Assembly: GCA_009773005.1 (NCBI GenBank)
Contig: WOUT01000018.1
Span: 1 to 64,000 of the forward strand
Source: Chloroflexota bacterium
Lineage (GTDB): Bacteria; Chloroflexota; Anaerolineae; Anaerolineales; Anaerolineaceae
DNA length: 64,000 bases
Direction of reading: 5' to 3'
Part shown: positions 1 to 64,000 of the stretch, piece by piece
Layout of the letters: the number at the start of each line of letters is the position of its first letter
Position numbering within the stretch: position 1 is the first letter of the stretch
Position numbers and translations under genes: made by a program
The notes under the pieces: model-generated
The model's database searches: none
Told to the model about the DNA's origin: nothing
The model's input: only the letters and a program-made list of their open reading frames with translations

Positions 1-391
1 AACCTTTAGCTAACCTGGTTTCGTCTCGGGCTATTGATCTCAATTTGGGGTGGTCTTTCCCGAAATCTTAACTCTACCCCCATTTTTTGAGATGATACAT
101 CTTAAAGTATAGAAAAATAGATATCAGATAGTTTTATTTTAAAATGCGCATTGAATTCACATTGTAAACTCATTGTTTTGAAATATGTATTATTATTAAT
201 TGCTGGGAAATTATTATTAGGAATGATGGCGTCCGATTATTGATTTCCAATTTGATCCATGAATAACTTTGTACGTGGACCTGGTTTTTTTTCAAAGCAA
301 ATTACTTCCTTCAACAAAGATATTATCACTTACCAAAAATCGATAGTTTTATCATTTCAGATTACAATAGGATTATTCGGAGGTCAGGAAT
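1..391. other. Non-coding stretch at the window edge
   Basis: This AT-rich stretch holds no open frame with a convincing start and ribosome binding site on either strand. It presumably contains the promoter of the Roadblock gene pair downstream, but no clear -35/-10 pair could be picked out. The only ribosome binding signal is GGAGG at 379-383, which belongs to the gene starting at 392. The upstream gene lies outside the window. Confidence 0.5.
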
Positions 392-763
392 ATGGCAGAG
401 AATTTAGATGAAATCCTTGTCGAAATGAGCAGCGAAATCACTGGTTATGCAGCCAGCGCGATAATTGGAATGGATGGTCTAAATATTGCTAATCACACGA
501 TTGCAGATATTGATCCTGATGCAATCAGTGCGCAAATCACCTTGCTTTTCAAACTGGTTGATAATACTGTTGAAAAACTTGGCGCCGGTGTTGTTGAGGA
601 TGATCTCTTAACAACTGAGGGACTTTACATACTGATGCGGTTTCTCCCTAAAAAACAATATTTTTTGGGAATTGCAGCCAATCGGAAAAAAGCCAGTTTG
701 GGAAATTTGCGTTTATTTAGCAAATTGTATTCCGAACGAATCGCTAAAGTTTTGGCGCGGTAG
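392..763 (+). CDS. Roadblock/LC7 domain protein, single-domain
   Basis: A 123-residue protein that is almost entirely one Roadblock/LC7 fold. It has an N-terminal helix, a strand with the typical 'GMDGLNIA' turn (about residues 26-33), a central helix, and a C-terminal 'LGNLRLF' segment. Bacterial Roadblock proteins often act as partners or GTPase-activating proteins of small MglA-type GTPases and can control polarity or motility. No GTPase gene is in this window, so the partner is unknown. GGAGG at 379-383 supports the ATG at 392. A second Roadblock gene follows 31 bases later, so the two are probably co-transcribed and may form a heterodimer; that pairing is inference. Confidence 0.75.
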   Translation: MAENLDEILVEMSSEITGYAASAIIGMDGLNIANHTIADIDPDAISAQITLLFKLVDNTVEKLGAGVVEDDLLTTEGLYILMRFLPKKQYFLGIAANRKKASLGNLRLFSKLYSERIAKVLAR

Positions 764-794
764 ACCTATTTAGATCTCGGAAAAGGTAAAATCT

Positions 795-1322
795 ATGAAT
801 AAATTAGAAAAACTTATTCAGCAAATCCGTACTCAAATCGGTAATGATTTTATTTCTACTGATATTGTAGGGATTGATGGTTTATCCATTGCTGGTGATG
901 CAATCAGTCAAGGTTTCGATTTAGATATTGCAGCTGCTGCTCCTAAGGCAGCTCCGAAGGTTGCCGCTGCGCCACCTCTTGTTTGGCGAGGGACTGACTT
1001 CAGTATAAAGCCTGATGCAGAAATCAAGGTTGACAAGGTTGTTAAAAAGGAACTGGATATCGATACCGTTTTTGATTCCACAGATAGTTCAGCCCGGTTT
1101 GCCGCGGTGATGAAACTATCAGCCAGTGTCAGTAGTAAACTTGCAATGGGAACAGTAGACGATAACCTGATAACAACTGATAAAGTATATATTCTCAGTC
1201 GTTTTCTCGGGGATAATTCCTACTTCTGGGTATTATCCGTCACTCGTGATGCCACTCTCGGAACAATTCGGATGTTGATGAACGAGTATGCACCCCTTTT
1301 GTGGGATGCTATCCCTCATTAA
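795..1322 (+). CDS. Roadblock/LC7 domain protein with an internal Ala/Pro-rich insert
   Basis: A 175-residue paralogue of the preceding protein. Residues 1-35 and roughly 95-175 align by eye with the Roadblock fold: 'GIDGLSIAGD' near residue 27, then 'DDNLITTDKVYILSRF', then 'ATLGTIRML'. Between them lie about 60 extra residues, first Ala/Pro/Lys-rich (repeats of 'AAPK' and 'VAAAPP'), then charged. The insert sits between the second strand and the central helix, so it should loop out of the fold. The ATG at 795 is preceded by an AAAAGG-type ribosome binding site. The role is unknown; it is probably the partner of the upstream protein. Confidence 0.7.
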   Translation: MNKLEKLIQQIRTQIGNDFISTDIVGIDGLSIAGDAISQGFDLDIAAAAPKAAPKVAAAPPLVWRGTDFSIKPDAEIKVDKVVKKELDIDTVFDSTDSSARFAAVMKLSASVSSKLAMGTVDDNLITTDKVYILSRFLGDNSYFWVLSVTRDATLGTIRMLMNEYAPLLWDAIPH

Positions 1323-1431
1323 TCTAATTATCAACAATATCAAATCTGATTTGTGACCGTTCGCTATGTTCTCGATCAGATTATTGACAAATAGTCAGAT
1401 TATTTATTCAATAATTGGTCTTAGTGTATCC

Positions 1432-1459
1432 TTGACAGAATGTTAAGGATAGTTACAAT
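1432..1459 (+). promoter_or_regulatory. Sigma-70-type promoter of the acyl carrier protein gene
   Basis: TTGACA at 1432-1437 and TACAAT at 1454-1459 are separated by 16 bases, about 45 bases before the acyl carrier protein start. Upstream, arms AATCTGAT (1343-1350) and ATCAGATT (1375-1382) could form a weak long-loop hairpin ending the Roadblock transcript. The promoter is seen directly; activity is inferred. Confidence 0.65.
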
Positions 1460-1503
1460 TCTTTTAAATATATTATTACATTGGTCGCCAGGAGGTTCTT
1501 CAA

Positions 1504-1740
1504 ATGAGCGAAACGTTGGATAAAGTAAAAGCAGTTATCGTTGATGTTCTCAAAATAGATGAAAAGGAAATTAAGGAAGAAACTAAATTTGTAGAAGACT
1601 TAAAAGCAGATTCGATGGATCAGTTCTTTCTCATCGATGGATTTTGCGAAAAATTTGATATCAATATTAATGATGAAGATGCACGAACCATCAAGACCGT
1701 ATCAGACGCTGTAAAGTATATCGATACACACAAAAAATAA
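1504..1740 (+). CDS. acpP: Acyl carrier protein
   Basis: A 78-residue acidic helical protein of typical acyl carrier protein length. The phosphopantetheine attachment serine is Ser37 in 'KADSMDQ', a small variation of the usual D-S-L/M-D motif. It carries acyl chains in fatty-acid synthesis or a related pathway. AGGAGG lies 9 bases before the ATG, and the gene has its own promoter and a strong terminator, so it is monocistronic. The usual fab neighbours (fabF, fabD, fabG) are absent, so it could be a specialised carrier protein rather than the housekeeping one. Confidence 0.85.
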   Translation: MSETLDKVKAVIVDVLKIDEKEIKEETKFVEDLKADSMDQFFLIDGFCEKFDININDEDARTIKTVSDAVKYIDTHKK

Positions 1741-1747
1741 GACTAAC

Positions 1748-1779
1748 AAAAGAGGTGCTCATAAAAAGCACCTCTTTTT
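1748..1779. terminator. Rho-independent terminator, probably bidirectional
   Basis: A 12-bp perfect stem (AAAAGAGGTGCT with AGCACCTCTTTT), a 7-base loop and a T-rich tail. It lies between the convergent acyl carrier protein and sucD genes. A-rich sequence on the left and T-rich sequence on the right let it serve both strands. Confidence 0.85.
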
Positions 1780-1787
1780 ATTTAATT

Positions 1788-2654
1788 TTAGAGATTGACC
1801 AAGCCCGGGATTTCTTCTGGGAATCGGGCTATTTTTACTCCAACAGATTCCAATGTTTTTATTTTTCCTTCAGCTGTTCCTGATGTCCCCTCAATGATCG
1901 CTCCAGCGTGCCCCATTCGTTTTCCTGGAGGAGCTGAAACGCCGGCAATGAATGAAATAACAGGTTTTGTAAGTTTTCGCGAAATGAAATCTGCAGCCAA
2001 TTCTTCATCATTCCCGCCGATTTCACCAATCATAATGATAGCATCGGTCTTGGCATCCGCTTCAAATAAGTCAAGGGTTTCAACAAATCCCATCCCCTTA
2101 ACCGGATCTCCACCAATCCCAACACAAGTTGACACTCCCATTCCATTCTTCTTGAGAGCATAAAGGACCTCGTAAGTGAGTGTTCCAGACCTCGAAACAA
2201 CACCGATGTTTCCAGGGATAGAAATATTGCCTGGGATGATTCCAATCTTGGTTTCACCCGGGGTTAATATGCCTGGACAATTAGGTCCAATAAGTTTTGT
2301 TTTCCGTGATTTAAGATATTGCTTTACGCGCATCATATCCTGGATAGGCGCTCCTTCGGTTATGCACACAACAAGTGGAATCTCTGCGTCTACGGCTTCA
2401 AAAATTGCATCCCCTACATACATTGCCGGTACAAAGATTACTGATGCATTCGCTCCAGTCACCTCCATAGCGATTTGCACCGAATCAAAAACCGGGATTT
2501 TTCCATTAAGCACCCAGTCACCGCCTTTTCCTGGGGTTACTCCGGCTACAATATTGGTTTTATAAAATAGCATTTGTTCTGTATGGAATAAACCTTCATT
2601 TCCAGTAATCCCTTGGACAAGTAAACGAGTATCCTTGTTCGCTAAAATGCTCAT
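1788..2654 (-). CDS. sucD: Succinyl-CoA synthetase (ADP/GDP-forming), alpha subunit
   Basis: A 288-residue protein matching SucD in length and motifs. It has an N-terminal CoA-binding Rossmann fold ('[10 protein letters not shown]'), '[10 protein letters not shown]', '[10 protein letters not shown]', and the active-site phosphohistidine His249 in 'RMGHAGAI'. It reversibly converts succinyl-CoA to succinate with substrate-level phosphorylation in the citric-acid cycle or a partial cycle. It begins three bases after the sucC stop, so the two subunits are co-transcribed and probably translationally coupled. Confidence 0.95.
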
Positions 2655-2657
2655 CCA

Positions 2658-3794
2658 CTACCCTCCATAGGCCTTTTGTACAGCAATTGTTGCAGCCTCG
2701 ACTAAAGTTTCAGCAGGAATTAAACTTGATCCTCTCAACAACCTGAGCCCCTCTTCATCATTTGTCCCGACTAAACGAACAATAATTGGAATCTCAGGTT
2801 TTACTTCGTTATAAGCTGTCATTAATCCTTTTGCCACTTCATCACATCGCGTGATACCTCCAAAAACGTTAATTAGAATAGCTTTAACATTTTGATCTTC
2901 CAAAATCAACCGAAGCGATGCCGCAACCTTTTCTGCAGTCGCACCGCCCCCGATATCAAGGAAATTTGCCGCGTCTCCGCCTAGGGTTTTTATGATATCC
3001 ATGGTCGCCATTGCCAAACCAGCGCCATTTACGAGACAACCAATGTTACCTTCCATCTTAATGAAGGTAACGCCAAATGCTCTTCCCTTAATTTCTGGAC
3101 CTGATTCTGCGTCCTTGTCTCTCAATTCAGCAAGACTAGGATGCCTGAATAACGCATTGTCGTCCAATATAATTTTTGCATCCAATGCCAGCAGTCGCTT
3201 GTCAGCAGTAATTACCAACGGATTGATCTCGACAAGTGTCGCATCACATTCCACATATACCTTCCAAACGCCATTGATAATTTCTCCAAATTCCTGCCAA
3301 TACATTCGATCAAGATCAATATTAATGGCAACATCTCGCAATTGATAATCTCGAAGTCCTAATAATGGATCGATGGTTCTTTTAATAATTCTTTCTGGTG
3401 TTTTTAGTGCAACATCTTCAACTTCTACTCCTCCTGAGCTTGAAGCCATTAAAACAGGTTTTTGAGTATTACGATCATTGGCAATTGATAAATAGAATTC
3501 TTGTGAAATTGATACAGCTTCATCAACGAGGACTTTTCTGACGGGTAAGCCTTTAATTTCCATACTTAAGATTTGGTTGGCAAATTCTTCAGCCTCGTCA
3601 CTTGATTTCGCAATGCGTACGCCGCCAACCTTTCCTCGCCCGCCAACTAAAACCTGTGCTTTAATGACTACTTTTCCCCCCAATTCATCACTTATTTGCC
3701 TGACTTCTTTTGCTGAATTTGCGATCCGTCCATTTGGAATTGGAATTCCGTACATAGTAAAAAGGATTTTTGATTGGTATTCGTGAAGTTTCAT
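2658..3794 (-). CDS. sucC: Succinyl-CoA synthetase, beta subunit
   Basis: With the start at 3794 the product has 378 residues and begins 'MKLHEYQSK', the standard SucC N-terminus of an ATP-grasp domain. 'LVGGRGKVGG' near residue 45 is the nucleotide-binding loop, and the C-terminal half carries the ligase/CoA domain ('GGGATAEKV', 'NVFGGITRCD'). An in-frame ATG 30 bases upstream (3824) would add ten residues not found in the family. The AAAGGCGG ribosome binding site points to 3794. First gene of the sucCD operon; its promoter lies in 3795-3913. Confidence 0.93.
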   Translation of the reverse strand: MKLHEYQSKILFTMYGIPIPNGRIANSAKEVRQISDELGGKVVIKAQVLVGGRGKVGGVRIAKSSDEAEEFANQILSMEIKGLPVRKVLVDEAVSISQEFYLSIANDRNTQKPVLMASSSGGVEVEDVALKTPERIIKRTIDPLLGLRDYQLRDVAINIDLDRMYWQEFGEIINGVWKVYVECDATLVEINPLVITADKRLLALDAKIILDDNALFRHPSLAELRDKDAESGPEIKGRAFGVTFIKMEGNIGCLVNGAGLAMATMDIIKTLGGDAANFLDIGGGATAEKVAASLRLILEDQNVKAILINVFGGITRCDEVAKGLMTAYNEVKPEIPIIVRLVGTNDEEGLRLLRGSSLIPAETLVEAATIAVQKAYGG

Positions 3795-3913
3795 CCAGCC
3801 GCCTTTTAATACGTTAGATTCCACAAACCGATTGAATTATACAATGTCGCAATTCTCCAAAAAACAGTCCAGATTTCGCTCTGGACTGTTTGACCACATA
3901 CTCACATAATCGT

Positions 3914-4960
3914 CTATTCTTTCAAGAAGTTTTCAAGTGCTTCTTTACTGATTCGATACGACTCGCCAATTTTCTTTGCTTTTAGACCACCAGAAGTGAT
4001 TGCAGCAATCACATCAGCCTCGGCCACCTTAAGAACATTGGCAGCTTCAGCAGTGGTCATCACGGAAGGAATGCTTGCAGCAGCCCCCGAGGTTGTTGTT
4101 TGCCCTGTTTGATTGGTTCCAATCCCTGCAAGCGACTGAGACAAAACGTTACCTATCCCTAAACCAGCGCCAATACCAGCGGTGAGACCTGCACCACCAC
4201 CTGGATTGTTGGCAGCTTCTCGCATGGCATCAGAAGCCTGCAATTGTGCATAGGTCTGCATATCCAACATTCCCATGGCACGCAATTCCTCAGCAGATTT
4301 TTCTGAAGGTTTCAGGCTGCCAATGTAAAAGGTCTTTAATAGAATCCCGAGTGCAGCAAAATCTTCCTGGGCTTTAACACGAATCCCTGCACCAAGTTCC
4401 TCGGTTAACCCGATCATTTCTAGAACATTTTTCTTGCCGCCTGTCTCACCTAAAATATCCTGTAGTTTGGAAAGCAGCATAGTGCGTAATCGGTTTTCGA
4501 TGTCAGAAATTCGATAAACGCTCTGGGCACCGACTACTTGCGTCACAAATTGTTGCGGATCTGAAATTTGGAAACTATAAGTTCCATACCCCTGCAGGAG
4601 AGCAATTCCTAATCCGACGCCGGTGTTTTTAACGATAATCGGTTGAGCGGTTCCCCATTTGCGATCCGGGAATTCTCTCATGGAGACATAATAAACTTCA
4701 GCCGTGAACGGAGTACGATCATTAAACGCTTTACCAATGAAATCCGTGAGTAACGGGATATTTGCGGTTACGATCGTATGTCGTCCGGGGCCAAATGTAT
4801 CAAGCGCATTGCCGTCACGCATGAACACGACCCGCTGTGATTCACGTACGATCACCTGAGAACCAATGCGCAGATCTGCCACACCAGCCTCTGGAAAGCG
4901 ATGAACCAGTTCATCAGTCATTTCACTTGCATATTCGACTACATCAAAAATTCTTGCCAT
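3914..4960 (-). CDS. SPFH/Band-7 protein with a C-terminal helix-turn-helix (excisionase-like) domain
   Basis: A 348-residue protein. Residues about 20-235 form an SPFH/Band-7 domain of the YdjI/virion-core-protein subtype ('VVFMRDGNALDTFGPGRHTI', 'FQISDPQQFV'), a scaffold-forming fold. A Gly/Ala-rich linker (about 250-300, 'GGGAGLTAGIGAGLGIGNV') follows. The last 48 residues ('MTTAEAANVLKVAEADVIAAI' through 'YRISKEALENFL') read as a MerR/excisionase-type helix-turn-helix. No transmembrane segment is obvious. The gene lies 31 bases downstream of a coiled-coil gene on the same strand. In relatives the C-terminal position often holds a zinc ribbon or other small module, so the terminal domain could bind a peptide or protein rather than DNA. 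Confidence 0.75.
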   Translation of the reverse strand: MARIFDVVEYASEMTDELVHRFPEAGVADLRIGSQVIVRESQRVVFMRDGNALDTFGPGRHTIVTANIPLLTDFIGKAFNDRTPFTAEVYYVSMREFPDRKWGTAQPIIVKNTGVGLGIALLQGYGTYSFQISDPQQFVTQVVGAQSVYRISDIENRLRTMLLSKLQDILGETGGKKNVLEMIGLTEELGAGIRVKAQEDFAALGILLKTFYIGSLKPSEKSAEELRAMGMLDMQTYAQLQASDAMREAANNPGGGAGLTAGIGAGLGIGNVLSQSLAGIGTNQTGQTTTSGAAASIPSVMTTAEAANVLKVAEADVIAAITSGGLKAKKIGESYRISKEALENFLKE

Positions 4961-4991
4961 TGGGTCTCTCCCTGGATGATTGAATAATTAA

Positions 4992-5510
4992 TTACTGACC
5001 GAACTTCATCAATTCTGAACGTTTGTTGAAGGAATCAACACAGTCTTGTGCTTTCTGATTCAAATTTCTTACCGCTGCTGGAAATCCATCAGTATCAATT
5101 GAAACTTCAAGGTTATCTATCGCGTTTGAAATTTCATCTACCATTGTCATTAGCGCCAAGTCAAATTGATAAATCTTCTCTAACTCAGCCTCATTGATTT
5201 TTACGGCATCAAAAAAACCAGAATAGCCATAAGCTGCAGTCTTAATCCTATCAATGAATTGGCGAAGTCTGACTGCTGCGATTTCAATATCATCTATTAC
5301 CTCGATTTTGCCAGCATTTACAAGATCGCGTTGAATGCTGGATAATCTTTGCCATTGTTGTTGATACTTGTCAGATATCGTTTCACGTAGAAGTTTATCC
5401 GCTGATCTACGGTCAGAACGCTCAATATACCCTTTGAATCCCGGGATTTTGGCCAATAGTTTCTTCAATGCGTCTTGTTGGGTTGTTACCCGATCAAACA
5501 AATCGCTCAT
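4992..5510 (-). CDS. Hypothetical helical/coiled-coil protein upstream of the SPFH gene
   Basis: A 172-residue charged, almost entirely helical protein without signal peptide or membrane segment. It contains heptad-like stretches ('KLLRETISDKYQQQWQRLSS', 'MVDEISNAIDNLEV') and no cysteines in catalytic-looking positions apart from one near the C-terminus. I do not recognise a named family. Its position directly upstream of the SPFH protein, same strand and likely same transcript, suggests it is a partner or adaptor of that assembly. AGGAT lies just upstream of the ATG at 5510. Confidence 0.6.
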   Translation of the reverse strand: MSDLFDRVTTQQDALKKLLAKIPGFKGYIERSDRRSADKLLRETISDKYQQQWQRLSSIQRDLVNAGKIEVIDDIEIAAVRLRQFIDRIKTAAYGYSGFFDAVKINEAELEKIYQFDLALMTMVDEISNAIDNLEVSIDTDGFPAAVRNLNQKAQDCVDSFNKRSELMKFGQ

Positions 5511-5821
5511 TCGTATCCTCCATTTTTTACATAATAGAAAGTCTTAATGATTATAATATTATTTCGTGCGAGATTCAATTTCTTGCACACATTTATAATA
5601 CGAAAATCTTGCGTAAAAAATTCAATTAAAATGTTAATTTTTTATAAGAGAATAATGCATTTTGACAACTAATTGTTCAGATTCTTGCAAGTAATTTTAC
5701 AGACACTGGAAACCTCTTTTCAAATTTGTTAAGTATTTTATTATGAGTAGCACTTGAATTGTATTTTTCTTTGGTTATACTTTTAATAGCATAATCCAAT
5801 TTTATGAAAGGAGTGATTGCC
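5511..5821. other. Divergent intergenic region between the SPFH pair and the pilus locus
   Basis: A 311-base AT-rich region with no credible small gene. It must hold the leftward promoter of the coiled-coil/SPFH pair, not confidently located, and the rightward promoter of the first pilin gene (5754-5781, listed separately). Confidence 0.5.
5754..5781 (+). promoter_or_regulatory. Promoter of the first Flp pilin gene
   Basis: TTGAAT (5754-5759), 16-base spacer, TATACT (5776-5781), 41 bases before the start codon. Geometry and sequence closely match the promoter of the second pilin gene, consistent with duplication of the whole promoter-gene unit. Confidence 0.6.
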
Positions 5822-5977
5822 ATGTTATTCGCACCGAAAGAAAAAGGTCAAGGTTTAATTGAATATGCATTGATACTCGTCTTAATTGCTGTTGTTGTGA
5901 TTGTCGTCCTAAGGCTTCTCGGGCCTCAGATCGGCGGAGTTTTCAGCAAAATCAACGATTCGCTATCTTCTACATAA
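5822..5977 (+). CDS. flp: Flp/Fap-type pilin, copy 1
   Basis: A 51-residue prepilin. Its leader 'MLFAPKEKG' is followed by 'QGLIEYALILVLIAVVVIVV', with Glu at +5 and Tyr at +6 after the predicted cleavage at Gly9: the Flp prepilin pattern. A single hydrophobic helix fills residues 12-33, and the C-terminal tail is short. Processed by a TadV/PilD-type peptidase and assembled into the Tad pilus; no such peptidase gene is in this window. GAAAGGAG lies 8 bases before the ATG. The protein differs from copy 2 (6170-6325) at only three positions, all near the C-terminus (Asp46, Ser50, Thr51). Confidence 0.88.
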   Translation: MLFAPKEKGQGLIEYALILVLIAVVVIVVLRLLGPQIGGVFSKINDSLSST

Positions 5978-5999
5978 TTTGTATTTTGGACATGACCTG

Positions 6000-6026
6000 C
6001 AGAGAGACCCCACAAGAGCCTCTCTG
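6000..6026 (+). terminator. Weak hairpin after pilin copy 1
   Basis: CAGAGAG (6000-6006) pairs with CTCTCTG (6020-6026) around a 13-base loop. The T tract after it is poor. It may attenuate transcription or stabilise the short pilin mRNA rather than terminate fully. Confidence 0.4.
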
Positions 6027-6050
6027 TCAGTTTCTACAGCAAAAATGTCT

Positions 6051-6096
6051 GATTGCAAAGTCATAGTAATGTTGATTGCAAAGTCATTGTAATGTT
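6051..6096 (+). repeat. Tandem 23-bp direct repeat upstream of pilin copy 2
   Basis: Two adjacent 23-base units beginning GATTGCAAAGTCAT (6051-6073 and 6074-6096), differing at one base. They end 6 bases before the -35 box of the second pilin promoter, a good place for an activator or repressor site. No such repeat precedes copy 1. Confidence 0.7.
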
Positions 6097-6102
6097 GACG
6101 AC

Positions 6103-6130
6103 TTGAAATTTTCACTCAGAATGCTATAAT
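6103..6130 (+). promoter_or_regulatory. Promoter of the second Flp pilin gene
   Basis: TTGAAA (6103-6108), 16-base spacer, TATAAT (6125-6130). The consensus -10 suggests stronger expression than copy 1. The 23-bp tandem repeat lies immediately upstream. Confidence 0.7.
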
Positions 6131-6169
6131 GGTTATTAACGAATTCAATTTAATGAAAGGAGATACCTC

Positions 6170-6325
6170 ATGTTATTCGCACCGAAAGAAAAAGGTCAAG
6201 GTTTAATTGAATACGCATTGATTCTCGTTTTGATTGCAGTTGTTGTGATCGTTGTCCTACGGCTGCTCGGGCCCCAGATTGGCGGAGTATTCAGCAAGAT
6301 CAATAGCTCCTTGTCTGGCGTCTAG
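6170..6325 (+). CDS. flp: Flp/Fap-type pilin, copy 2
   Basis: A 51-residue prepilin identical to copy 1 in 48 residues: same leader, predicted cleavage after Gly9, Glu/Tyr at +5/+6, one hydrophobic helix. The tail ends 'INSSLSGV'. The first 43 or so bases of the two genes are identical. After that there are many third-codon-position changes that leave the protein unchanged, so the copies are held by purifying selection. The gene has its own promoter and a strong terminator, so pilin can be made in excess over the assembly machinery encoded downstream. Confidence 0.9.
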   Translation: MLFAPKEKGQGLIEYALILVLIAVVVIVVLRLLGPQIGGVFSKINSSLSGV

Positions 6326-6345
6326 ACACTATCGCGCATAATAAT

Positions 6346-6376
6346 AAGAAAGGCTCTGATTTCAGAGCCTTTCTTA
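6346..6376 (+). terminator. Rho-independent terminator after pilin copy 2
   Basis: AAGAAAGGCTCTGA pairs with TCAGAGCCTTTCTT in a 12-14 bp stem with a tiny TT-containing loop, followed by ATTTG. It separates the pilin transcript from cpaB. A possible -10 TATAAT for the cpaB operon lies at 6437-6442 without a good -35. Confidence 0.8.
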
Positions 6377-6487
6377 TTTGTAAGGATAATTGGGGGAAAA
6401 GATTAGATAATCGGGTATTCTTTTATTAATTTGCCGTATAATTAAGCTTAGTGTTCACTTGGATTTATTGAATCGTAGGAGGAACCA

Positions 6488-7582
6488 ATGGCTGCAGGCA
6501 AAAAACGGAGCGGAAGAATTTTCATAATAATAATATTGATCGTTGGGGTAGGAGCGGTTCTAGCGTATCTCTTGCTGACTGGGGGTTCAGGGAGCCAGAC
6601 CACTGATCAACAAGTTCCCACCCTTACTCCAAATTATGAGTTAGTGGAGATTGTCATTGCCTCGCAATTCATCCCTCGAGGATCATTGATCACAAGTGAT
6701 GTTTTGACCACAATAAAATATCCGAAAGCTGAATTGCCGCAGGACACTTTCTTTTCAAGTATTGAAGAAGCAGTGGGCACAAAGGCAAAATACAATATCG
6801 ACCCAGCGGTGCCATTAACCATCAGCATGGTGATTCATGAGGGAGGTGGCTCTCTCGCATCCTTCGATATTCCCGCCGGGATGACGGCTTATTCACTCCC
6901 AGCCAGCCCTGAAACAACCATTGCCTACGCTCCACAAAAAGGGGATCGTGTTATGGTCGTTGGCTGCCTGCTTCTTTCAGATGTGGATACAGACTACCAA
7001 TCCCGTTTGCCTAATAGTGCGAATACCACATTCGCCCCCGGTTTTTCTGAAGCAGGTGTTACAAATTCGATAACGGTCGTACCTCTTGGCGAAGGTCAAT
7101 TTTCTTATTATGGCCGCTACGAATTGGATACAGCCACAAACCAATTGGTCTTTGTTTCTCCCTCTGAGATCCAACGACCTCGCCTTGTTTGCCAAACGAT
7201 TATTCAGGATGCCATGGTCCTTCAAGTTGGTATGTTCCCGTTAGGTCCAACGACTGAGGGTACAGCCATTCCCACTCCAGTTGTGGTTGCAACAGAACAA
7301 GGCGGTACAACTGGGACGGTGTATCCAGGATCCATTACTCTTGTTGTTTCTCCACAAGACACCCTTGTTATCAATTACTTGCTGCTCTCAGGAGCAAAAT
7401 TATCAATGGCTTTACGCAGCTCTGGGGATACCAGCTATATATCGACTGATCCGGTTACCTTGCAATACGTGATGGATCAAAAAAATATCCCTTCACCTTT
7501 AAAATTGCCTTATAGCGTGGAACCAAGAATTGACTCACTCATCTACCCTGGCTTCAATGACTATATTTTGATTCAACCTTAA
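6488..7582 (+). CDS. cpaB: Tad pilus assembly protein CpaB (SAF domain)
   Basis: A 364-residue protein with one N-terminal membrane helix (about residues 11-32) and the rest predicted outside. Residues about 45-115 form a SAF domain ('IVIASQFIPRGSLITSDVLTTI'), followed by the RcpC/CpaB region with a second conserved block near 'TLVVSPQDTLVINYLLLSGAKLS'. CpaB/RcpC proteins belong to the Tad pilus envelope complex and in diderms contact the secretin. No secretin gene is nearby, consistent with a monoderm cell. TAGGAGGA precedes the ATG. First gene of the cpaB-cpaE-cpaF-tadB-tadC operon. Confidence 0.85.
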   Translation: MAAGKKRSGRIFIIIILIVGVGAVLAYLLLTGGSGSQTTDQQVPTLTPNYELVEIVIASQFIPRGSLITSDVLTTIKYPKAELPQDTFFSSIEEAVGTKAKYNIDPAVPLTISMVIHEGGGSLASFDIPAGMTAYSLPASPETTIAYAPQKGDRVMVVGCLLLSDVDTDYQSRLPNSANTTFAPGFSEAGVTNSITVVPLGEGQFSYYGRYELDTATNQLVFVSPSEIQRPRLVCQTIIQDAMVLQVGMFPLGPTTEGTAIPTPVVVATEQGGTTGTVYPGSITLVVSPQDTLVINYLLLSGAKLSMALRSSGDTSYISTDPVTLQYVMDQKNIPSPLKLPYSVEPRIDSLIYPGFNDYILIQP

Positions 7583-7617
7583 TAGTTTAGATCGAATTAC
7601 GAGTTGTCGGAGTTGTT

Positions 7618-8844
7618 ATGGCATCGCAGGAAAAAATTAATGTAGTTGTAGTAGATGATATTGATGAATCGCGTGAGATGATCCTGCGTATGCTGCAGTT
7701 TGATGCCAGTATCGAAGTGGTTGGTACTGGTAGAACTGGAATTGAGGCAATTGAATCAGCCCAGAAATTAAAACCCGACGTAATCGTTATGGATATCAAT
7801 ATGCCGGATATGGATGGGATCTCGGCTACAGAAGCCATTCGAAAAAAGGTGCCTTTCATCCAAATCGTGGTGTTATCAGTACAAAACGATGCAAACTATA
7901 TGCGTAAAGCAATGCTTGCTGGCGCTCGCGACTTCTTAACTAAACCTCCGATGATCGATGAATTAACTGCTGCCATCAGACGAGCTGGGGATTTAGCTCA
8001 CGAGGAAAAAGCAAAAGCCTCAGTGGTTTATCAGCCTACAGGATTGACAGGTCCACTCACCCCAGGAATGATGATGAGAATGCCTGTTCTGCTCGGGAAA
8101 ATAATTTGTGTATACAGCCCAAAAGGCGGCACTGGCTGTACTACCATCGCAACCAATTTAGGGGTGGGACTAAAAACACAAGATAACAAGGTCGCGGTTG
8201 TTGATGCAAACCTGTTGTTTGGCAATGTTGCGGTTTTCCTCAATGAACATGGCAAGAATTCCGTCTTGGATCTGGTTGACAGGTCAAATGAACTCGACTC
8301 TGAAATCATTGAAGACGTTATGGTTGACAATAAACTGACTGGATTGCATTTGATGGCCTCGCCAAGAGATCCGGAATTAATGGATGCACATAAAGGAGAG
8401 CCTGTTTCAAAAATACTCACTTTTATGAAACAACTCTACAATTACATTATTATTGACACGACACCCTACCTTACAGAAGTAGTTCAAACCTGTCTTGATA
8501 TCGCTGATTACATCATACTTATCACAACGCAAGATATTCCTTCAATAAAGAATGCAAATCAATTCCTCAGTCTCGCAGATGCCTCAGGAATTCAACGTGA
8601 AAAAATTATCTTTATAATGAATCGCTATGACAAACGAATCGCAATTTCACCTGAACGCGTTGGAGATAGTCTAAAACAACCTGTAATTGTTGCGATTCCA
8701 TATGAAGAACGGATGACTAGTTCAATGAATCGGGGTATCCCATTCATGTTAGATAACAAAATTGCTCCTGCAGGGAAAGCTATCTTTTCATTAATTGAAA
8801 CGATCCGCACGAGAATCCAAAAAGAACAGGACAGCGCTTCGTAA
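7618..8844 (+). CDS. cpaE: CpaE-type protein: receiver domain fused to a MinD/ParA-like ATPase
   Basis: A 408-residue protein. Residues 1-125 form a response-regulator receiver with acidic Asp13/Asp14, phospho-acceptor Asp59 in 'VIVMDINMPDMDG', and the conserved Lys in 'FLTKPP'. Residues about 155-400 form a MinD/ParA ATPase with deviant Walker A 'PKGGTGCTT' and 'IIIDTTPYL'. CpaE proteins localise the Tad pilus machinery. Here the receiver keeps its phosphorylation residues, so input from a histidine kinase is possible; no kinase gene is nearby. The downstream cpaF starts 25 bases later. Confidence 0.88.
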   Translation: MASQEKINVVVVDDIDESREMILRMLQFDASIEVVGTGRTGIEAIESAQKLKPDVIVMDINMPDMDGISATEAIRKKVPFIQIVVLSVQNDANYMRKAMLAGARDFLTKPPMIDELTAAIRRAGDLAHEEKAKASVVYQPTGLTGPLTPGMMMRMPVLLGKIICVYSPKGGTGCTTIATNLGVGLKTQDNKVAVVDANLLFGNVAVFLNEHGKNSVLDLVDRSNELDSEIIEDVMVDNKLTGLHLMASPRDPELMDAHKGEPVSKILTFMKQLYNYIIIDTTPYLTEVVQTCLDIADYIILITTQDIPSIKNANQFLSLADASGIQREKIIFIMNRYDKRIAISPERVGDSLKQPVIVAIPYEERMTSSMNRGIPFMLDNKIAPAGKAIFSLIETIRTRIQKEQDSAS

Positions 8845-8869
8845 TGGATGAGATGAGGAGCAAGAAATA

Positions 8870-10264
8870 ATGTCAATTTTAAGAAGAATTCAATCCGGAG
8901 ATAATCAACCGCCAAGCCCCCAGAGCGGGACGGATGAGGGTTCTGGCTCTTCGCTAATGCAATCACGAAGAACTCTTTCAACCGCCAGTCAAAGCAGCCA
9001 GGATACCTATCAGGATTTAAAAGGCAGGGTTCAGAACAAATTATTGGCTGAGTTGGATCCTAGCGTCGATGTAACCGAAATCTCGGAAGTAAGAAAAACG
9101 ATTCAAGGGTTATTCGATCAAATTCTTGTCGAAGAGAACTTTGTCCTTTCAAGGACAGAAAAATCTCGTTTATTTGACCAAATCGTCGCTGAGATTCTCG
9201 GCCTCGGTCCACTGCAACCTCTACTAGAAGATGACACGATCACCGAGATTATGGTCAACGGAGCAAAAAACATTTACGTTGAGCGCCGAGGGAAAATTCA
9301 ACGCGTCCCGCTTGCGTTTGAAAGCAACGAGCATGTGATGAGAATTATCGAACGGATTGTGGCGCCACTAGGTCGCCGAATTGATGAATCCAGCCCATAT
9401 GTTGATGCACGGCTACCAGATGGTTCCCGGGTTAACGCAATCATCCCACCAGTTTCGCTTGTTGGACCGGTGCTTACAATTCGCAAGTTTTCAAAAAATC
9501 CGTTTACAGTTGATCAGTTAATTCAATTTGGGTCAATCACAACAGAATCTCTTCAGTTTCTTGATGCATGTGTAAAATCCAGAATTAATGTTGTCATTTC
9601 TGGGGGTACAGGTTCTGGAAAAACAACTTTGCTAAATGTCTTATCCGGGTTTATCCCGACTGACGAACGCATCGTAACGATAGAAAATGCGGCTGAACTT
9701 CAACTACGGCAAGATCATGTTATCACTCTGGAATCCAGGCCACCGAATATTGAAGGCAAAGGTGAGATCACGATTCGAGATTTGGTTATCAATGCATTGC
9801 GAATGAGACCTGACCGGATCATCGTGGGAGAAATTCGGGATGAAGCTGCATTGGATATGCTGCAAGCAATGAATACAGGTCATGATGGCTCAATGACCAC
9901 GTTGCACTCGAATAGCCCTCGCGATACGCTTGCGCGCCTTGAAACGATGACGATGATGGCAGGAATGGATATTCCAATGCGGGCGATTCGGGAACAAGTG
10001 AGTTCAGCAATTGATCTGGTTGTTCACCAGGAACGCCTTCGAGATGGAACACGCAAGGTTATTAATGTAACAGAAGTCACTGGCATGGAAGGTGATGTCA
10101 TCACAATGACAGATATCTTTGTTTACGAGCAGCTCGGATATGAGAATAATAAGGTAATTGGTCGTATGCGTCCAACCGGTTTACGACCCAAATTTATGGA
10201 AAAGATCGAAGCTTCTGGCATCCATCTTCCGCCAAGCGTTTTTGGCATTGGTACTCGCAGATAA
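8870..10264 (+). CDS. cpaF: Tad pilus assembly ATPase CpaF/TadA
   Basis: A 464-residue type II/IV secretion ATPase. It has a Ser/Gln-rich N-terminal tail (1-45), an N-terminal domain (about 50-210), and a RecA-like core with Walker A 'GGTGSGKTT' (245-253), an Asp box ('[10 protein letters not shown]'), Walker B '[16 protein letters not shown]', and the His box ('[10 protein letters not shown]'). It powers polymerisation, and possibly retraction, of Flp pilins together with the TadB/TadC membrane proteins encoded next. GATGAGGAG lies upstream of the ATG. Confidence 0.93.
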
Positions 10265-10287
10265 CAAGGAACTTAGTAGGTGACTTT

Positions 10288-11262
10288 ATGGATCCGGTAA
10301 TCATTCTTTGGGTGGGCGGCGCACTGATTTTGATTTTGATCGGAGTGGGAATTTATGTGTCGATTAGCAGCAGACGATCAGTTGAAGAAGATCGTCTCGG
10401 CGAATATGTTGAACCAGAGATTTCAGCCGATACCAAGAAAAGAGAAGCGCCTACTCCAGTAACGGATTGGTTAACCAAACGAGTTGAAAAATCCAATTTC
10501 GGTGACAAACTTGGAAAAGAGTTGGCGCAAGCTGATCTAAAACTCAAACCCGGTGAATTTATTGCCTTAATGGCGATCAGTTCGTTTGCATCTGCTGTGT
10601 TTGGATGGTTCATAGGCACTCAAAACTTGTTACTCGGAGTAGTCGGCGCTGTATTAGGTCTTTTCCTTCCCCGTATGTATGTTAGATCACAAAAGAAAAA
10701 ACGTCTGATCAAATTTAACGAGCAATTGGGCGATATGCTGGGATTGATGGTTAACGGTCTTCGTGCTGGATATTCAGTTATGCAAGCGATGGAAGCAGTT
10801 AGTAAAGAACTACCTTCACCGATCAGTGATGAATTTCGAAGAGTGGTGCAGGAGATTCAACTCGGCGTTTTAACTGAGAAAGCTCTCGATAACTTGCTTC
10901 GCCGCATTCCGAGTGATGATCTGGATTTGGTGATCACTGCAATGAACGTTCAACGGGAAGTAGGTGGTAATCTTGCCGAGATTCTGGATACAATTTCTCA
11001 TACAATCAGGGAGCGTGTCAGACTTAAGGGTGAAATTCGAGTTTTAACTGCACAAATGGACATATCAGCGCTATTTCTTTCCCTTCTTCCGGTAGGGCTA
11101 GTCTTTGTGCTGTATTTAATCAATCGTGAATATATCATAATACTTGTTTCAAAAGAATCAAACCAACCATTCCCTTGTGGTTTTGCAGCGCTTGGACTTG
11201 CCGGGTTAATGATTATCTCCGGTTATTTTGTGATTAAAAAAATAGCAAATATTGAGGTCTAA
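10288..11262 (+). CDS. tadB: Tad pilus inner-membrane platform protein TadB
   Basis: A 324-residue type II secretion F-domain protein. An N-terminal helix (about 5-27) and a hairpin pair (about 92-130) precede the cytosolic F domain with 'GLMVNGLRAGYSVMQAME' and 'VQREVGGNLAEILDTIS'. Two C-terminal helices (about 255-280 and 295-318) follow. It forms the membrane platform with TadC on which the ATPase drives pilin assembly. It lies between cpaF and tadC with short spacers. Confidence 0.9.
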   Translation: MDPVIILWVGGALILILIGVGIYVSISSRRSVEEDRLGEYVEPEISADTKKREAPTPVTDWLTKRVEKSNFGDKLGKELAQADLKLKPGEFIALMAISSFASAVFGWFIGTQNLLLGVVGAVLGLFLPRMYVRSQKKKRLIKFNEQLGDMLGLMVNGLRAGYSVMQAMEAVSKELPSPISDEFRRVVQEIQLGVLTEKALDNLLRRIPSDDLDLVITAMNVQREVGGNLAEILDTISHTIRERVRLKGEIRVLTAQMDISALFLSLLPVGLVFVLYLINREYIIILVSKESNQPFPCGFAALGLAGLMIISGYFVIKKIANIEV

Positions 11263-11277
11263 GATCGGGAGTTAAAT

Positions 11278-12225
11278 ATGATTGCGATTCTGGTTCTTAT
11301 CGGGATAATTCTCGCAATTGCAGTTACCTTAGTCATCATTGGTTTGAGAAACCCGCAAACAGTAAATGATCGATTGCTGCAAGAGCGCCTGGAAGAATTT
11401 AGTCAAACTGGTGAGCAGGTTGACCTTGAAAAACTGGAAATGTCACAGCCATTTACCGAGCGGGTTATATATCCAATTGCTCGAAAACTAGGCGAATTCA
11501 CAATTAAATTCACCCCACAAAACTGGTTAAATTCCATCTCTCGAAGACTGGAATTAGCTGGCAGCCCTTCCAGGATGGATCCTTCGCTTTTCTTGTCCGT
11601 TCAATTTATCACTGCTGTTGCTTTTGGCGCGATTATGTTTATTTTCCTGACTGTAGTCACCAAGGCAACTCCCCCAGGGCAGGTCTTTTTATTTACGGTT
11701 GTGTTTACAATCATAGGATTTTTTATACCGCAATTTCAACTTTCTACTAGGGTTACAAAAAGACAAAAAAATATTCGCAAAGCAATGCCTGATGCGTTAG
11801 ATTTGTTAACGATCTGTGTGGAAGCAGGATTAGGATTCGATGCTGCCCTTTCAAAAGTTGCCGAAAAATGGGAATCCCAGCTTTCCATGGCTTTTCATAG
11901 AGTGATTCAGGAGATTCAATTGGGCAAACTCAGACGTGAAGCATTGCGTGCTATGGCTGAAAACGTCGGGATCACCGAGATGACCAGTTTTGTAGCCGCC
12001 GTCATTCAGAGTGAACAGCTCGGTGTCAGTATGGCAAAAGTCCTCCGAATTCAAGCCGATCAAATGCGTATTCGCAGGCGACAAATGGCAGAGGAGGAAG
12101 CTCATAAAGCTCCCATCAAAATGCTGATTCCAATGGCGTTATTGATTTTTCCTTCATTACTGATCATATTATTTGTTCCTGCCGTACTAACGGTCATGCA
12201 ATCAGGCGTTTTGGGCGGACTTTAA
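11278..12225 (+). CDS. tadC: Tad pilus inner-membrane platform protein TadC
   Basis: A 315-residue F-domain membrane protein and partner of TadB. It has an N-terminal helix (1-22), a membrane hairpin (about 107-150), the F domain with 'DLLTICVEAGLGFDAALSKV' and 'VIQSEQLGVSMAKVLRIQAD', and a C-terminal helix pair ('MLIPMALLIFPSLLIILFVPAVL'). Last gene of the pilus operon. No TadE/TadF minor pilins, TadD or prepilin peptidase follow, so those must be encoded elsewhere. Confidence 0.9.
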   Translation: MIAILVLIGIILAIAVTLVIIGLRNPQTVNDRLLQERLEEFSQTGEQVDLEKLEMSQPFTERVIYPIARKLGEFTIKFTPQNWLNSISRRLELAGSPSRMDPSLFLSVQFITAVAFGAIMFIFLTVVTKATPPGQVFLFTVVFTIIGFFIPQFQLSTRVTKRQKNIRKAMPDALDLLTICVEAGLGFDAALSKVAEKWESQLSMAFHRVIQEIQLGKLRREALRAMAENVGITEMTSFVAAVIQSEQLGVSMAKVLRIQADQMRIRRRQMAEEEAHKAPIKMLIPMALLIFPSLLIILFVPAVLTVMQSGVLGGL

Positions 12226-12246
12226 TCATTTTTTCTGGAGTTCTAC

Positions 12247-13002
12247 ATGCCTTCGGCGGGTTCTACCCAAAAAAGAAAGCAGTTTTTCTCCTTTAATAAA
12301 TATATTTGGAATGCTTTGGATTGGCTATATCCACCATCCTGTTGCAGTTGTGGCCGATCAGGAGTGATTTTCTGTGAGGAATGCCAATCTTCTATCATGA
12401 AAATTAAAGGGAATTTATGTATTTCCTGCGGAATCCACTTACGAAAAAAGCAGACTAAATGCGTGGATTGTCTCGAAAATCCCCCGATATTTAGAGAAAT
12501 GCGGTCGTGGGCTGTCTACGAAGGTTCTATTCGTGAAGCGATCCACTCGTTAAAATATAAGCAAAACATCGCACTTGGACATATTCTTGCGAAGCAATTA
12601 ATAAACGTAATCAACCAATCAAACTGGAAGGTTGATCTTATCATCCCAATTCCACTCAGTGATTCACATTACAAACAGCGCGGTTACAATCAGTCGGCTT
12701 TAATTTCACGTTTTATTTCTAAATCCATCAATATTCACCATTCTAATGACGCGGTTGTACGCGTTCGCGACACCAAGACTCAAATTTCACTTGATATTAA
12801 GGAAAGATTTACGAATTTAGATGGCGCTTTTTGGGGAAATCCTGCTAAACTAAATACAAGGAGTGTATTAATCATAGACGATGTAATCACCACCGGCGCC
12901 ACGATGCAAAGTTGTGCAAAAGAAGTTATCGATGCAGGCGCAAAACAAGTCTATTGTCTATCAGTCGCCAGAGCTGTGCTTCGCACATCCAAACAGAAGT
13001 GA
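12247..13002 (+). CDS. comF: ComF family phosphoribosyltransferase-like protein
   Basis: A 251-residue ComF protein. The N-terminal zinc-ribbon region holds several Cys pairs ('CCSCGRSGVIFCEEC', 'CISCG', 'CVDC'). The C-terminal phosphoribosyltransferase fold has the PRPP loop 'VLIIDDVITTGATM' near residue 215. ComF proteins take part in DNA uptake during natural competence and possibly other DNA processing. The gene starts 21 bases after tadC, so it may be expressed with the pilus genes; a link between pilus and DNA uptake is inference. Confidence 0.88.
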   Translation: MPSAGSTQKRKQFFSFNKYIWNALDWLYPPSCCSCGRSGVIFCEECQSSIMKIKGNLCISCGIHLRKKQTKCVDCLENPPIFREMRSWAVYEGSIREAIHSLKYKQNIALGHILAKQLINVINQSNWKVDLIIPIPLSDSHYKQRGYNQSALISRFISKSINIHHSNDAVVRVRDTKTQISLDIKERFTNLDGAFWGNPAKLNTRSVLIIDDVITTGATMQSCAKEVIDAGAKQVYCLSVARAVLRTSKQK

Positions 13003-13050
13003 ATTTAGGCTTCCAATTCGCGTTTTTCAAAATTCATCGAGGAGGAAACT

Positions 13051-13611
13051 ATGGAGCAAAAAGTTGAAGTTTCAGTAAAAAATATGGAATTAACAGATCG
13101 TATTAAAGAGTACATTGATAAAAAAGTACCACGTTTGGAGAGGTTATTACCCTCAATTGAAAATATGAAATTTGATTTATCTTATGCAAAGACAGCCCGC
13201 AACCGTTCAGACCGTGAAGTAGCGCAAATAACCATTACCGGCAAAGGATTTGTTTTACGGACCGAAGAACGCAATTTAGATATGCTCACTGCCATAGATA
13301 ACGCTGTTGATAAAATGCAGCGTCAGATTGAACGTTTCAAAGGCAAACGCAGTCGAGGCCGCGGAGATGGCACTCCTGCTTCGGAGGTCATTGCTCCAGA
13401 GCAAGAATTGGATGAAGGTGTACAAACAGCGATTGTAAGGCGCAAATCCTTCACGCTCGTCCCGATGGATGAAAATGAAGCCATTGAACAAATGGCGCTG
13501 GTGGCGCATGAAGACTTTTTCATCTTTTACAATGTAAATACGAACTCCATTAATGTTCTTTATAAACGTCGCGACGGCGATTTGGGATTGATCGAACCAA
13601 AAATCGGATAA
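13051..13611 (+). CDS. hpf: Ribosome hibernation promoting factor, long form
   Basis: A 186-residue long-form HPF. The N-terminal S30AE/YfiA domain (1-100, 'VKNMELTDRIKEYIDKKVPRLE') binds the small subunit decoding region. A linker and a C-terminal dimerisation domain (about 128-186, 'SFTLVPMDENEAIEQM') follow. Long-form HPF makes 100S disomes in stationary phase or starvation. GAGGAGG precedes the ATG, and a strong terminator follows. Confidence 0.92.
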   Translation: MEQKVEVSVKNMELTDRIKEYIDKKVPRLERLLPSIENMKFDLSYAKTARNRSDREVAQITITGKGFVLRTEERNLDMLTAIDNAVDKMQRQIERFKGKRSRGRGDGTPASEVIAPEQELDEGVQTAIVRRKSFTLVPMDENEAIEQMALVAHEDFFIFYNVNTNSINVLYKRRDGDLGLIEPKIG

Positions 13612-13629
13612 CTCATGCAGGTCAATTTA

Positions 13630-13658
13630 AAAGCTGGACAAAACGGTCCAGCTTTTTT
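13630..13658 (+). terminator. Rho-independent terminator after hpf
   Basis: AAAGCTGGAC and GTCCAGCTTT form a 10-bp stem with a 6-base loop (13640-13645), followed by a run of T. Confidence 0.88.
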
Positions 13659-13690
13659 TCTTTAATGTGACTGCAAATCTATCTAAAGTA

Positions 13691-13737
13691 ATACCTTTCA
13701 AGGTATCAGACCGATTAGTATCATACTGATCGGTCTG
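13691..13737. promoter_or_regulatory. Two adjacent palindromes upstream of the TetR gene, probable autoregulatory operators
   Basis: The first palindrome is ATACCTT-TC-AAGGTAT (13691-13706), perfect. The second (13707-13737) pairs CAGACCGAT at its left end with ATCGGTCTG at its right end and is nearly perfect over 31 bases. They abut each other and end 14 bases before the TetR start codon. TetR regulators usually bind such palindromes beside their own gene; binding here is inferred. Confidence 0.75.
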
Positions 13738-13751
13738 TTTTGGAGAATTTG

Positions 13752-14342
13752 ATGCAACAACGCAGTGAAGAAACCCGAAGAAAAATTCTAACCGCATCCC
13801 TGAGACTTTTTTCGCTGCGGGGTTACGATGCGACTGGACTTGTTCAGATTTGTCGTGAAGCTGGCGTAAGCAAAGGCGCTTTCTATCACCATTTTGAAAG
13901 CAAGCATGATCTTTTTCTTAATTTGCTTGGCTCATGGTTGAACGATTTGGACCATCAACTTTCATTGGATTTCCAACATGCTGAATCTGTTCCTGAAGGC
14001 TTGAATAGAGTATCCCAACCAATTAACAGCGTTTTTAGAGATGCAGAAGGCCGTTTGTCAATGTTTCTTGAATTTTGGCTCCAATCATACAGGGACCCGA
14101 AAATCTGGAGTAAAACGATCCAACCATTTTTCAGATACCAAACCTTCTTTCAGAAATTGATCGAAAAAGGGATTAGAGAGGGTTCAATAAAAGATATTGA
14201 GAGTTTAACCGTCTCTCAAGTTCTCGTTTCGCTTTCTCTGGGGTTACTTCTTTCAAGCATGATCGACCCGGAAGGTGGGGATTGGGCAAAAATCACACAA
14301 ACTTCAATGAATTATCTCTTGGATGGAATTAAAAAGGAGTAA
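13752..14342 (+). CDS. TetR/AcrR family transcriptional regulator
   Basis: A 196-residue regulator when started at the ATG at 13752, which has GGAG 7 bases upstream. A TTG at 13740 would extend it by four residues but lacks a site. The N-terminal helix-turn-helix is clear ('LVQICREAGVSKGAFYHHF', about residues 30-50), with a helical ligand-binding domain after it. Strong palindromes lie just upstream. Three bases separate its stop from the extended SDR gene, so it probably controls its own operon with the two dehydrogenases. Ligand unknown. Confidence 0.88.
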   Translation: MQQRSEETRRKILTASLRLFSLRGYDATGLVQICREAGVSKGAFYHHFESKHDLFLNLLGSWLNDLDHQLSLDFQHAESVPEGLNRVSQPINSVFRDAEGRLSMFLEFWLQSYRDPKIWSKTIQPFFRYQTFFQKLIEKGIREGSIKDIESLTVSQVLVSLSLGLLLSSMIDPEGGDWAKITQTSMNYLLDGIKKE

Positions 14343-14345
14343 TAG

Positions 14346-15362
14346 ATGAATCTAATTACCGGAGCAACTGGACACATTGGAAATGTTCTTGTAAAGGAAC
14401 TTGTCAAGAGGGGAGAAAAAGTTAGGGTATTCGTTCTGCCTGATGAAGATCTTGCCCCACTAAAGGGACTTGATATTGAAATTGTACGCGGAAATATATT
14501 AGACAAGGTTTCTATTAAACCCGCATTTATCGGTGTGGACTACGTGTTCCACCTTGCCGGAATAATTTCGATCATGCCAGGAAAAGACACTCTTGTCCAT
14601 GATGTCAATGTTAATGGTACGTCTAACATGGTTGAAGCCGCAAAAGAAGCAAATGTAAAGAAATTCATTCACACCAGTTCTATTCACGCATTTAAAAGAG
14701 TTCCACGCGGGATTGTTATTGATGAAACCATCCCTATTGACCCTGAATCAAATTTGGCTGCTTATGACCAATCAAAAGCGGAGGCGACACTGGCAGTCCT
14801 TGAAGAAGTGAATAATGGGTTTCCTGCAGTGGTTGTCTGCCCTTCCGGGGTTATTGGACCATATGATTATAAGGGTTCTGAAATGGGGGTTCTCATTCAG
14901 GAATGGATGCTGCGTAAAGTAAATTTCTTGATCGAAGGGGATTATGATTTTGTTGATGTGCGAGATGTTGTCCAAGGGATGATTCTCGCTCGCGAGAAAG
15001 GAAAAACGGGCCAGATTTACATCTTGTCAGGAGAATTGATCAGAGTCGTTGATTTATGGCACTTGGTCAAAGAATTAATATCCATGCAATCAACCTTCAT
15101 CAATATCCCAGTCTGGATTGCCTCTTTTGTTGCAAAGTTTACACAGTTTTATTACCAGTTGTCAAAAACCAAACCTCGGTTTACCTCTTATAGCATTGAG
15201 ACTCTTCATACAAACGCGGTCATAAGCAATTTAAAAGCACGGTCCATGCTTGGATATCAACCCAGGTCGATAAGAGAATCTATTCGGGACACGGTAATTT
15301 GGTGGAGACAGCGAGAATTAACATTGTTGAAAAAGAAAACAAGATTTGAAAAAAACCAATGA
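14346..15362 (+). CDS. NAD-dependent epimerase/dehydratase (extended SDR)
   Basis: A 338-residue extended short-chain dehydrogenase. It has nucleotide-binding 'GATGHIGNVL' at the N-terminus, 'HLAGIISI', a Ser of the triad in 'IHTSSIHAF', and catalytic Tyr/Lys in 'YDQSKAE'. It resembles dihydroflavonol-4-reductase or 3-beta-hydroxysteroid dehydrogenase-like members acting on small hydroxy/keto substrates. The true substrate cannot be read from sequence. The stop overlaps the next gene's start (ATGA), so the two enzymes are translationally coupled. Confidence 0.82.
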   Translation: MNLITGATGHIGNVLVKELVKRGEKVRVFVLPDEDLAPLKGLDIEIVRGNILDKVSIKPAFIGVDYVFHLAGIISIMPGKDTLVHDVNVNGTSNMVEAAKEANVKKFIHTSSIHAFKRVPRGIVIDETIPIDPESNLAAYDQSKAEATLAVLEEVNNGFPAVVVCPSGVIGPYDYKGSEMGVLIQEWMLRKVNFLIEGDYDFVDVRDVVQGMILAREKGKTGQIYILSGELIRVVDLWHLVKELISMQSTFINIPVWIASFVAKFTQFYYQLSKTKPRFTSYSIETLHTNAVISNLKARSMLGYQPRSIRESIRDTVIWWRQRELTLLKKKTRFEKNQ

Positions 15363-16174
15363 AATACAAGGAAAAATTTAACACAAATGACATTGTTTTG
15401 ATCACCGGCGCATCGAGCGGTATCGGGGCAAAAACGGCTGAGTACCTCGCATTAAAAGGACTTAAGATTCTTCTCGTCGCTCGACGCGAAGAAAAATTGT
15501 TGGAGGTTTGTGAAAGGATAAAAAAACATCAGGGCGATGCGCGATATTACGTTGCAGATCTGACGAACGAAAATGATCGTAACAATTTGTTCTTAAAATT
15601 AAATAACCAAAACCTTATCCCTGACATCTTGATCAACAATGCGGGTTTTGCATGGTATGGTTATTACTATGATATGCCTTGGGAGATTGGCAAAGAACTA
15701 ATCGCGGTCAACACGGAAGCTGTCGCACACCTCACTCGCATCTTCCTTCCATCGATGTTGGCAAAAAAGCATGGACATATCATCAATATTGGATCGGTTG
15801 CTGGAAAGCTGCCAGAACAAGGTATTGCGCTCTACTCCGCCTCAAAAGCGTTTTTAGACGCCTTTACTACATCGGTTTATCGCGACTTGAGAGGCAGTCA
15901 GGTGAATATTTCAGTTGTACGTGCTGGTCCAATTAAAACCGAATTTTTTGAAACTGCCAGAAAACTGGATAACGGCAGTGATGTACCAGCAGAAAAAATT
16001 GCAACCTCGGTAGAGTCCGTTGCAAAGGGTATCTGGAGATTAATAAATCACCCCCAAAAAGTAGTCTACATCCCTTATTATTTAGTCATTTCCCCTTTAC
16101 TGGAAGTGTTTTTTTCCAAGATAATTGATTTTGTTGGGCCACTCTTGTTACGCAAAAACTCCAAGCATGCATAG
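15359..16174 (+). CDS. Classical short-chain dehydrogenase/reductase
   Basis: A 271-residue classical SDR. It has cofactor motif 'GASSGIGAKT', 'NNAGFAWYG', catalytic Ser in 'NIGSVAGK', and catalytic 'YSASK'. The Arg residues after the second strand ('VARREEKL') favour NADP(H). The C-terminal ~40 residues are hydrophobic ('YIPYYLVISPLLEVFFSKIIDFV'), suggesting membrane association and a lipid-like substrate (inference). It overlaps the preceding gene by four bases in the TetR-controlled operon. Confidence 0.85.
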   Translation: MKYKEKFNTNDIVLITGASSGIGAKTAEYLALKGLKILLVARREEKLLEVCERIKKHQGDARYYVADLTNENDRNNLFLKLNNQNLIPDILINNAGFAWYGYYYDMPWEIGKELIAVNTEAVAHLTRIFLPSMLAKKHGHIINIGSVAGKLPEQGIALYSASKAFLDAFTTSVYRDLRGSQVNISVVRAGPIKTEFFETARKLDNGSDVPAEKIATSVESVAKGIWRLINHPQKVVYIPYYLVISPLLEVFFSKIIDFVGPLLLRKNSKHA

Positions 16175-16226
16175 ATAAATAGAATAAACACGGAAATTTG
16201 TAGCATTTTGTGTTAGCGTGTTACCC

Positions 16227-16254
16227 TTGACAAACACAGTAATGTTGATAATAT
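16227..16254 (+). promoter_or_regulatory. Promoter of the copper operon
   Basis: TTGACA (16227-16232), 16-base spacer, TAATAT (16249-16254), directly followed by the C-run/G-run operator. A repressor bound there would cover the transcription start. Confidence 0.7.
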
Positions 16255-16261
16255 TATTTAT

Positions 16262-16284
16262 ACCCCCCCCCAAGAGGGGAGGGT
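16262..16284. promoter_or_regulatory. CsoR-type operator, overlapping the csoR ribosome binding site
   Basis: Arms ACCCCCCCCC (16262-16271) and GGGGAGGGT (16276-16284) form a G/C-tract pseudo-palindrome like known CsoR operators. It lies just downstream of the -10 box. Its G-rich right arm also places a Shine-Dalgarno-like GGGGAGGG 7 bases before the ATG at 16291, so one element may serve both transcriptional control and translation initiation. Confidence 0.7.
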
Positions 16285-16290
16285 GGAGGG

Positions 16291-16563
16291 ATGATGAATA
16301 GCGAAAAAACAGTAATGCGATTAAAAACCATCGAAGGGCATATCAAAGGTGTAACAAGGATGGTTGAAAATGGTGAATATTGTATCGATGTCATACGTCA
16401 AATTCAAGCTGTGCAAGCTGCGTTGAACAAAGTGAGCAGCAATATATTGAACGACCATTTGAACTCATGCGTAATCACGGCAGTGCAAGGGGAAGACCCA
16501 AAAGAAAGAGAACGAGTTCTGAAAGAAATTGCTGAAATTTATGAACAAGCTGCGAAAGTATAA
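16291..16563 (+). CDS. csoR: Copper-sensing transcriptional repressor CsoR
   Basis: A 90-residue all-helical CsoR/RcnR-family protein. The Cu(I) ligands of CsoR are present as Cys31, His56 and Cys60 (the C-H-C pattern), which favours copper over nickel/cobalt RcnR or formaldehyde FrmR. Without copper it binds the G/C-tract operator and represses the operon; Cu(I) releases it. The operator lies immediately upstream, and copZ and copA immediately downstream. The start could be either of two adjacent ATGs (16291 or 16294). Confidence 0.92.
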   Translation: MMNSEKTVMRLKTIEGHIKGVTRMVENGEYCIDVIRQIQAVQAALNKVSSNILNDHLNSCVITAVQGEDPKERERVLKEIAEIYEQAAKV

Positions 16564-16575
16564 AAAGGAGAGAAC

Positions 16576-16782
16576 ATGAACACGATTAAATATTCAGTAC
16601 CTGGTATCAATTGTAATCACTGCGTTCACACTATCAAAACGGAATTAGGCGATTTGGAAGGCGTGCTCGGAGTGGATGCAGATTCAACCATTAAAGAAGT
16701 TTCGATACAGTATGACGCACCAGCCACTCCTGAAAAAATAGAAAATCTGATGGCTGAGATCAACTATCCAGTTAAAAAATAA
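16576..16782 (+). CDS. copZ: Copper chaperone CopZ (HMA domain)
   Basis: A 68-residue single heavy-metal-associated domain with metal-binding 'GINCNHCVHTI' (Cys at about 14 and 17). It carries Cu(I) in the cytosol and delivers it to the CopA ATPase. AAAGGAG precedes the ATG. It lies between csoR and copA with gaps of 12 and 21 bases, in one operon. Confidence 0.9.
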   Translation: MNTIKYSVPGINCNHCVHTIKTELGDLEGVLGVDADSTIKEVSIQYDAPATPEKIENLMAEINYPVKK

Positions 16783-16803
16783 GTTTACTCTTAAGGACGG
16801 AAT

Positions 16804-19233
16804 ATGGCCGAATCAAAGCAAGTGGTATTACCAGTAACAGGGATGACCTGCGCGAATTGTGTGGCGACGATCGAAAGAAGTCTAAAAAAGGAGAATGCTG
16901 TCCAATCCGCCTCAGTTAATTTATCCAACGAACGAGCCACAATTGAATTTAACCCGGTAGAGACAAACCTCACCGCTTTAGTAGGGCGAATCGAACGGGC
17001 AGGTTATGGGATTGCTGCAGGTGAAGCGGATTTATTGATCAAACGCATGAGCGACGACAATGATGCCCGGCGTCTGGAGAATAAACTTGCCTCACTTGAA
17101 GGGATTTTGGACGTCCATGTAACGATTGCCAATGAACGTGCCCGGGTGAAATACATTCCGACTGTGATTAGTCAAAATGAAATTCGCAGAGCAGTGATCG
17201 CTGCGGGTTTTGATTTGGTTGAGACTGAAGGAGATACCGAGGATGTGGAGGCAAAAGCCCGCCAGACTGAAATCGATCATCAAAAGAAACTCCTGATCAT
17301 CGGTATCGTTTTCTCGGTCCCGTTATTCATTCTTGCAATGGCAGGCGATCTGGGTTTCTTTTCAGATTATGTGACCCATGCGATCTGGTTCCGATTGATC
17401 TTAATGGTATTAGCGATTCCGGTTCAGTTTTATGTGGGTTGGCAATTCTACGTAGGCGCGTATAAATCACTCCGCAATGGCTCTGCAAACATGGATGTTT
17501 TGGTAGCCTTAGGTTCATCTGCAGCTTTCTTATATTCAATCCCGGCAGCGATTGGATTGATCCGCGGACATGTCTATTTTGAAACTGCCGCGGTAATCAT
17601 CACCTTAATAAAACTTGGGAAGTTTCTGGAAGCGCGCGCTAAAGGGAAAACCAGTGAAGCCATTAAGAAACTAATGGGTCTCCGGGCTAAGACCGCCCGC
17701 GTCATTCGGAATTCGATTGAAATGGATATTCCCGTTGACGATGTTTTGATAGGTGATTTGGTATTGGTAAGACCGGGAGAGAAAATTCCTGTCGACGGGG
17801 TTGTTGTAGATGGGCATTCTTCTGTGGATGAATCGATGCTCACGGGTGAGTCCATGCCGGTTGAAAAGACTGCAGGGTCGCAAGTGATCGGCGCTACAAT
17901 GAACAAGGCTGGATCCTTAAAGTTCGAGGCGACAAAAATCGGCAAGGAAACTGCCCTGGCTCAAATTGTCCGCCTGGTGGAAGAGGCGCAGGGAAGTAAA
18001 GCGCCTATCCAGAAATTGGTAGACAAGGTTTCTGCAGTTTTTGTGCCAATTGTAATTGTTTTAGGTATCCTGACCTTTCTTGGGTGGCTATTCTTTGGTC
18101 CACAATTGGCTATTAATTCAGATATGACACCGGTTACCAGAGCATTGATCAATATGGTAGCAGTTTTAGTAATTGCCTGTCCGTGCGCAATGGGATTGGC
18201 AACTCCCACTGCCATTATGGTAGGTACTGGCAAGGGCGCCGAGATGGGAGTCTTGATAAAATCCTCTGAAGCGTTGGAACGGGCAGGTTCCGTAAAAATG
18301 GTGGTTCTCGATAAGACCGGAACGATCACCCGTGGACAACCGGCAGTGACAGATGTAATGACGTCGAAATCCTGGCAGGCAAATGACCTGCTGCAACTGG
18401 CTGCTTCGCTTGAAAAGAACAGCGAACATCCGCTGGGGGAATCAATTGTGGCAGAAGCGGGAAACCGTTCACTTAAACTTTCTGATCCAGAGACATTTGA
18501 ATCGGAGACTGGTCTTGGTGTTCATGGAATGGTGCAACGGCATCAAGTGTTAGTCGGCAACCAAAGAATGATGACCATGAAAGGGATATTGGTTGACGAA
18601 TGGCAAAAAGAGATCACTCATCTGCAGAGTGAAGGAAAAACAGCGATGTTAATTGCTATTGATGGAGGCATGGCAGGCATCATTGCGGTAGCAGATACAG
18701 TTAAAGACGGCTCAGTGGAGGCGATCCGATCTCTACATGCATTGGGTTTAAAAGTTGCCATGATCACCGGCGACAATCAGCAAACCGCTAATGCTGTGGC
18801 CCGGCAAGTCGGGGTAGACACAGTCCTCGCAGAGGTTCTGCCTGGTGACAAAGCCGCTGAAGTGAAAAAATTGCAGGCTCAAGGGTACACCGTTGCAATG
18901 GTCGGTGACGGAATTAATGACGCCCCGGCGCTAACTCAGGCTGATGTTGGCATTGCCATTGGTACCGGAACGGATATTGCCATGGCGTCTGCGCCGGTTG
19001 TTTTGATCAGCGGTGATCTGCGAGGAGTTGTTCGGGCGATCAATTTGTCTAAGAAGACGCTGAATACAATAAAGCAAAATCTTTTCTGGGCTTTCTTTTA
19101 CAACGTTGTCTTAATTCCTGTTGCAATGTTCGGTTTATTGATGCCAATCCTGGCAGCAGGAGCCATGGCGTTCAGCAGTGTGTTTGTAGTGAGTAATAGT
19201 TTGCGATTAACTAAAAAGAAAATCGATTTTTAA
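16804..19233 (+). CDS. copA: Cu(I)-exporting P1B-type ATPase
   Basis: An 809-residue P-type ATPase. It has a first HMA domain with 'GMTCANC' (Cys16, Cys19) and a second HMA-like domain (about 75-140) that has lost both cysteines. Membrane helices and the transport motif Cys459-Pro-Cys461 follow, then phosphorylation Asp503 in 'DKTGT', 'HPLGESI' in the nucleotide domain, and '[10 protein letters not shown]' in the hinge. It exports Cu(I) from the cytosol. It is controlled by CsoR through the upstream operator. Confidence 0.95.
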
Positions 19234-19282
19234 CACATAATTCAAAAAATATTTCGGACGATATAAACTAATCAAAAGGAAC

Positions 19283-19807
19283 ATGATGAAACCTAAATTC
19301 TTAATAATTTCTGTAGTTGTATTGACCCTTGTGATGGCTCTAGCAGGTTGCGCAAACCAACAAAATTCTGGTTCAGGTTTTGCAAGTATTCCTGCAGGAA
19401 AGGCATTTGCTGAGGGGCAAGAAATCTATTTTTCACATACTGAAGTTTCTGACGCTCAGTTGGCAGAAAAATTAACCCAAATGATGAAATCTCCCGTTCT
19501 ATATGTCCCATCTCTCAGCAGTGTTCCCGAAGAAGCCACATCTGCAGTGTATGTTTTCGAAAATGGGGTAAAAGGCAAAGGTCCATTGGGGTTTCAATCT
19601 GATGTATTTGATAATCCACCCGGTACAACTGGATATACACCACTAAGACGGATTATATTAGTAAAATGGTTGGAGTCAGCAACCCCTGCTGAAATTAGAT
19701 CAGCTGTTGACATAATGACTGCTGAAACGAATGGCGAATTAACGCTTCAAAAAACAGATATTGTGGTGAACATGCCCTTCATGGTTTGGGCAGACGGTAA
19801 GCGGTAG
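19283..19807 (+). CDS. Putative lipoprotein downstream of copA
   Basis: A 174-residue secreted protein with a lipoprotein signal peptide: hydrophobic core then lipobox 'LAGC' with Cys23. The mature part has no further Cys and no clear metal motif. It resembles small periplasmic/surface proteins of unknown function ('YFSHTEVSDAQLAEKLTQ', 'PLRRIILVKWL'), possibly the DUF7482 group. It begins 49 bases after copA without an obvious terminator between, so it may belong to the copper response. That link rests only on position. Confidence 0.65.
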   Translation: MMKPKFLIISVVVLTLVMALAGCANQQNSGSGFASIPAGKAFAEGQEIYFSHTEVSDAQLAEKLTQMMKSPVLYVPSLSSVPEEATSAVYVFENGVKGKGPLGFQSDVFDNPPGTTGYTPLRRIILVKWLESATPAEIRSAVDIMTAETNGELTLQKTDIVVNMPFMVWADGKR

Positions 19808-19852
19808 AAAACATAAAAATGGTAAAATTACGTTTAGTATACGGAGGATGGA

Positions 19853-21886
19853 ATGATGGATGAACTTCAGAATAAAGCAATAAACACTCTTCGGTTTTTG
19901 TCTGCAGATGCTGTCCAGCAGGCGAATTCGGGACACCCCGGATTGCCGATGGGTGCTGCTGCGATTGCTTATACTATTTGGACGAAACATTTAAAGTTTG
20001 ATCCCAATACTCCGGATTGGGCTGACCGTGATCGTTTTATACTTTCTGGTGGACACGGTTCAATGCTTTTATACAGTCTGTTGCACCTGACCGGTTATGA
20101 TGTTTCACTCGATGATCTTAAACAATTTCGGCAATGGGGCTCGCGCACACCAGGGCACCCGGAGTTTGGATTTACTCCTGGAGTAGACACCACCACTGGT
20201 CCGCTTGGGCAAGGGTTTACAAACGGTGTAGGAATGGCGATTGCTGAAACACACCTGGCAGCAGAATTTAACCAGGCGGATAGTACGATCGTTGATCATT
20301 ATGTCTACGGAATCGTGACCGATGGAGACTTGATGGAAGGAGTCAGCAGTGAAGCTGCGTCACTGGCAGGTCATTTGAAATTAAGCAAGATCATTTATTG
20401 TTACGATGACAACCGCATCTCCATTGACGGTTCCACTGAGCTCTCATTTACTGAAGACCGCGGTAAACGCTTTGAAGCATATGGTTGGCAAGTGTTAAAC
20501 GTTTCGGATGGAAATAACGTTGAAGAAATTGATCGTGCCATCATTGCAGCTAAAAAAGATGACCGTCCCTCACTGATCATTTGCCGAACGCACATCGGTT
20601 TTGGCATGCCTAACAAACAGGATACCTCAAAAGCTCACGGTGAACCCCCGGGTGATGCAGAACTTAACGCCGCAAAACGAAATTTGGGCTGGCCTGAAGA
20701 ACCAAGGTTCCATATTCCTGACGAGGTGAAGGCATTTTATTTACAAATAGGAAAAGCAGGTGATGCCCGTAAAAAAGAGTGGGACAAGCTATTGAAGGCA
20801 TATTCACAAGCTTTTCCAACTTTCGGAAAAGAATTCGTTAGAAGAATGGAATCAAAACTACCTGTGGATTGGGCAGCTTCATTGCCAGAGTTTGAAGCTG
20901 ATTCTAAGGGGATGGCTTCCCGCGTCGCCTCAGGTCAGGTGATCAATTCTTTGGCCGGTATCTTGCCGGAATTGATGGGGGGATCTGCAGATTTAACCCC
21001 TTCTAATAACACCTGGATTATGGAATCTTCAGCATTCCAGGCGAATAACCCAATTGGCAGGTACCTGCACTTCGGCGTGCGAGAACACGCTATGGGAGCT
21101 ATCGTCAACGGGTTGGCTTACCATAAAGGGTTGATTCCTTTCGGGGCAACTTTCCTCGTTTTTACCGATTACATGAGGGGTGCAATGAGACTTTCTGCGC
21201 TTTCTAGTTTGCATTCAATTTGGGTGTTGACGCATGACAGCATCGGTTTGGGAGAGGACGGACCTACTCATCAACCAATTGAACAATTGGCTGCTTTGAG
21301 GGCAATTCCCAATATGACGGTCATCCGACCAGCGGACGCTAACGAAACTGTTGAAGCCTGGCGTTCAGCAATCGAAAATACATCTGGACCCACCGTGATC
21401 GCGTTATCCCGCCAGGCATTACCCACTATTGACCGGAACCAATATGGATCCGCAAAGGGCGCGCAGAAGGGAGCGTACGTCCTCGCTGACTTCGGTACTG
21501 GCAAGCCGGAGATTCTTTTAATGGCTTCTGGATCTGAGGTAGATTTGATTCTGCAGACAGGAATAAGATTAGCGAATTCCGGAAATTCAGTTCGGGTTAT
21601 TTCCTTCCCAAGCTGGGAATTATTTGAAAAGATGGGCAAAGAGTATAAGGAGAGCGTTTTGCTTCCGGATGTTAAAAAAAGACTGGCTGTCGAGATGGGC
21701 GTCGCGCAAGGATGGGAAAAATGGGTGGGAACTGAGGGAATAATTCTTGGAATTAATGGTTACGGAGCGTCTGCGCCATATAAAATATTGTTGGAAAAAT
21801 ATGGTTTTACGGTTGAGAATGTCTATCAACTTACCCTTTCACTTCTAAATTTGGAGGAAAATAATGCGTATAGCTATTGCTTGTGA
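19853..21886 (+). CDS. tkt: Transketolase
   Basis: A 677-residue transketolase. The N-terminal thiamine-diphosphate domain has '[11 protein letters not shown]' and the Mg/ThDP motif 'GDGDLMEG'-like '[19 protein letters not shown]'. The Pyr domain carries 'FGVREHAMG' and '[16 protein letters not shown]', and the usual C-terminal domain follows. It transfers two-carbon units in the non-oxidative pentose phosphate pathway. ACGGAGG precedes the ATG. Its last 23 bases overlap the start of rpiB, so the two are translationally coupled. Confidence 0.95.
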
Positions 21887-22328
21887 TCACGCGGGATACC
21901 CGTTAAAAGATGAAGTGATCGCTGTCGTTCAAGAATCAGGTCTGGATGTCATTGATCTTGGAACCTATGATCAGGAACCGGTGGATTATCCGGACTATGC
22001 AGAAAAAGCGGGTCGGGCAATTACACAAGGACTAGCCGACCGGGCTATCGTCATTTGCGGGTCCGGGGTCGGAGCGTGCATTGCCGCAAACAAGATCAAA
22101 GGAGTGTATGCCTGTTTGTGTCATGATACGTATTCGGCTCATCAGGGTGTTGAACACGATCACATGAATGTTTTATGTTTGGGCGGAAGGGTCATCGGAC
22201 CTGAACTTGCCAAAGAAATTGTTAGATCATTCATAGCCGCCACATTCTCAAACAAAGAACGCCACATGCGGCGCGTTGGAAAGATCTTGCAGCTGGAGTC
22301 AAACGGAAAGATCAATACTCCAAATTAA
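21864..22328 (+). CDS. rpiB: Ribose-5-phosphate isomerase B
   Basis: A 154-residue RpiB/LacAB-family isomerase. It has '[11 protein letters not shown]' at the N-terminus, 'DYPDYAEK', the catalytic-Cys region '[15 protein letters not shown]', and '[12 protein letters not shown]'. It interconverts ribose-5-phosphate and ribulose-5-phosphate. GGAGGA lies within the transketolase 3' end just before its ATG. It forms an operon with transketolase and the transaldolase/phosphoglucose isomerase fusion. Confidence 0.94.
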
Positions 22329-22358
22329 TTTAAAAATAATAGGATATCAGGTGATTTC

Positions 22359-25145
22359 TTGAAATCGATTGACGAACTTCATAATTTTGGGCAGGCTCTT
22401 TGGTATGACAATATTCAGCGTTCGCTATTAGGTAACGGGGAACTTAAAGCGATGATCGAAAGGGGGGAGATCAAGGGAGTTACTTCAAACCCAAGTATCT
22501 TCCACAATGCAATTACAAAAACCAACGACTATGACGAAACCCTTAAGCCGATGGCGTGGGCGGGTCTGAATGCTGAAGAGATCTTCTGGGAACTTGCAAT
22601 CAAGGATATTCAGGAAGCAGCTGATCTGTTTCTTCCAATTTATCGATCTTCCCATCGGAAGGACGGATATGTAAGTCTGGAAGTAAGTCCTTTCTTGGCG
22701 AAGGATACGGAAGCAACCATTTGTGAAGCCAAGCGTTTGTGGGAAAAAGTAGATCGTCCAAATCTGATGATTAAAATCCCAGCAACAGTTGAAGGAATCC
22801 CAGCGATCCGAAGAACCATTACAGACGGGCTCAACGTCAATGTAACCTTAATATTCTCTTTGAAGAGATACCAAGCGGTTATTGAAGCATTTCTCTCAGG
22901 TCTGGAAGCCCGCCTGAAGGCGGGCAAAGGTTTGGATCACATCGCATCGGTCGCGTCCTTTTTCGTTTCCCGAGTGGATACTAAAGTGGATGGAATGATA
23001 TCCAAGCTAATCGAAAGCGGATCATTGTCTGTTGACGAAGCAAATAAACTGTTTGGAAAAGCAGCCATTGCCAACGCCAAATTGGCTTATCAATTGTATA
23101 AGGAAAAATTCTCAGGAGAACGGTTTAAGAGTTTATTCAAGAATGGAGCCCAAAATCAACGCCCACTTTGGGCTTCTACCAGTACCAAGAATCCCAACTA
23201 CAGGGATGTCATTTATATTGAGGAATTGATCGGAGCTGAAACCGTCAACACTGTTCCTCCTGCTACATTGGTGGCTTATGGGGATCACGGTAATGCGGCA
23301 TTAACGATCGAAAAAGATTTGGAAAAGGAAAAACAATCAATTCATGCATTGGAATCTACAGGAATCTCAATGCAGACAGTCACGAACGAATTGGAAGAAC
23401 AGGGAGTGAAGTCCTTTGCAGACGCTTTCCGTTCTCTCTTGCAAAGTGTAGAAGAGCGGCGCCAAGTGCAGGTTACAGGTCTCTTCGGTCTGGCCTCAGA
23501 CGTAAAGAAACGCGTATTGATGCTGCAAAAACAGGATTTCGTTAAACGCATGGTTGATTATGACCCGTCGTTGTGGACACAGGATCCAAAAGGTCAAGAC
23601 GAAATCCGGGTGAGAATGGACTGGTTAAATGCCCCCTGGCAGTCTGAAGAATTACTGCCCCATATTGAGAATCTATTATCAGAATGTCGAAGTACAGGTT
23701 TCACCCACGCGCTGTTGCTTGGCATGGGGGGATCTTCGCTTGCGCCGGAAGTGCTGTGTGTGATCAATGGTCAAAGCGAATATCGAGGAGTGCAAGGTCT
23801 GGATCTCGGCGTTTTGGATTCTACAAATCCGGATGAAGTGCTGCTTGCGAGTCAACATTTTCCAATTGAAACGACTCTTTTTATTGTTGCCAGCAAATCC
23901 GGAACGACTGAAGAGATCAACGCATTTTATCAATATTTTTGGGACCAAGCTACGACCATTTTAGGCGAACGTGCCGGCTCACATTTCATCGCAATCACCG
24001 ATCCGGAAACCAGGTTGGAAAAACTTGCCAAAGACAAAGGTTTTTGGAAAGTCTTTTCGGCGAATCCAAGAGTGGGTGGGCGTAATTCTGCCTTGACTGC
24101 TTTTGGACTTGTGCCGGCAGCCTTGATCGGGATGAATGTGCAAGAATTATTAAAGCGAGCACAAACGACAGCAGAGTTATGCAGGCAATCGGTTCCAATC
24201 TCTGCAAACCCTGGGGTTGTGCTTGGCGCTGTGATTGCGGAAGCCGCTCTGCATGGTAGAGATAAACTGACTGTTGTGACTGACCGGGCTTGGAGCTCTT
24301 TTGGCAACTGGCTGGAGCAATTGATCGCAGAAAGCAGCGGCAAAGATGGAAAGGGGATCGTACCTGTTGCGAATGAGCCACGAGTTAGTGCAACAAAATA
24401 TGGCAAAGATCGGTTGTTTGTATATCTGAGAAATTCAGGTGAATCGGATACGTTTTGCGATCAAGTTCGGCAGGCAGGTCATCCGGTGATTGTTTTCGAT
24501 GTTGAGACATCATACGATCTTGGCAGCCAATTCTACCTTTGGGAAGTAGCGACTGCAACCGCGTGCTCGATTCTGGGCATCAATTCTTTTGATCAACCAG
24601 ATGTGCAGGATGCAAAAACGCGCACAAGGGCGGGGATAGCCGCTTATAAACAGACCGGGAAACTCGACCAAGGGACACCAATAATGAATCTTGAAGATGG
24701 TGATATTTTCTCTAATCAGGTTCTAGAAATGGGTCAAAAAAAATCCGTACATGCAGCGCTGGATTTGTTCTTGCAGAAATATCTTCAGACTGGTGATTAT
24801 GTTGCCATTAATGCGTTCATCCCTCGAACCCCAAGGCTTGAAGCAGGACTTCAGACCTTGCGGGCGGAAATTTTATCAACTTATGGGAATGCGGTCACAT
24901 TGGGCTTCGGCCCACGCTTTATGCATTCCACAGGGCAGCTTCACAAAGGCGGGCCCAATTCAGGGGTGTTCATTGAGATTACCGCAGACCCAATTGCGAA
25001 TATTGAAATACCTGGTGAGGGATTAACCTTCGGAACCCTGCAAATGGCTCAGGCGCTTGGAGATTATCAAGCCTTGGAAGTAAAAGACCGTAGATTGATT
25101 CGAATCCATTTGAGAAAACCAGAGGTAACAGTTCTCCTAAAATAA
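22359..25145 (+). CDS. tal-pgi: Bifunctional transaldolase / glucose-6-phosphate isomerase
   Basis: A 928-residue fusion. Residues about 1-370 are transaldolase, with 'GVTSNPSIFHNAI' and Schiff-base Lys139 in 'LMIKIPAT'. Residues about 385-928 are glucose-6-phosphate isomerase, with 'LLGMGGSSLAPEVL', 'SKSGTTEEINAF', and 'GHPVIVFD' onward. It links the pentose phosphate pathway to glycolysis in one polypeptide. Such fusions are known in several bacterial groups. The start is TTG at 22359 with an AGGTGA site 5 bases upstream. Third gene of the tkt operon. Confidence 0.93.
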   Translation: MKSIDELHNFGQALWYDNIQRSLLGNGELKAMIERGEIKGVTSNPSIFHNAITKTNDYDETLKPMAWAGLNAEEIFWELAIKDIQEAADLFLPIYRSSHRKDGYVSLEVSPFLAKDTEATICEAKRLWEKVDRPNLMIKIPATVEGIPAIRRTITDGLNVNVTLIFSLKRYQAVIEAFLSGLEARLKAGKGLDHIASVASFFVSRVDTKVDGMISKLIESGSLSVDEANKLFGKAAIANAKLAYQLYKEKFSGERFKSLFKNGAQNQRPLWASTSTKNPNYRDVIYIEELIGAETVNTVPPATLVAYGDHGNAALTIEKDLEKEKQSIHALESTGISMQTVTNELEEQGVKSFADAFRSLLQSVEERRQVQVTGLFGLASDVKKRVLMLQKQDFVKRMVDYDPSLWTQDPKGQDEIRVRMDWLNAPWQSEELLPHIENLLSECRSTGFTHALLLGMGGSSLAPEVLCVINGQSEYRGVQGLDLGVLDSTNPDEVLLASQHFPIETTLFIVASKSGTTEEINAFYQYFWDQATTILGERAGSHFIAITDPETRLEKLAKDKGFWKVFSANPRVGGRNSALTAFGLVPAALIGMNVQELLKRAQTTAELCRQSVPISANPGVVLGAVIAEAALHGRDKLTVVTDRAWSSFGNWLEQLIAESSGKDGKGIVPVANEPRVSATKYGKDRLFVYLRNSGESDTFCDQVRQAGHPVIVFDVETSYDLGSQFYLWEVATATACSILGINSFDQPDVQDAKTRTRAGIAAYKQTGKLDQGTPIMNLEDGDIFSNQVLEMGQKKSVHAALDLFLQKYLQTGDYVAINAFIPRTPRLEAGLQTLRAEILSTYGNAVTLGFGPRFMHSTGQLHKGGPNSGVFIEITADPIANIEIPGEGLTFGTLQMAQALGDYQALEVKDRRLIRIHLRKPEVTVLLK

Positions 25146-25157
25146 GGAACGAATGCT

Positions 25158-25508
25158 ATGACCAATAGAATTGATGATTTTCAAACCTACCGCGAGAAAA
25201 TGAATGCCAGAATTCTGGACATTGATAATTTGGGAATTAAACGATTTTTCAATCTGGATACTAAAGCATACGAAAACGGCGCTCTGGATTCTAAAACCAA
25301 GGAATTGTTAGGTCTCGTATCCTCGATGGTAATGCGATGCAATGATTGCATCGATTATCATATTCTTCAGTGTGTTGATACAGGTTGGAAGGACGAAGAA
25401 CTTTATGACGCATTCAATGTGGCGCTTGTTGTTGGCGGGAGTATTGTTATTCCTCATTTAAGACACGCAGTTGAGACGCTTGATCTATACCGTGAGAAAA
25501 CGAAATAG
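25158..25508 (+). CDS. AhpD-like/carboxymuconolactone decarboxylase family protein
   Basis: A 116-residue all-helical protein with the AhpD signature 'RCNDCIDYHI', a CxxC pair followed by His three residues later. This motif supports peroxide- or disulfide-linked redox reactions. It begins 12 bases after the Tal-Pgi stop, so it is in the pentose-phosphate operon, where it could protect against oxidants. The substrate is not known. Confidence 0.82.
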   Translation: MTNRIDDFQTYREKMNARILDIDNLGIKRFFNLDTKAYENGALDSKTKELLGLVSSMVMRCNDCIDYHILQCVDTGWKDEELYDAFNVALVVGGSIVIPHLRHAVETLDLYREKTK

Positions 25509-25524
25509 TAGAGAGAAAGATGTC

Positions 25525-26550
25525 TCAAGTTTTCGGGAATTCTTTCTTGCCTATTTTTTTGATTCGATTGAAAATCAAGGTTCCAACTAGAATCCCAGCC
25601 AGCGCTTCAAACGGGTGTGAAAGCAGACACAAGACTACTTGACCAACACGACGCACCAACGATACACCCATGGCTGTACGGGTAGGGGGGATAACCTGTG
25701 TACTCCAATCCAGCTCGATAAATCTGTCCATGTAATTGTTTTTAATGCAGCCCTCAAGGCTGAAAATGTACAGGTGGTTCACTGCTTGGCTAGCCAGCAA
25801 CAGGTCTCTTTTCAAATCGATCCAACGTAACACCTTGAGGGGTGGTAGACCTTCTAATTCCACACCGCCGCCGGTGCTGCCAATGCCGACCGCTTTGGCG
25901 TGTTGGGCGTAGCTCCATAAAATGGAATCTGCGTAGTAAGGGAAAAAACTTGAGTAAAGCATTAAAACTTCGCGGTCAGAAGGCAAAGGCAGGATCCCCA
26001 AAATTTTGGTGAAAAAGTTCGATCTGGCGGCTCGCTCATCAACGACTATCGGAAACTGGTAGGTCTCAACTGCAAAACCGTCAGATCTAATCATTTGCAT
26101 CAGCGCTCGGGTATCAACTTCATTACTGGCATAACGTTTTCCTGAGAAATATCGTCTGGCGATCTGTTTAAACTGGCTCACAGGGTTTTTCCCAAGAGCG
26201 AGTACTGTGTCGAGTTTAGGTTCGATATCCAATCCGATCACCGAAATTTCAAGTTTGTGTTTGTTCCTCCATTCTTTGAATTTGAAATATTGCCGGATGG
26301 CATCCTGGATCGTGTCCAAATTTGTCCAATACCCTTCGCTCTTTGGCAGCAACAGCCAGGCGGTAATGGGAATTCCGGCACGGGTTAACTTTTTAACAAT
26401 ATCAGCCCGCTCCATAGACAGATCCAGTAAACCAAGACTGACATTGGCATTGAGACTGGATAAATCTTTCATCACCTTGCTATCGGAAAATAACACTTTC
26501 AGATCAGGTGTTTCCAGCTCGCAAAAAAAGGTGATTGAAGGTTTTGGCAT
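25525..26550 (-). CDS. Hypothetical protein linked to the arabinofuranosidase gene
   Basis: A 341-residue protein I do not recognise as a named family. The N-terminal 240 residues alternate strands and helices with conserved-looking acidic pairs ('GLLDLSMERAD', 'VIGLDIEPKLD', 'RWIDLKRDLL'), compatible with a TIM-barrel-like fold. The C-terminus has a membrane segment ('ALAGILVGTLIF') and a basic tail, so it may sit on the inner membrane face. It starts one base after the GH51 stop with an AGAGGAAA site, hence the same operon. A role in arabinoside handling is only inferred. Confidence 0.6.
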   Translation of the reverse strand: MPKPSITFFCELETPDLKVLFSDSKVMKDLSSLNANVSLGLLDLSMERADIVKKLTRAGIPITAWLLLPKSEGYWTNLDTIQDAIRQYFKFKEWRNKHKLEISVIGLDIEPKLDTVLALGKNPVSQFKQIARRYFSGKRYASNEVDTRALMQMIRSDGFAVETYQFPIVVDERAARSNFFTKILGILPLPSDREVLMLYSSFFPYYADSILWSYAQHAKAVGIGSTGGGVELEGLPPLKVLRWIDLKRDLLLASQAVNHLYIFSLEGCIKNNYMDRFIELDWSTQVIPPTRTAMGVSLVRRVGQVVLCLLSHPFEALAGILVGTLIFNRIKKIGKKEFPKT

Positions 26551-26551
26551 A

Positions 26552-28444
26552 TTATTTCCTCTTGTATTCTAAAAAGGTGATCGAGGCAGGTTTAAGAACT
26601 ACTTGCCAGAACCCATTTTCTAATTTGGGCTTAACAGCGTAGATGATCTTAACTTTATTTGGATGTTTAAATGAATTTGAGGCGAGAGGGTGGTTTGCAG
26701 AAATTTCCATTGCGTTCGATGGTGTACCTTCCATTAAAAAACTAACCTTCATCCGTTTTTCAGCATGTCGATTGATGAAAATCATAGTTATTCTGGTTTG
26801 ATCTTCGCTTATAGTCACCAGGTGATCTAAAAATGGCACATTTTCATGCGCCGAAATATTTTCTCCCATCGGCTTACTATTAAAATCGGATACGCTGCAA
26901 AGAGAGGGAACAAGTATTGACTCCATTTGATTGAATAAAATAAACGGATAAAAGATAGAGGTCGCGATGGCAGAATCAGGGTTGGTTTGGATCAAAGGCA
27001 GCACATTCACCAATTGCGCGAGATTTGCCATGCCCAGCGTTTGATTGTTGCGGTAGAACACAGCAAGGGCAGAAGCCACATACAATGCGTCCCTCATTGA
27101 ATAGGTAACGTGATGCATGCTGGTTTCTCCTTCAAGGGGAGGAAGCCAAACGTTCCATTCATCCAAGGCTTGAAGGACGTGTTTATTAGGTGAAAACTGA
27201 GAAATGTGTGTTGCAACACGCTTTATATATGTATCCAAATCAAGAGGAGCTGCGCATATTGACTGAAATAATTGGTGAGGTTCAGCGTGTTCATTCCAGC
27301 CATCTTTCTCGGGTTGGTAGACGTGCCATGAGAGATAATCGATCTGATCGCCAGCTTTGGAGAGTACTTCTTTGTTCCATAACAAAGCAGGGTCGTTTGC
27401 ATCATCTGTCAACGGATGGCTGCCGACAGCGATGATCTTGATGGATGAGTCGGCGGTTTTCATCGCTTTGATGAATCTGAGCAAGCGACGAGAATATTCT
27501 TCAGCATTGGTTGTGCCGATCTGCCAGGCTCCCCACACTTCATTGCCGATACCCCAATATTTTACACAATAGGGTTCTGCGTGACCATTCGCTGTTCGCC
27601 GTTTCCCTTGATCAGTGGTTTCAGGTTGGTTGCAGTAAGCCACCCAGTGGGCAGCTTCCTCGGGAGTTCCAGATCCGTCATTCACCACTAAAAATGGTTC
27701 AGCGCCAATCGTTTCACAAAACGCGAGGAATTCGTCAGTTCCGACCAGGTTTGATTCTTCAGCCTGCCATGCAGCATCATGTCGGCACGGGCGCTTATCT
27801 TTAGGTCCGATCCCGTCTTCCCAATGATAACCGCTGGCGAAATTACCACCCGGGTATCGGATGATGGGCGGATTCAATTGTTGGATGAGATCAAGCGTAT
27901 CCAGCCGGAGTTGTGAACCATCTGAAGTCCAGATGCCGTCATAGACGCAGCGCTCCAAATGTTCAACGAATTGTCCGAGCAGGAATGGTGAGATGCTGCC
28001 ATTTTGTTTGGTTAAATCGATCTCAATTTGGGCGTTAATTGGCTTCGAAAATCGGGTCAGCCAATATGGTTTGATCTTTTTAATACGTTTCCTGGTTTTG
28101 GAATCAGAAATGGAGAAAACGATTTCACCCACTTCTTTGGTTGTGGCTTTTACGGTGACGAATCCATTTAGAGGATGGTCTGACACCGAAATCAGAATTT
28201 CCAAACCAACCGGTGTAAAAATCGGATTTTCCGGAACGATTTCATCCGCGGTCCGGGTTGGCATGTCAGAAGTAGAAAAAACGATTGACTGAGGAGGTAT
28301 TTTGGAATCGCCAACGAAAAGTTCAATACGTTGAATGGTAGCGGGGGCAAAGGTGTTATTCAGGATGAACGAAAAACCGGATCCTTTTTTCTTAAGACTC
28401 CCTTGAACTACAAGCTTTCTTAGCACAAACTCAGGAATTGCCAT
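26552..28444 (-). CDS. Alpha-L-arabinofuranosidase, GH51 family
   Basis: A 630-residue protein. Residues about 135-630 match GH51: 'ISPFLLGQFVEHLERCVYDG', 'IIRYPGGNFASGYHWEDGIG', acid/base Glu302 in 'GIGNEVWG', nucleophile Glu429 in 'LDEWNVW', then a C-terminal beta-sandwich. It releases terminal arabinofuranosyl groups. Residues 1-125 are an extra beta-rich N-terminal domain not typical of the family. No signal peptide is seen, so it acts in the cytosol on imported oligosaccharides. AGGAGAA precedes the ATG. The upstream MFS transporter gene is 24 bases away. Confidence 0.9.
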   Translation of the reverse strand: MAIPEFVLRKLVVQGSLKKKGSGFSFILNNTFAPATIQRIELFVGDSKIPPQSIVFSTSDMPTRTADEIVPENPIFTPVGLEILISVSDHPLNGFVTVKATTKEVGEIVFSISDSKTRKRIKKIKPYWLTRFSKPINAQIEIDLTKQNGSISPFLLGQFVEHLERCVYDGIWTSDGSQLRLDTLDLIQQLNPPIIRYPGGNFASGYHWEDGIGPKDKRPCRHDAAWQAEESNLVGTDEFLAFCETIGAEPFLVVNDGSGTPEEAAHWVAYCNQPETTDQGKRRTANGHAEPYCVKYWGIGNEVWGAWQIGTTNAEEYSRRLLRFIKAMKTADSSIKIIAVGSHPLTDDANDPALLWNKEVLSKAGDQIDYLSWHVYQPEKDGWNEHAEPHQLFQSICAAPLDLDTYIKRVATHISQFSPNKHVLQALDEWNVWLPPLEGETSMHHVTYSMRDALYVASALAVFYRNNQTLGMANLAQLVNVLPLIQTNPDSAIATSIFYPFILFNQMESILVPSLCSVSDFNSKPMGENISAHENVPFLDHLVTISEDQTRITMIFINRHAEKRMKVSFLMEGTPSNAMEISANHPLASNSFKHPNKVKIIYAVKPKLENGFWQVVLKPASITFLEYKRK

Positions 28445-28468
28445 GGTTAATTCTCCTGTTCGAAAAAA

Positions 28469-29734
28469 TCAACCTGATGAGGTTTTTTTGCCAATGCGAA
28501 GTAATGGAATTGCCGCAAGCAAGGTAGCAAGACCACCTACCTGAAAGATCAACGAAGTAGGAATAAAACCTGCTTTTCCATCTAGAATGGTCGGAACGCC
28601 GAAGGTAGTGATCAGCCAACTGCCCAGCATTGGACCTGGAACCATGGTGAATGCGACGGAGAAGAGTATGACATAGCCGCCAAATTGACCGCGTTTGTCT
28701 TCAGGGAATAAATCTTTACTCCAGGCACCCGTCGCGATCATCCAGGCGCTGATTGGAGCCAACCAGAGAATGCCTGTGGCGATCAATGCCGGCACGGAAC
28801 GCGCCAAAGAAAACGCAATCAAGCCTGCCATTTCGCCAATGACAGCAAGCAAGGCGACTTTTTTTCGACCCCACCGATCTGTAAGCAAACCGAGCGGGTA
28901 GGCAGTGGCAATCCCGCCAAACAGGATTGCTGCAAAAATGATCAAGGAGGCTTGCATGGTCGGAATTTCCAGGTAGGTATTGATGTAGATCATAAGATAG
29001 GGGAAGAAGATCTGCTGGGCGATTCCCCACAGTGTAATTGCAATGAGCAGGAGCAATAAATCCCTTTGTTTTTTTAGTGTCGCCCAGCGAAAGGTATCCG
29101 CGATTTGTGAAAAATAACTCCCTTTAGGAGCTTCTTTTGGTAATGGAGGTTCTTTAAGGAGCAATGAGGAGACCAAACCTAAAACAAAGACCAGACCACC
29201 GACAATATAAAAGAAAGCATAATAACCTAGCGAGTCGATCACAATGCCGGCGCCGCCATAGACGAATAACAGGGCCACCCAGGTGAGGATTTCGAGGACA
29301 CCCATGACTTTTCCACGATTGTGTACTGTGGTGATGTCTGCCACATAGGCATGAAATACAGAATCATTAGCGCTGGATCCAAAAAATGTCATCACGCAAT
29401 CGAAAAGGATTGCCATAAAAATCGCTATGCCTATTGAATGAAATAAGGCGGCAGTTGGAAAAAGCGCAGTCGTGATCCCCCAGCCCAGATATCCGATCAG
29501 TAAAAATGGTTTTCTTCCCCAACGCGAACGGATGCGGTCACTGAGCGCTCCCATAAAAACGGAAGCCAGGGTTGCAGTGATAGCGCTGGCGGCTACCATC
29601 CATGCGATTGGCCTTGGATCAGGCGTGATCGTATTATAAATAAAGGTGTTAAAAAACTGGTTCTCAACCCCCCAAGCCAGAGAACCAAGGAAACCGAGAA
29701 TTGTGATCGCAATCCAGTTGCGTTTTGTGAGCAT
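28469..29734 (-). CDS. Major facilitator superfamily transporter, probably for sugars or glycosides
   Basis: A 421-residue protein with about twelve membrane helices and MFS signature loops ('GALSDRIRSRWGRKPFLLIG' between helices 2 and 3, 'GLLTDRWGRKKVALLA' in the second half). It resembles glycoside-pentoside-hexuronide or sugar MFS carriers. Context between a GH51 arabinofuranosidase and a ROK kinase suggests uptake of arabinose-containing oligosaccharides or a related sugar; substrate is inference. GGAGG precedes the ATG. Confidence 0.85.
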   Translation of the reverse strand: MLTKRNWIAITILGFLGSLAWGVENQFFNTFIYNTITPDPRPIAWMVAASAITATLASVFMGALSDRIRSRWGRKPFLLIGYLGWGITTALFPTAALFHSIGIAIFMAILFDCVMTFFGSSANDSVFHAYVADITTVHNRGKVMGVLEILTWVALLFVYGGAGIVIDSLGYYAFFYIVGGLVFVLGLVSSLLLKEPPLPKEAPKGSYFSQIADTFRWATLKKQRDLLLLLIAITLWGIAQQIFFPYLMIYINTYLEIPTMQASLIIFAAILFGGIATAYPLGLLTDRWGRKKVALLAVIGEMAGLIAFSLARSVPALIATGILWLAPISAWMIATGAWSKDLFPEDKRGQFGGYVILFSVAFTMVPGPMLGSWLITTFGVPTILDGKAGFIPTSLIFQVGGLATLLAAIPLLRIGKKTSSG

Positions 29735-29755
29735 GATGACCTCCAGAGGATCAGG

Positions 29756-30655
29756 TTATGTTGAAAAAGCCAGTGACGCGAGTGCAATCGCTCCAAATAC
29801 TCCTGCACGGTCGCCGAGCGCTGGTGCAACAATAAAAGCGTCAATATTATTCTTGATCTCCACAGATTCAATATACCCATTGAGAGAGGATTGGGCAGTT
29901 AAACGGATTTTTTCGATCAAGCCTGGTTTTTTCATGACCCCACCGCCAAGGATGATGCGATTGGGTGAACAGACCAAGCACAGGTTATGAATCGCCTGGC
30001 CGAGATAATATGCTTCAAGGTCCCACGCCGAATGCGTTTCAGGCAGGTCCTGGGTGGGAATCCCCCAACGTTTGGTCATCGCCGGTCCGCTGGCAAGTCC
30101 TTCAAGACAATCGTGATGAAATGGGCAAATTCCCTCAAAGGGGTCGAACGTCCGGTCATGATTGATTACCATGTGACCAAGTTCTGGGTGGATCAAGCCA
30201 TGGACGGGGAGGCCATTTGTAATTATTCCACCGCCGATCCCGGTGCCGATTGTGACATATACGAAGTCACTCAACCCTTTACCGGCTCCCCACTTTCCTT
30301 CTCCGATGGCGGCTCCATTGACATCTGTATCAAACATAATTGGAATGTTGAAGTTAACTTTTAACCGGTCGAGCAATGGAGTATTTTGCCATTGTATTTT
30401 TGGTGACGATGTGATCGTTCCGTAACCGGGTTGATCGACCGATAGATTGACAGGTCCAAAACTTGCCACGCCGAGGCTCGAAAGTGAAATCCCCAACTTT
30501 TGTTTGGAGTCTTCAAAGAATTTGATAACGTCCGGAATTGTTTCATCAGGAGATTTTGTCTGAATGGTGGTTTCCGCAAGAACATGATCGGGATCACGAG
30601 CGATGATGCAATTGAATTTTGTTCCGCCTGCTTCAATGCCGCCATACCATTTCAT
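29756..30655 (-). CDS. ROK family sugar kinase (fructokinase-like)
   Basis: A 299-residue ROK kinase with start 'MKWYGGIEAGGTKFNC' at 30655, supported by an AGGA site. An upstream in-frame start at 30700 would add 15 unlike residues. Motifs: ATP-binding 'GGIEAGGTKF' at the N-terminus, 'DTDVNGAAIGEGKWGAG' with the catalytic Asp, 'TIGTGIGGGII', and the ROK zinc-binding His/Cys pattern 'CPFHHDCLEGLASG'. It phosphorylates a hexose, likely fructose or glucose. First gene of the kinase-transporter-GH51-unknown operon. Confidence 0.88.
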   Translation of the reverse strand: MKWYGGIEAGGTKFNCIIARDPDHVLAETTIQTKSPDETIPDVIKFFEDSKQKLGISLSSLGVASFGPVNLSVDQPGYGTITSSPKIQWQNTPLLDRLKVNFNIPIMFDTDVNGAAIGEGKWGAGKGLSDFVYVTIGTGIGGGIITNGLPVHGLIHPELGHMVINHDRTFDPFEGICPFHHDCLEGLASGPAMTKRWGIPTQDLPETHSAWDLEAYYLGQAIHNLCLVCSPNRIILGGGVMKKPGLIEKIRLTAQSSLNGYIESVEIKNNIDAFIVAPALGDRAGVFGAIALASLAFST

Positions 30656-30857
30656 CTTTTCCGTCCTGAGTAAGAAATAATTAATCATAGCATATCTCAA
30701 AATTCATGGCGAGAAGAGCGCAGTTTTCATTGTATAATCAACACATTCATTTAGAATGGGTGTCAATTAATATATCAGTTGAATGTTGATCTAGGGTTTT
30801 ATTATATTGGTATTATGAACGACAATTCCGTTCTTTCAACACTAAAGCGAGGGACAA

Positions 30858-32036
30858 ATGGACTTATTTGAAAAATGCAGCAATTTTACTGAAGCAAGAG
30901 AAGCGATGGCTACTGGAATTTACCCTTACTTTATTCCCCTGAATGAAAATGAGGGGACAGAGGTCGTATTTCAAGGGAAACGATTGATCATGTGCGGATC
31001 AAACAATTACCTTGGATTGACGACCCATCCAAAAGTGCGTGAAGCAGCTGTTCAAGCGATCAATCGTTTTGGAACATCCTGTACCGGTTCAAGATTTTTG
31101 AATGGCACCCTTGCCCTTCATGAGCAGCTTGAATTGGAACTTGCTCAGTGGGTGGGTAAAGAGGCTGCGTTGGTTTTTTCCACCGGGATGCAGACAAATC
31201 TGGGAACTGTGAGCGCACTGGTCGGTCGCGACGATGTTGTGATTCTGGATAAGGATGACCATGCCAGTATTGTGGACGGAGCGCGATTGGGATATGGGAA
31301 GATCGAAAGATACCGGCACAATGATATGGATCATCTTGCCAAAGTTCTTGAGTCGGTTCCAGACTCAGCAGGAAAGTTGATCGTAGTTGATGGAATGTTC
31401 AGCATGGAAGGCGACCTGGCGCCATTGCCAGAGTTAACTACATTGGCAAAGAAATATGGCGCACGCCTGATGGTGGACGATGCGCACGGGATGGGAGTTC
31501 TGGGTGGTGGAAGAGGAACGTGCGCTCATTGGGGCGTTACTGATAATGTTGACCTGATCATGTCTACTTTTAGCAAATCTTTTGCGTCATTGGGTGGGTT
31601 TATCGCCGGTGATGATGAAACAATCCATTACATCCAACACTTTGCCCGCGCATTGATCTTTAGCGCAAGCATACCTCCAGCGAATGCGGCGGCAGCGCTT
31701 GCTGCGCTGCATGTCATGCAAGAAGAGCCGGATCGTTGTAAACGGGTCATCGAAGTTGCCGAAAAGATGCGAAACGGATTCCGCGCATTAGGGTTCAATA
31801 TAGGCAATTCGGTTACACCGGTTGTTCCGATTATCATCGGCGATAACGATAAAACTTTCCTGACCTGGAAGATGTTGTTTGACAATGGTGTTTTTGTAAA
31901 CCCGGTCATATCGCCAGCGGTCAATGCCGGACATCAGTTGCTGCGCACCAGTTATATGGCCACTCACACCGACGCACAGATGGATAAAGTGTTATCAATT
32001 TTTGAAAAAGTGGGTAAGGAAGTCGGTCTGATCTAA
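30858..32036 (+). CDS. Serine palmitoyltransferase-like alpha-oxoamine synthase (PLP)
   Basis: A 392-residue PLP enzyme of the alpha-oxoamine synthase family. The N-terminus ('DLFEKCSNFTEAREA', 'GIYPYFIPLNENEGTEV') and the PLP lysine Lys240 in 'STFSKSFASLGGF' are more like bacterial serine palmitoyltransferases than 2-amino-3-ketobutyrate CoA ligase (Kbl) or BioF. 'DDAHGMGVLG' holds the pyridine-ring Asp and His. It would condense an amino acid with an acyl-CoA or acyl-ACP, the first step of sphingoid-base synthesis if truly SPT. No tdh or bio gene is adjacent. Monocistronic, with a terminator after it. Confidence 0.8.
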   Translation: MDLFEKCSNFTEAREAMATGIYPYFIPLNENEGTEVVFQGKRLIMCGSNNYLGLTTHPKVREAAVQAINRFGTSCTGSRFLNGTLALHEQLELELAQWVGKEAALVFSTGMQTNLGTVSALVGRDDVVILDKDDHASIVDGARLGYGKIERYRHNDMDHLAKVLESVPDSAGKLIVVDGMFSMEGDLAPLPELTTLAKKYGARLMVDDAHGMGVLGGGRGTCAHWGVTDNVDLIMSTFSKSFASLGGFIAGDDETIHYIQHFARALIFSASIPPANAAAALAALHVMQEEPDRCKRVIEVAEKMRNGFRALGFNIGNSVTPVVPIIIGDNDKTFLTWKMLFDNGVFVNPVISPAVNAGHQLLRTSYMATHTDAQMDKVLSIFEKVGKEVGLI

Positions 32037-32058
32037 GCCGATTTACATTCAGAAAGCG

Positions 32059-32087
32059 AGCAGGGTCACCTCTTGGCCCTGCTTTTT
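32059..32087 (+). terminator. Rho-independent terminator after the SPT-like gene
   Basis: AGCAGGG (32059-32065) pairs with CCCTGCT (32077-32083), extended inward by CA/TG across one mismatch, followed by six T. Confidence 0.8.
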
Positions 32088-32214
32088 TGTTAAGCATGAA
32101 TTTCAGCTAGTGTTTGGATTTAAATGACTGGAAATAGTAGGTGAGGTTCAGGGATACAAAATTTGTTAATTTAAAAGATGATCTCAAGTTTAATTTTTAG
32201 GTAAAATTTTATAC

Positions 32215-33192
32215 TTAGAACCACTTACGCCATTTGAAATATGCCAGCATTCCGACCCCGATTGCAACCATTGCGATGCAGGTAATATAGAACCCCAACA
32301 TGTGTGTAGCCAAGGGGATGTGAGTAAAATTCATGCCGTATACGCCTGCGATGAAAGAGAGAGGCAGGAAGATCGTAGAGACAATCGTTAGCGCTTTCAT
32401 CACTTCATTCAGCCTTAAGCTGGTGGAATTTAGATAGATATCCATTGCTCCAGAAACGATATCCCGGATAGTATCTGAAAGATCCTGAATTCTGACGAGA
32501 TGGTCATAAATATCTCTGAAGTAATAGCGGCTCTGAGGATCAACCTGCATGAATTCGTCGCGGGTCAATCGATTGATCATTTCGCGTTGTGGCGAGATCA
32601 CACGCCGCAGCGCCATGATACTGTGTTTTAGCGTGAGCAGCCGCTCGAGGGTAGCAGGGGCGGGTTTTTCAAGCACGCTGTCTTCCAGCCATTCAATTTC
32701 GGTTTCCATTTGGTCAATGAGGGGCATATAGTCATCAACCAGCATATCAAGAATGGCGTGGCACAAGAAATCCGGGCCAAAGGAGGATAGACGAAAATCT
32801 TTATTAACGCGTGACCAGGTTTTTTCGACTGGAAGCATTTGAGGTTCAGTTGAACAGGTAACCAGGAAATTTTCGCCAAGGAATAGATTTAATTCCAGTG
32901 TTTCTAATTCATGAAAATCTAGAGCCGGTTTTAATGCATGAGCGATGATAAAAATATAGGTTATAAAATCATCAACTTTTGAAACCTGATAACCATTACT
33001 TTGGCAATCTTCGATTGTCAGAGGATGGAATTGAAAAGTGTCTCTTAAAATTAAGTTAATTTCATCCGCGGAAGCAGATTCCAGACTAACCCAGAGAAAG
33101 CCGGTTTTGGAATCCATTTTTTGGACGATCTCTTCGGTTTTGTTGAGGAATTGGATGGGCTGATTAGGCTCAAAGAACGCTGATCGAATCAT
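32215..33192 (-). CDS. corA: CorA family Mg2+/Co2+ transporter
   Basis: A 325-residue CorA. A large cytosolic N-terminal domain with a long stalk helix is followed by two C-terminal membrane helices. The signature 'YGMNF' closes the first membrane helix, and the C-terminus is basic ('YFKWRKWF'), as is usual. It forms a pentameric magnesium channel. The gene stands alone; 134 bases separate it from the upstream SufT-like gene. Confidence 0.93.
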   Translation of the reverse strand: MIRSAFFEPNQPIQFLNKTEEIVQKMDSKTGFLWVSLESASADEINLILRDTFQFHPLTIEDCQSNGYQVSKVDDFITYIFIIAHALKPALDFHELETLELNLFLGENFLVTCSTEPQMLPVEKTWSRVNKDFRLSSFGPDFLCHAILDMLVDDYMPLIDQMETEIEWLEDSVLEKPAPATLERLLTLKHSIMALRRVISPQREMINRLTRDEFMQVDPQSRYYFRDIYDHLVRIQDLSDTIRDIVSGAMDIYLNSTSLRLNEVMKALTIVSTIFLPLSFIAGVYGMNFTHIPLATHMLGFYITCIAMVAIGVGMLAYFKWRKWF

Positions 33193-33326
33193 AATTTAAA
33201 TTTTAACTTAAAATAGAAAAATCTGTACTGAAGAATGAAAAAAAATTGTGTACATAACCAATAAGGATAAGGATTAATAAAAAAGGACAGTTTAACGCAG
33301 TTTTGGTAATTGAGAAAGACCGTTAA

Positions 33327-33680
33327 TTAGAACAAACCCCAGTCGCCTCCCAAACCTTCTTCCATCATCGAAAAATCCCAGGGGTCCATGCCAAAGTCAA
33401 TGCCGACCGGGCGTTCCAGCACTTGTTCCGCTTTTTGGCGTGTAGACTCCAACATGGCAGGTCCATATGGGCAAAACGGAGTTGTCAGGATCATTTTGAC
33501 AATCGCGCCTTCATCATCGATTTTTACATTTCGGATTAATCCAAGCTGTATGATATTCAAGCCCAACTCCGGATCATTGATCTCGCTAAAGCCTTTGAGT
33601 AATAGATCGCATAATTCCGGATGTGTATCTTCGGCTTCCCATTTGGCTCTATTCGTACCGGGTGTACCTTTTTCTAACAT
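33327..33680 (-). CDS. MIP18/DUF59 family Fe-S carrier protein (SufT-like)
   Basis: A 117-residue protein of the MIP18/DUF59 family, with 'INDPELGLNIIQLGLI' and the conserved Cys in 'TTPFCPYGPAM'. These proteins help deliver Fe-S clusters to target proteins. Start chosen at 33680, two bases after the sufR stop; a start at 33725 would overlap sufR and lacks family similarity. Co-transcribed with sufR and divergent from the suf operon, which supports a SufT-like role. Confidence 0.82.
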   Translation of the reverse strand: MLEKGTPGTNRAKWEAEDTHPELCDLLLKGFSEINDPELGLNIIQLGLIRNVKIDDEGAIVKMILTTPFCPYGPAMLESTRQKAEQVLERPVGIDFGMDPWDFSMMEEGLGGDWGLF

Positions 33681-33682
33681 AG

Positions 33683-34309
33683 TTAATGCTCCAGGAGAGA
33701 GTGCGCTTTTATGACGAACGTACAATGAACATCTCCACTAAGAACACACTGAATTTTCTCAGCGGGGATGGAAAGTATGGTTGAAATAAGCGTTTGATCC
33801 ATGACGCACACTTCAGGGTGTGATTGACCCACATGGTAGAAAGGGCAGGCAGTCTCAGTGATGTGATATTCTTCCCCGACCTTTTGCCACTCGATCATAA
33901 ACCCTTCATCGCCCAGGCTCTTTCGAATATAGTCCAGTTTTTGTTCTATGGGTAGTTTCTTGATCTTGTCAGCCTGATCAGCGGCAAGCGACTTAGCCAT
34001 GCGGATAAAGATATTGTTAATCTCGGATTGCGGTAGAGAATGTTTAAGTTGGTCCAATAACCTGTTCGTGAGGCTCATGTATCGGGTTGGAAAACGCTCA
34101 AGTCCTGAATCGGTCAATGAATATACCAGACGGGGACGCCCGACCCCGTGCCGTTCTTCATTTGCCTGGATGAACCCCTCCGCCTGTAAATTTGTCAGGT
34201 GATGACGGACAGATATGGCGTTAATATCCACAGCCTCTGCAAGATCATTGATCGTGGCGTTCCGATGGGTTAGTATGGTCTGTAAAATTCGATCTCGAGT
34301 ACTTTTCAT
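33683..34309 (-). CDS. sufR: SufR-like [Fe-S]-sensing transcriptional repressor
   Basis: A 208-residue regulator. An N-terminal winged helix ('TINDLAEAVDINAISVRHHL', residues about 20-40) is followed by a C-terminal domain with cysteines in 'TACPFYHVGQSHPEVC', 'IQCVLSGDVHC', the SufR cluster-ligand pattern. Holo-SufR represses the suf genes when clusters are sufficient. The start is uncertain: ATG at 34309 or in-frame TTG at 34321; neither has an ideal site. Divergent from sufC, with a 14-bp-arm inverted repeat over its own promoter. Confidence 0.87.
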   Translation of the reverse strand: MKSTRDRILQTILTHRNATINDLAEAVDINAISVRHHLTNLQAEGFIQANEERHGVGRPRLVYSLTDSGLERFPTRYMSLTNRLLDQLKHSLPQSEINNIFIRMAKSLAADQADKIKKLPIEQKLDYIRKSLGDEGFMIEWQKVGEEYHITETACPFYHVGQSHPEVCVMDQTLISTILSIPAEKIQCVLSGDVHCTFVIKAHSLLEH

Positions 34310-34340
34310 CCTCAAATCCAATCTCTATAGCGCCTCTTGC

Positions 34341-34373
34341 ACACTTAATATACCATAGGGGTATAATAAGTGT
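34341..34373. promoter_or_regulatory. Long inverted repeat in the sufR-sufC intergenic region, probable SufR operator
   Basis: Left arm ACACTTAATATACC (34341-34354) and right arm GGTATAATAAGTGT (34360-34373) pair at 13 of 14 positions around a 5-base spacer. It overlaps the leftward sufR promoter and lies about 70 bases upstream of the rightward suf -35. A repressor here would autoregulate sufR. SufR binding is inferred from position and symmetry. Confidence 0.75.
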
Positions 34374-34376
34374 CAA
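34347..34376 (-). promoter_or_regulatory. sufR promoter
   Basis: On the minus strand, TTGACA (34376-34371) and TATATT (34352-34347) with an 18-base spacer. Both boxes lie within or beside the inverted repeat. Confidence 0.65.
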
Positions 34377-34443
34377 TAAATAGATACTTATTATATAAAT
34401 TAATCGAGGTTTATTCGAATAAAGTAGATAAATATAGTAAATA

Positions 34444-34472
34444 TTGACCCGGAAAACCAGGTGTGATATAAT
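34444..34472 (+). promoter_or_regulatory. suf operon promoter
   Basis: TTGACC (34444-34449), 17-base spacer, TATAAT (34467-34472). This predicts a 5' leader of about 75 bases before sufC. Confidence 0.7.
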
Positions 34473-34554
34473 TCTTTTGCTGAAGATATATATTAGATAA
34501 TTGTTATATAATTCTATAAAAAGAGTGAATGCGCTCTTTGCCACGGAGTAGATC

Positions 34555-35337
34555 ATGTCGGAACTTGAAATCAAAGACTTACGAGTCAGCATCGAAGACA
34601 AACAAATCCTAAAGGGAGTAAATCTCAAACTGCGGCAGGGTGAAGTGCACGCAATCATGGGACCGAATGGAACTGGGAAATCCACGCTGGCTTATACGCT
34701 GATGGGGCATCCTTCCTATATCATAAATTCAGGTGAGGTTAAATTTAAAGGCCGTAACTTGCTGGATCTATCTACTGACGAACGATCCCGGCTTGGGTTG
34801 TTCCTTGCTTTTCAATATCCAGTTTCAATACCTGGTGTAACCGTTGCAAATTTCTTGCGCACCGCAGTGAACGCACGTCGTAAAGCCAACAATCCCGAAG
34901 ATAAGGGGATTGCCGTACCGGAATTTAGAAAACTGCTTAAAGAAAAAATGGAAATGCTCAAGATGGACTCATCATTTGCAGGGCGTTACTTGAATGAAGG
35001 TTTTTCCGGCGGGGAAAAGAAACGTGCAGAAGTGCTTCAAATGGCTATGTTAGAGCCCGAGATCGCCATTTTGGACGAAACGGATTCAGGTCTGGATATC
35101 GACGCCCTGCGGATTGTATCTGAAGGTGTAAATCTGTTACGCAGCCAAAATATTGGAGTGTTGTTGATCACGCATTATCAACGAATGTTGAATTATGTAA
35201 AACCGGATGTTGTGCATATCATGATGGGTGGCACAATTGTTGAATCTGGTGGCGCTGAACTGGCTTTACACCTGGAAGAACATGGATACGATTGGGTGCG
35301 TGAAAAATACGAACCAGGGTTTGTTTCTGCTGCTTGA
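34555..35337 (+). CDS. sufC: Fe-S cluster assembly ATPase SufC
   Basis: A 260-residue ABC ATPase with Walker A 'GPNGTGKST' (about 39-47), the SufC-typical signature '[14 protein letters not shown]', Walker B '[16 protein letters not shown]', and the switch His in '[10 protein letters not shown]'. It drives the SufBC2D scaffold. First gene of the suf operon; ATG at 34555, preceded by GGAG. Confidence 0.96.
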
Positions 35338-35363
35338 TTTGAACATGAACGAAGGAGTTTATT

Positions 35364-36776
35364 ATGGGTAGCGGACAGAAACCTGATTTCTTTGAAAAAA
35401 TTGACGATTATCGGTATGGGTTCAGTGATCCTGATACTTCTGTTTATAAATCTCAACGAGGATTAAGCGAACAAGTTGTTCGCAATATTTCCACAATGAA
35501 AAATGAACCGGATTGGATGCTGCAATTTCGGTTGAAAGCGCTGGCACATTATAAAAAAAGACCTATGCCAACCTGGGGAGCGGATATCACAGCTCTTGAC
35601 CTAGAGAATATTTATTATTACGTCCGCCCCTCAGAAGCCGCAGGCCGCACCTGGGATGAAGTTCCTGACACGATCAAAAAGACCTTTGACCGTTTGGGCA
35701 TTCCTGATGCCGAGAGAAAATTCCTGGCCGGCGTAGGTGCGCAATATGAGTCCGAAATGGTCTATCACAGCATTCAGGAACACCTTGAAAAGCAAGGTGT
35801 CATTTTCCTCAGCATTGAGGATGGTTTACGACAGTATCCGGAACTTTTTAAACAATATTTTGGCACAGTCATCCCGATCGAAGACAATAAATTTGCAGCA
35901 TTAAATTCTGCGGTATGGTCCGGCGGTTCGTTTGTTTACGTCCCTAAGGGGGTGAAAGTAGAATTACCCTTGCAAGCTTATTTCCGGTTGAACATCGCCA
36001 ATATTGGGCAGTTTGAACGCTCATTGATCATCGCAGATGAAGGCGCACAGGTGCATTACGTTGAGGGATGTACAGCCCCGCAATATACCACGGACTCATT
36101 TCACAGCGGTGTGATCGAAATCATTGTTAAAAAAGGCGCCCGGGTAAGATATACGACGATCCAAAACTGGTCTACCAATGTCTATAATCTTGTCACCCAG
36201 AGGTCTAAGGTGGAAGAAAATGGGACAATGGAATGGGTGGACTGCAATCTGGGATCGAAAGTTACCATGAAATACCCATCCTGTTACCTCGTAGGGCGCG
36301 GCGCTCATGGCGAAATCCTTTCAGTGGCGTTTGCCGGCAAAGGACAGCATCAAGACGCTGGCGGCAAGGTTGTGCATTTTGCGCCTGATACCAGTTCAAA
36401 AATCACTTCAAAATCAATCAGCAAGAACGGTGGACGTTCTTCATACCGCGGATTACTCAAAGTCTATAAAGGCGCCACCAATGCAAAATCGAGTGTGGTG
36501 TGTGATGCATTGATCCTCGATCCTGAATCACGCTCTGACACATATCCGACCATCGAAATCGATGAAGAAAATGTCACGATTGGTCATGAAGCAACTGTGT
36601 CAAAAGTGGGCGAGGAACAACTGTTTTACCTCATGAGCCGCGGATTGAGCCAGGAAGAAGCCACAACTATGGTTGTCTCGGGTTTTATCGAACCTTTGGT
36701 GAAAGAACTTCCAATGGAGTACGCAGTTGAAATGAACCGGTTGATTCAATTGCAGATGGAAGGTTCTGTTGGGTAA
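35364..36776 (+). CDS. sufB: Fe-S cluster assembly scaffold SufB
   Basis: A 470-residue SufB beta-helix protein with the family blocks '[19 protein letters not shown]', '[19 protein letters not shown]' (conserved Cys), and the C-terminal '[20 protein letters not shown]'. It is the core scaffold on which the nascent cluster forms with SufD and SufC. GAAGGAG precedes the ATG; 26 bases from sufC. Confidence 0.96.
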
Positions 36777-36803
36777 CCCGCTGATAAAGGAAGAAACATT
36801 ACA

Positions 36804-38141
36804 ATGACAGAATCAACTTTAGTTATTACTCGATCTCGAACTCAAACAATAGAAGTTGGAGATTTTCAGTTCTCACCTGATTTTTCTGAACCTGCCAATT
36901 TTCTCCTGGCATATCGCATGAAGGCGTGGGAAATTTTCAAGAAGTTGCCGTTTCCGTCAGAAACTGACGAAGCATGGAAGCGGACCAGCATAAAAGAACT
37001 GCGCTTTGAGAAGTTCAGACTGCTTGATCCTTCTTCAAAAGTTGAGACGAATATTCCGGAATCACTTACCAAGCCATTGGCAGATGATATTCACGGCGGA
37101 CAAATTCTCCTCTCACCAGGTAGAGCCACAATTACGTTGGATAGTGATTTAGCAGCGCTTGGAGTGATTTTCACCGACCTTGAACACGCACAAAAGGAAT
37201 ATCCTGAATTTCTGGCCAAAGCAGTCGAAAAAACATCTTCTGAAGCAGAAGATAAGTTCACAGCTTTGGCAAGAGCTTTGGGAACATGCGGCATTTTATT
37301 ATACATTCCAAAGGGAGTAAAAGTCGAAAAGCCGCTGCATACACTTTTTTGGGCGTTTGGTGAGGGGCTTGTGCATGCTTCTAAAATTTTTGTATACCTG
37401 GAAGAAGATGCCTCAGTAACTTATGTGCACGAAAGTTCTTCCCCGAATAATTTAGATGGCCAGAGTATCCACACTGGAATTATGGAGGTTTATGCAGGAC
37501 CAGGTTCAAAACTAAATTTTGTCGAACTACAATCCTTTGGTTCTAATATCTGGAATTTCACGCATGAACGGGTGAGTGTTGACCGAGACGCAGAGGTTGA
37601 TTGGATTTTTGGTGCATTGGGAAGCCACGTCACTAAGAATTTTTCTGACTTGAACCTGATAGGGCAAGGAAGCTCCGGCAAGATGTCAGGATTTTACTTT
37701 ACGAATCAAGACCAGCATCTTGACCATGACACACAACAAAACCACCTGGCCCCGAACACCACCAGCGACCTCCTTTTCAAAGGCGCTTTGCTGGGCAAAA
37801 GCCGGTCGGTGTGGCAGGGAATGATCTATGTTGCTCCTAACGCAGACAAAACTAATGGATACCAGGCTAACCGTAATTTGGTGTTGAGCGAAAAGGCGAG
37901 AGCGGATTCAATTCCAGGGCTTGAAATCCTTACAGATGACGTGCGCTGTACTCACGGGGCGACAGTCGGAAAAATCGATATCGAGCAGGTGTTTTATCTG
38001 GAAAGTCGCGGTATGCCACGAAAAACCGCTGAAAAACTTATCGTGGAAGGTTTCTTTGACCCAATCATGCAGCGGATCCCTTTTAATGGAGTGAGAAATC
38101 GTTTTCAAAGCGCAATAGAAGAAAAAATGAACGGATATTGA
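36804..38141 (+). CDS. sufD: Fe-S cluster assembly protein SufD
   Basis: A 445-residue SufD. A helical N-terminal part ('SETDEAWKRTSIKELRFEKF') precedes the beta-helix core and the C-terminal 'CTHGATVGKIDIEQVFYLESRG', where the conserved Cys and His of the SufB-SufD interface lie. It works with SufB and SufC as the SufBC2D complex. 27 bases after sufB, the same order as in most SUF operons. Confidence 0.94.
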   Translation: MTESTLVITRSRTQTIEVGDFQFSPDFSEPANFLLAYRMKAWEIFKKLPFPSETDEAWKRTSIKELRFEKFRLLDPSSKVETNIPESLTKPLADDIHGGQILLSPGRATITLDSDLAALGVIFTDLEHAQKEYPEFLAKAVEKTSSEAEDKFTALARALGTCGILLYIPKGVKVEKPLHTLFWAFGEGLVHASKIFVYLEEDASVTYVHESSSPNNLDGQSIHTGIMEVYAGPGSKLNFVELQSFGSNIWNFTHERVSVDRDAEVDWIFGALGSHVTKNFSDLNLIGQGSSGKMSGFYFTNQDQHLDHDTQQNHLAPNTTSDLLFKGALLGKSRSVWQGMIYVAPNADKTNGYQANRNLVLSEKARADSIPGLEILTDDVRCTHGATVGKIDIEQVFYLESRGMPRKTAEKLIVEGFFDPIMQRIPFNGVRNRFQSAIEEKMNGY

Positions 38142-38227
38142 TAGCACGAAACGATTAATATAAAAATAAGCGATTATGATAGAATGAAACGATTAAATCC
38201 AAAAAAATCTGGTTTGGAGTAAGAAAA

Positions 38228-38521
38228 ATGGCGCCAATTCCTTTCATGAACCCCCCCGATCATGAGTTTGTATATGAAGTCGGTGATATGGTTGAAGTAT
38301 TTTGTGACCACGAAAAAAACCAGGACCGTATCAGGGGCTGGCTTAAAGGTATTGTGGTTCAGGTTGACCCAAAAATGGTTGCGGTTCAATTCCGCACCAA
38401 TGTTTATTTGACCGATGGATGGATGGTACCAGATCATATATTGTGGTATCCACAGAAATCACCTCATATTCGTATACCAGTCAAGAAAACGAATAAACCT
38501 GATCTGACTAAAGTTGGATAA
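38228..38521 (+). CDS. Unknown small SH3-like protein within the suf operon
   Basis: A 97-residue protein with no recognised family. Residues about 15-75 alternate short strands and turns ('YEVGDMVEVFCDHE', 'RGWLKGIVVQVDPKMVAVQF', 'DGWMVPDHILWYP') in a pattern like small SH3/Tudor barrels. The C-terminal tail is basic and Pro-rich. There is a single Cys (in 'EVFCDHE') and no metal-binding cluster. It sits between sufD and sufS, where many SUF operons have no extra gene; the 86-base gap before it holds short 'CGATTA' repeats and perhaps its own weak promoter. GGAG lies upstream of the ATG. Confidence 0.7.
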   Translation: MAPIPFMNPPDHEFVYEVGDMVEVFCDHEKNQDRIRGWLKGIVVQVDPKMVAVQFRTNVYLTDGWMVPDHILWYPQKSPHIRIPVKKTNKPDLTKVG

Positions 38522-38542
38522 ATTATCCAAGGTAATTAAATA

Positions 38543-39772
38543 ATGACTTTTTTTAATGTTGAGAAAATCCGAAAAGAGTTTCCGATCCTGGGGCAAGAAG
38601 TTCGGTCCGGGGTTCCTTTAGTCTATCTGGATTCGACTGCTACTGCGCAAAAGCCGGCTGTGGTCATTGATGCGATGGATAATTATTATCGGACAACCAA
38701 TGCCAACATCCATCGTGGCGTTCACTATTTGGCTGAGAAAGCGACATCGGAATATGAAGCGGCGAGATTAAAGATTGCTAACTTCATTAATGCGAATAAA
38801 CCGAGAGAGATCATTTATACCCGGAACACAACAGAATCAATCAATTTGGTAGCCCAATCCTGGGGCAGGTCTTTCTTAAAGCAAGGAGATCTGATCATTT
38901 TAACCGAGATGGAGCATCATTCAAATCTTGTCCCATGGCATATGTTGGCGCAAGAAAAAGATCTCAGGCTCGAATTTATTCCGGTCACAGAGGACGGGGA
39001 GCTTGATCAAGTTGTTTATGATCGTCTTTTAGATGAAGGGCCAAAACTGGTCGCTTTTTCACATATGTCAAATGTACTGGGAACGATCAATCCGGCTCAG
39101 GAGATCGTTCGAAAAGCCAAACTAGCCGGGGCAGTCACATTAATTGATGGCGCGCAATCAGTTCCACATTTTGATGTGTCTGTAAAAGAACTGGGTGTGG
39201 ATTTTCTGGCATTTTCTGCGCATAAAATGGTTGGTCCCACCGGGATCGGCGTGCTATGGGGTAGAGAAGAACTACTCAATGCTATGCCGCCATTTTTGGG
39301 TGGAGGTGACATGATCAAGAAAGTATTATTAAGATCATTCATTCCAAATGAGTTGCCCTATAAGTTTGAGGCGGGCACACCGGCAATTGCTGAAGCCATC
39401 GGATTTGGCGCTGCAATCGATTTTCTTAATTCTGTCGGAATGGACAACATTGCGACTCATGAGCATGCTCTAGTTCAATCTGCGTTGATAAAGCTTAAAA
39501 CGATCCCAAGTTTACAGGTATTAGGAGAGAATGCAGTAAACCGCGGCGGAGTAGTTTCATTTACTCTAGCGGGTATTCACCCGCATGATGTCGCTCAGAT
39601 CCTGGATCAATATGGAATAGCTATTCGTGCAGGCCACCATTGTGCAATGCCTTTACATGACAAGTATGGAATTCCGGCGTCCTCACGAGCGAGCTTTTAT
39701 CTGTATAATACTGAAGCAGAGGTTGACCATTTGGTTGAAACACTGCACAAAGTCACTGAAATGTTTGCTTAG
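38543..39772 (+). CDS. sufS: Cysteine desulfurase SufS
   Basis: A 409-residue group II cysteine desulfurase. The PLP lysine is Lys228 in 'FSAHKMVGPTG' and the persulfide-forming cysteine is Cys367 in 'RAGHHCAMPLHDKYG'. It takes sulfur from cysteine and passes it to SufU, encoded next. 13 bases separate its stop from the sufU start. Confidence 0.95.
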   Translation: MTFFNVEKIRKEFPILGQEVRSGVPLVYLDSTATAQKPAVVIDAMDNYYRTTNANIHRGVHYLAEKATSEYEAARLKIANFINANKPREIIYTRNTTESINLVAQSWGRSFLKQGDLIILTEMEHHSNLVPWHMLAQEKDLRLEFIPVTEDGELDQVVYDRLLDEGPKLVAFSHMSNVLGTINPAQEIVRKAKLAGAVTLIDGAQSVPHFDVSVKELGVDFLAFSAHKMVGPTGIGVLWGREELLNAMPPFLGGGDMIKKVLLRSFIPNELPYKFEAGTPAIAEAIGFGAAIDFLNSVGMDNIATHEHALVQSALIKLKTIPSLQVLGENAVNRGGVVSFTLAGIHPHDVAQILDQYGIAIRAGHHCAMPLHDKYGIPASSRASFYLYNTEAEVDHLVETLHKVTEMFA

Positions 39773-39785
39773 CAGGATATTACAA

Positions 39786-40187
39786 GTGGACGATCTTTAT
39801 CGCGAAGTCATCATCGAGCATTACAAGAACCCAAGTTATCGTGGAAGCCTTGATCCGCACGATATCTCTTTTGAGGATGAAAATCCACTGTGTGGTGATC
39901 ATATTCGTGTAGATTTAAGGATTGATGCGAATGGAATTGTCACAGAGGCGGCATTTGATGGTCATGGCTGCGCAATTTCACAAGCTTCTGCCGATCTGCT
40001 GCTAGAGTCTATCATTGGGAAGAGCGTGGATCAGGTGAAACAATTAAAAAAAGGGGATGTAATGGATCTACTGGGGATAGAACTCGGCCCAGTACGATTG
40101 AAGTGCGCATTACTGCCGCTGAAAATTCTAAAAGCAGGCGTTTACGGCCTGGGTGAGGCAACTGATGATCTGGTGGAGGCGGAGTAA
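39786..40187 (+). CDS. sufU: SufU, zinc-dependent sulfurtransferase
   Basis: A 133-residue SufU starting at a GTG (39786) with AGGA upstream, giving the family N-terminus 'DDLYREVIIEHYKNP'. An open frame continues upstream inside sufS but is not family sequence. Zinc/sulfur ligands are present: Cys and Asp in 'PLCGDHI', Cys in 'GHGCAISQAS' and Cys in 'RLKCALLPLK'. It accepts sulfur from SufS and hands it to SufB. The SufS/SufU pair is typical of Gram-positive-like SUF systems. Confidence 0.92.
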   Translation: MDDLYREVIIEHYKNPSYRGSLDPHDISFEDENPLCGDHIRVDLRIDANGIVTEAAFDGHGCAISQASADLLLESIIGKSVDQVKQLKKGDVMDLLGIELGPVRLKCALLPLKILKAGVYGLGEATDDLVEAE

Positions 40188-40189
40188 CC

Positions 40190-40525
40190 ATGAGCGAACG
40201 AACTAATGAAAATTTCAAGTTTTTTCCGATTGTGAAGCCTGTTGATTTCCCGGATGGCGAAAGGTTATTTTTTGAATTGAATGGGAACCCAATCGTTTTA
40301 TTCTCACTAAATGGTGAATACTTGGCTACCGGAGATATTTGCACACATGACAAAGGTTCAATCGGAGAAGGCGAACTGGAGGGGGATGTTATCGTCTGTC
40401 CGCGGCACGGCGCCAGGTTTGATATTCGGACCGGCAAAACCCTTTCTTTGCCGGCAGTGACTGATATTCCAGTATATGCGGTCAGGGTGGTCGAAGGATA
40501 TATTGAAGTGGGAATTCCTGAATAA
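40190..40525 (+). CDS. Rieske-type ferredoxin
   Basis: A 111-residue Rieske [2Fe-2S] protein with 'CTHDKGSIGEGELEGDVIVC' followed by 'PRHGARFDI', the C-x-H and C-x2-H ligand sets. It resembles small NirD/biphenyl-dioxygenase-type ferredoxins and has no membrane anchor. It starts two bases after the sufU stop, at the end of the suf operon, where such genes are common. It could donate electrons during cluster assembly (inference). Confidence 0.88.
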   Translation: MSERTNENFKFFPIVKPVDFPDGERLFFELNGNPIVLFSLNGEYLATGDICTHDKGSIGEGELEGDVIVCPRHGARFDIRTGKTLSLPAVTDIPVYAVRVVEGYIEVGIPE

Positions 40526-40552
40526 AAAACTCGCGAAATTTCCGCGAGTTTT
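40526..40552. terminator. Bidirectional terminator between the suf operon and the PIG-L gene
   Basis: AAAACTCGCG and CGCGAGTTTT form a 10-bp stem with a 7-base loop. A-runs on the left and T-runs on the right allow termination of both convergent transcripts. Confidence 0.85.
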
Positions 40553-40564
40553 GTTGTCATTTCT

Positions 40565-41215
40565 CTATGCTACGCAGCCGAAGGCTCCAATGATTCGCAG
40601 GATGTCAAAACCTTCTGCGAATTTCCGTTCAGCCAGTGCACCGTGCCTGATCAGAGTTGCGCGTGTGAGGGCAGGATCAAAGTAGTACTTCGAATCATAG
40701 GTGTGATATTCAGATAAAGAGGCTATCTTTTTCTCCACATCTTCTTCAGTTACTTCGACTAAAAAATTCGGGAAGAAACCATAGCTGCTGCGGATCACAT
40801 CATAGCCCAGGACTGTGGTTCCACGGAAGGCGCGCAGCGCTTCGTCTGTGATAGTGGCATGGTCCTGATGGAGATCCGCTTTTGTGTGAACGAAAACGAT
40901 CTCAGGGTGAAAATTCCGGTTGAGTTCAATAAGATATTCCAGAATCTCCTGTCTGAATTCTGGAAAGCGCCGGGTTTCGAATTTTCCAACAATTACTTTT
41001 TTTTCAGGAACTCCAAGCACCTTCATACTTCTATAGTGCTCTTCGACTACGTTTTTCAATGTCGGATTTTTCTGATTGTCAGAAAGCGTCACACAACATA
41101 CTTCTGTCTGTTTAGCTATGTGGGAAATCAAAGCTCCGCAGCCAAGCTCGATATCATCCGGGTGAGCCCCAATAAAACAGACTTTCTTCCCAAAAAAAGT
41201 CATATCATGATTCAT
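40565..41215 (-). CDS. PIG-L/LmbE family deacetylase
   Basis: A 216-residue LmbE-like protein with the zinc motif 'GAHPDDIELGCGALI' and the second conserved block 'HTKADLHQDHATITDEALRA'. PIG-L enzymes remove N-acetyl groups from sugars such as GlcNAc-containing metabolites. ATG at 41215 is preceded by AGG; a GTG two codons upstream is possible but has poor support. It follows the methyltransferase by seven bases, suggesting a joint modification step on an unknown small molecule. Confidence 0.87.
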   Translation of the reverse strand: MNHDMTFFGKKVCFIGAHPDDIELGCGALISHIAKQTEVCCVTLSDNQKNPTLKNVVEEHYRSMKVLGVPEKKVIVGKFETRRFPEFRQEILEYLIELNRNFHPEIVFVHTKADLHQDHATITDEALRAFRGTTVLGYDVIRSSYGFFPNFLVEVTEEDVEKKIASLSEYHTYDSKYYFDPALTRATLIRHGALAERKFAEGFDILRIIGAFGCVA

Positions 41216-41221
41216 AAGCAC

Positions 41222-42022
41222 CTATTTTGTTGCAAGAATTCCGCCAACCACTTTGGTCATAACCAGTTTGCCCTCTTGAGCAAGGCGGCGCTTGGCTACT
41301 TCGGTGATCTGATTCATGATCTTTTCAAAATCATCTTTATTGGTAAAAAAACTACTCCATAATTTTCGATCTTCTGACATGGATGCGCGAGTGTAAGCTA
41401 TATAAGGTTCAACGGATTCAAAGGTAAGTGGATTTTCAAATATATGCACGTCAACTTTAGAATAAAGCGATTTGATGGTGGAGAGAAACTCAGTGGAAAA
41501 ACGTGAACTGCCAGGCATTGGCGGGATCGGTTTTTGGGTAGCTTCACGAATGATGTCGTAGAATAGTTGCTTATTTTGCGGCATCGGACCAGTGGTAAAC
41601 AATCTTCCGCCCATTTTTGTAACACGGTGCATTTCACCGATCGTGAAAGGTACATTTTCAGCATAATAGATCGCGAAACAACAGGACACAAAATCAAAAG
41701 TATCGCGTTCGAATGGGAATTCATGATTGAAGTCGAGATGAACAAAGGTCATCCCAGCGTTTCGACGTTTGTCTTCGTCCCGAGCCTGGTTGAGAAGATC
41801 TTCCGAAACATCACCTCCAGTGATTTTTCCTTGTCCTTTTAAATAATCATAAAAGGAGAAACATTGTTTTCCTGATCCGCAGCCGACATCAAGGATAATG
41901 TCTTTTGGCTGAAGCTTGGTGAGATCAAGCATCCAGGCATCAATATCACGGGCGCCAAATTTTGAATGGATGTCGATTCGTACAGCCAGGTCTTTTGTGG
42001 TTTCTTGAAAGTTGATTTTCAT
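41222..42022 (-). CDS. Class I SAM-dependent methyltransferase
   Basis: A 266-residue Rossmann methyltransferase with SAM motif I 'ILDVGCGSGKQCF' (about residues 39-51), an acidic residue at the end of strand 2 ('GGDVSEDLL'), and the post-motif 'FDFVSCCFAIYY'. GAGGG precedes the ATG at 42022. It is in one operon with the PIG-L gene. The methyl acceptor is unknown. Confidence 0.88.
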   Translation of the reverse strand: MKINFQETTKDLAVRIDIHSKFGARDIDAWMLDLTKLQPKDIILDVGCGSGKQCFSFYDYLKGQGKITGGDVSEDLLNQARDEDKRRNAGMTFVHLDFNHEFPFERDTFDFVSCCFAIYYAENVPFTIGEMHRVTKMGGRLFTTGPMPQNKQLFYDIIREATQKPIPPMPGSSRFSTEFLSTIKSLYSKVDVHIFENPLTFESVEPYIAYTRASMSEDRKLWSSFFTNKDDFEKIMNQITEVAKRRLAQEGKLVMTKVVGGILATK

Positions 42023-42101
42023 AATCCCTCAGTAAATTAGTTTCTATAAGTATAAATGGTAATGTGGAAGTGTCAATCTATCACACTATCAAACTATTAA
42101 A

Positions 42102-42133
42102 CTATCTATCAAACTGGCTATCTATCAAACTCC
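42102..42133. repeat. Short tandem repeat downstream of hypE
   Basis: Two adjacent 16-base units starting CTATCTATCAAACT (42102-42117 and 42118-42133) differ only in the last two bases; looser copies lie just upstream from 42081. The 124-base gap between hypE and the methyltransferase gene holds nothing else clear. No terminator stem was seen. Confidence 0.6.
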
Positions 42134-42146
42134 CACAGCCATTATG

Positions 42147-43217
42147 CTAGCATATGCGCGGAAGCATTTCTCCAGCCATCACATCCAAAATTCGGGTACC
42201 GCCAATTTGAGTTCTGAGTAAAACTCGCGAGACAGGGGAGGAATTCACCACACCGATCCGACACGAATCTTTACCATAGGGATGAGTCCGCATTGCATTT
42301 AGGGCAGCCTCTGCCTGATCAGCTGGTACAATGACGATTACTTTGCCCTCATTTGCTACATAAAGAGGATCAAACCCGAGCATTTCGCATGCTGAAGCTA
42401 CAGCAGGATGAATTGGGATTTTATCTTCATCGATGGTAATGTTCACCTGGCTTTGCGCCGCGATCTCATTTAATGTAGTTGCCAGACCGCCGCGTGTGGG
42501 GTCCCGCAAGACGTGAATCTTGGGTGCAGCTGTGAGCGTTTGGTGGATCAGACCATTCAAAGGGGCGACGTCAGACACAATATTGGAATCAAACCCAAGA
42601 TCTCCACGGGCAGTTAAGACAGCAATCCCGTGATCTCCAATCGTACCTGAGATCAAAACCACATCTCCAGGTTTGGCTTCTGATCCGCTAATATGCAAGT
42701 TCTCCGGTATGATACCAAAACCTGTCGTCGAGATGAATAAACCGTCCGCTTTACCCCTTTCCACGACTTTTGTATCGCATGCAACTACCGGTACACCGGC
42801 TTCCAAGGCTGTTTTTGCCATCGATTTGATGATTTCTTCCAACAAATGGGTTGAGAGACCCTCTTCGAGTATAAAACTCGCTGTGAGCCCGATTGGGACT
42901 GCGCCTGACATGCAAACATCATTTACTGTGCCGCAGATCGAAAGCCGTCCAATATCACCGCCAGGAAAAGTGAGAGGTGAAACAATGTGCGCATCAGTAC
43001 TGATAGCAATCCTGCCGATTTGGTTGGGGTTAATCACTGCGAAATCATTCCCTGCAAGCAAAGCGCTATTGGAAAGGTTCGGCAGGAAAAATTGTTGGAT
43101 GAGCTCCTGGGTCATACGCCCGCCTGAGCCGTGCCCCATTACGATTTTGTCATAATGTTTTAAGGGCATCGGACAAACCGGACCATGCATTGAGGTCTGA
43201 TTCGGCTCAATTGTCAT
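42147..43217 (-). CDS. hypE: Hydrogenase maturation protein HypE
   Basis: A 356-residue HypE. The N-terminal AIR-synthase-like ATP domain has '[13 protein letters not shown]' and '[21 protein letters not shown]'. The protein ends in 'PRIC', the conserved C-terminal cysteine that carries the thiocarbamate later dehydrated to cyanide for the NiFe active site. Its ATG overlaps the hypD stop (ATGA). Last gene of the long minus-strand hydrogenase region. Confidence 0.95.
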
Positions 43218-44314
43218 ATGATTTCCTTTTCAAATCGCGCATAACGATAATAAGCCGCGCAAGCACCCTCAGAAGAAACCATCGTGGCACCCAAAGGATT
43301 CTCAGGAGTGCACTCGTTCGCAAACGCAGGGCATTGGGGCGGTTTCTTGATCCCTTGCAGAATCTGACCAGCGATGCAAATTTCCGATTCCCGTGTTTTG
43401 ATATTTTCGACAGAAAACCGTGTTTCGGCATTGAACTCAGCGTACTCTGGACGCAGGCACCATCCGCTCATTGGAATCAACCCAATCCCGCGCCAGTTCC
43501 TGTCACAGTCTTGATACACTTTTTTGATCAATGCTTGCGCTGGAAGGTTTCCTTGTTCTGAAACAACTCTCGGATAACCATTGAGGACGCCATGTTTGCC
43601 TGCCTCTAGGTGTTCTACGGTCATCAGGATTCCTTTCAGCAGATCCAGGGGTTCAAACCCGGTGACGGTAATGGGGATTTGATATTTCAGGGCAATCGGT
43701 TGATATTCATGGAAACCCATCACGGAACAAACATGACCGGCTGCAAGAAAGCCCTGAACCCGGTTACTTGGTGAACTCAGGATGGCGTGCATGGCAGGTG
43801 GAACAGTAACCTGCGAGACAAGGACAGAGAAATTTTTCAGTCCCAGGCTTTTTGCTTGAAGCACACTCATCACATTGGCTGGGGCAGTGGTCTCAAACCC
43901 TATTGCGAAAAAGACAACCTCTTTATCAGGGTTTTGCTGGGCAATCTTAACGGCATCGAGTGGGGAATAGACGATCTTCACTTGACCGCCTGCTGCACGA
44001 ATTGAGAATAAGTCCTTATCCGAGCCTGGCACGCGAACCATATCTCCGAAAGAGCAAAAAATCGCATTCGGAAGAGCCGCGATCGCGAGAGCTTTATCGA
44101 CGAGTTCTAGTGATGTCACACATACCGGGCACCCCGGACCGTGAACCAGTTCAATTTGTGATGGCAGCAATTGATCGATACCGTTTTGCATGATGGAATG
44201 GGTTTGTCCGCCACAGATCTCCATGATCACCCATGGATGCTTGACTGTTTTGCGAATTTTATCGAGGACGACCTTTGCCAGTTCAGCATTTCTGAATTCA
44301 TCCAAATACTTCAT
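43214..44314 (-). CDS. hypD: Hydrogenase maturation protein HypD
   Basis: A 366-residue Fe-S protein beginning '[20 protein letters not shown]'. The ATG at 44314 has AGGATAGG upstream; a longer in-frame start at 44362 lies inside hypC. It carries the redox/Fe-binding '[10 protein letters not shown]' and the C-terminal [4Fe-4S] cysteines ('CLRPEY', 'CIAGQILQG', '[12 protein letters not shown]'). With HypC it assembles the Fe(CN)2CO unit. Confidence 0.95.
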
Positions 44315-44321
44315 GAAAAAC

Positions 44322-44585
44322 CTATCCTTGTTCTGATTCGTTGATGAGAAGTTCAGCTTCAATGTCGCCGAGTTCCCTTAGGGCATCAAGGGTTTCCTGG
44401 GCTTCCCTTTCACTGAGTATATTCAAGGCAAATCCGGCATGAACGATGACGTAATTTCCAATTTCCGCTTCAGGGACGGCTTCCAGGCATACTTCACGAA
44501 ATACTCCGCCAAAATCCACTTTTCCCATTTTGGCTGCCGGGGTTTGGGTTATTTCAATAATAATTCCAGGCACTGCGAGACACAT
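44322..44585 (-). CDS. hypC: Hydrogenase maturation chaperone HypC
   Basis: An 87-residue HypC starting 'MCLAVPG', with essential Cys2 exposed after Met removal. It is an OB-fold chaperone that shuttles the iron ligand complex from HypD to the hydrogenase large subunit. It lies between hypF and hypD with three- and seven-base gaps. Confidence 0.93.
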
Positions 44586-44588
44586 AAT

Positions 44589-46889
44589 CTACCTCAAATC
44601 TTGATCAAAGGTTGTTGCTGCGACCATAAGCTGACCGAGCGATATTCCACCGTCGTTGGCGGGAATTTGATGATGTATTAAAACTCTAAAACCATTTTCT
44701 TTCAAGGACTGCAGCGTTTTTTGCAACAAAGTAGTATTTTGCCACACCCCGCCGGAGAGTGCAACGGTTTCGATGCCCGTCTCTGTCTTGATAACCTTAC
44801 AGACTGCCAGACACATCTCTGATAATCCATTGTGGAAACGAGACGAAATAACTGATCGTGCTACGCCTGCACGAAGATCATAAATAATCTGGTTGAATAA
44901 TTCGGCTGTATGGATTATGCCGGATTCAATCGGGAGCTGATAAAACCCGACTTCAAATTTATCATAGAGATTTTCCAATTCAATGGCAGCCTGACCTTCA
45001 TAAGTAGCGATCTGCCGGACGCCAATTAAAGATGCGACGGCATCGAATAACCGTCCCATGCTGGTGGTCAACGGGGTGTTGATCCGATTTACGATTTGCG
45101 ACCTGATAACGGATTGTTCTTGCTGTGAAAATGTTTGTACAGGCGGCAAATCGGCAGACCAATCGATACTTGAAGCGAATAGTTGAGCAAGTGCAATTCT
45201 TGCCGGATTTCGTATAGAGGTATCACCGCCAGGCAAGGGCGTCTCAGCCAAGTGAAAACGCCTTTGATAAGAGAAACAGGAACCGATCAAAACTTCACCG
45301 CCCCAGATGTTTCCATCTGTTCCGTAGCCTGTCCCGTCAAAAATTAATCCGATCACACTTTCTTTTAAATAATAATTGTTATCGATCAAACAGGCAGCCA
45401 AATGGGCATGGTGATGTTGAACGTGGAGGAGTGGAATCGATTCTTGGGTTGACCGGGCTATCGCGTATTTGGTAGATAGGTAATCGGGGTGAATATCTGA
45501 AGCAATCAAGCGAGGATTAATACGGAAAAGACGTTGGTAATGGTCGATACTTCTCTCAAACGAGTCCAACGTTTCATAATTTTCAAGATCGCCAATATGA
45601 TGACTCAGGAAGGCGTAATTGGATCTCGAAAGGCAAAAAGTATTCTTCAGTTCCGCTCCGCAGGCTAAAATTTCAGCCATTTCGAAATTAATGAGGATTG
45701 GATTTGGGGCGTAACCCCTGGAACGGCGGATAAAATAAGGTTGATTTTCAAACACACGGATTACCGAATCGTCCACGCGCATGTGGATTGGGCGGTTGTG
45801 CAGCAGGAACCCATCAGCAACTAAGGATAATCGCTGCCGAGCATCATCGTCTTCATAAGCAATCGGTTCATCGCTCATGTTTCCGCTGGTCATGACAAGA
45901 ACTTCCGGGAAGCCTTTTTCTGGTTCAAGCAGTAGTAAGTGAAGTGGTGTGTATGGCAGCATGAACCCGAGGTGATTTTGAGATGGCGCGATGTTCACTG
46001 GCAGACTGCAATCGTCATTTTTTCTGAGTAGAACGATCGGATGTTGAGGCGATTCAAGCTCGCTGGCTTCAGTTTCGTTTATCTGGCAATATTTACGAAT
46101 TACTGATTTATCGAATGCCATTAATGCAAAAGGCCGGTCTGAACGTTTTTTTCGCTCTCTGAGTTGCTGCACTGCGTGTGAATTTTCAGCATTGCAAACA
46201 AGGTGGTATCCACCCAATCCTTTTAATGCGATGATCTTGCCCTGTTTGATATATTCTTTGGCGATTCTCAGAGCTCTTTCATCGCAGAAAATTCCTTCAT
46301 TTTTCGTTTCAAACGAAATTCTGGGGCCGCATTCATGACAGGCAACTGGTTGAGCATGAAATCTTCTATCTAACGGATTATCATATTCGGCTTTACAGGC
46401 TGAGCACAGCGGGAAGCGCGCCATAGTTGTCATCGTCCGGTCATAGGGCGTATCCTTAATGATCGAAAACCGGGGACCACAATTTGTACAATTGATAAAA
46501 GGGTAGCGGTATCTTCTATTTGCGGGATCAAATAATTCCCTCCTGCAATCAGGGCATATACTCATGTCAGGTGAGATTGGAAGGAATTGACCTTGTTCTA
46601 CCTGGCTGGAATTGATCGTGAAATTGTTAATTTGCTTAATCGGGATTGAATCAGCAGTGATTTTGTCTATTCTTGCCAAGGCGGGCGGTTGTTCACGCAA
46701 TTCCTTATAGAATAGGTCAATATCAGGCGTTGAACCGAAAACTTCGATTTCAACACCTTTTGAAGTATTCCATACTGTTCCGGAAAGATGGTGATTGGTT
46801 GCTAATGTAAAAACAAATGGTCTAAATCCAACGCCCTGTACGATCCCGGTAACGCTTATCTTTAGACCTGCAGATTTATTGTTCATCAC
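44589..46889 (-). CDS. hypF: Carbamoyltransferase HypF
   Basis: A 766-residue HypF with the full domain set: acylphosphatase-like N-terminus ('GIVQGVGFRPFVFTLA'), two zinc-finger units ('CPDCRRELFD'...'CTNCGPRF' and 'CSACKAEYD'...'CHECGPRI'), a YrdC-like domain, and a Kae1/HypF C-terminal domain ('HHHAHLAACLID', 'GLIFDGTGYG', 'ALSGGVWQN'). It makes the carbamoyl group that HypE converts to cyanide. Start overlaps the hypB end by four bases. Confidence 0.95.
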   Translation of the reverse strand: MMNNKSAGLKISVTGIVQGVGFRPFVFTLATNHHLSGTVWNTSKGVEIEVFGSTPDIDLFYKELREQPPALARIDKITADSIPIKQINNFTINSSQVEQGQFLPISPDMSICPDCRRELFDPANRRYRYPFINCTNCGPRFSIIKDTPYDRTMTTMARFPLCSACKAEYDNPLDRRFHAQPVACHECGPRISFETKNEGIFCDERALRIAKEYIKQGKIIALKGLGGYHLVCNAENSHAVQQLRERKKRSDRPFALMAFDKSVIRKYCQINETEASELESPQHPIVLLRKNDDCSLPVNIAPSQNHLGFMLPYTPLHLLLLEPEKGFPEVLVMTSGNMSDEPIAYEDDDARQRLSLVADGFLLHNRPIHMRVDDSVIRVFENQPYFIRRSRGYAPNPILINFEMAEILACGAELKNTFCLSRSNYAFLSHHIGDLENYETLDSFERSIDHYQRLFRINPRLIASDIHPDYLSTKYAIARSTQESIPLLHVQHHHAHLAACLIDNNYYLKESVIGLIFDGTGYGTDGNIWGGEVLIGSCFSYQRRFHLAETPLPGGDTSIRNPARIALAQLFASSIDWSADLPPVQTFSQQEQSVIRSQIVNRINTPLTTSMGRLFDAVASLIGVRQIATYEGQAAIELENLYDKFEVGFYQLPIESGIIHTAELFNQIIYDLRAGVARSVISSRFHNGLSEMCLAVCKVIKTETGIETVALSGGVWQNTTLLQKTLQSLKENGFRVLIHHQIPANDGGISLGQLMVAATTFDQDLR

Positions 46890-47557
46890 GAATTCTTAAA
46901 AACTTTAATCTTCTCGATAAGCCAAACGATCCAGGCGTCTATTCCTTCACCTGTTTTGCACGAGACCGGGAAGGTAGCAAGACCTGGGTTTAACATTTCA
47001 ACCCCTTTTCGAAAATAATCCATCTTGAATTCAACATATGGTTGAAGGTCAACTTTATTAATGATTAGTATTTCAAGCCCGCGGTAGATGTTGGGGTATT
47101 TATAAGGTTTATCATCCCCCTCAGGAACACTTGCTATCAGAAGATTGAAATGCGTACCCAAGTCCCATGCAGCTGGGCAGATCAAGTTGCCAACATTCTC
47201 TACAATGACAAGGTCCAATTTATCCATCGGAAGTTGAGCCAATCCATCGCTCATCATGACGGCGTCCAGATGGCAGTTACCGCCTGTGTTGATCTGAACG
47301 GCTGGCATCCCGGCAGAGATGATCTTGTCGGCATCAATCGTCACCGGGGCGGTATCCCCTTCTATAACACCAATTTTAAATTGATTTGACAGTTGCTTGA
47401 TTGTTTCAAGAATAAAGCTGGTCTTTCCTGCGCCGGGTGATGCCATAAGATTGATCGCCAAAACCTTATTATTAGTCAATAGTTGACGATTCTGGACTGC
47501 CATTCTGTCATTGGCACTGAATATTTTTTCAACGACCGGCACCCTAATCGCGCTCAT
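46886..47557 (-). CDS. hypB: Hydrogenase nickel incorporation GTPase HypB
   Basis: A 223-residue SIMIBI GTPase with P-loop 'ASPGAGKTSF', switch 'GDTAPVTIDADKI', zinc/nickel ligands in 'GGNCHLDA', and 'NKVDLQPYV'. It lacks the N-terminal His-rich nickel-storage tail of some homologues. It inserts Ni into the large subunit together with HypA. Overlaps hypA by four bases. Confidence 0.94.
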   Translation of the reverse strand: MSAIRVPVVEKIFSANDRMAVQNRQLLTNNKVLAINLMASPGAGKTSFILETIKQLSNQFKIGVIEGDTAPVTIDADKIISAGMPAVQINTGGNCHLDAVMMSDGLAQLPMDKLDLVIVENVGNLICPAAWDLGTHFNLLIASVPEGDDKPYKYPNIYRGLEILIINKVDLQPYVEFKMDYFRKGVEMLNPGLATFPVSCKTGEGIDAWIVWLIEKIKVFKNS

Positions 47558-47916
47558 CCTTCATTCTCCGATTCCTTTTCGATTTCAATACTGTCCAGGT
47601 AAAATTCCTCACCGCTGAGAATAGTAGTACAGTAACTGCCACAAGCCGGGCAGGGGGTCATTTCTTGATCAATCGTGTATTCTTTGCTGCAATCACCACA
47701 ATGCAGAACTGCAGGCCGGCGGTCGAAGTGCAATGTTGCCCCTTCGCAAATCGAATTCTCGGCAACGAAATCCCAATAGAATTGGACAGAATCATCTACG
47801 ATACTGGAAAGACGGCCGATTACAATATTGATATCGGTAACTTTTTTTGCATTTGCTTGTTCAGCATGGGTAAGAGTGAGCTTTAATAAACTTTCAGTGA
47901 CGGATAGTTCATGCAT
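47554..47916 (-). CDS. hypA: Hydrogenase nickel metallochaperone HypA
   Basis: A 120-residue HypA. The N-terminal 'MHELSV' supplies the nickel ligand His2, and a structural zinc site is formed by 'CGDCSKEYTIDQEMTPCPAC'. It delivers Ni(II) to the hydrogenase large subunit with HypB. First gene of the hypABFCDE cluster, 79 bases downstream of the CRP-like gene. Confidence 0.93.
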   Translation of the reverse strand: MHELSVTESLLKLTLTHAEQANAKKVTDINIVIGRLSSIVDDSVQFYWDFVAENSICEGATLHFDRRPAVLHCGDCSKEYTIDQEMTPCPACGSYCTTILSGEEFYLDSIEIEKESENEG

Positions 47917-47995
47917 GGCGTCAAAATTATACCTTTAACTTGACTATTAACAGAAGCCTAACAATGAATAAACCTTCTTTATGAAAATGCCCGTT

Positions 47996-48484
47996 TTATT
48001 TTGTGACTAATTGCGTTTCTTCAACAATAATATTCATGAATTGAAGACGGGTGGTCAAAAAACTACGGGCAGCAACATTCGCAATACGGCGATAGATAAA
48101 GAAACCGATGTCATGGTCTTCTTCGCATAGCTTAAAAAGCTGTTTACCGTGAATTCTAATCAATTTGCAATGGGTGATAGCGGTCGTGGTTCCAGTACGC
48201 TGCCTGACGACTGGAGTCATTGAAGACCAGCCTAATATGTCCAAGGGACCGAGTCGGGCTGTTTCTAGCTGTCCGCGGGTGGGCACGAATACTTCAACTT
48301 TAATTTCGCCATCCATTAAAACGTAAAGATAATCCAGTTGAGCGCCTTCCTGGATAGGCGTGTCACCTGGGTCAAGTTCGATCACTTCAGCGATCTCGCT
48401 GATCCGCTTTAACTGATCGTTATTAAAATCAAGAAAAAGGGGAATGATCTTCAATGTTTCAATGTTGGCTGAGTCGTTAAACAT
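47996..48484 (-). CDS. Cyclic-nucleotide-binding domain protein without a DNA-binding domain
   Basis: A 162-residue protein made of one cNMP-binding/CRP-type effector fold. It has 'ITDLDPGDTPIQEG'-like 'VIELDPGDTPIQEGAQLDYL', 'VLMDGEIKVEVF', 'LGPLDILGWSSM', and the long C-terminal helix 'GFFIYRRIANVAARSFLTTR'. It ends where a CRP helix-turn-helix would begin, and none is present. The phosphate-binding cassette is not standard, so the ligand may not be cAMP. It lies between the hydrogenase protease and hypA. It may be a redox or metabolite sensor acting by protein contact (inference). Confidence 0.8.
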   Translation of the reverse strand: MFNDSANIETLKIIPLFLDFNNDQLKRISEIAEVIELDPGDTPIQEGAQLDYLYVLMDGEIKVEVFVPTRGQLETARLGPLDILGWSSMTPVVRQRTGTTTAITHCKLIRIHGKQLFKLCEEDHDIGFFIYRRIANVAARSFLTTRLQFMNIIVEETQLVTK

Positions 48485-48705
48485 GTTTAACCTGTCTGAA
48501 CATTTTCCTTTTAATAAGATATCATTATATATTATTACAAGTAAGTGTTTTCCGTCATACTGCTCTTAGAAGCCTGTCATAAAATATGTGATTAAAAGCC
48601 TGAATTATTGTTGGTGTTTTAGATCGCGAAAATTTCATATTCACATTAATTTTCAAAAAGCACACCCCCATTAATAACCTTTTCTCCCCTCTGAAAAATA
48701 TACCC

Positions 48706-49188
48706 TTAAACTTCAGCCATCCATCGCATAATTATATCAGTAGCCTGGCTTGATACTTGAATGGTCTCATCCGAAAGAAATCTGGAGAAACCAAAACTGA
48801 ACCCACGAACCGAGACAAGAATTGTTTCAGGTATCTTTTTGTGAAGTGTTTCAGCGATGGACAAGAGGGAAGACGCTGTAAGGTGGTGCGTAAAAGGTGA
48901 ATTTTGAAACCTGGATTGAACTCGTTCAAAATGGACGTCTTCAGGTACTGCCCCGGTGTGCGCATCAATAAAGCATACACGATCATATTTATTGAGATCA
49001 TAAGCAATTTCAGGGGTGAGTTGAAGCTGAAATACATAATCAACCTGGTTGGTTTCGTCTTGATAATCGATATCCAACTCATCAGAAACAGGTAAATGAT
49101 TCCTGGTCATGATCTCTTTCAGGATATGCCATGCAACCCCGTCATCCTGTCGATCTGCATTCCCATAACCGAAAATTAATGTTCTCAA
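48706..49188 (-). CDS. NiFe hydrogenase maturation protease
   Basis: A 160-residue HycI/HoxW-type endopeptidase with 'IFGYGNADRQDDGVAW' (first nickel-sensing Asp), 'VCFIDAHTGAVPEDV', and 'HHLTASSLLSIAETLH' (conserved His). It removes the C-terminal tail of the large subunit after nickel insertion. It starts at TTG (49188) with an AAGGAA site. The gene lies just downstream of its substrate, separated by a strong hairpin. Confidence 0.9.
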   Translation of the reverse strand: MRTLIFGYGNADRQDDGVAWHILKEIMTRNHLPVSDELDIDYQDETNQVDYVFQLQLTPEIAYDLNKYDRVCFIDAHTGAVPEDVHFERVQSRFQNSPFTHHLTASSLLSIAETLHKKIPETILVSVRGFSFGFSRFLSDETIQVSSQATDIIMRWMAEV

Positions 49189-49205
49189 AGATTCCTTTCT
49201 TTGAA

Positions 49206-49243
49206 AAACGCGATGCTTAGCAATTTATTGCGGCATCGCGTTT
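49206..49243 (-). terminator. Strong hairpin between the hydrogenase large subunit and protease genes
   Basis: AAACGCGATGC and GCATCGCGTTT form an 11-bp stem with an inner GCAA/TTGC pairing in the loop. On the minus strand it is followed by TTTTC. It probably ends most structural-gene transcripts, with readthrough lowering expression of the protease, CRP-like and hyp genes. Confidence 0.75.
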
Positions 49244-49264
49244 GATTGACTTATCCCGCTTGAA

Positions 49265-50692
49265 TTAATCCCGGGTAATCGTTTTAACCAACTGGTCTGA
49301 TGAATCTCTTATCTCAAGGATGATGGGCATTTGACCAACAGCATGTGTTGAGCACGAGAGACATGGGTCGTGGGCGCGGATTGCGGCTTCTACCCGGTTC
49401 AACATACCCTCAGAGACTTCTGGTCCATTGATATATGTTTTTGCGACACTATCTACGGCTTCGCTCATGGCCCAGTTGTTGTGACCGGTCGAAACGATCA
49501 GGTTCACCTTTTCGATTTGTTCATTCTTATTCATCCAGTAATGATGGATCAAAGTTCCGCGGGGCGCTTCAATTACTCCAACTCCATAAGGTTTCGGATT
49601 TCGGCAGGTGTTGAGTATGTCTTTGCTGAGAATATCAGGGTCATCCAATAAAACCTTGACATGTTCAGCCGCATACATGGTCTCGATTAATCGGGCGGTG
49701 TGATAGTGAAGCGTGTTTTCAACAGGTTTGCCATTATTTAATTTCTTGAACTTCTTAAGTTCTTCGTTGGCTAACGGTGTGGCAATATTTTCTGAATTAT
49801 TACACCGACCTAGCGGACCAACGCGATAAACTCCCTGCGGGTACCCCATTTTCTTGTAATATGGGAATTTCAAGTAAGACCAGTTTTCAACATGTTCAGC
49901 TATATAATCGAGGTAATTGCGAGGATCAAATCGCTCAAGTTGTTTGCCGTTTGAATCGATCAACCTTATGTCGCCATCGTAGAGTTCAAGTGCGTTATCG
50001 CGGCTGACCATACCGAAGTACCCGGTCGGGAAGACGGCAAACTTGTTGATATCTTCCATGTTTTGCTCAGCCCAACCTTCCATGATGCTGATGCCGACTT
50101 TGATAGTGGCAATCGCTTCATCATAGCCTGATAAGATTAGGTCACGTTCGTCTTTGGTTAAGGCTTTATTCACTCCACCCGGGATGGCAAAATTGGGATG
50201 AATTCTCCGACCTCCCAAAATGCGGATGATCTCTTGTCCCCATTTGCGCAGATTGACCGCTTTGACTGTCAACTCAGGGTTGGCTTGTAATAAACCAACC
50301 ACATTTCGAATGGCGGGATCGGCGTCAAAGCCAAGCAACAGATCAGGTCCGGCGAGTTCAAAGAAATGCATTCCGTGGCTTTGGACGACCTGACCCATAT
50401 GCATTAATTCTCTCAAGAGAGAGGCAGGGCGGGGTGGAGGAGCGCCGAGCACATCATCTCCAGCTTTAGCTGCCGCAAGATGGTGGCTTACTGGGCAAAT
50501 CCCACAGATACGAGGGGTGATCAAGGGCATTTCAAATACCATGCGGCCTTCACAGAATTTTTCGAAACCACGAAATTCATTGATGTGAAGATAGGCATGA
50601 TCGACTTTACCAGTAGCATTCATGCGGATCGTGACTTTGGCGTGGCCTTCAATACGAGTGACTGGTTCGATTGTAATTTTTTGGGCTACCAT
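49265..50692 (-). CDS. NiFe hydrogenase large subunit (group 3, HydL/HoxH-like)
   Basis: A 475-residue cytosolic large subunit. The N-terminal nickel-binding motif is 'RICGICPVSH' (about residues 62-71) and the C-terminal one is 'DPCLSCSTH', followed by a 25-residue tail that the maturation protease should remove after the His. It holds the Ni-Fe active site for H2 oxidation or evolution. AGGAGG precedes the ATG. The small subunit lies 15 bases upstream, so the pair forms one heterodimer. Confidence 0.95.
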   Translation of the reverse strand: MVAQKITIEPVTRIEGHAKVTIRMNATGKVDHAYLHINEFRGFEKFCEGRMVFEMPLITPRICGICPVSHHLAAAKAGDDVLGAPPPRPASLLRELMHMGQVVQSHGMHFFELAGPDLLLGFDADPAIRNVVGLLQANPELTVKAVNLRKWGQEIIRILGGRRIHPNFAIPGGVNKALTKDERDLILSGYDEAIATIKVGISIMEGWAEQNMEDINKFAVFPTGYFGMVSRDNALELYDGDIRLIDSNGKQLERFDPRNYLDYIAEHVENWSYLKFPYYKKMGYPQGVYRVGPLGRCNNSENIATPLANEELKKFKKLNNGKPVENTLHYHTARLIETMYAAEHVKVLLDDPDILSKDILNTCRNPKPYGVGVIEAPRGTLIHHYWMNKNEQIEKVNLIVSTGHNNWAMSEAVDSVAKTYINGPEVSEGMLNRVEAAIRAHDPCLSCSTHAVGQMPIILEIRDSSDQLVKTITRD

Positions 50693-50707
50693 TCAATACC
50701 TCCTAAG

Positions 50708-51250
50708 CTAATTCCAAGCCAGCTTATCACCCTTCAAATCTGGCATGCGACCTTGACCAAGCTCGCTCAAAACATAAAAGATCGTATCAGCATCCGGGGG
50801 GCAGCCAGGCACAAAAACATCAACTGGAACCACATCCTGCAATGCACGGACCTTGGTAGGGACACAAAGTTCTGGATCGTTCGGAATTTTACCGCTTTCA
50901 TCCGTGCTTTCAGTTTCGATATAAGCCCGGCGTAAAGATTCTTCGATCGTGAAGAAGTTTCTCATGGCCGGAACGCCACCAAATACAGCACAGTCTCCGA
51001 GAGCTACCAATATTTTACAGTGTGAGCGCATTCGAAGTGCAACTTCCTCATTGGAAGAATTGTTGATTCCTCCTTCCAAGATTCCAACATCTACGCCAGA
51101 TTCGTCCGGGTGTTTGAAATCAGTGATCGGCGTTGAACGTAAGTCAACCAGCGCCACAACTTGTGCAATTCGTTCGTCCATATCCAATAAAGACATGTGG
51201 CAGCCAGAGCATCCTGCCAACCAATCTGATGAGACTTTAGGTTTAGCCAT
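50708..51250 (-). CDS. NiFe hydrogenase small subunit (HydS/HoxY-like)
   Basis: A 180-residue small subunit, short as in group 3 enzymes. It has 'WLAGCSGCHMSLLDMDE' near the N-terminus, 'LVALGDCAVFGGVPAMRN', and 'VFVPGCPPDADTI': the ligands of one proximal [4Fe-4S] cluster. No Tat signal, so it stays in the cytosol. The start at 51250 is supported by GAGGAGAG. The cluster passes electrons between the NiFe site and the NuoG-like subunit encoded upstream. Confidence 0.94.
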   Translation of the reverse strand: MAKPKVSSDWLAGCSGCHMSLLDMDERIAQVVALVDLRSTPITDFKHPDESGVDVGILEGGINNSSNEEVALRMRSHCKILVALGDCAVFGGVPAMRNFFTIEESLRRAYIETESTDESGKIPNDPELCVPTKVRALQDVVPVDVFVPGCPPDADTIFYVLSELGQGRMPDLKGDKLAWN

Positions 51251-51271
51251 AATCTCTCCTCGTTTTATCAA

Positions 51272-53224
51272 TTATTTAGAAATTTCAACAACAGAAACGC
51301 GCTTGTGCAATTCTTTCGTCCAATCACCTGCCAGTTTGACACCAAGTTTATCGGCGAGTGCATTCATAGTTTGGACTGTTGACCAGGCTCCTTCAGCGGG
51401 CTTGATGGCTTGTTTTGCTTCCTGTAACTTGCCTTCCAGACTGAGGTAATGCCCATCCTGTTCCAACCAATTCGTGGAGGGTAAGACGACATCAGCCACA
51501 CTAGTAAGGGCAGAAGAGTAGGTGGCAAGGACAACCTTGAACGGAACTTTTTCAAATTCCTTTACGGTTTTTTGTGAGGCTTCATCGTCACCAACTGCGA
51601 AGAAGACAGCTTTGTGTCCATTGACCTTTAAAGCCTTGTCAAGATGGAGCTGTGATGCAGCCAGGCTGTTGGCTTCGCCTTTTACACTGATCAATTTTGC
51701 ATTGACAACATCAGCGAGTTCTTTTAGAGTGACGAGTTCTGAACCAGACTCATAGACGATCACCGGATTTTCAGCAGAAGTCAAAACGTAGGCAGCGTCC
51801 AGGTAATCATCGGTTATAAGACCGGTTGATGCTGCGAGGGAATCAAGATCGGTTGCCTTGATTGGGGTCATTGCCTTGGCAAGACCAAGTTTGACCACAG
51901 CAGCCATAATCGCCTTGAGAGGATCTGTTTTTGTTCCCTTGCTTGCCTTAATAACCTTGTTGGCCAATCTTGCCAGACCGTTTTCCTGGTTGTCTACAAT
52001 CAGCAAATTTGTACCCGAAGCCAGTTTTCTTTTGATAAAGAACCCGGTTACCTGATGGTGCTTGACGAGGTCTGCACCAAAAACCATGACAGCGCCGGCC
52101 GACTGCAGATCTTTTAAGCTACCTTCAAACTCTTTATTCAGGGAATCAGCAAAAACTGCAGAATCGGCTGTAAAAGCGCCTTCTTCTGTGGTGGTTACCA
52201 TTTCACTGCCCAGTTTATCGGCAAAGAGTTGTTTAAAGTTGTAGATAGCTTCAACTGGTTGTCTGGTGGAAATAAGGGCGGCGACGCCATCGCTGCTCTT
52301 GCCAGCTATCGGCTTTAGTTGGGCGGTAATCGTATTAAGTGCTTCGTCCCAGGTGGCGGCCTTCAATGTGCCGTTCTTACGGACTAAGGGCGTAGCAATC
52401 CGTTCGCATTTTTCTTTCATAGGATTAAAGCGGCCAACTTCACAGATGACGCCTTCGTTCATTTCGGCTTCCCAATCCCCTTCAATGCGGACGAGACTAT
52501 TATCACGGGTAAGGACATTAACCTTGCAGCCGACAGAACAACCCACGCAAACGGTATTGGTGATATCAACCTGAGTTTCACGACCGCGATAGGCGCTCCA
52601 GCGGTCAATCACAGCACCAGTCGGGCATACTTGAACGCATGAACCGCAGGAAACACAAGTGCTTTCACCAAGTGGAACCCCGGTATCTGCAACCAGAATA
52701 CTTTTCGCGCCGCGTTCTTCAAAACCCAGGGTATAGTTGCCAATCAATTCGCCGCAGGCTCTTACGCATCGCCGGCAGAGGATACAACGGTTGTTCTCAA
52801 GTATGATATACGGATGCGAAGCATCCATGGGGTAAGGTTGATAATTTGGCTGTAATGGCCAGTGGGTCATGCCTTCGGCATAGGCTGCATTTTGCAACTC
52901 GCAATCACCGCCGCTGACCTGGCAATACGGGCAAAAGTGGTTTCGTTCACTGAAGATCAATGTAAGGACGAATTTGCGCGCATCCAATACTTTTTTCGTA
53001 TCAGTTTTGATAACCATGTTATTGTTCACAGGCAGCGTGCAGGATGGCTGTAGGGTTCTTGCCCCTTCAACCTCAACCAAACACATCCGGCATCCACCGT
53101 ATGGAGTCAGGTGTGGGTGATCGCACAAGGTTGGAATATCGATTCCGGCTGCTTGCGCAGCTCGTAATACAGTTGTCCCATCAGGGACTTCCAGTGTATT
53201 ACCGTTGATAGTAATGGTCGCCAT
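51272..53224 (-). CDS. NuoG/HydA-like iron-sulfur subunit of the hydrogenase
   Basis: A 650-residue Fe-S protein. Residues 1-215 are HoxU/NuoG-like: a [2Fe-2S] domain (Cys34, 45, 48, 62), a His-Cys3 site (His96, Cys98, 101, 108) and two [4Fe-4S] sites (Cys147/150/153/157; Cys190/193/196/200). A further Cys set (226, 229, 233, 261) opens a molybdopterin-oxidoreductase-like domain (about 260-645) with no sign of Mo-cofactor use. It has none of the H-cluster motifs of FeFe hydrogenase. It should relay electrons between the NuoF/NuoE modules and the NiFe heterodimer. Confidence 0.9.
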   Translation of the reverse strand: MATITINGNTLEVPDGTTVLRAAQAAGIDIPTLCDHPHLTPYGGCRMCLVEVEGARTLQPSCTLPVNNNMVIKTDTKKVLDARKFVLTLIFSERNHFCPYCQVSGGDCELQNAAYAEGMTHWPLQPNYQPYPMDASHPYIILENNRCILCRRCVRACGELIGNYTLGFEERGAKSILVADTGVPLGESTCVSCGSCVQVCPTGAVIDRWSAYRGRETQVDITNTVCVGCSVGCKVNVLTRDNSLVRIEGDWEAEMNEGVICEVGRFNPMKEKCERIATPLVRKNGTLKAATWDEALNTITAQLKPIAGKSSDGVAALISTRQPVEAIYNFKQLFADKLGSEMVTTTEEGAFTADSAVFADSLNKEFEGSLKDLQSAGAVMVFGADLVKHHQVTGFFIKRKLASGTNLLIVDNQENGLARLANKVIKASKGTKTDPLKAIMAAVVKLGLAKAMTPIKATDLDSLAASTGLITDDYLDAAYVLTSAENPVIVYESGSELVTLKELADVVNAKLISVKGEANSLAASQLHLDKALKVNGHKAVFFAVGDDEASQKTVKEFEKVPFKVVLATYSSALTSVADVVLPSTNWLEQDGHYLSLEGKLQEAKQAIKPAEGAWSTVQTMNALADKLGVKLAGDWTKELHKRVSVVEISK

Positions 53225-53258
53225 TATTAATTCTCTCCTATCAAAGAATGGAAAATAT

Positions 53259-54893
53259 CTAAATTCTTTTACCGCTCATTGAGCAGACACCCGTTGGGCA
53301 GACTTTTAGCCGAATGTGAGCTTCCACTTCAGCACGATAGTGGAAAACAATATCCCGGATTGGGGCTCCGGCGGTTTGACCGAGTCCACAGTTGGAAAGC
53401 TGGTATAGATTGTCGCTAAGGTTCATCAAATCGGTGAGATCGTTAAGCGAACCTGTACCTTCCGAGATATTGGTCAAGATTTCATACACACGTTGAGTAC
53501 CAATACGGCAAGGGTTGCATTTACCGCAGGATTCTTTCCGGAAGAAGTTGAGCAGCACACGAGCAAGGTCAACCACGCATGTATCATCATCACAAATCAG
53601 GAGGGCGCCAGACCCTAAAGCGACACCGGCTTTGCTAAATGAGTCAAAGTCCATCGGAGTGTCTTGAAGCGTTGCAGGAACAATGGATCCTGAGGAACCA
53701 CCAGTTTGAGCAAGTTTGAAGGTCTTTCCGTTCTTCATTCCCTTGCCATAAATGGCAATTACTTCACGTAATGTGATTCCCATTGGTACTTCGATCAGAC
53801 CGGTGACATTAACATTTCCCAAAATGGTGTAGACTTTTGTACCCGGGCTGGATTTAGGACCGAAACCACGATACCAATCCGCGCCATTCCGGAGGATTGG
53901 GGCGACATTGGCTAAAGTTTCGACGTTGTTCACCAGGGTTGGTTTGCCCCACAAGCCATGAGTCGTCGGGTAAGGGGGGCGGGCTCGCGGTTCACCGCGT
54001 TTGCCTTCAATAGATTCGATCAAGGCGGTTTCTTCACCGCAGATATAAGCGCCTGCGCCGGCATGAACATGCAATTCAAGGTTAAAGTCGGTTCCGAAAA
54101 TATTCCTGCCGAGGAAGCCCATCCCTTTTGCCTGAAGGATGGCTTTGCGGATGCGTTCCTGCGCAAGCACATACTCTCCGCGGATGTAAAGATAACCCTC
54201 GTTAGCGCCTACAGCGTAAGCCGCAATCGCTAATGCTTCGATGATCGAATGGGGATCACCTTCAAGGATCAAACGATCCTTAAAAGTACCAGGTTCGCTC
54301 TCATCAGCATTGCATATAACATACTTCTTCTCCCCTTTGGCTTTATAAACAAAGCGCCATTTAGTTCCTGTGGGGAAGCCTGCTCCGCCGCGACCGCGTA
54401 AACCGGATTTTTCGAGCGTATCGAAAATCTGGTCAGGAGTCATCGCTGTCAAGGCTGTGGCAAACGCTTGATAGCCATCTCGGATAATGTAATCATCAAT
54501 TGAATCCGGATCAATTTCTCCCGCTCGTTCCAGGACAATTCGCTGTTCCGCAGGCAGCGTTCCTTTTCTTGCGGATAGCCATGCAATGCGACCGGAAAGT
54601 TCACGTACCGGGGCTTGCAGAGAAACTGCTACTCTACCCTTATAAAGGTGTTCTTCAACAAGGAAGTGAACATCCTCTTTTTTTACAGGACCGTATATTA
54701 CCGCTTCAGGATATACAATCACCAGAGGAGAGGCGTCATGACGGCCAACATCACCTACCATTGTCAAAGAGACCTCGTTATCAAGCCCAAATGAGGTTAG
54801 TTCGTGCTGAAGCGCCTGATAAACGTCATTGGCGCCGTTTTCGATGCTTTTTGGATCACTGGAGACCAGAACCATGGAACGAATTGCTTTCAT
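53259..54893 (-). CDS. NuoF-like NAD(P)H/FMN subunit, copy 2 (no C-terminal ferredoxin domain)
   Basis: A 544-residue flavoprotein. A thioredoxin-like N-terminal domain (1-100) has lost all cluster cysteines. FMN and NAD(P)-binding motifs follow ('GLRGRGGAGFPTG', 'ESEPGTFKDR', 'GAGAYICGEETALIESIEGKRG'), then the N3 [4Fe-4S] site 'ESCGKCNPCRIG' with 'NCGLGQ'. It stops there without the two ferredoxin-type clusters found at the C-terminus of the other NuoF copy. It probably pairs with the NuoE encoded next to it (54906-55385). Pyridine-nucleotide preference cannot be read from sequence alone. Confidence 0.92.
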   Translation of the reverse strand: MKAIRSMVLVSSDPKSIENGANDVYQALQHELTSFGLDNEVSLTMVGDVGRHDASPLVIVYPEAVIYGPVKKEDVHFLVEEHLYKGRVAVSLQAPVRELSGRIAWLSARKGTLPAEQRIVLERAGEIDPDSIDDYIIRDGYQAFATALTAMTPDQIFDTLEKSGLRGRGGAGFPTGTKWRFVYKAKGEKKYVICNADESEPGTFKDRLILEGDPHSIIEALAIAAYAVGANEGYLYIRGEYVLAQERIRKAILQAKGMGFLGRNIFGTDFNLELHVHAGAGAYICGEETALIESIEGKRGEPRARPPYPTTHGLWGKPTLVNNVETLANVAPILRNGADWYRGFGPKSSPGTKVYTILGNVNVTGLIEVPMGITLREVIAIYGKGMKNGKTFKLAQTGGSSGSIVPATLQDTPMDFDSFSKAGVALGSGALLICDDDTCVVDLARVLLNFFRKESCGKCNPCRIGTQRVYEILTNISEGTGSLNDLTDLMNLSDNLYQLSNCGLGQTAGAPIRDIVFHYRAEVEAHIRLKVCPTGVCSMSGKRI

Positions 54894-54905
54894 GAGCGGC
54901 TCCTT

Positions 54906-55385
54906 TTAGTGATACCGGGCTAGAATTGACTGGACCTGTTTGGCGTCCACATTACCGAAGATGTCGTCATCGATCATCATGACAGGGCCAACACCGCAAA
55001 CGCCTAAACAACTCGTAGTAACCAACGTCCAATTACCGTCAGGTGTGGTTTCATCTTCATCAATCTTGAGAGCTTCTTTGACAGCCATCCAAACTTCTCG
55101 ACCACCTGCGACATGGCAAGGAGCGCTCTCACAGAACTGAATGACGTGTTTTCCGCGCGGCTTGGTTGAAAGCATCCGATAAAAACTTGCGACCGAGAAA
55201 AGATGGCTTTTCGGAACCCTCAACAAACGGCTGATTTCATCCAATGCTTCACCGGGCAAATAACCAATTTCCCGATTTACATCATTAAGAATCGGTATTA
55301 GTTCGTCTCGCGTCGCGCCATAACGGTCAACGGCAGTTCGTACTGCTTCCAGCACGACTTTTCCGTCTATAGGTACGATTGTCAT
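54906..55385 (-). CDS. NuoE-like [2Fe-2S] subunit, copy 2
   Basis: A 159-residue thioredoxin-like [2Fe-2S] protein with ligands in 'QFCESAPCHVAGG' and 'TSCLGVCGVGPVMM', and the helical N-terminal bundle of NuoE ('LIPILNDVNREIGYLPGEAL'). It partners the NuoF copy 2, whose start lies 12 bases downstream. GGAGGAG precedes its ATG. Confidence 0.92.
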   Translation of the reverse strand: MTIVPIDGKVVLEAVRTAVDRYGATRDELIPILNDVNREIGYLPGEALDEISRLLRVPKSHLFSVASFYRMLSTKPRGKHVIQFCESAPCHVAGGREVWMAVKEALKIDEDETTPDGNWTLVTTSCLGVCGVGPVMMIDDDIFGNVDAKQVQSILARYH

Positions 55386-55451
55386 TCTGCTCCTCCTTGG
55401 CTTCGGTGTTCGTGATTAAGTTGCAGGGAAAAAAACACCGCAGCAACTAAA

Positions 55452-57233
55452 TTAATTAATGACGATTGCATTAAAGTTACACACTTGCATACATATACCG
55501 CATCTTACGCATGCATCGGGATCAATGAGGTGGGTCTGACGCCGTTCCCCTGAAATGGCATTGACCGGGCAATTGCGTGCGCAAACCGTGCATCCTGTGC
55601 ATGTGCCGTCAATGATCTCGTATCGGATCAAGGACTTACAAACCTTGGAGGGGCAACGTTTTTCGTAGATATGGGCCTCGTACTCTGAACGGAAGTGTTG
55701 GAGAATACTTACGATCGGGTTAGGAGCGCCTTGACCTAAACCGCAGAGACTGGTTTCGCTGATTTCACTGCACAGCATTTCAAGGGTCTCGATATCTCCA
55801 TTTTTGCCTTTTCCATCGCAAATCCGCTCAAGGATTTCGAGGATGCGGCGTGTTCCAACACGGCAGGGAGTGCATTTACCACAAGACTCGTCTTGTGTGA
55901 ATTCCATGAAGAAACGGGCGATATCCACCATGCAGGTTTCTTCATCCATAACGACAAGACCACCTGAGCCCATGATGGAACCGGCTTTGGCAAGTTCTTC
56001 ATAATCTACAGGCAGGTCAAGGTACTCAGAAGGTAAACAACCGCCCATCGGACCGCCGGTTTGAATCGCTTTGAAACCCTTATCTTCCTTAATCCCGCCG
56101 CCGACATCATAAATGATCTCCCTAAGGGTAATTCCAAAGGGGACTTCTATCAAACCAGTGTGTTTCACGTCTCCAGCCAGGGCGAAGGTCTTGGTGCCCT
56201 TTGACTTTTCAGTTCCCATACTGGCGTACCAATCTGCGCCTTTTAGAATAATCTGTGGGACATTGGCATAGGTTTCTACGTTATTGATGTTGGAGGGTTT
56301 TCCGAATAACCCTTTCACTGCCGGAAATGGGGGGCGCGGATGAGGTTCACCACGATTACCTTCAATGGATGCCATCAGGGCGGTCTCTTCGCCGCATACA
56401 AACGCGCCAGCTCCCATACGAACTTCCAGGTCAAAATCAAAACTGGAACCTAAAATATTCTTGCCAAGCAACCCAAAATTGCGAGCTTGTTCAATTGCAA
56501 TATTCAAGGTTTTAACCGCGATGGGGTATTCTGCACGACAATAAATATAACCTTGATTTGAACCGATAGCATAAGCTGCGATAATCATCCCTTCGATTAC
56601 GGAATGGGGGTCACCCTCAAGAACACGACGGTTCATAAAGGCGCCAGGGTCGCCTTCATCGGCATTGCAAATTACAAATTTGGGAGATGCTTGAGAAGCA
56701 CGACAGAATTGCCATTTTTTACCAGTCGGGAATCCAGCTCCACCGCGACCTCGCAGTCCTGACTTCAAGACAATTTCGATCACTTCTTCAGGTTTATTTT
56801 GAGTCAAGACATTACCAAGGGCCTGATAACCGTCTTCGGCAATGTAATCTTCGATATTCTCAGGGTCGATCTTGCCGCAATTGCGTAAAACGACACGAAT
56901 CTCTTTAGCAGTAGGAGCGCTGAGCTCCTCATCGACAGTTATTTTCTTTTCTTCTACAAATTTCGCTGCAATACGGCCTTTTAGAAAATGTTCTTCAACA
57001 AGGTATGGAATATCATACGTCGTTAAACCAACGTAATGAACACCGTCTGGGTAGACCATCATTTCTGGTCCGTTACTGCAGCTACCAATCCTGGAGGTTT
57101 CAAGCACTTGAACCTCATCGATCAGTCCTTGTGCTACTATCTCATCCTGAAAAGCGTCCAAAACATCATGAGCGCCTTTATTCAAACATTCAGGATCGAC
57201 ACACACTAATACATGAGAACGAAAATGCGCCAT
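55452..57233 (-). CDS. NuoF/HydB-like flavoprotein subunit with C-terminal ferredoxin domain, copy 1
   Basis: A 593-residue HydB-type subunit. The N-terminal thioredoxin-like [2Fe-2S] domain keeps three of four cysteines (Cys11, Cys16, Cys52). FMN and NAD(P) motifs follow ('GLRGRGGAGFPTGKKW', 'DEGDPGAFMNRR', 'GAGAFVCGEETALMASIEG'), then the N3 site 'ESCGKCTPCRVG'. The C-terminal two [4Fe-4S] ferredoxin units are 'CTGCTVCARNCP' and 'CVRCGICMQVC'. This is the architecture of bifurcating hydrogenase beta subunits, where ferredoxin and NAD(H) meet at FMN. Confidence 0.94.
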   Translation of the reverse strand: MAHFRSHVLVCVDPECLNKGAHDVLDAFQDEIVAQGLIDEVQVLETSRIGSCSNGPEMMVYPDGVHYVGLTTYDIPYLVEEHFLKGRIAAKFVEEKKITVDEELSAPTAKEIRVVLRNCGKIDPENIEDYIAEDGYQALGNVLTQNKPEEVIEIVLKSGLRGRGGAGFPTGKKWQFCRASQASPKFVICNADEGDPGAFMNRRVLEGDPHSVIEGMIIAAYAIGSNQGYIYCRAEYPIAVKTLNIAIEQARNFGLLGKNILGSSFDFDLEVRMGAGAFVCGEETALMASIEGNRGEPHPRPPFPAVKGLFGKPSNINNVETYANVPQIILKGADWYASMGTEKSKGTKTFALAGDVKHTGLIEVPFGITLREIIYDVGGGIKEDKGFKAIQTGGPMGGCLPSEYLDLPVDYEELAKAGSIMGSGGLVVMDEETCMVDIARFFMEFTQDESCGKCTPCRVGTRRILEILERICDGKGKNGDIETLEMLCSEISETSLCGLGQGAPNPIVSILQHFRSEYEAHIYEKRCPSKVCKSLIRYEIIDGTCTGCTVCARNCPVNAISGERRQTHLIDPDACVRCGICMQVCNFNAIVIN

Positions 57234-57277
57234 TGATACACCTTATACATATAGAATGCAAGTGCTGGTAACAGAAG

Positions 57278-57646
57278 TTAGATGTTTATCATGTGATCAG
57301 TCACAACTTTGCCGTTGCCGACATGCTCTTTTAAGATTTTTTTGGCAATATCCGGAGTCACTTTACCATAGGTTACTTTGGCTGCTTCTCCAATAACAAC
57401 TTGCAGAATGGGTTCTTTTTCACAAATTCCAATGCAGCCAGTTTGTGTAACAATAATCCCGCTCAAAGAGTCTTTTTCGATCGTATCAAGGATCGATTTC
57501 ATTGTATCGCGAGCGCCGGCGGCAATACCGCATGTGCCCATCCCAACGATGACTTGCACAGTACCGGAGGATGCCTTAAGGTCGCGTTTTTTTAAGGCTT
57601 CTTCTCGTACGCGCTTTAAGTCTTCAAGGCTTTTGATAGTTGACAT
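57278..57646 (-). CDS. Thioredoxin-like [2Fe-2S] ferredoxin
   Basis: A 122-residue protein with 'IVGMGTCGIAAGARDTM' and 'TQTGCIGICEKEPILQV', the pattern of the (2Fe-2S) ferredoxin-domain proteins that sit beside hydB in clostridial hydrogenase operons. Three of the four usual cysteine positions are seen. It is either a separate electron carrier or a loosely bound subunit. 20 bases downstream of the HATPase gene and 44 bases upstream of NuoF copy 1. Confidence 0.87.
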   Translation of the reverse strand: MSTIKSLEDLKRVREEALKKRDLKASSGTVQVIVGMGTCGIAAGARDTMKSILDTIEKDSLSGIIVTQTGCIGICEKEPILQVVIGEAAKVTYGKVTPDIAKKILKEHVGNGKVVTDHMINI

Positions 57647-57666
57647 TTTTTCATCTCCTGCTGACC

Positions 57667-58242
57667 TTATTGAGTTTTTGATACATGACCTGCCTTGGAA
57701 TTATTCTGAGCATCAGCAATTCCAGATTCCAGCATTTCACGTATCCAATTTAGAATTAATGGTTCTGACATTGACATGCCACCGAGTTCGGCTTTTATCG
57801 GTTCATCGTTAAAATTGAATGAGTGATCATTGTAACGGTAAAGAAACATCCAATGAACTTGCGGATTGGCGATCAAAAGGTGAAGCATGGTTGTTGTGTA
57901 ATCTCCCAGCGGCATTCGATCAATGTGGCTATATTGAAATTGAACGATCAACTTTGTGCCTTCACCGATACGCGAAGTAATTTCGAATGAACCATTGCAT
58001 TCTTCAGCCGCAGCTTTAAGTAGGGGGATCCCTAAACCAACTTTACGAGTCGTCCGACTCGTTACAAATGGATCCACCACTTTTACCAGCATTTCTGAGT
58101 CCATCCCACGACCGTCATCTTGAACACTCAATTTTAAAAGATCTGCTTTTGTATCTTCAACAATTTCGATGGTAATATTCTTTGCTTTTGCAGAAACGCT
58201 ATTTTCTGCGATATCTAAGATATGAAGGGAAAGTTCTCTCAA
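57667..58242 (-). CDS. GHKL/HATPase-domain protein (hydrogenase-associated)
   Basis: A 191-residue protein starting 'MRELSLHILDIAENSVSAKA', with the ATP-binding boxes 'DIAENSV' (N), 'QDDGRGM' (G1) and 'GLGIPLL' (G2). It has no histidine phosphorylation domain and resembles anti-sigma/SpoIIAB-like ATPases. Such genes recur between NuoE and NuoF genes in bifurcating hydrogenase operons; function unknown. The start is TTG at 58242, two codons after the NuoE stop. Confidence 0.85.
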   Translation of the reverse strand: MRELSLHILDIAENSVSAKAKNITIEIVEDTKADLLKLSVQDDGRGMDSEMLVKVVDPFVTSRTTRKVGLGIPLLKAAAEECNGSFEITSRIGEGTKLIVQFQYSHIDRMPLGDYTTTMLHLLIANPQVHWMFLYRYNDHSFNFNDEPIKAELGGMSMSEPLILNWIREMLESGIADAQNNSKAGHVSKTQ

Positions 58243-58245
58243 AGG

Positions 58246-58767
58246 TTACTCGGCTTTTTCCTGAATAGGCTTAAAAACCTGTGGAAGTTTATTTGGTTTA
58301 ACTCGTCCTAAAACTTCTTCATCAATAACAATAACGGGCGCTTGTGAGCATGCTCCAACACACCGGCACACTTCCACGGTGATGTTCCCATCTGCGGTGG
58401 TTTGACCCGGTTCAATGCCTAAAACCTGTTTGGTTTTTTCTATCAGGGCTGATGTTCCACCGACATAACACGCCGTTCCCATGCAGAATTTCACAGTGTG
58501 CTTGCCGCGGGGAGTGGTGGTAAAGAACGAATAGAACGAAACAACACCATGAACCCGAGAGACAGGAATCTGAAGCCGTTTAGCGACGTATTCCTGCATT
58601 GATGCGGTAATAAAACCAATCGCGGATTGGAGCTCATTCAATACTACCATTGTGGCGCCAGGACGTTCTTTGTTTTGATCAATAATCTGGTCAATGATAT
58701 TTTTCTTTGCCAAATCGGTTAGTGGATCATTTTTTTGGATCGTTTTTGTAGTGGGGGCAGATGTCAT
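58246..58767 (-). CDS. NuoE/HydC-like [2Fe-2S] subunit, copy 1
   Basis: A 173-residue NuoE-type protein with ligands in 'KFCMGTACYVGGT' and 'VCRCVGACSQAPVIV'. It corresponds to HydC of bifurcating hydrogenases, which stands beside HydB. It is the first gene after a 176-base gap containing a candidate promoter, so the catalytic operon probably starts here. Confidence 0.92.
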   Translation of the reverse strand: MTSAPTTKTIQKNDPLTDLAKKNIIDQIIDQNKERPGATMVVLNELQSAIGFITASMQEYVAKRLQIPVSRVHGVVSFYSFFTTTPRGKHTVKFCMGTACYVGGTSALIEKTKQVLGIEPGQTTADGNITVEVCRCVGACSQAPVIVIDEEVLGRVKPNKLPQVFKPIQEKAE

Positions 58768-58788
58768 AAAAAGACTCCAATTATTTTA

Positions 58789-58817
58789 TTGTTAGACCGA
58801 TCATGTGTAATTTTCAA
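58789..58817 (-). promoter_or_regulatory. Candidate promoter of the hydrogenase structural operon, with an upstream palindrome
   Basis: On the minus strand, TTGAAA (58817-58812) and TAACAA (58794-58789) with a 17-base spacer, about 25 bases before the NuoE start. Upstream of the -35 lies an inverted repeat AATGAC-N5-GTCATT (58858-58874), a possible regulator site. No Rex-type operator was recognised. Confidence 0.5.
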
Positions 58818-58943
58818 ATTTGCCCAAGTAAGTGTAACTGCCATGCTTAGGCTGAGTAATGACTAAATGTCATTTAAACGACTGCAGGTCATCCAAAAAC
58901 GTTCAATTTAGGTCAATGAAGCCAATGAATTCTACTCGATAAT

Positions 58944-59765
58944 CTATATCATACCATCAGTAAAACTGATGAATCGACCTTGAGAATTAGATAATGCCAA
59001 TTTAATTTCACTTATGGCTGGATAAAAAATATGTAGTGACATCCTCCTGCTGAACTCATCGAGTCTATGCACATCACCATTTTGGACGAGCGGATAACCG
59101 GAGATTTGCGGATATATTGATGAAGCTAAAGCAGGATCAATGTGTTTTGAAATTTCCAACGCCTCAATAGTGATATCTGTTGGCACTAGCCCCAGATTCT
59201 CAATCAAACTAAAAACTTTGCGGTCTATATGGGCGGGGATAAATAAACCGCTTAATTCTGAAACAGCCTTCCAGGCTTCGCTTAATGACATACTCGAACT
59301 GGTGAGAAGCAACTGGTTTTCGCGACGTATGAAATCTCCAGCTGCATCAACAACGAATTGCTCCCCAAAATGCTCGGGTTGGTTCATGATTTTCGGCAGA
59401 GTGCGGTTGACGAGTTCTTGAAGTTTGTTGACTTGTTCTAAGGTATCGAACAGGCAAAGGGAATGTACATCTTCGCGTGTTTGAAGTTCGATTCCAGGTA
59501 AAACAGTTAAGGGATACTTTTCGGCAGCTTTTTGGACAGCCGAAATATTGGCTGTTGAATTATGATCTGTGATGGCAATGAGCTGAATCCCGAGATCGAG
59601 TGCAAATTCAACGATTAAAGGGGGGGTCATTTCTGCTTCAGCACAAGGTGAAAGCACCGTGTGCACATGTAGATCTGCAATAAAGGTGTTGATTTGATCA
59701 GTCAAAGGAGTAATTAGATCATTCCGCGGGTTTACATCGTAGACCCAATTCCCAAAGTAATCCAA
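58944..59765 (-). CDS. PHP-domain putative metal-dependent phosphoesterase
   Basis: Up to 273 residues (TTG at 59765), with the PHP metal-binding motifs 'IADLHVHTVLSPCAEAEM' (about 30-47), 'LIAITDHNST', and 'NGDVHRLDEF'. It resembles the PHP proteins that stand beside FeFe hydrogenase genes in Clostridia; the natural substrate is not known. A TTG at 59705, just after the DRTGG stop, gives a shorter protein and may be the real start; neither has a convincing ribosome binding site. Confidence 0.83.
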   Translation of the reverse strand: MDYFGNWVYDVNPRNDLITPLTDQINTFIADLHVHTVLSPCAEAEMTPPLIVEFALDLGIQLIAITDHNSTANISAVQKAAEKYPLTVLPGIELQTREDVHSLCLFDTLEQVNKLQELVNRTLPKIMNQPEHFGEQFVVDAAGDFIRRENQLLLTSSSMSLSEAWKAVSELSGLFIPAHIDRKVFSLIENLGLVPTDITIEALEISKHIDPALASSIYPQISGYPLVQNGDVHRLDEFSRRMSLHIFYPAISEIKLALSNSQGRFISFTDGMI

Positions 59766-60072
59766 CCATATTAAAGGATGTTTTTTCCGTACCTAACAGT
59801 ACCACTCCCTCTTCGTTCGCTTTAGCGATTGTAGCAGCGTCAGGTGCGGCGCCTTCTGTGATGATGACCGCAGAAAGTTCTAGTAAAGCGGCAACAGCAA
59901 CAATGTTGGAATGAGCCTGAAGGGTTACCCAAATCGATTGATGCGGTGCGCCTGCCATGACACAGCTTAACAGATCAGATGAATATCCATATGAAGGTAC
60001 TACTTGTGAAAAAGCTTTGGATTCTGTGATAACCTTTAATTCTAACGCTGTGATAATTTCCTGAATATTCAC
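59719..60072 (-). CDS. DRTGG-domain protein, copy 2
   Basis: A 117-residue single DRTGG-type domain ('MAGAPHQSIWVTLQAHSNIV', 'ELSAVIITEGAAPD') beginning at a GTG (60072) with AAGGAG seven bases upstream. The upstream in-frame ATG at 60105 lies within the CBS-HATPase gene. DRTGG domains occur in phosphotransacetylase-like proteins and CBS proteins and may bind nucleotides; function here unknown. Its end overlaps the PHP gene if PHP starts at 59765. Confidence 0.8.
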   Translation of the reverse strand: MNIQEIITALELKVITESKAFSQVVPSYGYSSDLLSCVMAGAPHQSIWVTLQAHSNIVAVAALLELSAVIITEGAAPDAATIAKANEEGVVLLGTEKTSFNMVGLLWELGLRCKPAE

Positions 60073-60073
60073 A

Positions 60074-61072
60074 TTAATTCTCCTTGTTAGGGGTTGACCC
60101 TTCACCTACAGATTCTTCTTTTTGAAGAAGTATTTTTAGACGTAAATTGGTGCCCTTGCCATAAACAGATTCAAGTCGCATTGAATCTACACACCTTTGA
60201 ATATTTACAAGACCCATACCTGCGCCAAACCCTAACTCCCTGACGGTTTCTGTGGCTGTTGAATACCCCGGGCGCAAAGCCAATTCGACATTTTCAATAC
60301 CTGGGCCATCATCAGAAATGTTGATCGAAATTTGGTGCGGTTCAATTTCAACTCGTATGACTCCACCGTTAGTCGTGTGGATGATTAAATTCATTTCCGC
60401 TTCATAAATGGCAATTCCAGTTCGGCGGGCGATCTGAGGTGTAGCGCCCAGTCTCAATAGCGCTCGTTTGATCGCAGAGGAGGCTGCACCTCCGCGAACA
60501 AAATCACCCTGCTTAATGTTGTATCTCAGGATGAGACTGGAACGATCAGATTCGATATCTTCAAAAAGGTGGCTGGCTCGATACCGTCTGACTTCTTCCG
60601 CGTGATAATCCTTTTGCAGCGCCTTCAGGATACCGCTGGTGATATCACCCTTTGTAATGATTCCTGCCAAAATATTATTCTCATCAAGAACAGGCAGGCG
60701 GCCATAGTCCGAGCTGACAAACAATTTTAAGGCATCTATGACCGGGTCGACCCCGTGAACGGTTAGAAGTTTAGAGCTCATATACGTTGAGACAGGAGAG
60801 GATAAATCGTTTTTTTGAAGACAGCGGATTAAATCTTCAATGCTAATAATTCCAACGAGCGTATTATTTAATATTACCGGCGCTCCGGAAATTCGGTTTT
60901 GACGAAACAAATTGAGAGTGTCACACATAGTAGTGTCTGGTGCGACTGTCGCAGGATTCCGCGTCATGACCGCGTCAATTTTTAATTCATAGGCTAGTTC
61001 TTCAACCCGGGTGATATTCTCTGCATCTTTATCGGTAATGGTATGTCCTTGAAAACGAGAGGGCTCGCCCAT
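60074..61072 (-). CDS. CBS-pair protein fused to a HATPase domain
   Basis: A 332-residue protein. Two CBS repeats occupy about residues 30-150 ('DAVMTRNPATVAPDTTMCDT', 'YMSSKLLTVHGVDPVIDALK'). A linker and a GHKL ATPase domain of the anti-sigma (RsbT/SpoIIAB) type follow at about 205-320 ('IYEAEMNLIIHTTNGG', 'ISDDGPGI', 'GFGAGMGLVN'). CBS domains usually sense adenine nucleotides or NAD, so it could couple energy charge to an ATPase switch (inference). AGGAGAA precedes the ATG. Confidence 0.85.
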   Translation of the reverse strand: MGEPSRFQGHTITDKDAENITRVEELAYELKIDAVMTRNPATVAPDTTMCDTLNLFRQNRISGAPVILNNTLVGIISIEDLIRCLQKNDLSSPVSTYMSSKLLTVHGVDPVIDALKLFVSSDYGRLPVLDENNILAGIITKGDITSGILKALQKDYHAEEVRRYRASHLFEDIESDRSSLILRYNIKQGDFVRGGAASSAIKRALLRLGATPQIARRTGIAIYEAEMNLIIHTTNGGVIRVEIEPHQISINISDDGPGIENVELALRPGYSTATETVRELGFGAGMGLVNIQRCVDSMRLESVYGKGTNLRLKILLQKEESVGEGSTPNKEN

Positions 61073-61083
61073 ATTTCTCCTAT

Positions 61084-61464
61084 TTATTCATCACATGAAC
61101 ACGGACCATCTCCAACCGACCTTTCGAGGCTAGGTAAACCTGCTCGATGCAACCTTCCACAAAGTTCAAACATGCCAAATTGTGATGAAATCAAGGCAAG
61201 TTCTTCTTCAGCGGCAAGAGCTATTGTTTCCTTTGGGGGAATCTTGCCGCGAACAATAATTACTGCAGCGACATCGGCCATCATTGAGGTTCTGATCACC
61301 TGCGGGTTACACAAACCGGTCAAAAGAACTGCTTCAGGTTGAATGGAAGCGAGCACATCACTCATAAGGTCGGCTCCGCAGCCCCCTTTGATCTCACGCT
61401 CAAGATTTGCAGTAGGGTTATACAAATGACCGTCAATTAGCTTTATTAATTCTTTTACTTTCAT
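61084..61464 (-). CDS. DRTGG-domain protein, copy 1
   Basis: A 126-residue DRTGG-type protein ('LIKLIDGHLYNPTANLERE', 'GCGADLMSDVLASI', 'AAVIIVRGKIPPKETIALA'). Similar genes precede bifurcating-hydrogenase clusters in Clostridia. Start at ATG 61464; an in-frame GTG at 61476 is possible. First gene of the minus-strand hydrogenase region. Confidence 0.8.
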   Translation of the reverse strand: MKVKELIKLIDGHLYNPTANLEREIKGGCGADLMSDVLASIQPEAVLLTGLCNPQVIRTSMMADVAAVIIVRGKIPPKETIALAAEEELALISSQFGMFELCGRLHRAGLPSLERSVGDGPCSCDE

Positions 61465-61520
61465 TTCAACATCCACATTTCAGGAATATATACGGGTAAG
61501 AAGGTGAATCTAATTTGGAT

Positions 61521-61550
61521 ATGATACTTTATTGTATGTACTATTGACAA
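61521..61550 (-). promoter_or_regulatory. Candidate promoter of the DRTGG-CBS-PHP cassette
   Basis: On the minus strand, TTGTCA (61550-61545) and TATCAT (61526-61521) with an 18-base spacer, ahead of the first DRTGG gene. The same 173-base gap must also hold the rightward hisS promoter, which includes a TTGACA at 61544 but no good -10. Confidence 0.45.
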
Positions 61551-61649
61551 GTGGAATTGGTCACAAAATCATGGAAAATAGTTCCTGAGGTTTGATCTAA
61601 AACAAGTATGTTAAAATCAGTAATCATCAGCAGAGTTAAGGAAGAAAAA

Positions 61650-62933
61650 ATGAAAACCTTAATACAACAGGTAAAAGGAACAAGAGAATTCTATCCATCT
61701 CAAATGGAAATTCGCAGATGGTTATATTCCAAGATTGAAGAGGTATCAATTCGTTACGGGTATCAGGAATACGATGGTCCTTTCCTCGAAAAAATCGAAC
61801 TCTACGCTGCCAAATCCGGCGAAGAATTGGTAAAAGAACAAGCTTTTGTTTTTCCGGACCGGGGAGGTGATTTGATAACTTTGCGACCTGAACTGACCCC
61901 CTCTCTGGCAAGAATGGTTGCTGAAAAGCAAAATGAACTGGTTTACCCGATCAGGTGGTGGTCTTTTGGACCATTTTGGCGCTATGAGCGGCCCCAAAAA
62001 GGGCGAACCAGGGAATTTTTCCAATGGAATATAGACTTGATCGGCGCTGATTCCCCTGAAGCGGATGCTGAATTAGTGGCTATATGCGCGTCTTTTCTAC
62101 GTACAATCGGGATCACGCCAGACCAAGTGAAAATTTTAGTCAACCATCGAAAACTGGTGGACCAGGAGCTTTTTGCTCTCGGCATTGAAAGCGATTTAAA
62201 AAAAGAGGTATTTCACCTGATCGACCGCCATGAAAAAATGAAAAAAGAGGATTGGGAATCCTCTGCCAAGGAAATGGGCTTGACCCAGCAACAGATAGTC
62301 GGAGTTGTTGAAATAATGCAAGATAAAGAACTTTGGAGAAAATCTCCGGAGCTAATTCGGGTCTTTTCTGCGCTGGAGAGCCTGGGAGTGTCAGAATATG
62401 TAGCCTATGATCCTAAGATCATCCGCGGGCTTGATTATTATACTGGTATCGTTTTTGAAGCATGGGATGTTGGCGGAGACGGGCGGGCGGCGCTTGGCGG
62501 CGGGCATTACGACAATCTGGTTGGAGATGTAGGCGGCAAACCACTGGCTGGTGTGGGCTTTGCCATGGGCGACGTGATGATCACCCTGCTGCTGGAAAAA
62601 TATAATAAATTACCGGTTTCAAGTCAATATAAGGATTGCGTGCTGGTAACTGTTTTTGACGAATCGTTATTAACCAGCTCTCTCACTTTCGCCGCAGAAT
62701 TGAGAAAGAATGGAATCAAAACCATTTTTTATCCGGAGATCGCAAAACTTCAAAAGCAGTTAAAATTTGCTGACCGTCTTGGAATCCATACGGCAATTGT
62801 TATTGGACCGGATGAAGAGAATCTCGGGAATTTGGCAATTAAAGATTTGCCGCATGGGACTCAAGAGGTTGTAAAACGGTCTGAAGCAATCGATAAAATC
62901 AAACATTTGCTTGCGCAGCAAAGCCGCGTGTGA
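61650..62933 (+). CDS. hisS: Histidyl-tRNA synthetase
   Basis: A 427-residue class II synthetase starting 'MKTLIQQVKGTREFYP' at 61650 with an AAGGAAG site; an upstream ATG at 61608 adds unlike residues. Motif 2 region 'FWRYERPQKGRTREFFQWNIDLIG', the histidine-specific 'RGLDYYTGIVFEAWD', and 'ALGGGHYDNLVG' show HisRS rather than the HisZ paralogue. It charges tRNA-His, encoded 19 bases after its stop. Confidence 0.94.
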   Translation: MKTLIQQVKGTREFYPSQMEIRRWLYSKIEEVSIRYGYQEYDGPFLEKIELYAAKSGEELVKEQAFVFPDRGGDLITLRPELTPSLARMVAEKQNELVYPIRWWSFGPFWRYERPQKGRTREFFQWNIDLIGADSPEADAELVAICASFLRTIGITPDQVKILVNHRKLVDQELFALGIESDLKKEVFHLIDRHEKMKKEDWESSAKEMGLTQQQIVGVVEIMQDKELWRKSPELIRVFSALESLGVSEYVAYDPKIIRGLDYYTGIVFEAWDVGGDGRAALGGGHYDNLVGDVGGKPLAGVGFAMGDVMITLLLEKYNKLPVSSQYKDCVLVTVFDESLLTSSLTFAAELRKNGIKTIFYPEIAKLQKQLKFADRLGIHTAIVIGPDEENLGNLAIKDLPHGTQEVVKRSEAIDKIKHLLAQQSRV

Positions 62934-62951
62934 TAAAATCTGAGCGTTCGT

Positions 62952-63024
62952 GGTGGCTGTAGCTCAATGGCAGAGCATCGCACTGTGGATGCGAGGGTTG
63001 TGGGTTCAACCCCCATCAGCCACC
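62952..63024 (+). tRNA. trnH: tRNA-His (anticodon GTG)
   Basis: Acceptor arms GTGGCTG (62953-62959) and CAGCCAC (63017-63023). The extra G at 62952 faces the discriminator C at 63024, the special -1 G of tRNA-His. The anticodon stem TCGCA/TGCGA encloses CTGTGGA with anticodon GTG, and the T arm is GTGGG-TTCAACC-CCCAT. CCA is not encoded. It lies immediately after hisS and before a strong terminator, so enzyme and tRNA probably share a transcript. Confidence 0.95.
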
Positions 63025-63027
63025 CTA

Positions 63028-63063
63028 TAAAACAAGACCTCAATATGATGAGGTCTTGTTTTA
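63028..63063. terminator. Rho-independent terminator after tRNA-His
   Basis: A 15-bp perfect stem (TAAAACAAGACCTCA with TGAGGTCTTGTTTTA) and a 6-base loop, followed by TTG. It also faces the convergent Cys-rich gene and may work on both strands. Confidence 0.85.
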
Positions 63064-63094
63064 TTGATAATTTAGTACTTAAGTTATCACCCTT

Positions 63095-64000
63095 CTATGG
63101 TGAAGGTGAAGGAGTAATCGCTGGATAACATCCAAAATTTCCACCAGTAGGGGGCCTTCGCCAATCACATCGAGGGACGGGACAAGTATTAGGTGAAGTG
63201 TATGCCGAGCATGGAATTAATTGGTCAGGAGGTTTGGTAGGTGTCAGTGTCGGCGTTGGGCAATTAGGGATTTTTACATGTGTTTTCATGCAAGGCGGGT
63301 TGAGGTTGGGTATCAAGCAGATGTTGAATTCCTCATTATACGAAAAACCAATCGGACATCTCTGGCGGGGTTTTTCCGGGGTTACGCAGCATTGCCTGCC
63401 TGAATCGTAAGTTTCACCATCCGGGCAGATCGGTGGATTGCAAGATTCCGGGGGGTTCGGCAGCAGGCATTCATCCATCGGGAAACAAACCGCTGTGCTG
63501 CCGAAAATTATCGTGTAATATCCAACCGGGCAACCTCCGTACCAATAGTCAGGCAGACAGCCAAAATCAAGAAATTCCTTGTATCCATCTGGACATGGGG
63601 GGTCAGGCAACCAGCTGCCCGACGGCTCGCAGAAACCTGAGATGTGGTTGTATTCATATCCAGTTAGACATACCGGCTCAATCATGGGAAGTCCATAGAA
63701 GTGGCAATATTCTATGTCGATCAGGGCTCCCTGAGCCAGGTTAGTCCCACTGCAAAGGTACCTTCTTTCCGTGGGTGCCGAGGGGATTTCTTCACAATTC
63801 ATTGGTATTCCGTCGGCAGTGATCTCTTCTAAGGTATTATCGAAACAATTTGATTGCGCAAACGTTATTCCAACGGACGCGATTCCTTTTATCAAAGAAC
63901 AAAAAGCTCCCACCAATGCTGGATCGCAAGGGGGAAATGGTGTAAAAGTTGGTTGCGAAGATGGCTGTTTATTGATCGCCATAACCTGGCAGGGCGGTGG
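63095..64000 (-). CDS. Cysteine-rich, probably extracellular protein (N-terminus beyond the window)
   Basis: An open frame reading leftward with no stop up to the window edge; an internal ATG lies at 63982 but codons upstream remain open ('PPPCQV'), so the protein is probably longer. The visible 300 residues hold about 25 cysteines, many in 'PPCPDGY', 'CPVGYY', 'CPIGFSY', 'ICPDGETYD' units like small disulfide-rich EGF-like repeats. The Pro/Thr-rich end finishes 'PSPSP'. It likely belongs to a secreted or surface protein; no function can be assigned. Confidence 0.7.
   Translation of the reverse strand, partial: PPPCQVMAINKQPSSQPTFTPFPPCDPALVGAFCSLIKGIASVGITFAQSNCFDNTLEEITADGIPMNCEEIPSAPTERRYLCSGTNLAQGALIDIEYCHFYGLPMIEPVCLTGYEYNHISGFCEPSGSWLPDPPCPDGYKEFLDFGCLPDYWYGGCPVGYYTIIFGSTAVCFPMDECLLPNPPESCNPPICPDGETYDSGRQCCVTPEKPRQRCPIGFSYNEEFNICLIPNLNPPCMKTHVKIPNCPTPTLTPTKPPDQLIPCSAYTSPNTCPVPRCDWRRPPTGGNFGCYPAITPSPSP

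Follow-up and report, generated by a model that had tools for sequence, protein, structure and literature searches.

How electron-bifurcating enzymes are regulated is, to our knowledge, an open question, and the locus described here raises it directly: what does a compact group of DRTGG, CBS, ATPase and phosphoesterase genes do beside a NiFe hydrogenase? The locus lies in a 64,000-nucleotide stretch of a Chloroflexota contig (WOUT01000018.1), which was analysed as a whole and is called the window below. A sequence-only reading had likened these genes to the accessory genes of FeFe hydrogenases and had suggested a nucleotide-sensing control module for bifurcating enzymes, independent of the metal type. 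This interpretation is partly supported by the present analysis. We propose, with a probability of about 0.45, that the cassette works as a kinase/phosphatase switch on the electron-bifurcating BfuBC core and is gated by adenine nucleotides.

Gene organization of the cassette

The genes for the DRTGG, CBS-HATPase, DRTGG and PHP proteins occupy positions 61464-58944 of the minus strand, ahead of the hydrogenase operon (Table 1). These four same-strand ORFs lie where the sequence-only reading had placed them, and the HATPase and [2Fe-2S] genes that had been assigned to the same set indeed lie further on, after BfuC. The DRTGG1 ORF spans 61084-61476, with an ATG at 61464, and the DRTGG2 ORF is open to 60105, with a probable GTG start at 60072. 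DRTGG1 scored above the Pfam cut-off; DRTGG2, which scored below it, matched the DRTGG1 family in a profile-profile alignment (hhalign, 99.9%, E 5e-33).

Table 1. Features of the cassette and the hydrogenase operon in the window
Feature	Position	Strand	Evidence and remarks
DRTGG protein 1 (DRTGG1), cassette gene 1	61084..61464	-	Pfam DRTGG 26.4 bits, cut-off 25.2
CBS pair + SpoIIAB-type HATPase fusion (CBSHAT), cassette gene 2	60074..61072	-	Pfam CBS x2 96.1, HATPase_c 40.5 bits
DRTGG protein 2 (DRTGG2), cassette gene 3	59719..60072	-	Pfam DRTGG 21.5 bits, below cut-off 25.2
PHP-domain phosphoesterase, cassette gene 4	58944..59765	-	Pfam PHP 39.5 bits, cut-off 26.4
BfuC/HydC, NuoE-type [2Fe-2S] subunit of bifurcating core	58246..58767	-	Pfam 2Fe-2S_thioredx 156.5 bits
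Stand-alone HATPase (HATP)	57667..58242	-	Pfam HATPase_c 55.8 bits; after BfuC
Small thioredoxin-like [2Fe-2S] protein	57278..57646	-	Pfam 2Fe-2S_thioredx 21.1 bits, below cut-off 24.8; fdxn_Clost 48.4 bits, below cut-off 150
BfuB/HydB, FMN/NADH subunit, C-terminal 2x[4Fe-4S] ferredoxin domain	55452..57233	-	Best solved match 7t2r_B 835.7 bits
Second NuoE-type subunit (E2)	54906..55385	-	Pfam 2Fe-2S_thioredx 156.1 bits
Second NuoF-type subunit (F2)	53259..54893	-	Best solved match 7t2r_B 594.3 bits, aligned 4-538 only
BfuA/HydA-like iron-sulfur subunit, NuoG-like	51272..53224	-	Best solved match 7t2r_A 305.5 bits
NiFe hydrogenase small subunit HydS/HoxY	50708..51271	-	Pfam Oxidored_q6 104 bits
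NiFe hydrogenase large subunit HydL/HoxH	49265..50692	-	Best solved match 7t2r_D 565.5 bits, residues 5-475 of 475

Across 120 loci (3 of them duplicates), direct same-strand adjacency was found 93 times for DRTGG1-CBSHAT, 91 times for CBSHAT-DRTGG2 and 85 times for DRTGG2-PHP, with median gaps of 3, -4 and 1 bases, respectively, and this repeated close spacing indicates that the four-gene grouping is more than chance. The gene order is similar in many phyla, and in 49 pairs of neighbours BfuC is the next gene after PHP. HATP, whose C-terminus carries a conserved SHIDRxPLGD-like motif, is likely a fifth member of the cassette; at one locus (L108), PHP and HATP are fused in a single ORF. Promoter and terminator scans gave a signal no higher than that of shuffled sequence, and a PHROGs search with CBSHAT returned 0 hits.

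A NiFe-Bfu type hydrogenase with two NuoE/NuoF pairs

Judged by its sequence, the hydrogenase encoded in the window is of the NiFe-HydABCSL (NiFe-Bfu) type, since its HydB, HydA and HydL each matched 7t2r, the enzyme of Acetomicrobium mobile (A. mobile; 7t2r, 7t30; Feng 2022, Schut 2022), best among solved structures. BfuB (Pfam Complex1_51K, NADH_4Fe-4S and Fer4) aligned with 7t2r_B over residues 1-590 of 593 and, as in A. mobile, has the FMN/NADH domain, an AFM motif in the FMN loop and the C-terminal ferredoxin domain with two [4Fe-4S] clusters (B3/B4). Its C434, C472, C527, C532 and H521 align, by hand count on the alignment, with C438, C476, C531, C536 and H525, the four Cys and one His given as B2 ligands of A. 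mobile HydB, whereas its N-terminal [2Fe-2S] domain retains three of four Cys. BfuC, HydS, HydL and an H-cluster-less BfuA (Fer2_4, NADH-G_4Fe-4S_3, Fer4_7, Molybdop_Fe4S4 and Molybdopterin, with no PF02906 match) complete the set. A plain group 3d (Hox, non-bifurcating) enzyme was ruled out for HydL, which scored 565.5 bits against 7t2r_D and 426.8 bits against the next-best solved match, the NAD-reducing hydrogenase 5xf9_D, and also for the first BfuB, for which 7t2r_B was the best match and all B2 ligands are kept.

The operon contains a second NuoE/NuoF-type pair, which the sequence-only reading did not mention. F2 has a TFK loop and a Ser at the B2 ligand position C476, is devoid of the C-terminal ferredoxin domain, and looks non-bifurcating by these motifs. 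This pair is an addition relative to the A. mobile operon, as are the preceding DRTGG / CBS-HATPase / DRTGG genes, which do not appear in the passages on the A. mobile operon that were consulted. Feng et al. place HydD, HisK and HydP in that operon, with an assumed role in 'maturation and/or regulation' (PMC8880783); HATP might be the counterpart of HisK, and the small [2Fe-2S] protein is tentatively named HydD-like. Schut et al. place NiFe-Bfu in Synergistetes and Halorhabdus, whereas the nearest named CBSHAT relatives of the source genome are Chloroflexota.

The cassette co-occurs with Bfu enzymes of several kinds

A search of all 105 contigs of the genome, which is 97.54% complete, gave 0 matches to the FeFe hydrogenase family PF02906. 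An FeFe hydrogenase encoded at another site, which would have counted against the sequence-only reading, is thereby rejected as the reason for the cassette. FeFe hydrogenase is also absent from 38 of the 49 CBSHAT genomes of the source class; of 50 further CBSHAT genomes, which all have a BfuB match, 13 lack it, so that the label of an FeFe hydrogenase accessory cassette does not fit. FeFe genes were neighbours of the cassette at six loci, none titled as Clostridia, a title that no locus in the sample bears. Modules of NiFe, FeFe, Fdh, Nuo, Nfn and Hdr type lie near the cassette (single cases checked with Pfam), and NiFe, FeFe, FdhA, NuoD and HdrA types lie near BfuB. The proposed independence of the metal is supported by the NiFe, FeFe, Fdh, Nuo and Hdr cases, and the cassette seems to follow the shared BfuBC core, not the metal.

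BfuB was found in the flanking sequence covered for 80 of the 117 non-duplicate CBSHAT loci (3/120 removed as duplicates) and for 65 of the 68 loci in which CBSHAT, DRTGG1, DRTGG2 and PHP occur together; among the 37 CBSHAT loci with at least 8 kb on each side, it was nearby in 28 and absent in 9. The locus set covers the class CBSHAT genomes except eight of the 49 (G007, G022, G057, G059, G075, G085, G088 and G090), of which six have contigs of 3.6-6.8 kb; the hits in G088 and G090 are partial. At the genome level, Bfu was called present by reading from listed matches that extend to about query residue 585 or fall in ORFs of at least about 900 aa. In the source class, 43/49 CBSHAT genomes and 24/101 others had Bfu among the matches listed, with weak cases taken as absent (Fisher p 4e-14, a test that ignores relatedness, the 49 genomes representing 23 families). 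In Spirochaetota, the counts were 24/25 for genomes with full-length CBSHAT and 32/95 for the others (Fisher p 7e-9, again ignoring relatedness), with two C-terminal fragments (G223, G245) among the Bfu-positives and eight genomes that match the HATPase half only scored as CBSHAT-negative. The association persisted in FeFe-negative genomes, where Bfu was present in 32/38 class genomes with CBSHAT and 22/99 without it (among the matches listed), and in 4/5 and 9/42 Spirochaetota, respectively, the latter being small numbers. All of the 50 further CBSHAT genomes, from which five of 55 loci (L093, L101, L102, L105 and L113) were excluded, had a BfuB match, 48 being C-terminally complete or Nfn-type by reading and two partial. 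The expected correlation of the cassette with bifurcating enzymes is therefore found in two lineages, also among FeFe-negative genomes.

Passive co-inheritance, in which the cassette travels with anaerobic redox islands and does not act on Bfu, would draw on the neglect of relatedness in these statistics and on the NiFe large-subunit matches in 125 of 150 class genomes. We consider it hardly credible, in view of the tight spacing and similar order in many phyla, the FeFe-negative subsets, and five rearranged loci (L122, L132, L144, L148 and L151) that keep Bfu nearby on the opposite strand.

A factor that serves the shared core would likewise be expected to follow BfuBC across third modules. 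The cassette might mature or repair the flavin/iron-sulfur core (FMN and the unusual B2 cluster); the ATPases would serve as chaperones, and PHP would deal with a nucleotide cofactor that has been damaged. Such a role agrees with the assumption of Feng et al. for the extra A. mobile genes cited above, and with the neighbours at two loci: in L089 the cassette is preceded by HydE and HydF, and in L133 HydF lies close by. However, the 24 Bfu-positive class genomes among the 101 without CBSHAT (among the matches listed), exemplified by L162 (formate-dehydrogenase-like) and L163 (FeFe motif), argue that the core can be made without the cassette. Furthermore, the CBS domains point to sensing and the Rex-like neighbours to redox control, and we regard assembly or repair as somewhat unlikely.

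Exceptions weaken a strictly Bfu-linked cassette. The DRTGG-CBSHAT pair occurs with no BfuB match at E 1e-100, among the matches listed, in G077, G101 and G121, and one Spirochaetota genome (G299) had no BfuB match at 1e-120; to these are added the 24 CBSHAT-less Bfu genomes. Three more genomes, G057, G085 and G088, had no Bfu by the same reading and count as negatives, but they may be artefacts: the G057 contig looks cut inside BfuB (L083, a contig of equal length, holds 251 aa of BfuB), and G085 and G088 have only partial kinase genes. Many Spirochaetota have a cassette that does not adjoin Bfu (e.g. L128, L135, L138 and L146, with BfuB present in those four genomes), and cassette-free Bfu clusters exist, an Fdh-type one in the source genome itself (L157). 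The pairs without BfuB, the nine well-flanked loci, the distant Spirochaetota cassettes and the cassette-free clusters all weigh against the proposed switch.

The three genomes with the pair and no BfuB match would suit a general energy-state module for anaerobic central metabolism, of which Bfu is only the commonest client. So would a phosphofructokinase gene near L136 (Pfam) and L156 (NCBIfam), a cluster of HAD-type genes at seven loci (one, L142, checked), and, around the DRTGG1-CBSHAT pairs of L057 and L159, genes interpreted as those of a group 3b NiFe hydrogenase and of Hdr (13 kb away in L159). Such a module should show less fidelity than the 24/25 Spirochaetota, 50/50 further genomes and 65/68 complete cassettes with Bfu, and we find it distinctly unlikely.

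Folds and conserved sites of the cassette proteins

The domain readings made from sequence agree with the predicted structures. The AlphaFold model of DRTGG1 (pLDDT 94) has the DRTGG fold, with Z 17.2 to the DRTGG protein 2ioj and Z 14.5 (rmsd 2.4, 112 aligned) to the DRTGG domain of a CBS-pyrophosphatase, 3l2b. The HATPase half of CBSHAT (residues 178-318) superimposes on SpoIIAB (1til_E, Z 19.6, rmsd 1.9, 135 aligned), and its CBS half is tied between 2p9m_C (Z 18.3) and AcuB (9s4v_C, Z 17.8, rmsd 1.4, 124 aligned). The arrangement of the two halves is uncertain in the model (pTM 0.49), which, together with a score of 54.1 bits against the curated SpoIIAB family (TIGR01925 spIIAB, cut-off 135), counts against the switch.

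By alignment, the ATPase and PHP active sites are near-invariant in rows selected for length and profile score and thinned at 80% identity, a filter that favours intact genes. CBSHAT E224, N228, D254, G256, G258, G283, G285 and G287 are conserved in 100% of 93 rows; we take them to be the N, G1 and G2 boxes for ATP binding on this GHKL fold. HATP N14, D42, G44, G46, G69 and G71 are found in 100% of 64 rows, and S39 in the DLMSDV motif of DRTGG1 in 100% of 67 rows. In PHP, which scored above its Pfam cut-off, H33, H35, H68, E93, H179, D231 and H233 (100%) and H101 (97% of 78 rows) are presumably metal ligands.

CBSHAT thus resembles SpoIIAB/RsbW, the GHKL anti-sigma Ser kinases, in the fold and box residues of its ATPase half, but differs in its fused CBS pair, in its DRTGG and PHP partners and in its score below the curated cut-off. 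The classical SpoIIAB partners were not seen, as no STAS or sigma-factor family was among the 25 commonest Pfam families in the 149 of 176 neighbour proteins scanned, which also tells against the switch. It further tells against control of operon expression by partner switching, in which a SpoIIAB-type protein would inhibit a sigma factor or regulator. Although an anti-sigma factor is the closest fold of the ATPase half, such control would not account for the DRTGG and PHP proteins, and we judge it very unlikely.

The CBS-DRTGG pyrophosphatases (C. perfringens, 3l2b/3l31) also combine CBS and DRTGG regulatory modules, whereas the cassette encodes the two on different polypeptides and has a kinase-type ATPase in place of the pyrophosphatase. 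According to a review (PMC7705103), CBS-pyrophosphatases that have no DRTGG domain are unaffected by diadenosine polyphosphates. AcuB, a CBS protein solved with AMP, ADP, ATP and Ap4A, has no ATPase domain, unlike CBSHAT, and a different client.

A proposed nucleotide-gated switch on the bifurcating core

The BfuB linkage, the co-occurrence in two lineages and the independence of the third module point to a switch on Bfu. The SpoIIAB and AcuB likenesses and the DRTGG fold of an AMP/Ap4A-regulated CBS-pyrophosphatase suggest the sensor and kinase parts, and the conserved active sites, the PHP-HATP fusion and the nearby Rex-like genes are consistent with them. Rex-like genes occur in eight loci, and the two tested with NCBIfam (L148, L151) were named Rex above the cut-off. 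In a T. saccharolyticum Rex paper, a table assigns a predicted Rex site to Tsac_1856, a PHP gene; the main text mentions neither DRTGG nor CBS. A description of the cassette was not found in the literature searched, a search outside which most subscription papers fell.

From the gene order, co-occurrence, folds and active sites observed, we infer the ligand, the kinase and phosphatase activities, the direction and the target of the switch as follows. The CBS pair, probably with both DRTGG proteins, would act as a sensor of the energy charge, or of a related nucleotide (AMP/ADP/ATP, Ap4A or NAD(H)), and thereby gate the SpoIIAB-type HATPase, which would phosphorylate a Ser/Thr on a partner. Our best guess at the phospho-acceptor, a tentative one, is the Ser that is invariant within the DLLSDV motif of the DRTGG proteins, although BfuB or BfuC might serve instead. 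PHP, probably together with HATP, would reverse the phosphorylation. The output would determine how active the Bfu enzyme is, how it is assembled or which partner it uses, irrespective of its third substrate; in the window that enzyme would be NiFe-HydABCSL.

In its most extended form, which we regard as improbable, the switch would be a dedicated post-translational control of Bfu across many phyla, with a CBS-gated SpoIIAB-type kinase, two DRTGG adaptors that carry the phosphate on the invariant Ser, and PHP with the second ATPase reversing the modification; together they would tune BfuBC to the energy charge, regardless of the third substrate. For the two-headed NiFe enzymes of the source lineage, the switch would also choose between the bifurcating E1F1 and the non-bifurcating E2F2 head for the same hydrogenase, and so turn bifurcation on or off.

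Electron-bifurcating enzymes set the flux of H2, formate and ferredoxin in anaerobes. Their regulation becomes directly testable, with a few soluble proteins, through a conserved cassette that has folds of nucleotide sensors, kinases and phosphatases and goes with the BfuBC core irrespective of metal or substrate. The cassette might, in addition, be the reason if Bfu enzymes behave differently when produced in a foreign host that lacks it.

Gene layout of the cassette and the hydrogenase operon

The four-gene group noted beside a NiFe hydrogenase in the sequence-only reading is real. By ORF and Pfam reading of the window, DRTGG1, CBSHAT (a CBS pair fused to a SpoIIAB-type HATPase), DRTGG2 and PHP adjoin one another, all on the minus strand, and a 176-base gap separates PHP from BfuC. 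The latter is the HydC counterpart in the electron-bifurcating Bfu family, in which BfuB and BfuA correspond to HydB and HydA. The cassette is made of known domains, and its two DRTGG genes are the only two DRTGG matches in the whole genome. The window also encodes a protein with a cyclic-nucleotide-binding domain (47996-48484; Pfam cNMP_binding, 42 bits) between the hydrogenase and putative hyp genes.

Cassette and hydrogenase genes in the window
Feature	Coordinates	Strand
DRTGG1	61464-61084	minus
CBS-HATPase (CBSHAT)	61072-60074	minus
DRTGG2	about 60072-59719	minus
PHP	59765-58944	minus
BfuC	58767-58246	
Stand-alone HATPase (HATP)	58242-57667	
Small [2Fe-2S] protein (HydD-like)	57646-57278	
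BfuB	57233-55452	
Second NuoE + NuoF (E2/F2)	55385-53259	
BfuA-like subunit	53224-51272	
HydS	51271-50708	
HydL	50692-49265	
Putative hyp maturation genes (label by reading only)	after HydL, to about 42147	

Hydrogenase type and second diaphorase

Judged by sequence, the window hydrogenase appears to be of the same kind as Acetomicrobium mobile NiFe-HydABCSL, a bifurcating enzyme whose structure (7t2r) was the top solved-structure match for BfuB (835.7 bits), BfuA (305.5 bits) and HydL (565.5 bits). The accessible text of Schut 2022 describes the Bfu family, places NiFe-Bfu in Synergistetes and Halorhabdus, and gives C438, C476, C531, C536 and H525 as B2 ligands of A. mobile HydB. These five align with C434, C472, C527, C532 and H521 of the window BfuB (positions hand-counted on the alignment), whereas its N-terminal [2Fe-2S] domain, unlike that of A. 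mobile, lacks one of the four cysteines. The FMN-loop motif of the window BfuB is AFM, and its C-terminal ferredoxin domain is retained.

F2, in contrast to A. mobile HydB, has Ser at the C476 position; it carries a TFK loop and no C-terminal ferredoxin domain. After removal of duplicates, TFK without the ferredoxin pattern was found in 17/17 F2-type proteins, one of which belongs to an FeFe cluster (L145, Atribacteria). The BfuB-type proteins instead showed AFM, AYM or AFA in 71/79 (pattern unmatched in 8) and the ferredoxin pattern in 50/79; of the 29 that lacked it, 25 were long, fused-type proteins. Since the F2 and BfuB motifs differ, one NiFe module seems to be paired with both a bifurcating and a non-bifurcating diaphorase in the window's lineage. 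By its motifs, the E2/F2 pair inside the NiFe-Bfu operon is of the non-bifurcating type, and it suggests a two-headed hydrogenase.

An FeFe hydrogenase elsewhere in the window's genome, which might have explained the cassette, was not found (0 matches). One of the genome's four NuoF-type genes is the BfuB of a cluster without the cassette and with Molybdopterin and Molydop_binding domains (Pfam). This second, Fdh-type Bfu (L157:753-5218, contig C37) encodes a 541-aa BfuB whose N-terminus reads HydD-like and a 932-aa Mo-enzyme subunit; the HATP gene is absent from the region examined.

Co-occurrence of the cassette with Bfu enzymes

Among 150 genomes of the window's class, CBSHAT was present in 49, FeFe hydrogenase in 13 and the NiFe large subunit in 125. 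Although 11 of the 13 FeFe-positive genomes had CBSHAT, 38 of the 49 CBSHAT genomes gave no FeFe match. Cassette presence indeed goes with Bfu, as the sequence-only reading would expect: Bfu-type BfuB was read in 43/49 genomes with CBSHAT against 24/101 without (Fisher p 4e-14, relatedness ignored), and in FeFe-negative genomes in 32/38 against 22/99 (p 3e-11, relatedness ignored). We inspected loci from 40 of the 49 CBSHAT genomes; the order DRTGG1-CBSHAT-DRTGG2-PHP-BfuC-HATP-HydD-BfuB recurs in most of them, and seven have the DRTGG1-CBSHAT pair only (L052, L055, L057, L061, L064, L067 and L069, the last on a 3,125-base contig).

We then used 27 CBSHAT proteins as queries against genome contigs, which confirmed at least 572 relatives among at least 588 stretches. 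Going by record titles, the best 80 of these relatives came from Chloroflexi, Deltaproteobacteria, Planctomycetota, Spirochaetota, Thermotogae, Atribacteria and others, and none of the best 80 had a Clostridia title. Together with the class loci they gave 117 non-duplicate loci, 80 with BfuB within the examined flank. BfuB lay near 28/37 loci whose two flanks each spanned 8 kb or more and was absent near the other nine (L055, L067, L118, L121, L128, L135, L138, L146 and L155); it was present at 65/68 loci combining all four cassette genes. In 50 whole genomes from which these further loci came, BfuB gave a match in every one (FeFe, 37/50), 48 of them C-terminally complete or Nfn-type by reading (split into two ORFs in G195) and two partial, with short open frames (G157 and G168). 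In a sample of 120 genomes of Spirochaetota, the phylum of Breznakiella homolactica, BfuB was read in 24/25 with full-length CBSHAT against 32/95 others (p 7e-9), and FeFe was found in 20/25 against 53/95 (p 0.04), relatedness being ignored in both. The cassette-Bfu association is very probably genuine.

Third modules near the cassette

Third modules were called by motif or profile match in the examined region, where nearness is no proof of the same enzyme. The 80 BfuB loci included single modules of NiFe (26), FdhA (7), FeFe (6), HdrA (4) and NuoD (2) type and mixed NiFe+HdrA (2), NiFe+FdhA (1) and FdhA+HdrA (1) modules; none was seen at 31, 20 of which had less than 5 kb examined past BfuB. 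By Pfam, BfuB and a Pyr_redox_2 module form one protein in L047, the arrangement of Nfn-type enzymes, and a complex-I 49 kDa subunit lies inside the cassette-Bfu cluster of L117. At L117 (4599-15895) and L123, complex I-type genes alternate with those of the cassette and BfuABC or directly adjoin them, forming a Nuo-Bfu cluster. BfuA-like proteins of about 1080 aa at L100 (12431-15685) and L126 (10344-13574) contain an HdrA-like flavin domain (Pfam), and joint Bfu and Hdr bifurcating complexes are possible there. L063 has Mo-enzyme domains (Pfam); its formate dehydrogenase-like gene (9282-12005) is interrupted by a stop, which may be a selenocysteine codon, and the second part starts in the same frame with VTGLAAAFGSGAMTN. 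The cassette also accompanies Bfu enzymes of Nuo and Fdh type, which argues against its helping to build the NiFe or FeFe site.

Predicted folds, conserved residues and neighbours

In the predicted CBSHAT model (pLDDT 85.6, pTM 0.49), residues 178-318 adopt a SpoIIAB fold (Z 19.6, rmsd 1.9, 135 aligned), and the CBS pair matches 2p9m_C (Z 18.3) and AcuB 9s4v_C (Z 17.8, rmsd 1.4, 124 aligned). CBSHAT is not SpoIIAB itself (curated model, 54.1 bits; cut-off 135). The DRTGG1 model (pLDDT 94) matches 2ioj at Z 17.2, the DRTGG domain of CBS-PPase at Z 14.5 and HPr kinase/phosphatase at Z 11.1, and profile-profile comparison makes DRTGG1 and DRTGG2 paralogous. Full conservation was found for CBSHAT E224, N228, D254, G256, G258, G283, G285 and G287 (93 rows), PHP H33, H35, H68, E93, H179, D231 and H233 (78 rows; H101, 97%), HATP N14, D42, G44, G46, G69 and G71 (64 rows), DRTGG1 S39 (67 rows) and DRTGG2 S47, T61 and N67 (74 rows; H65, 98%), which we take to be catalytic or ligand residues of their families. 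HATP also has a near-invariant SHIDRxPLGD motif past the ATPase domain (H106, D108, P111 and G113, 96-98% of 64 rows). In the predicted model, a strand precedes the helix at 38-44, and the invariant DRTGG1 serine lies where this helix begins. The phospho-Ser of STAS partners likewise lies at a helix start after a strand, a resemblance that would be only a hint.

Gaps between successive cassette genes are near zero (medians 3, -4 and 1 bases), and the sole PHP-HATP fusion found is in L108. Rex-like genes occur at eight loci, immediately before DRTGG1 by coordinates in L144, L145, L148 and L151 (above the NCBIfam cut-off in L148 and L151, 2/2 tested); in L144, L148 and L151 the cassette and the FeFe-Bfu operon are on opposite strands. 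HydF and HydE precede the cassette in L089, HydF is nearby in L133, and phosphofructokinase is near it in L136 and L156. Near the spirochaete cassette of L128, a 'methanogenesis marker 16' homologue was seen (12621-13823; 119.7 bits, below the cut-off of 363.95).

Possible function of the cassette

The literature searched, in available text mostly outside subscription journals, yielded no description of the cassette. The accessible part of Feng 2022 (PMC8880783) reports HydD, HydP and HisK in the A. mobile operon, with maturation and/or regulation assumed. Group C FeFe hydrogenases have HATPase, PAS and kinase domains, which differ from the present cassette as far as the consulted text shows (mSystems 2024, PMC11406978), and DRTGG-bearing CBS-PPases respond to diadenosine polyphosphates, according to the portion consulted of a review (PMC7705103).

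The main rival explanation, that the cassette matures or repairs the BfuBC core shared by Bfu enzymes, appears rather unlikely, and an obligate assembly factor is disfavoured because the Bfu clusters L162 and L163 lie in genomes without CBSHAT. The proposal of a metal-independent control module is supported in part: the metal independence of the Bfu association stands, given the FeFe-negative genomes and varied third modules, and the control itself is putative. The best-supported reading, at a probability of roughly 45%, is that of a kinase/phosphatase switch, gated by a nucleotide, through which the cassette would act on the BfuBC core.
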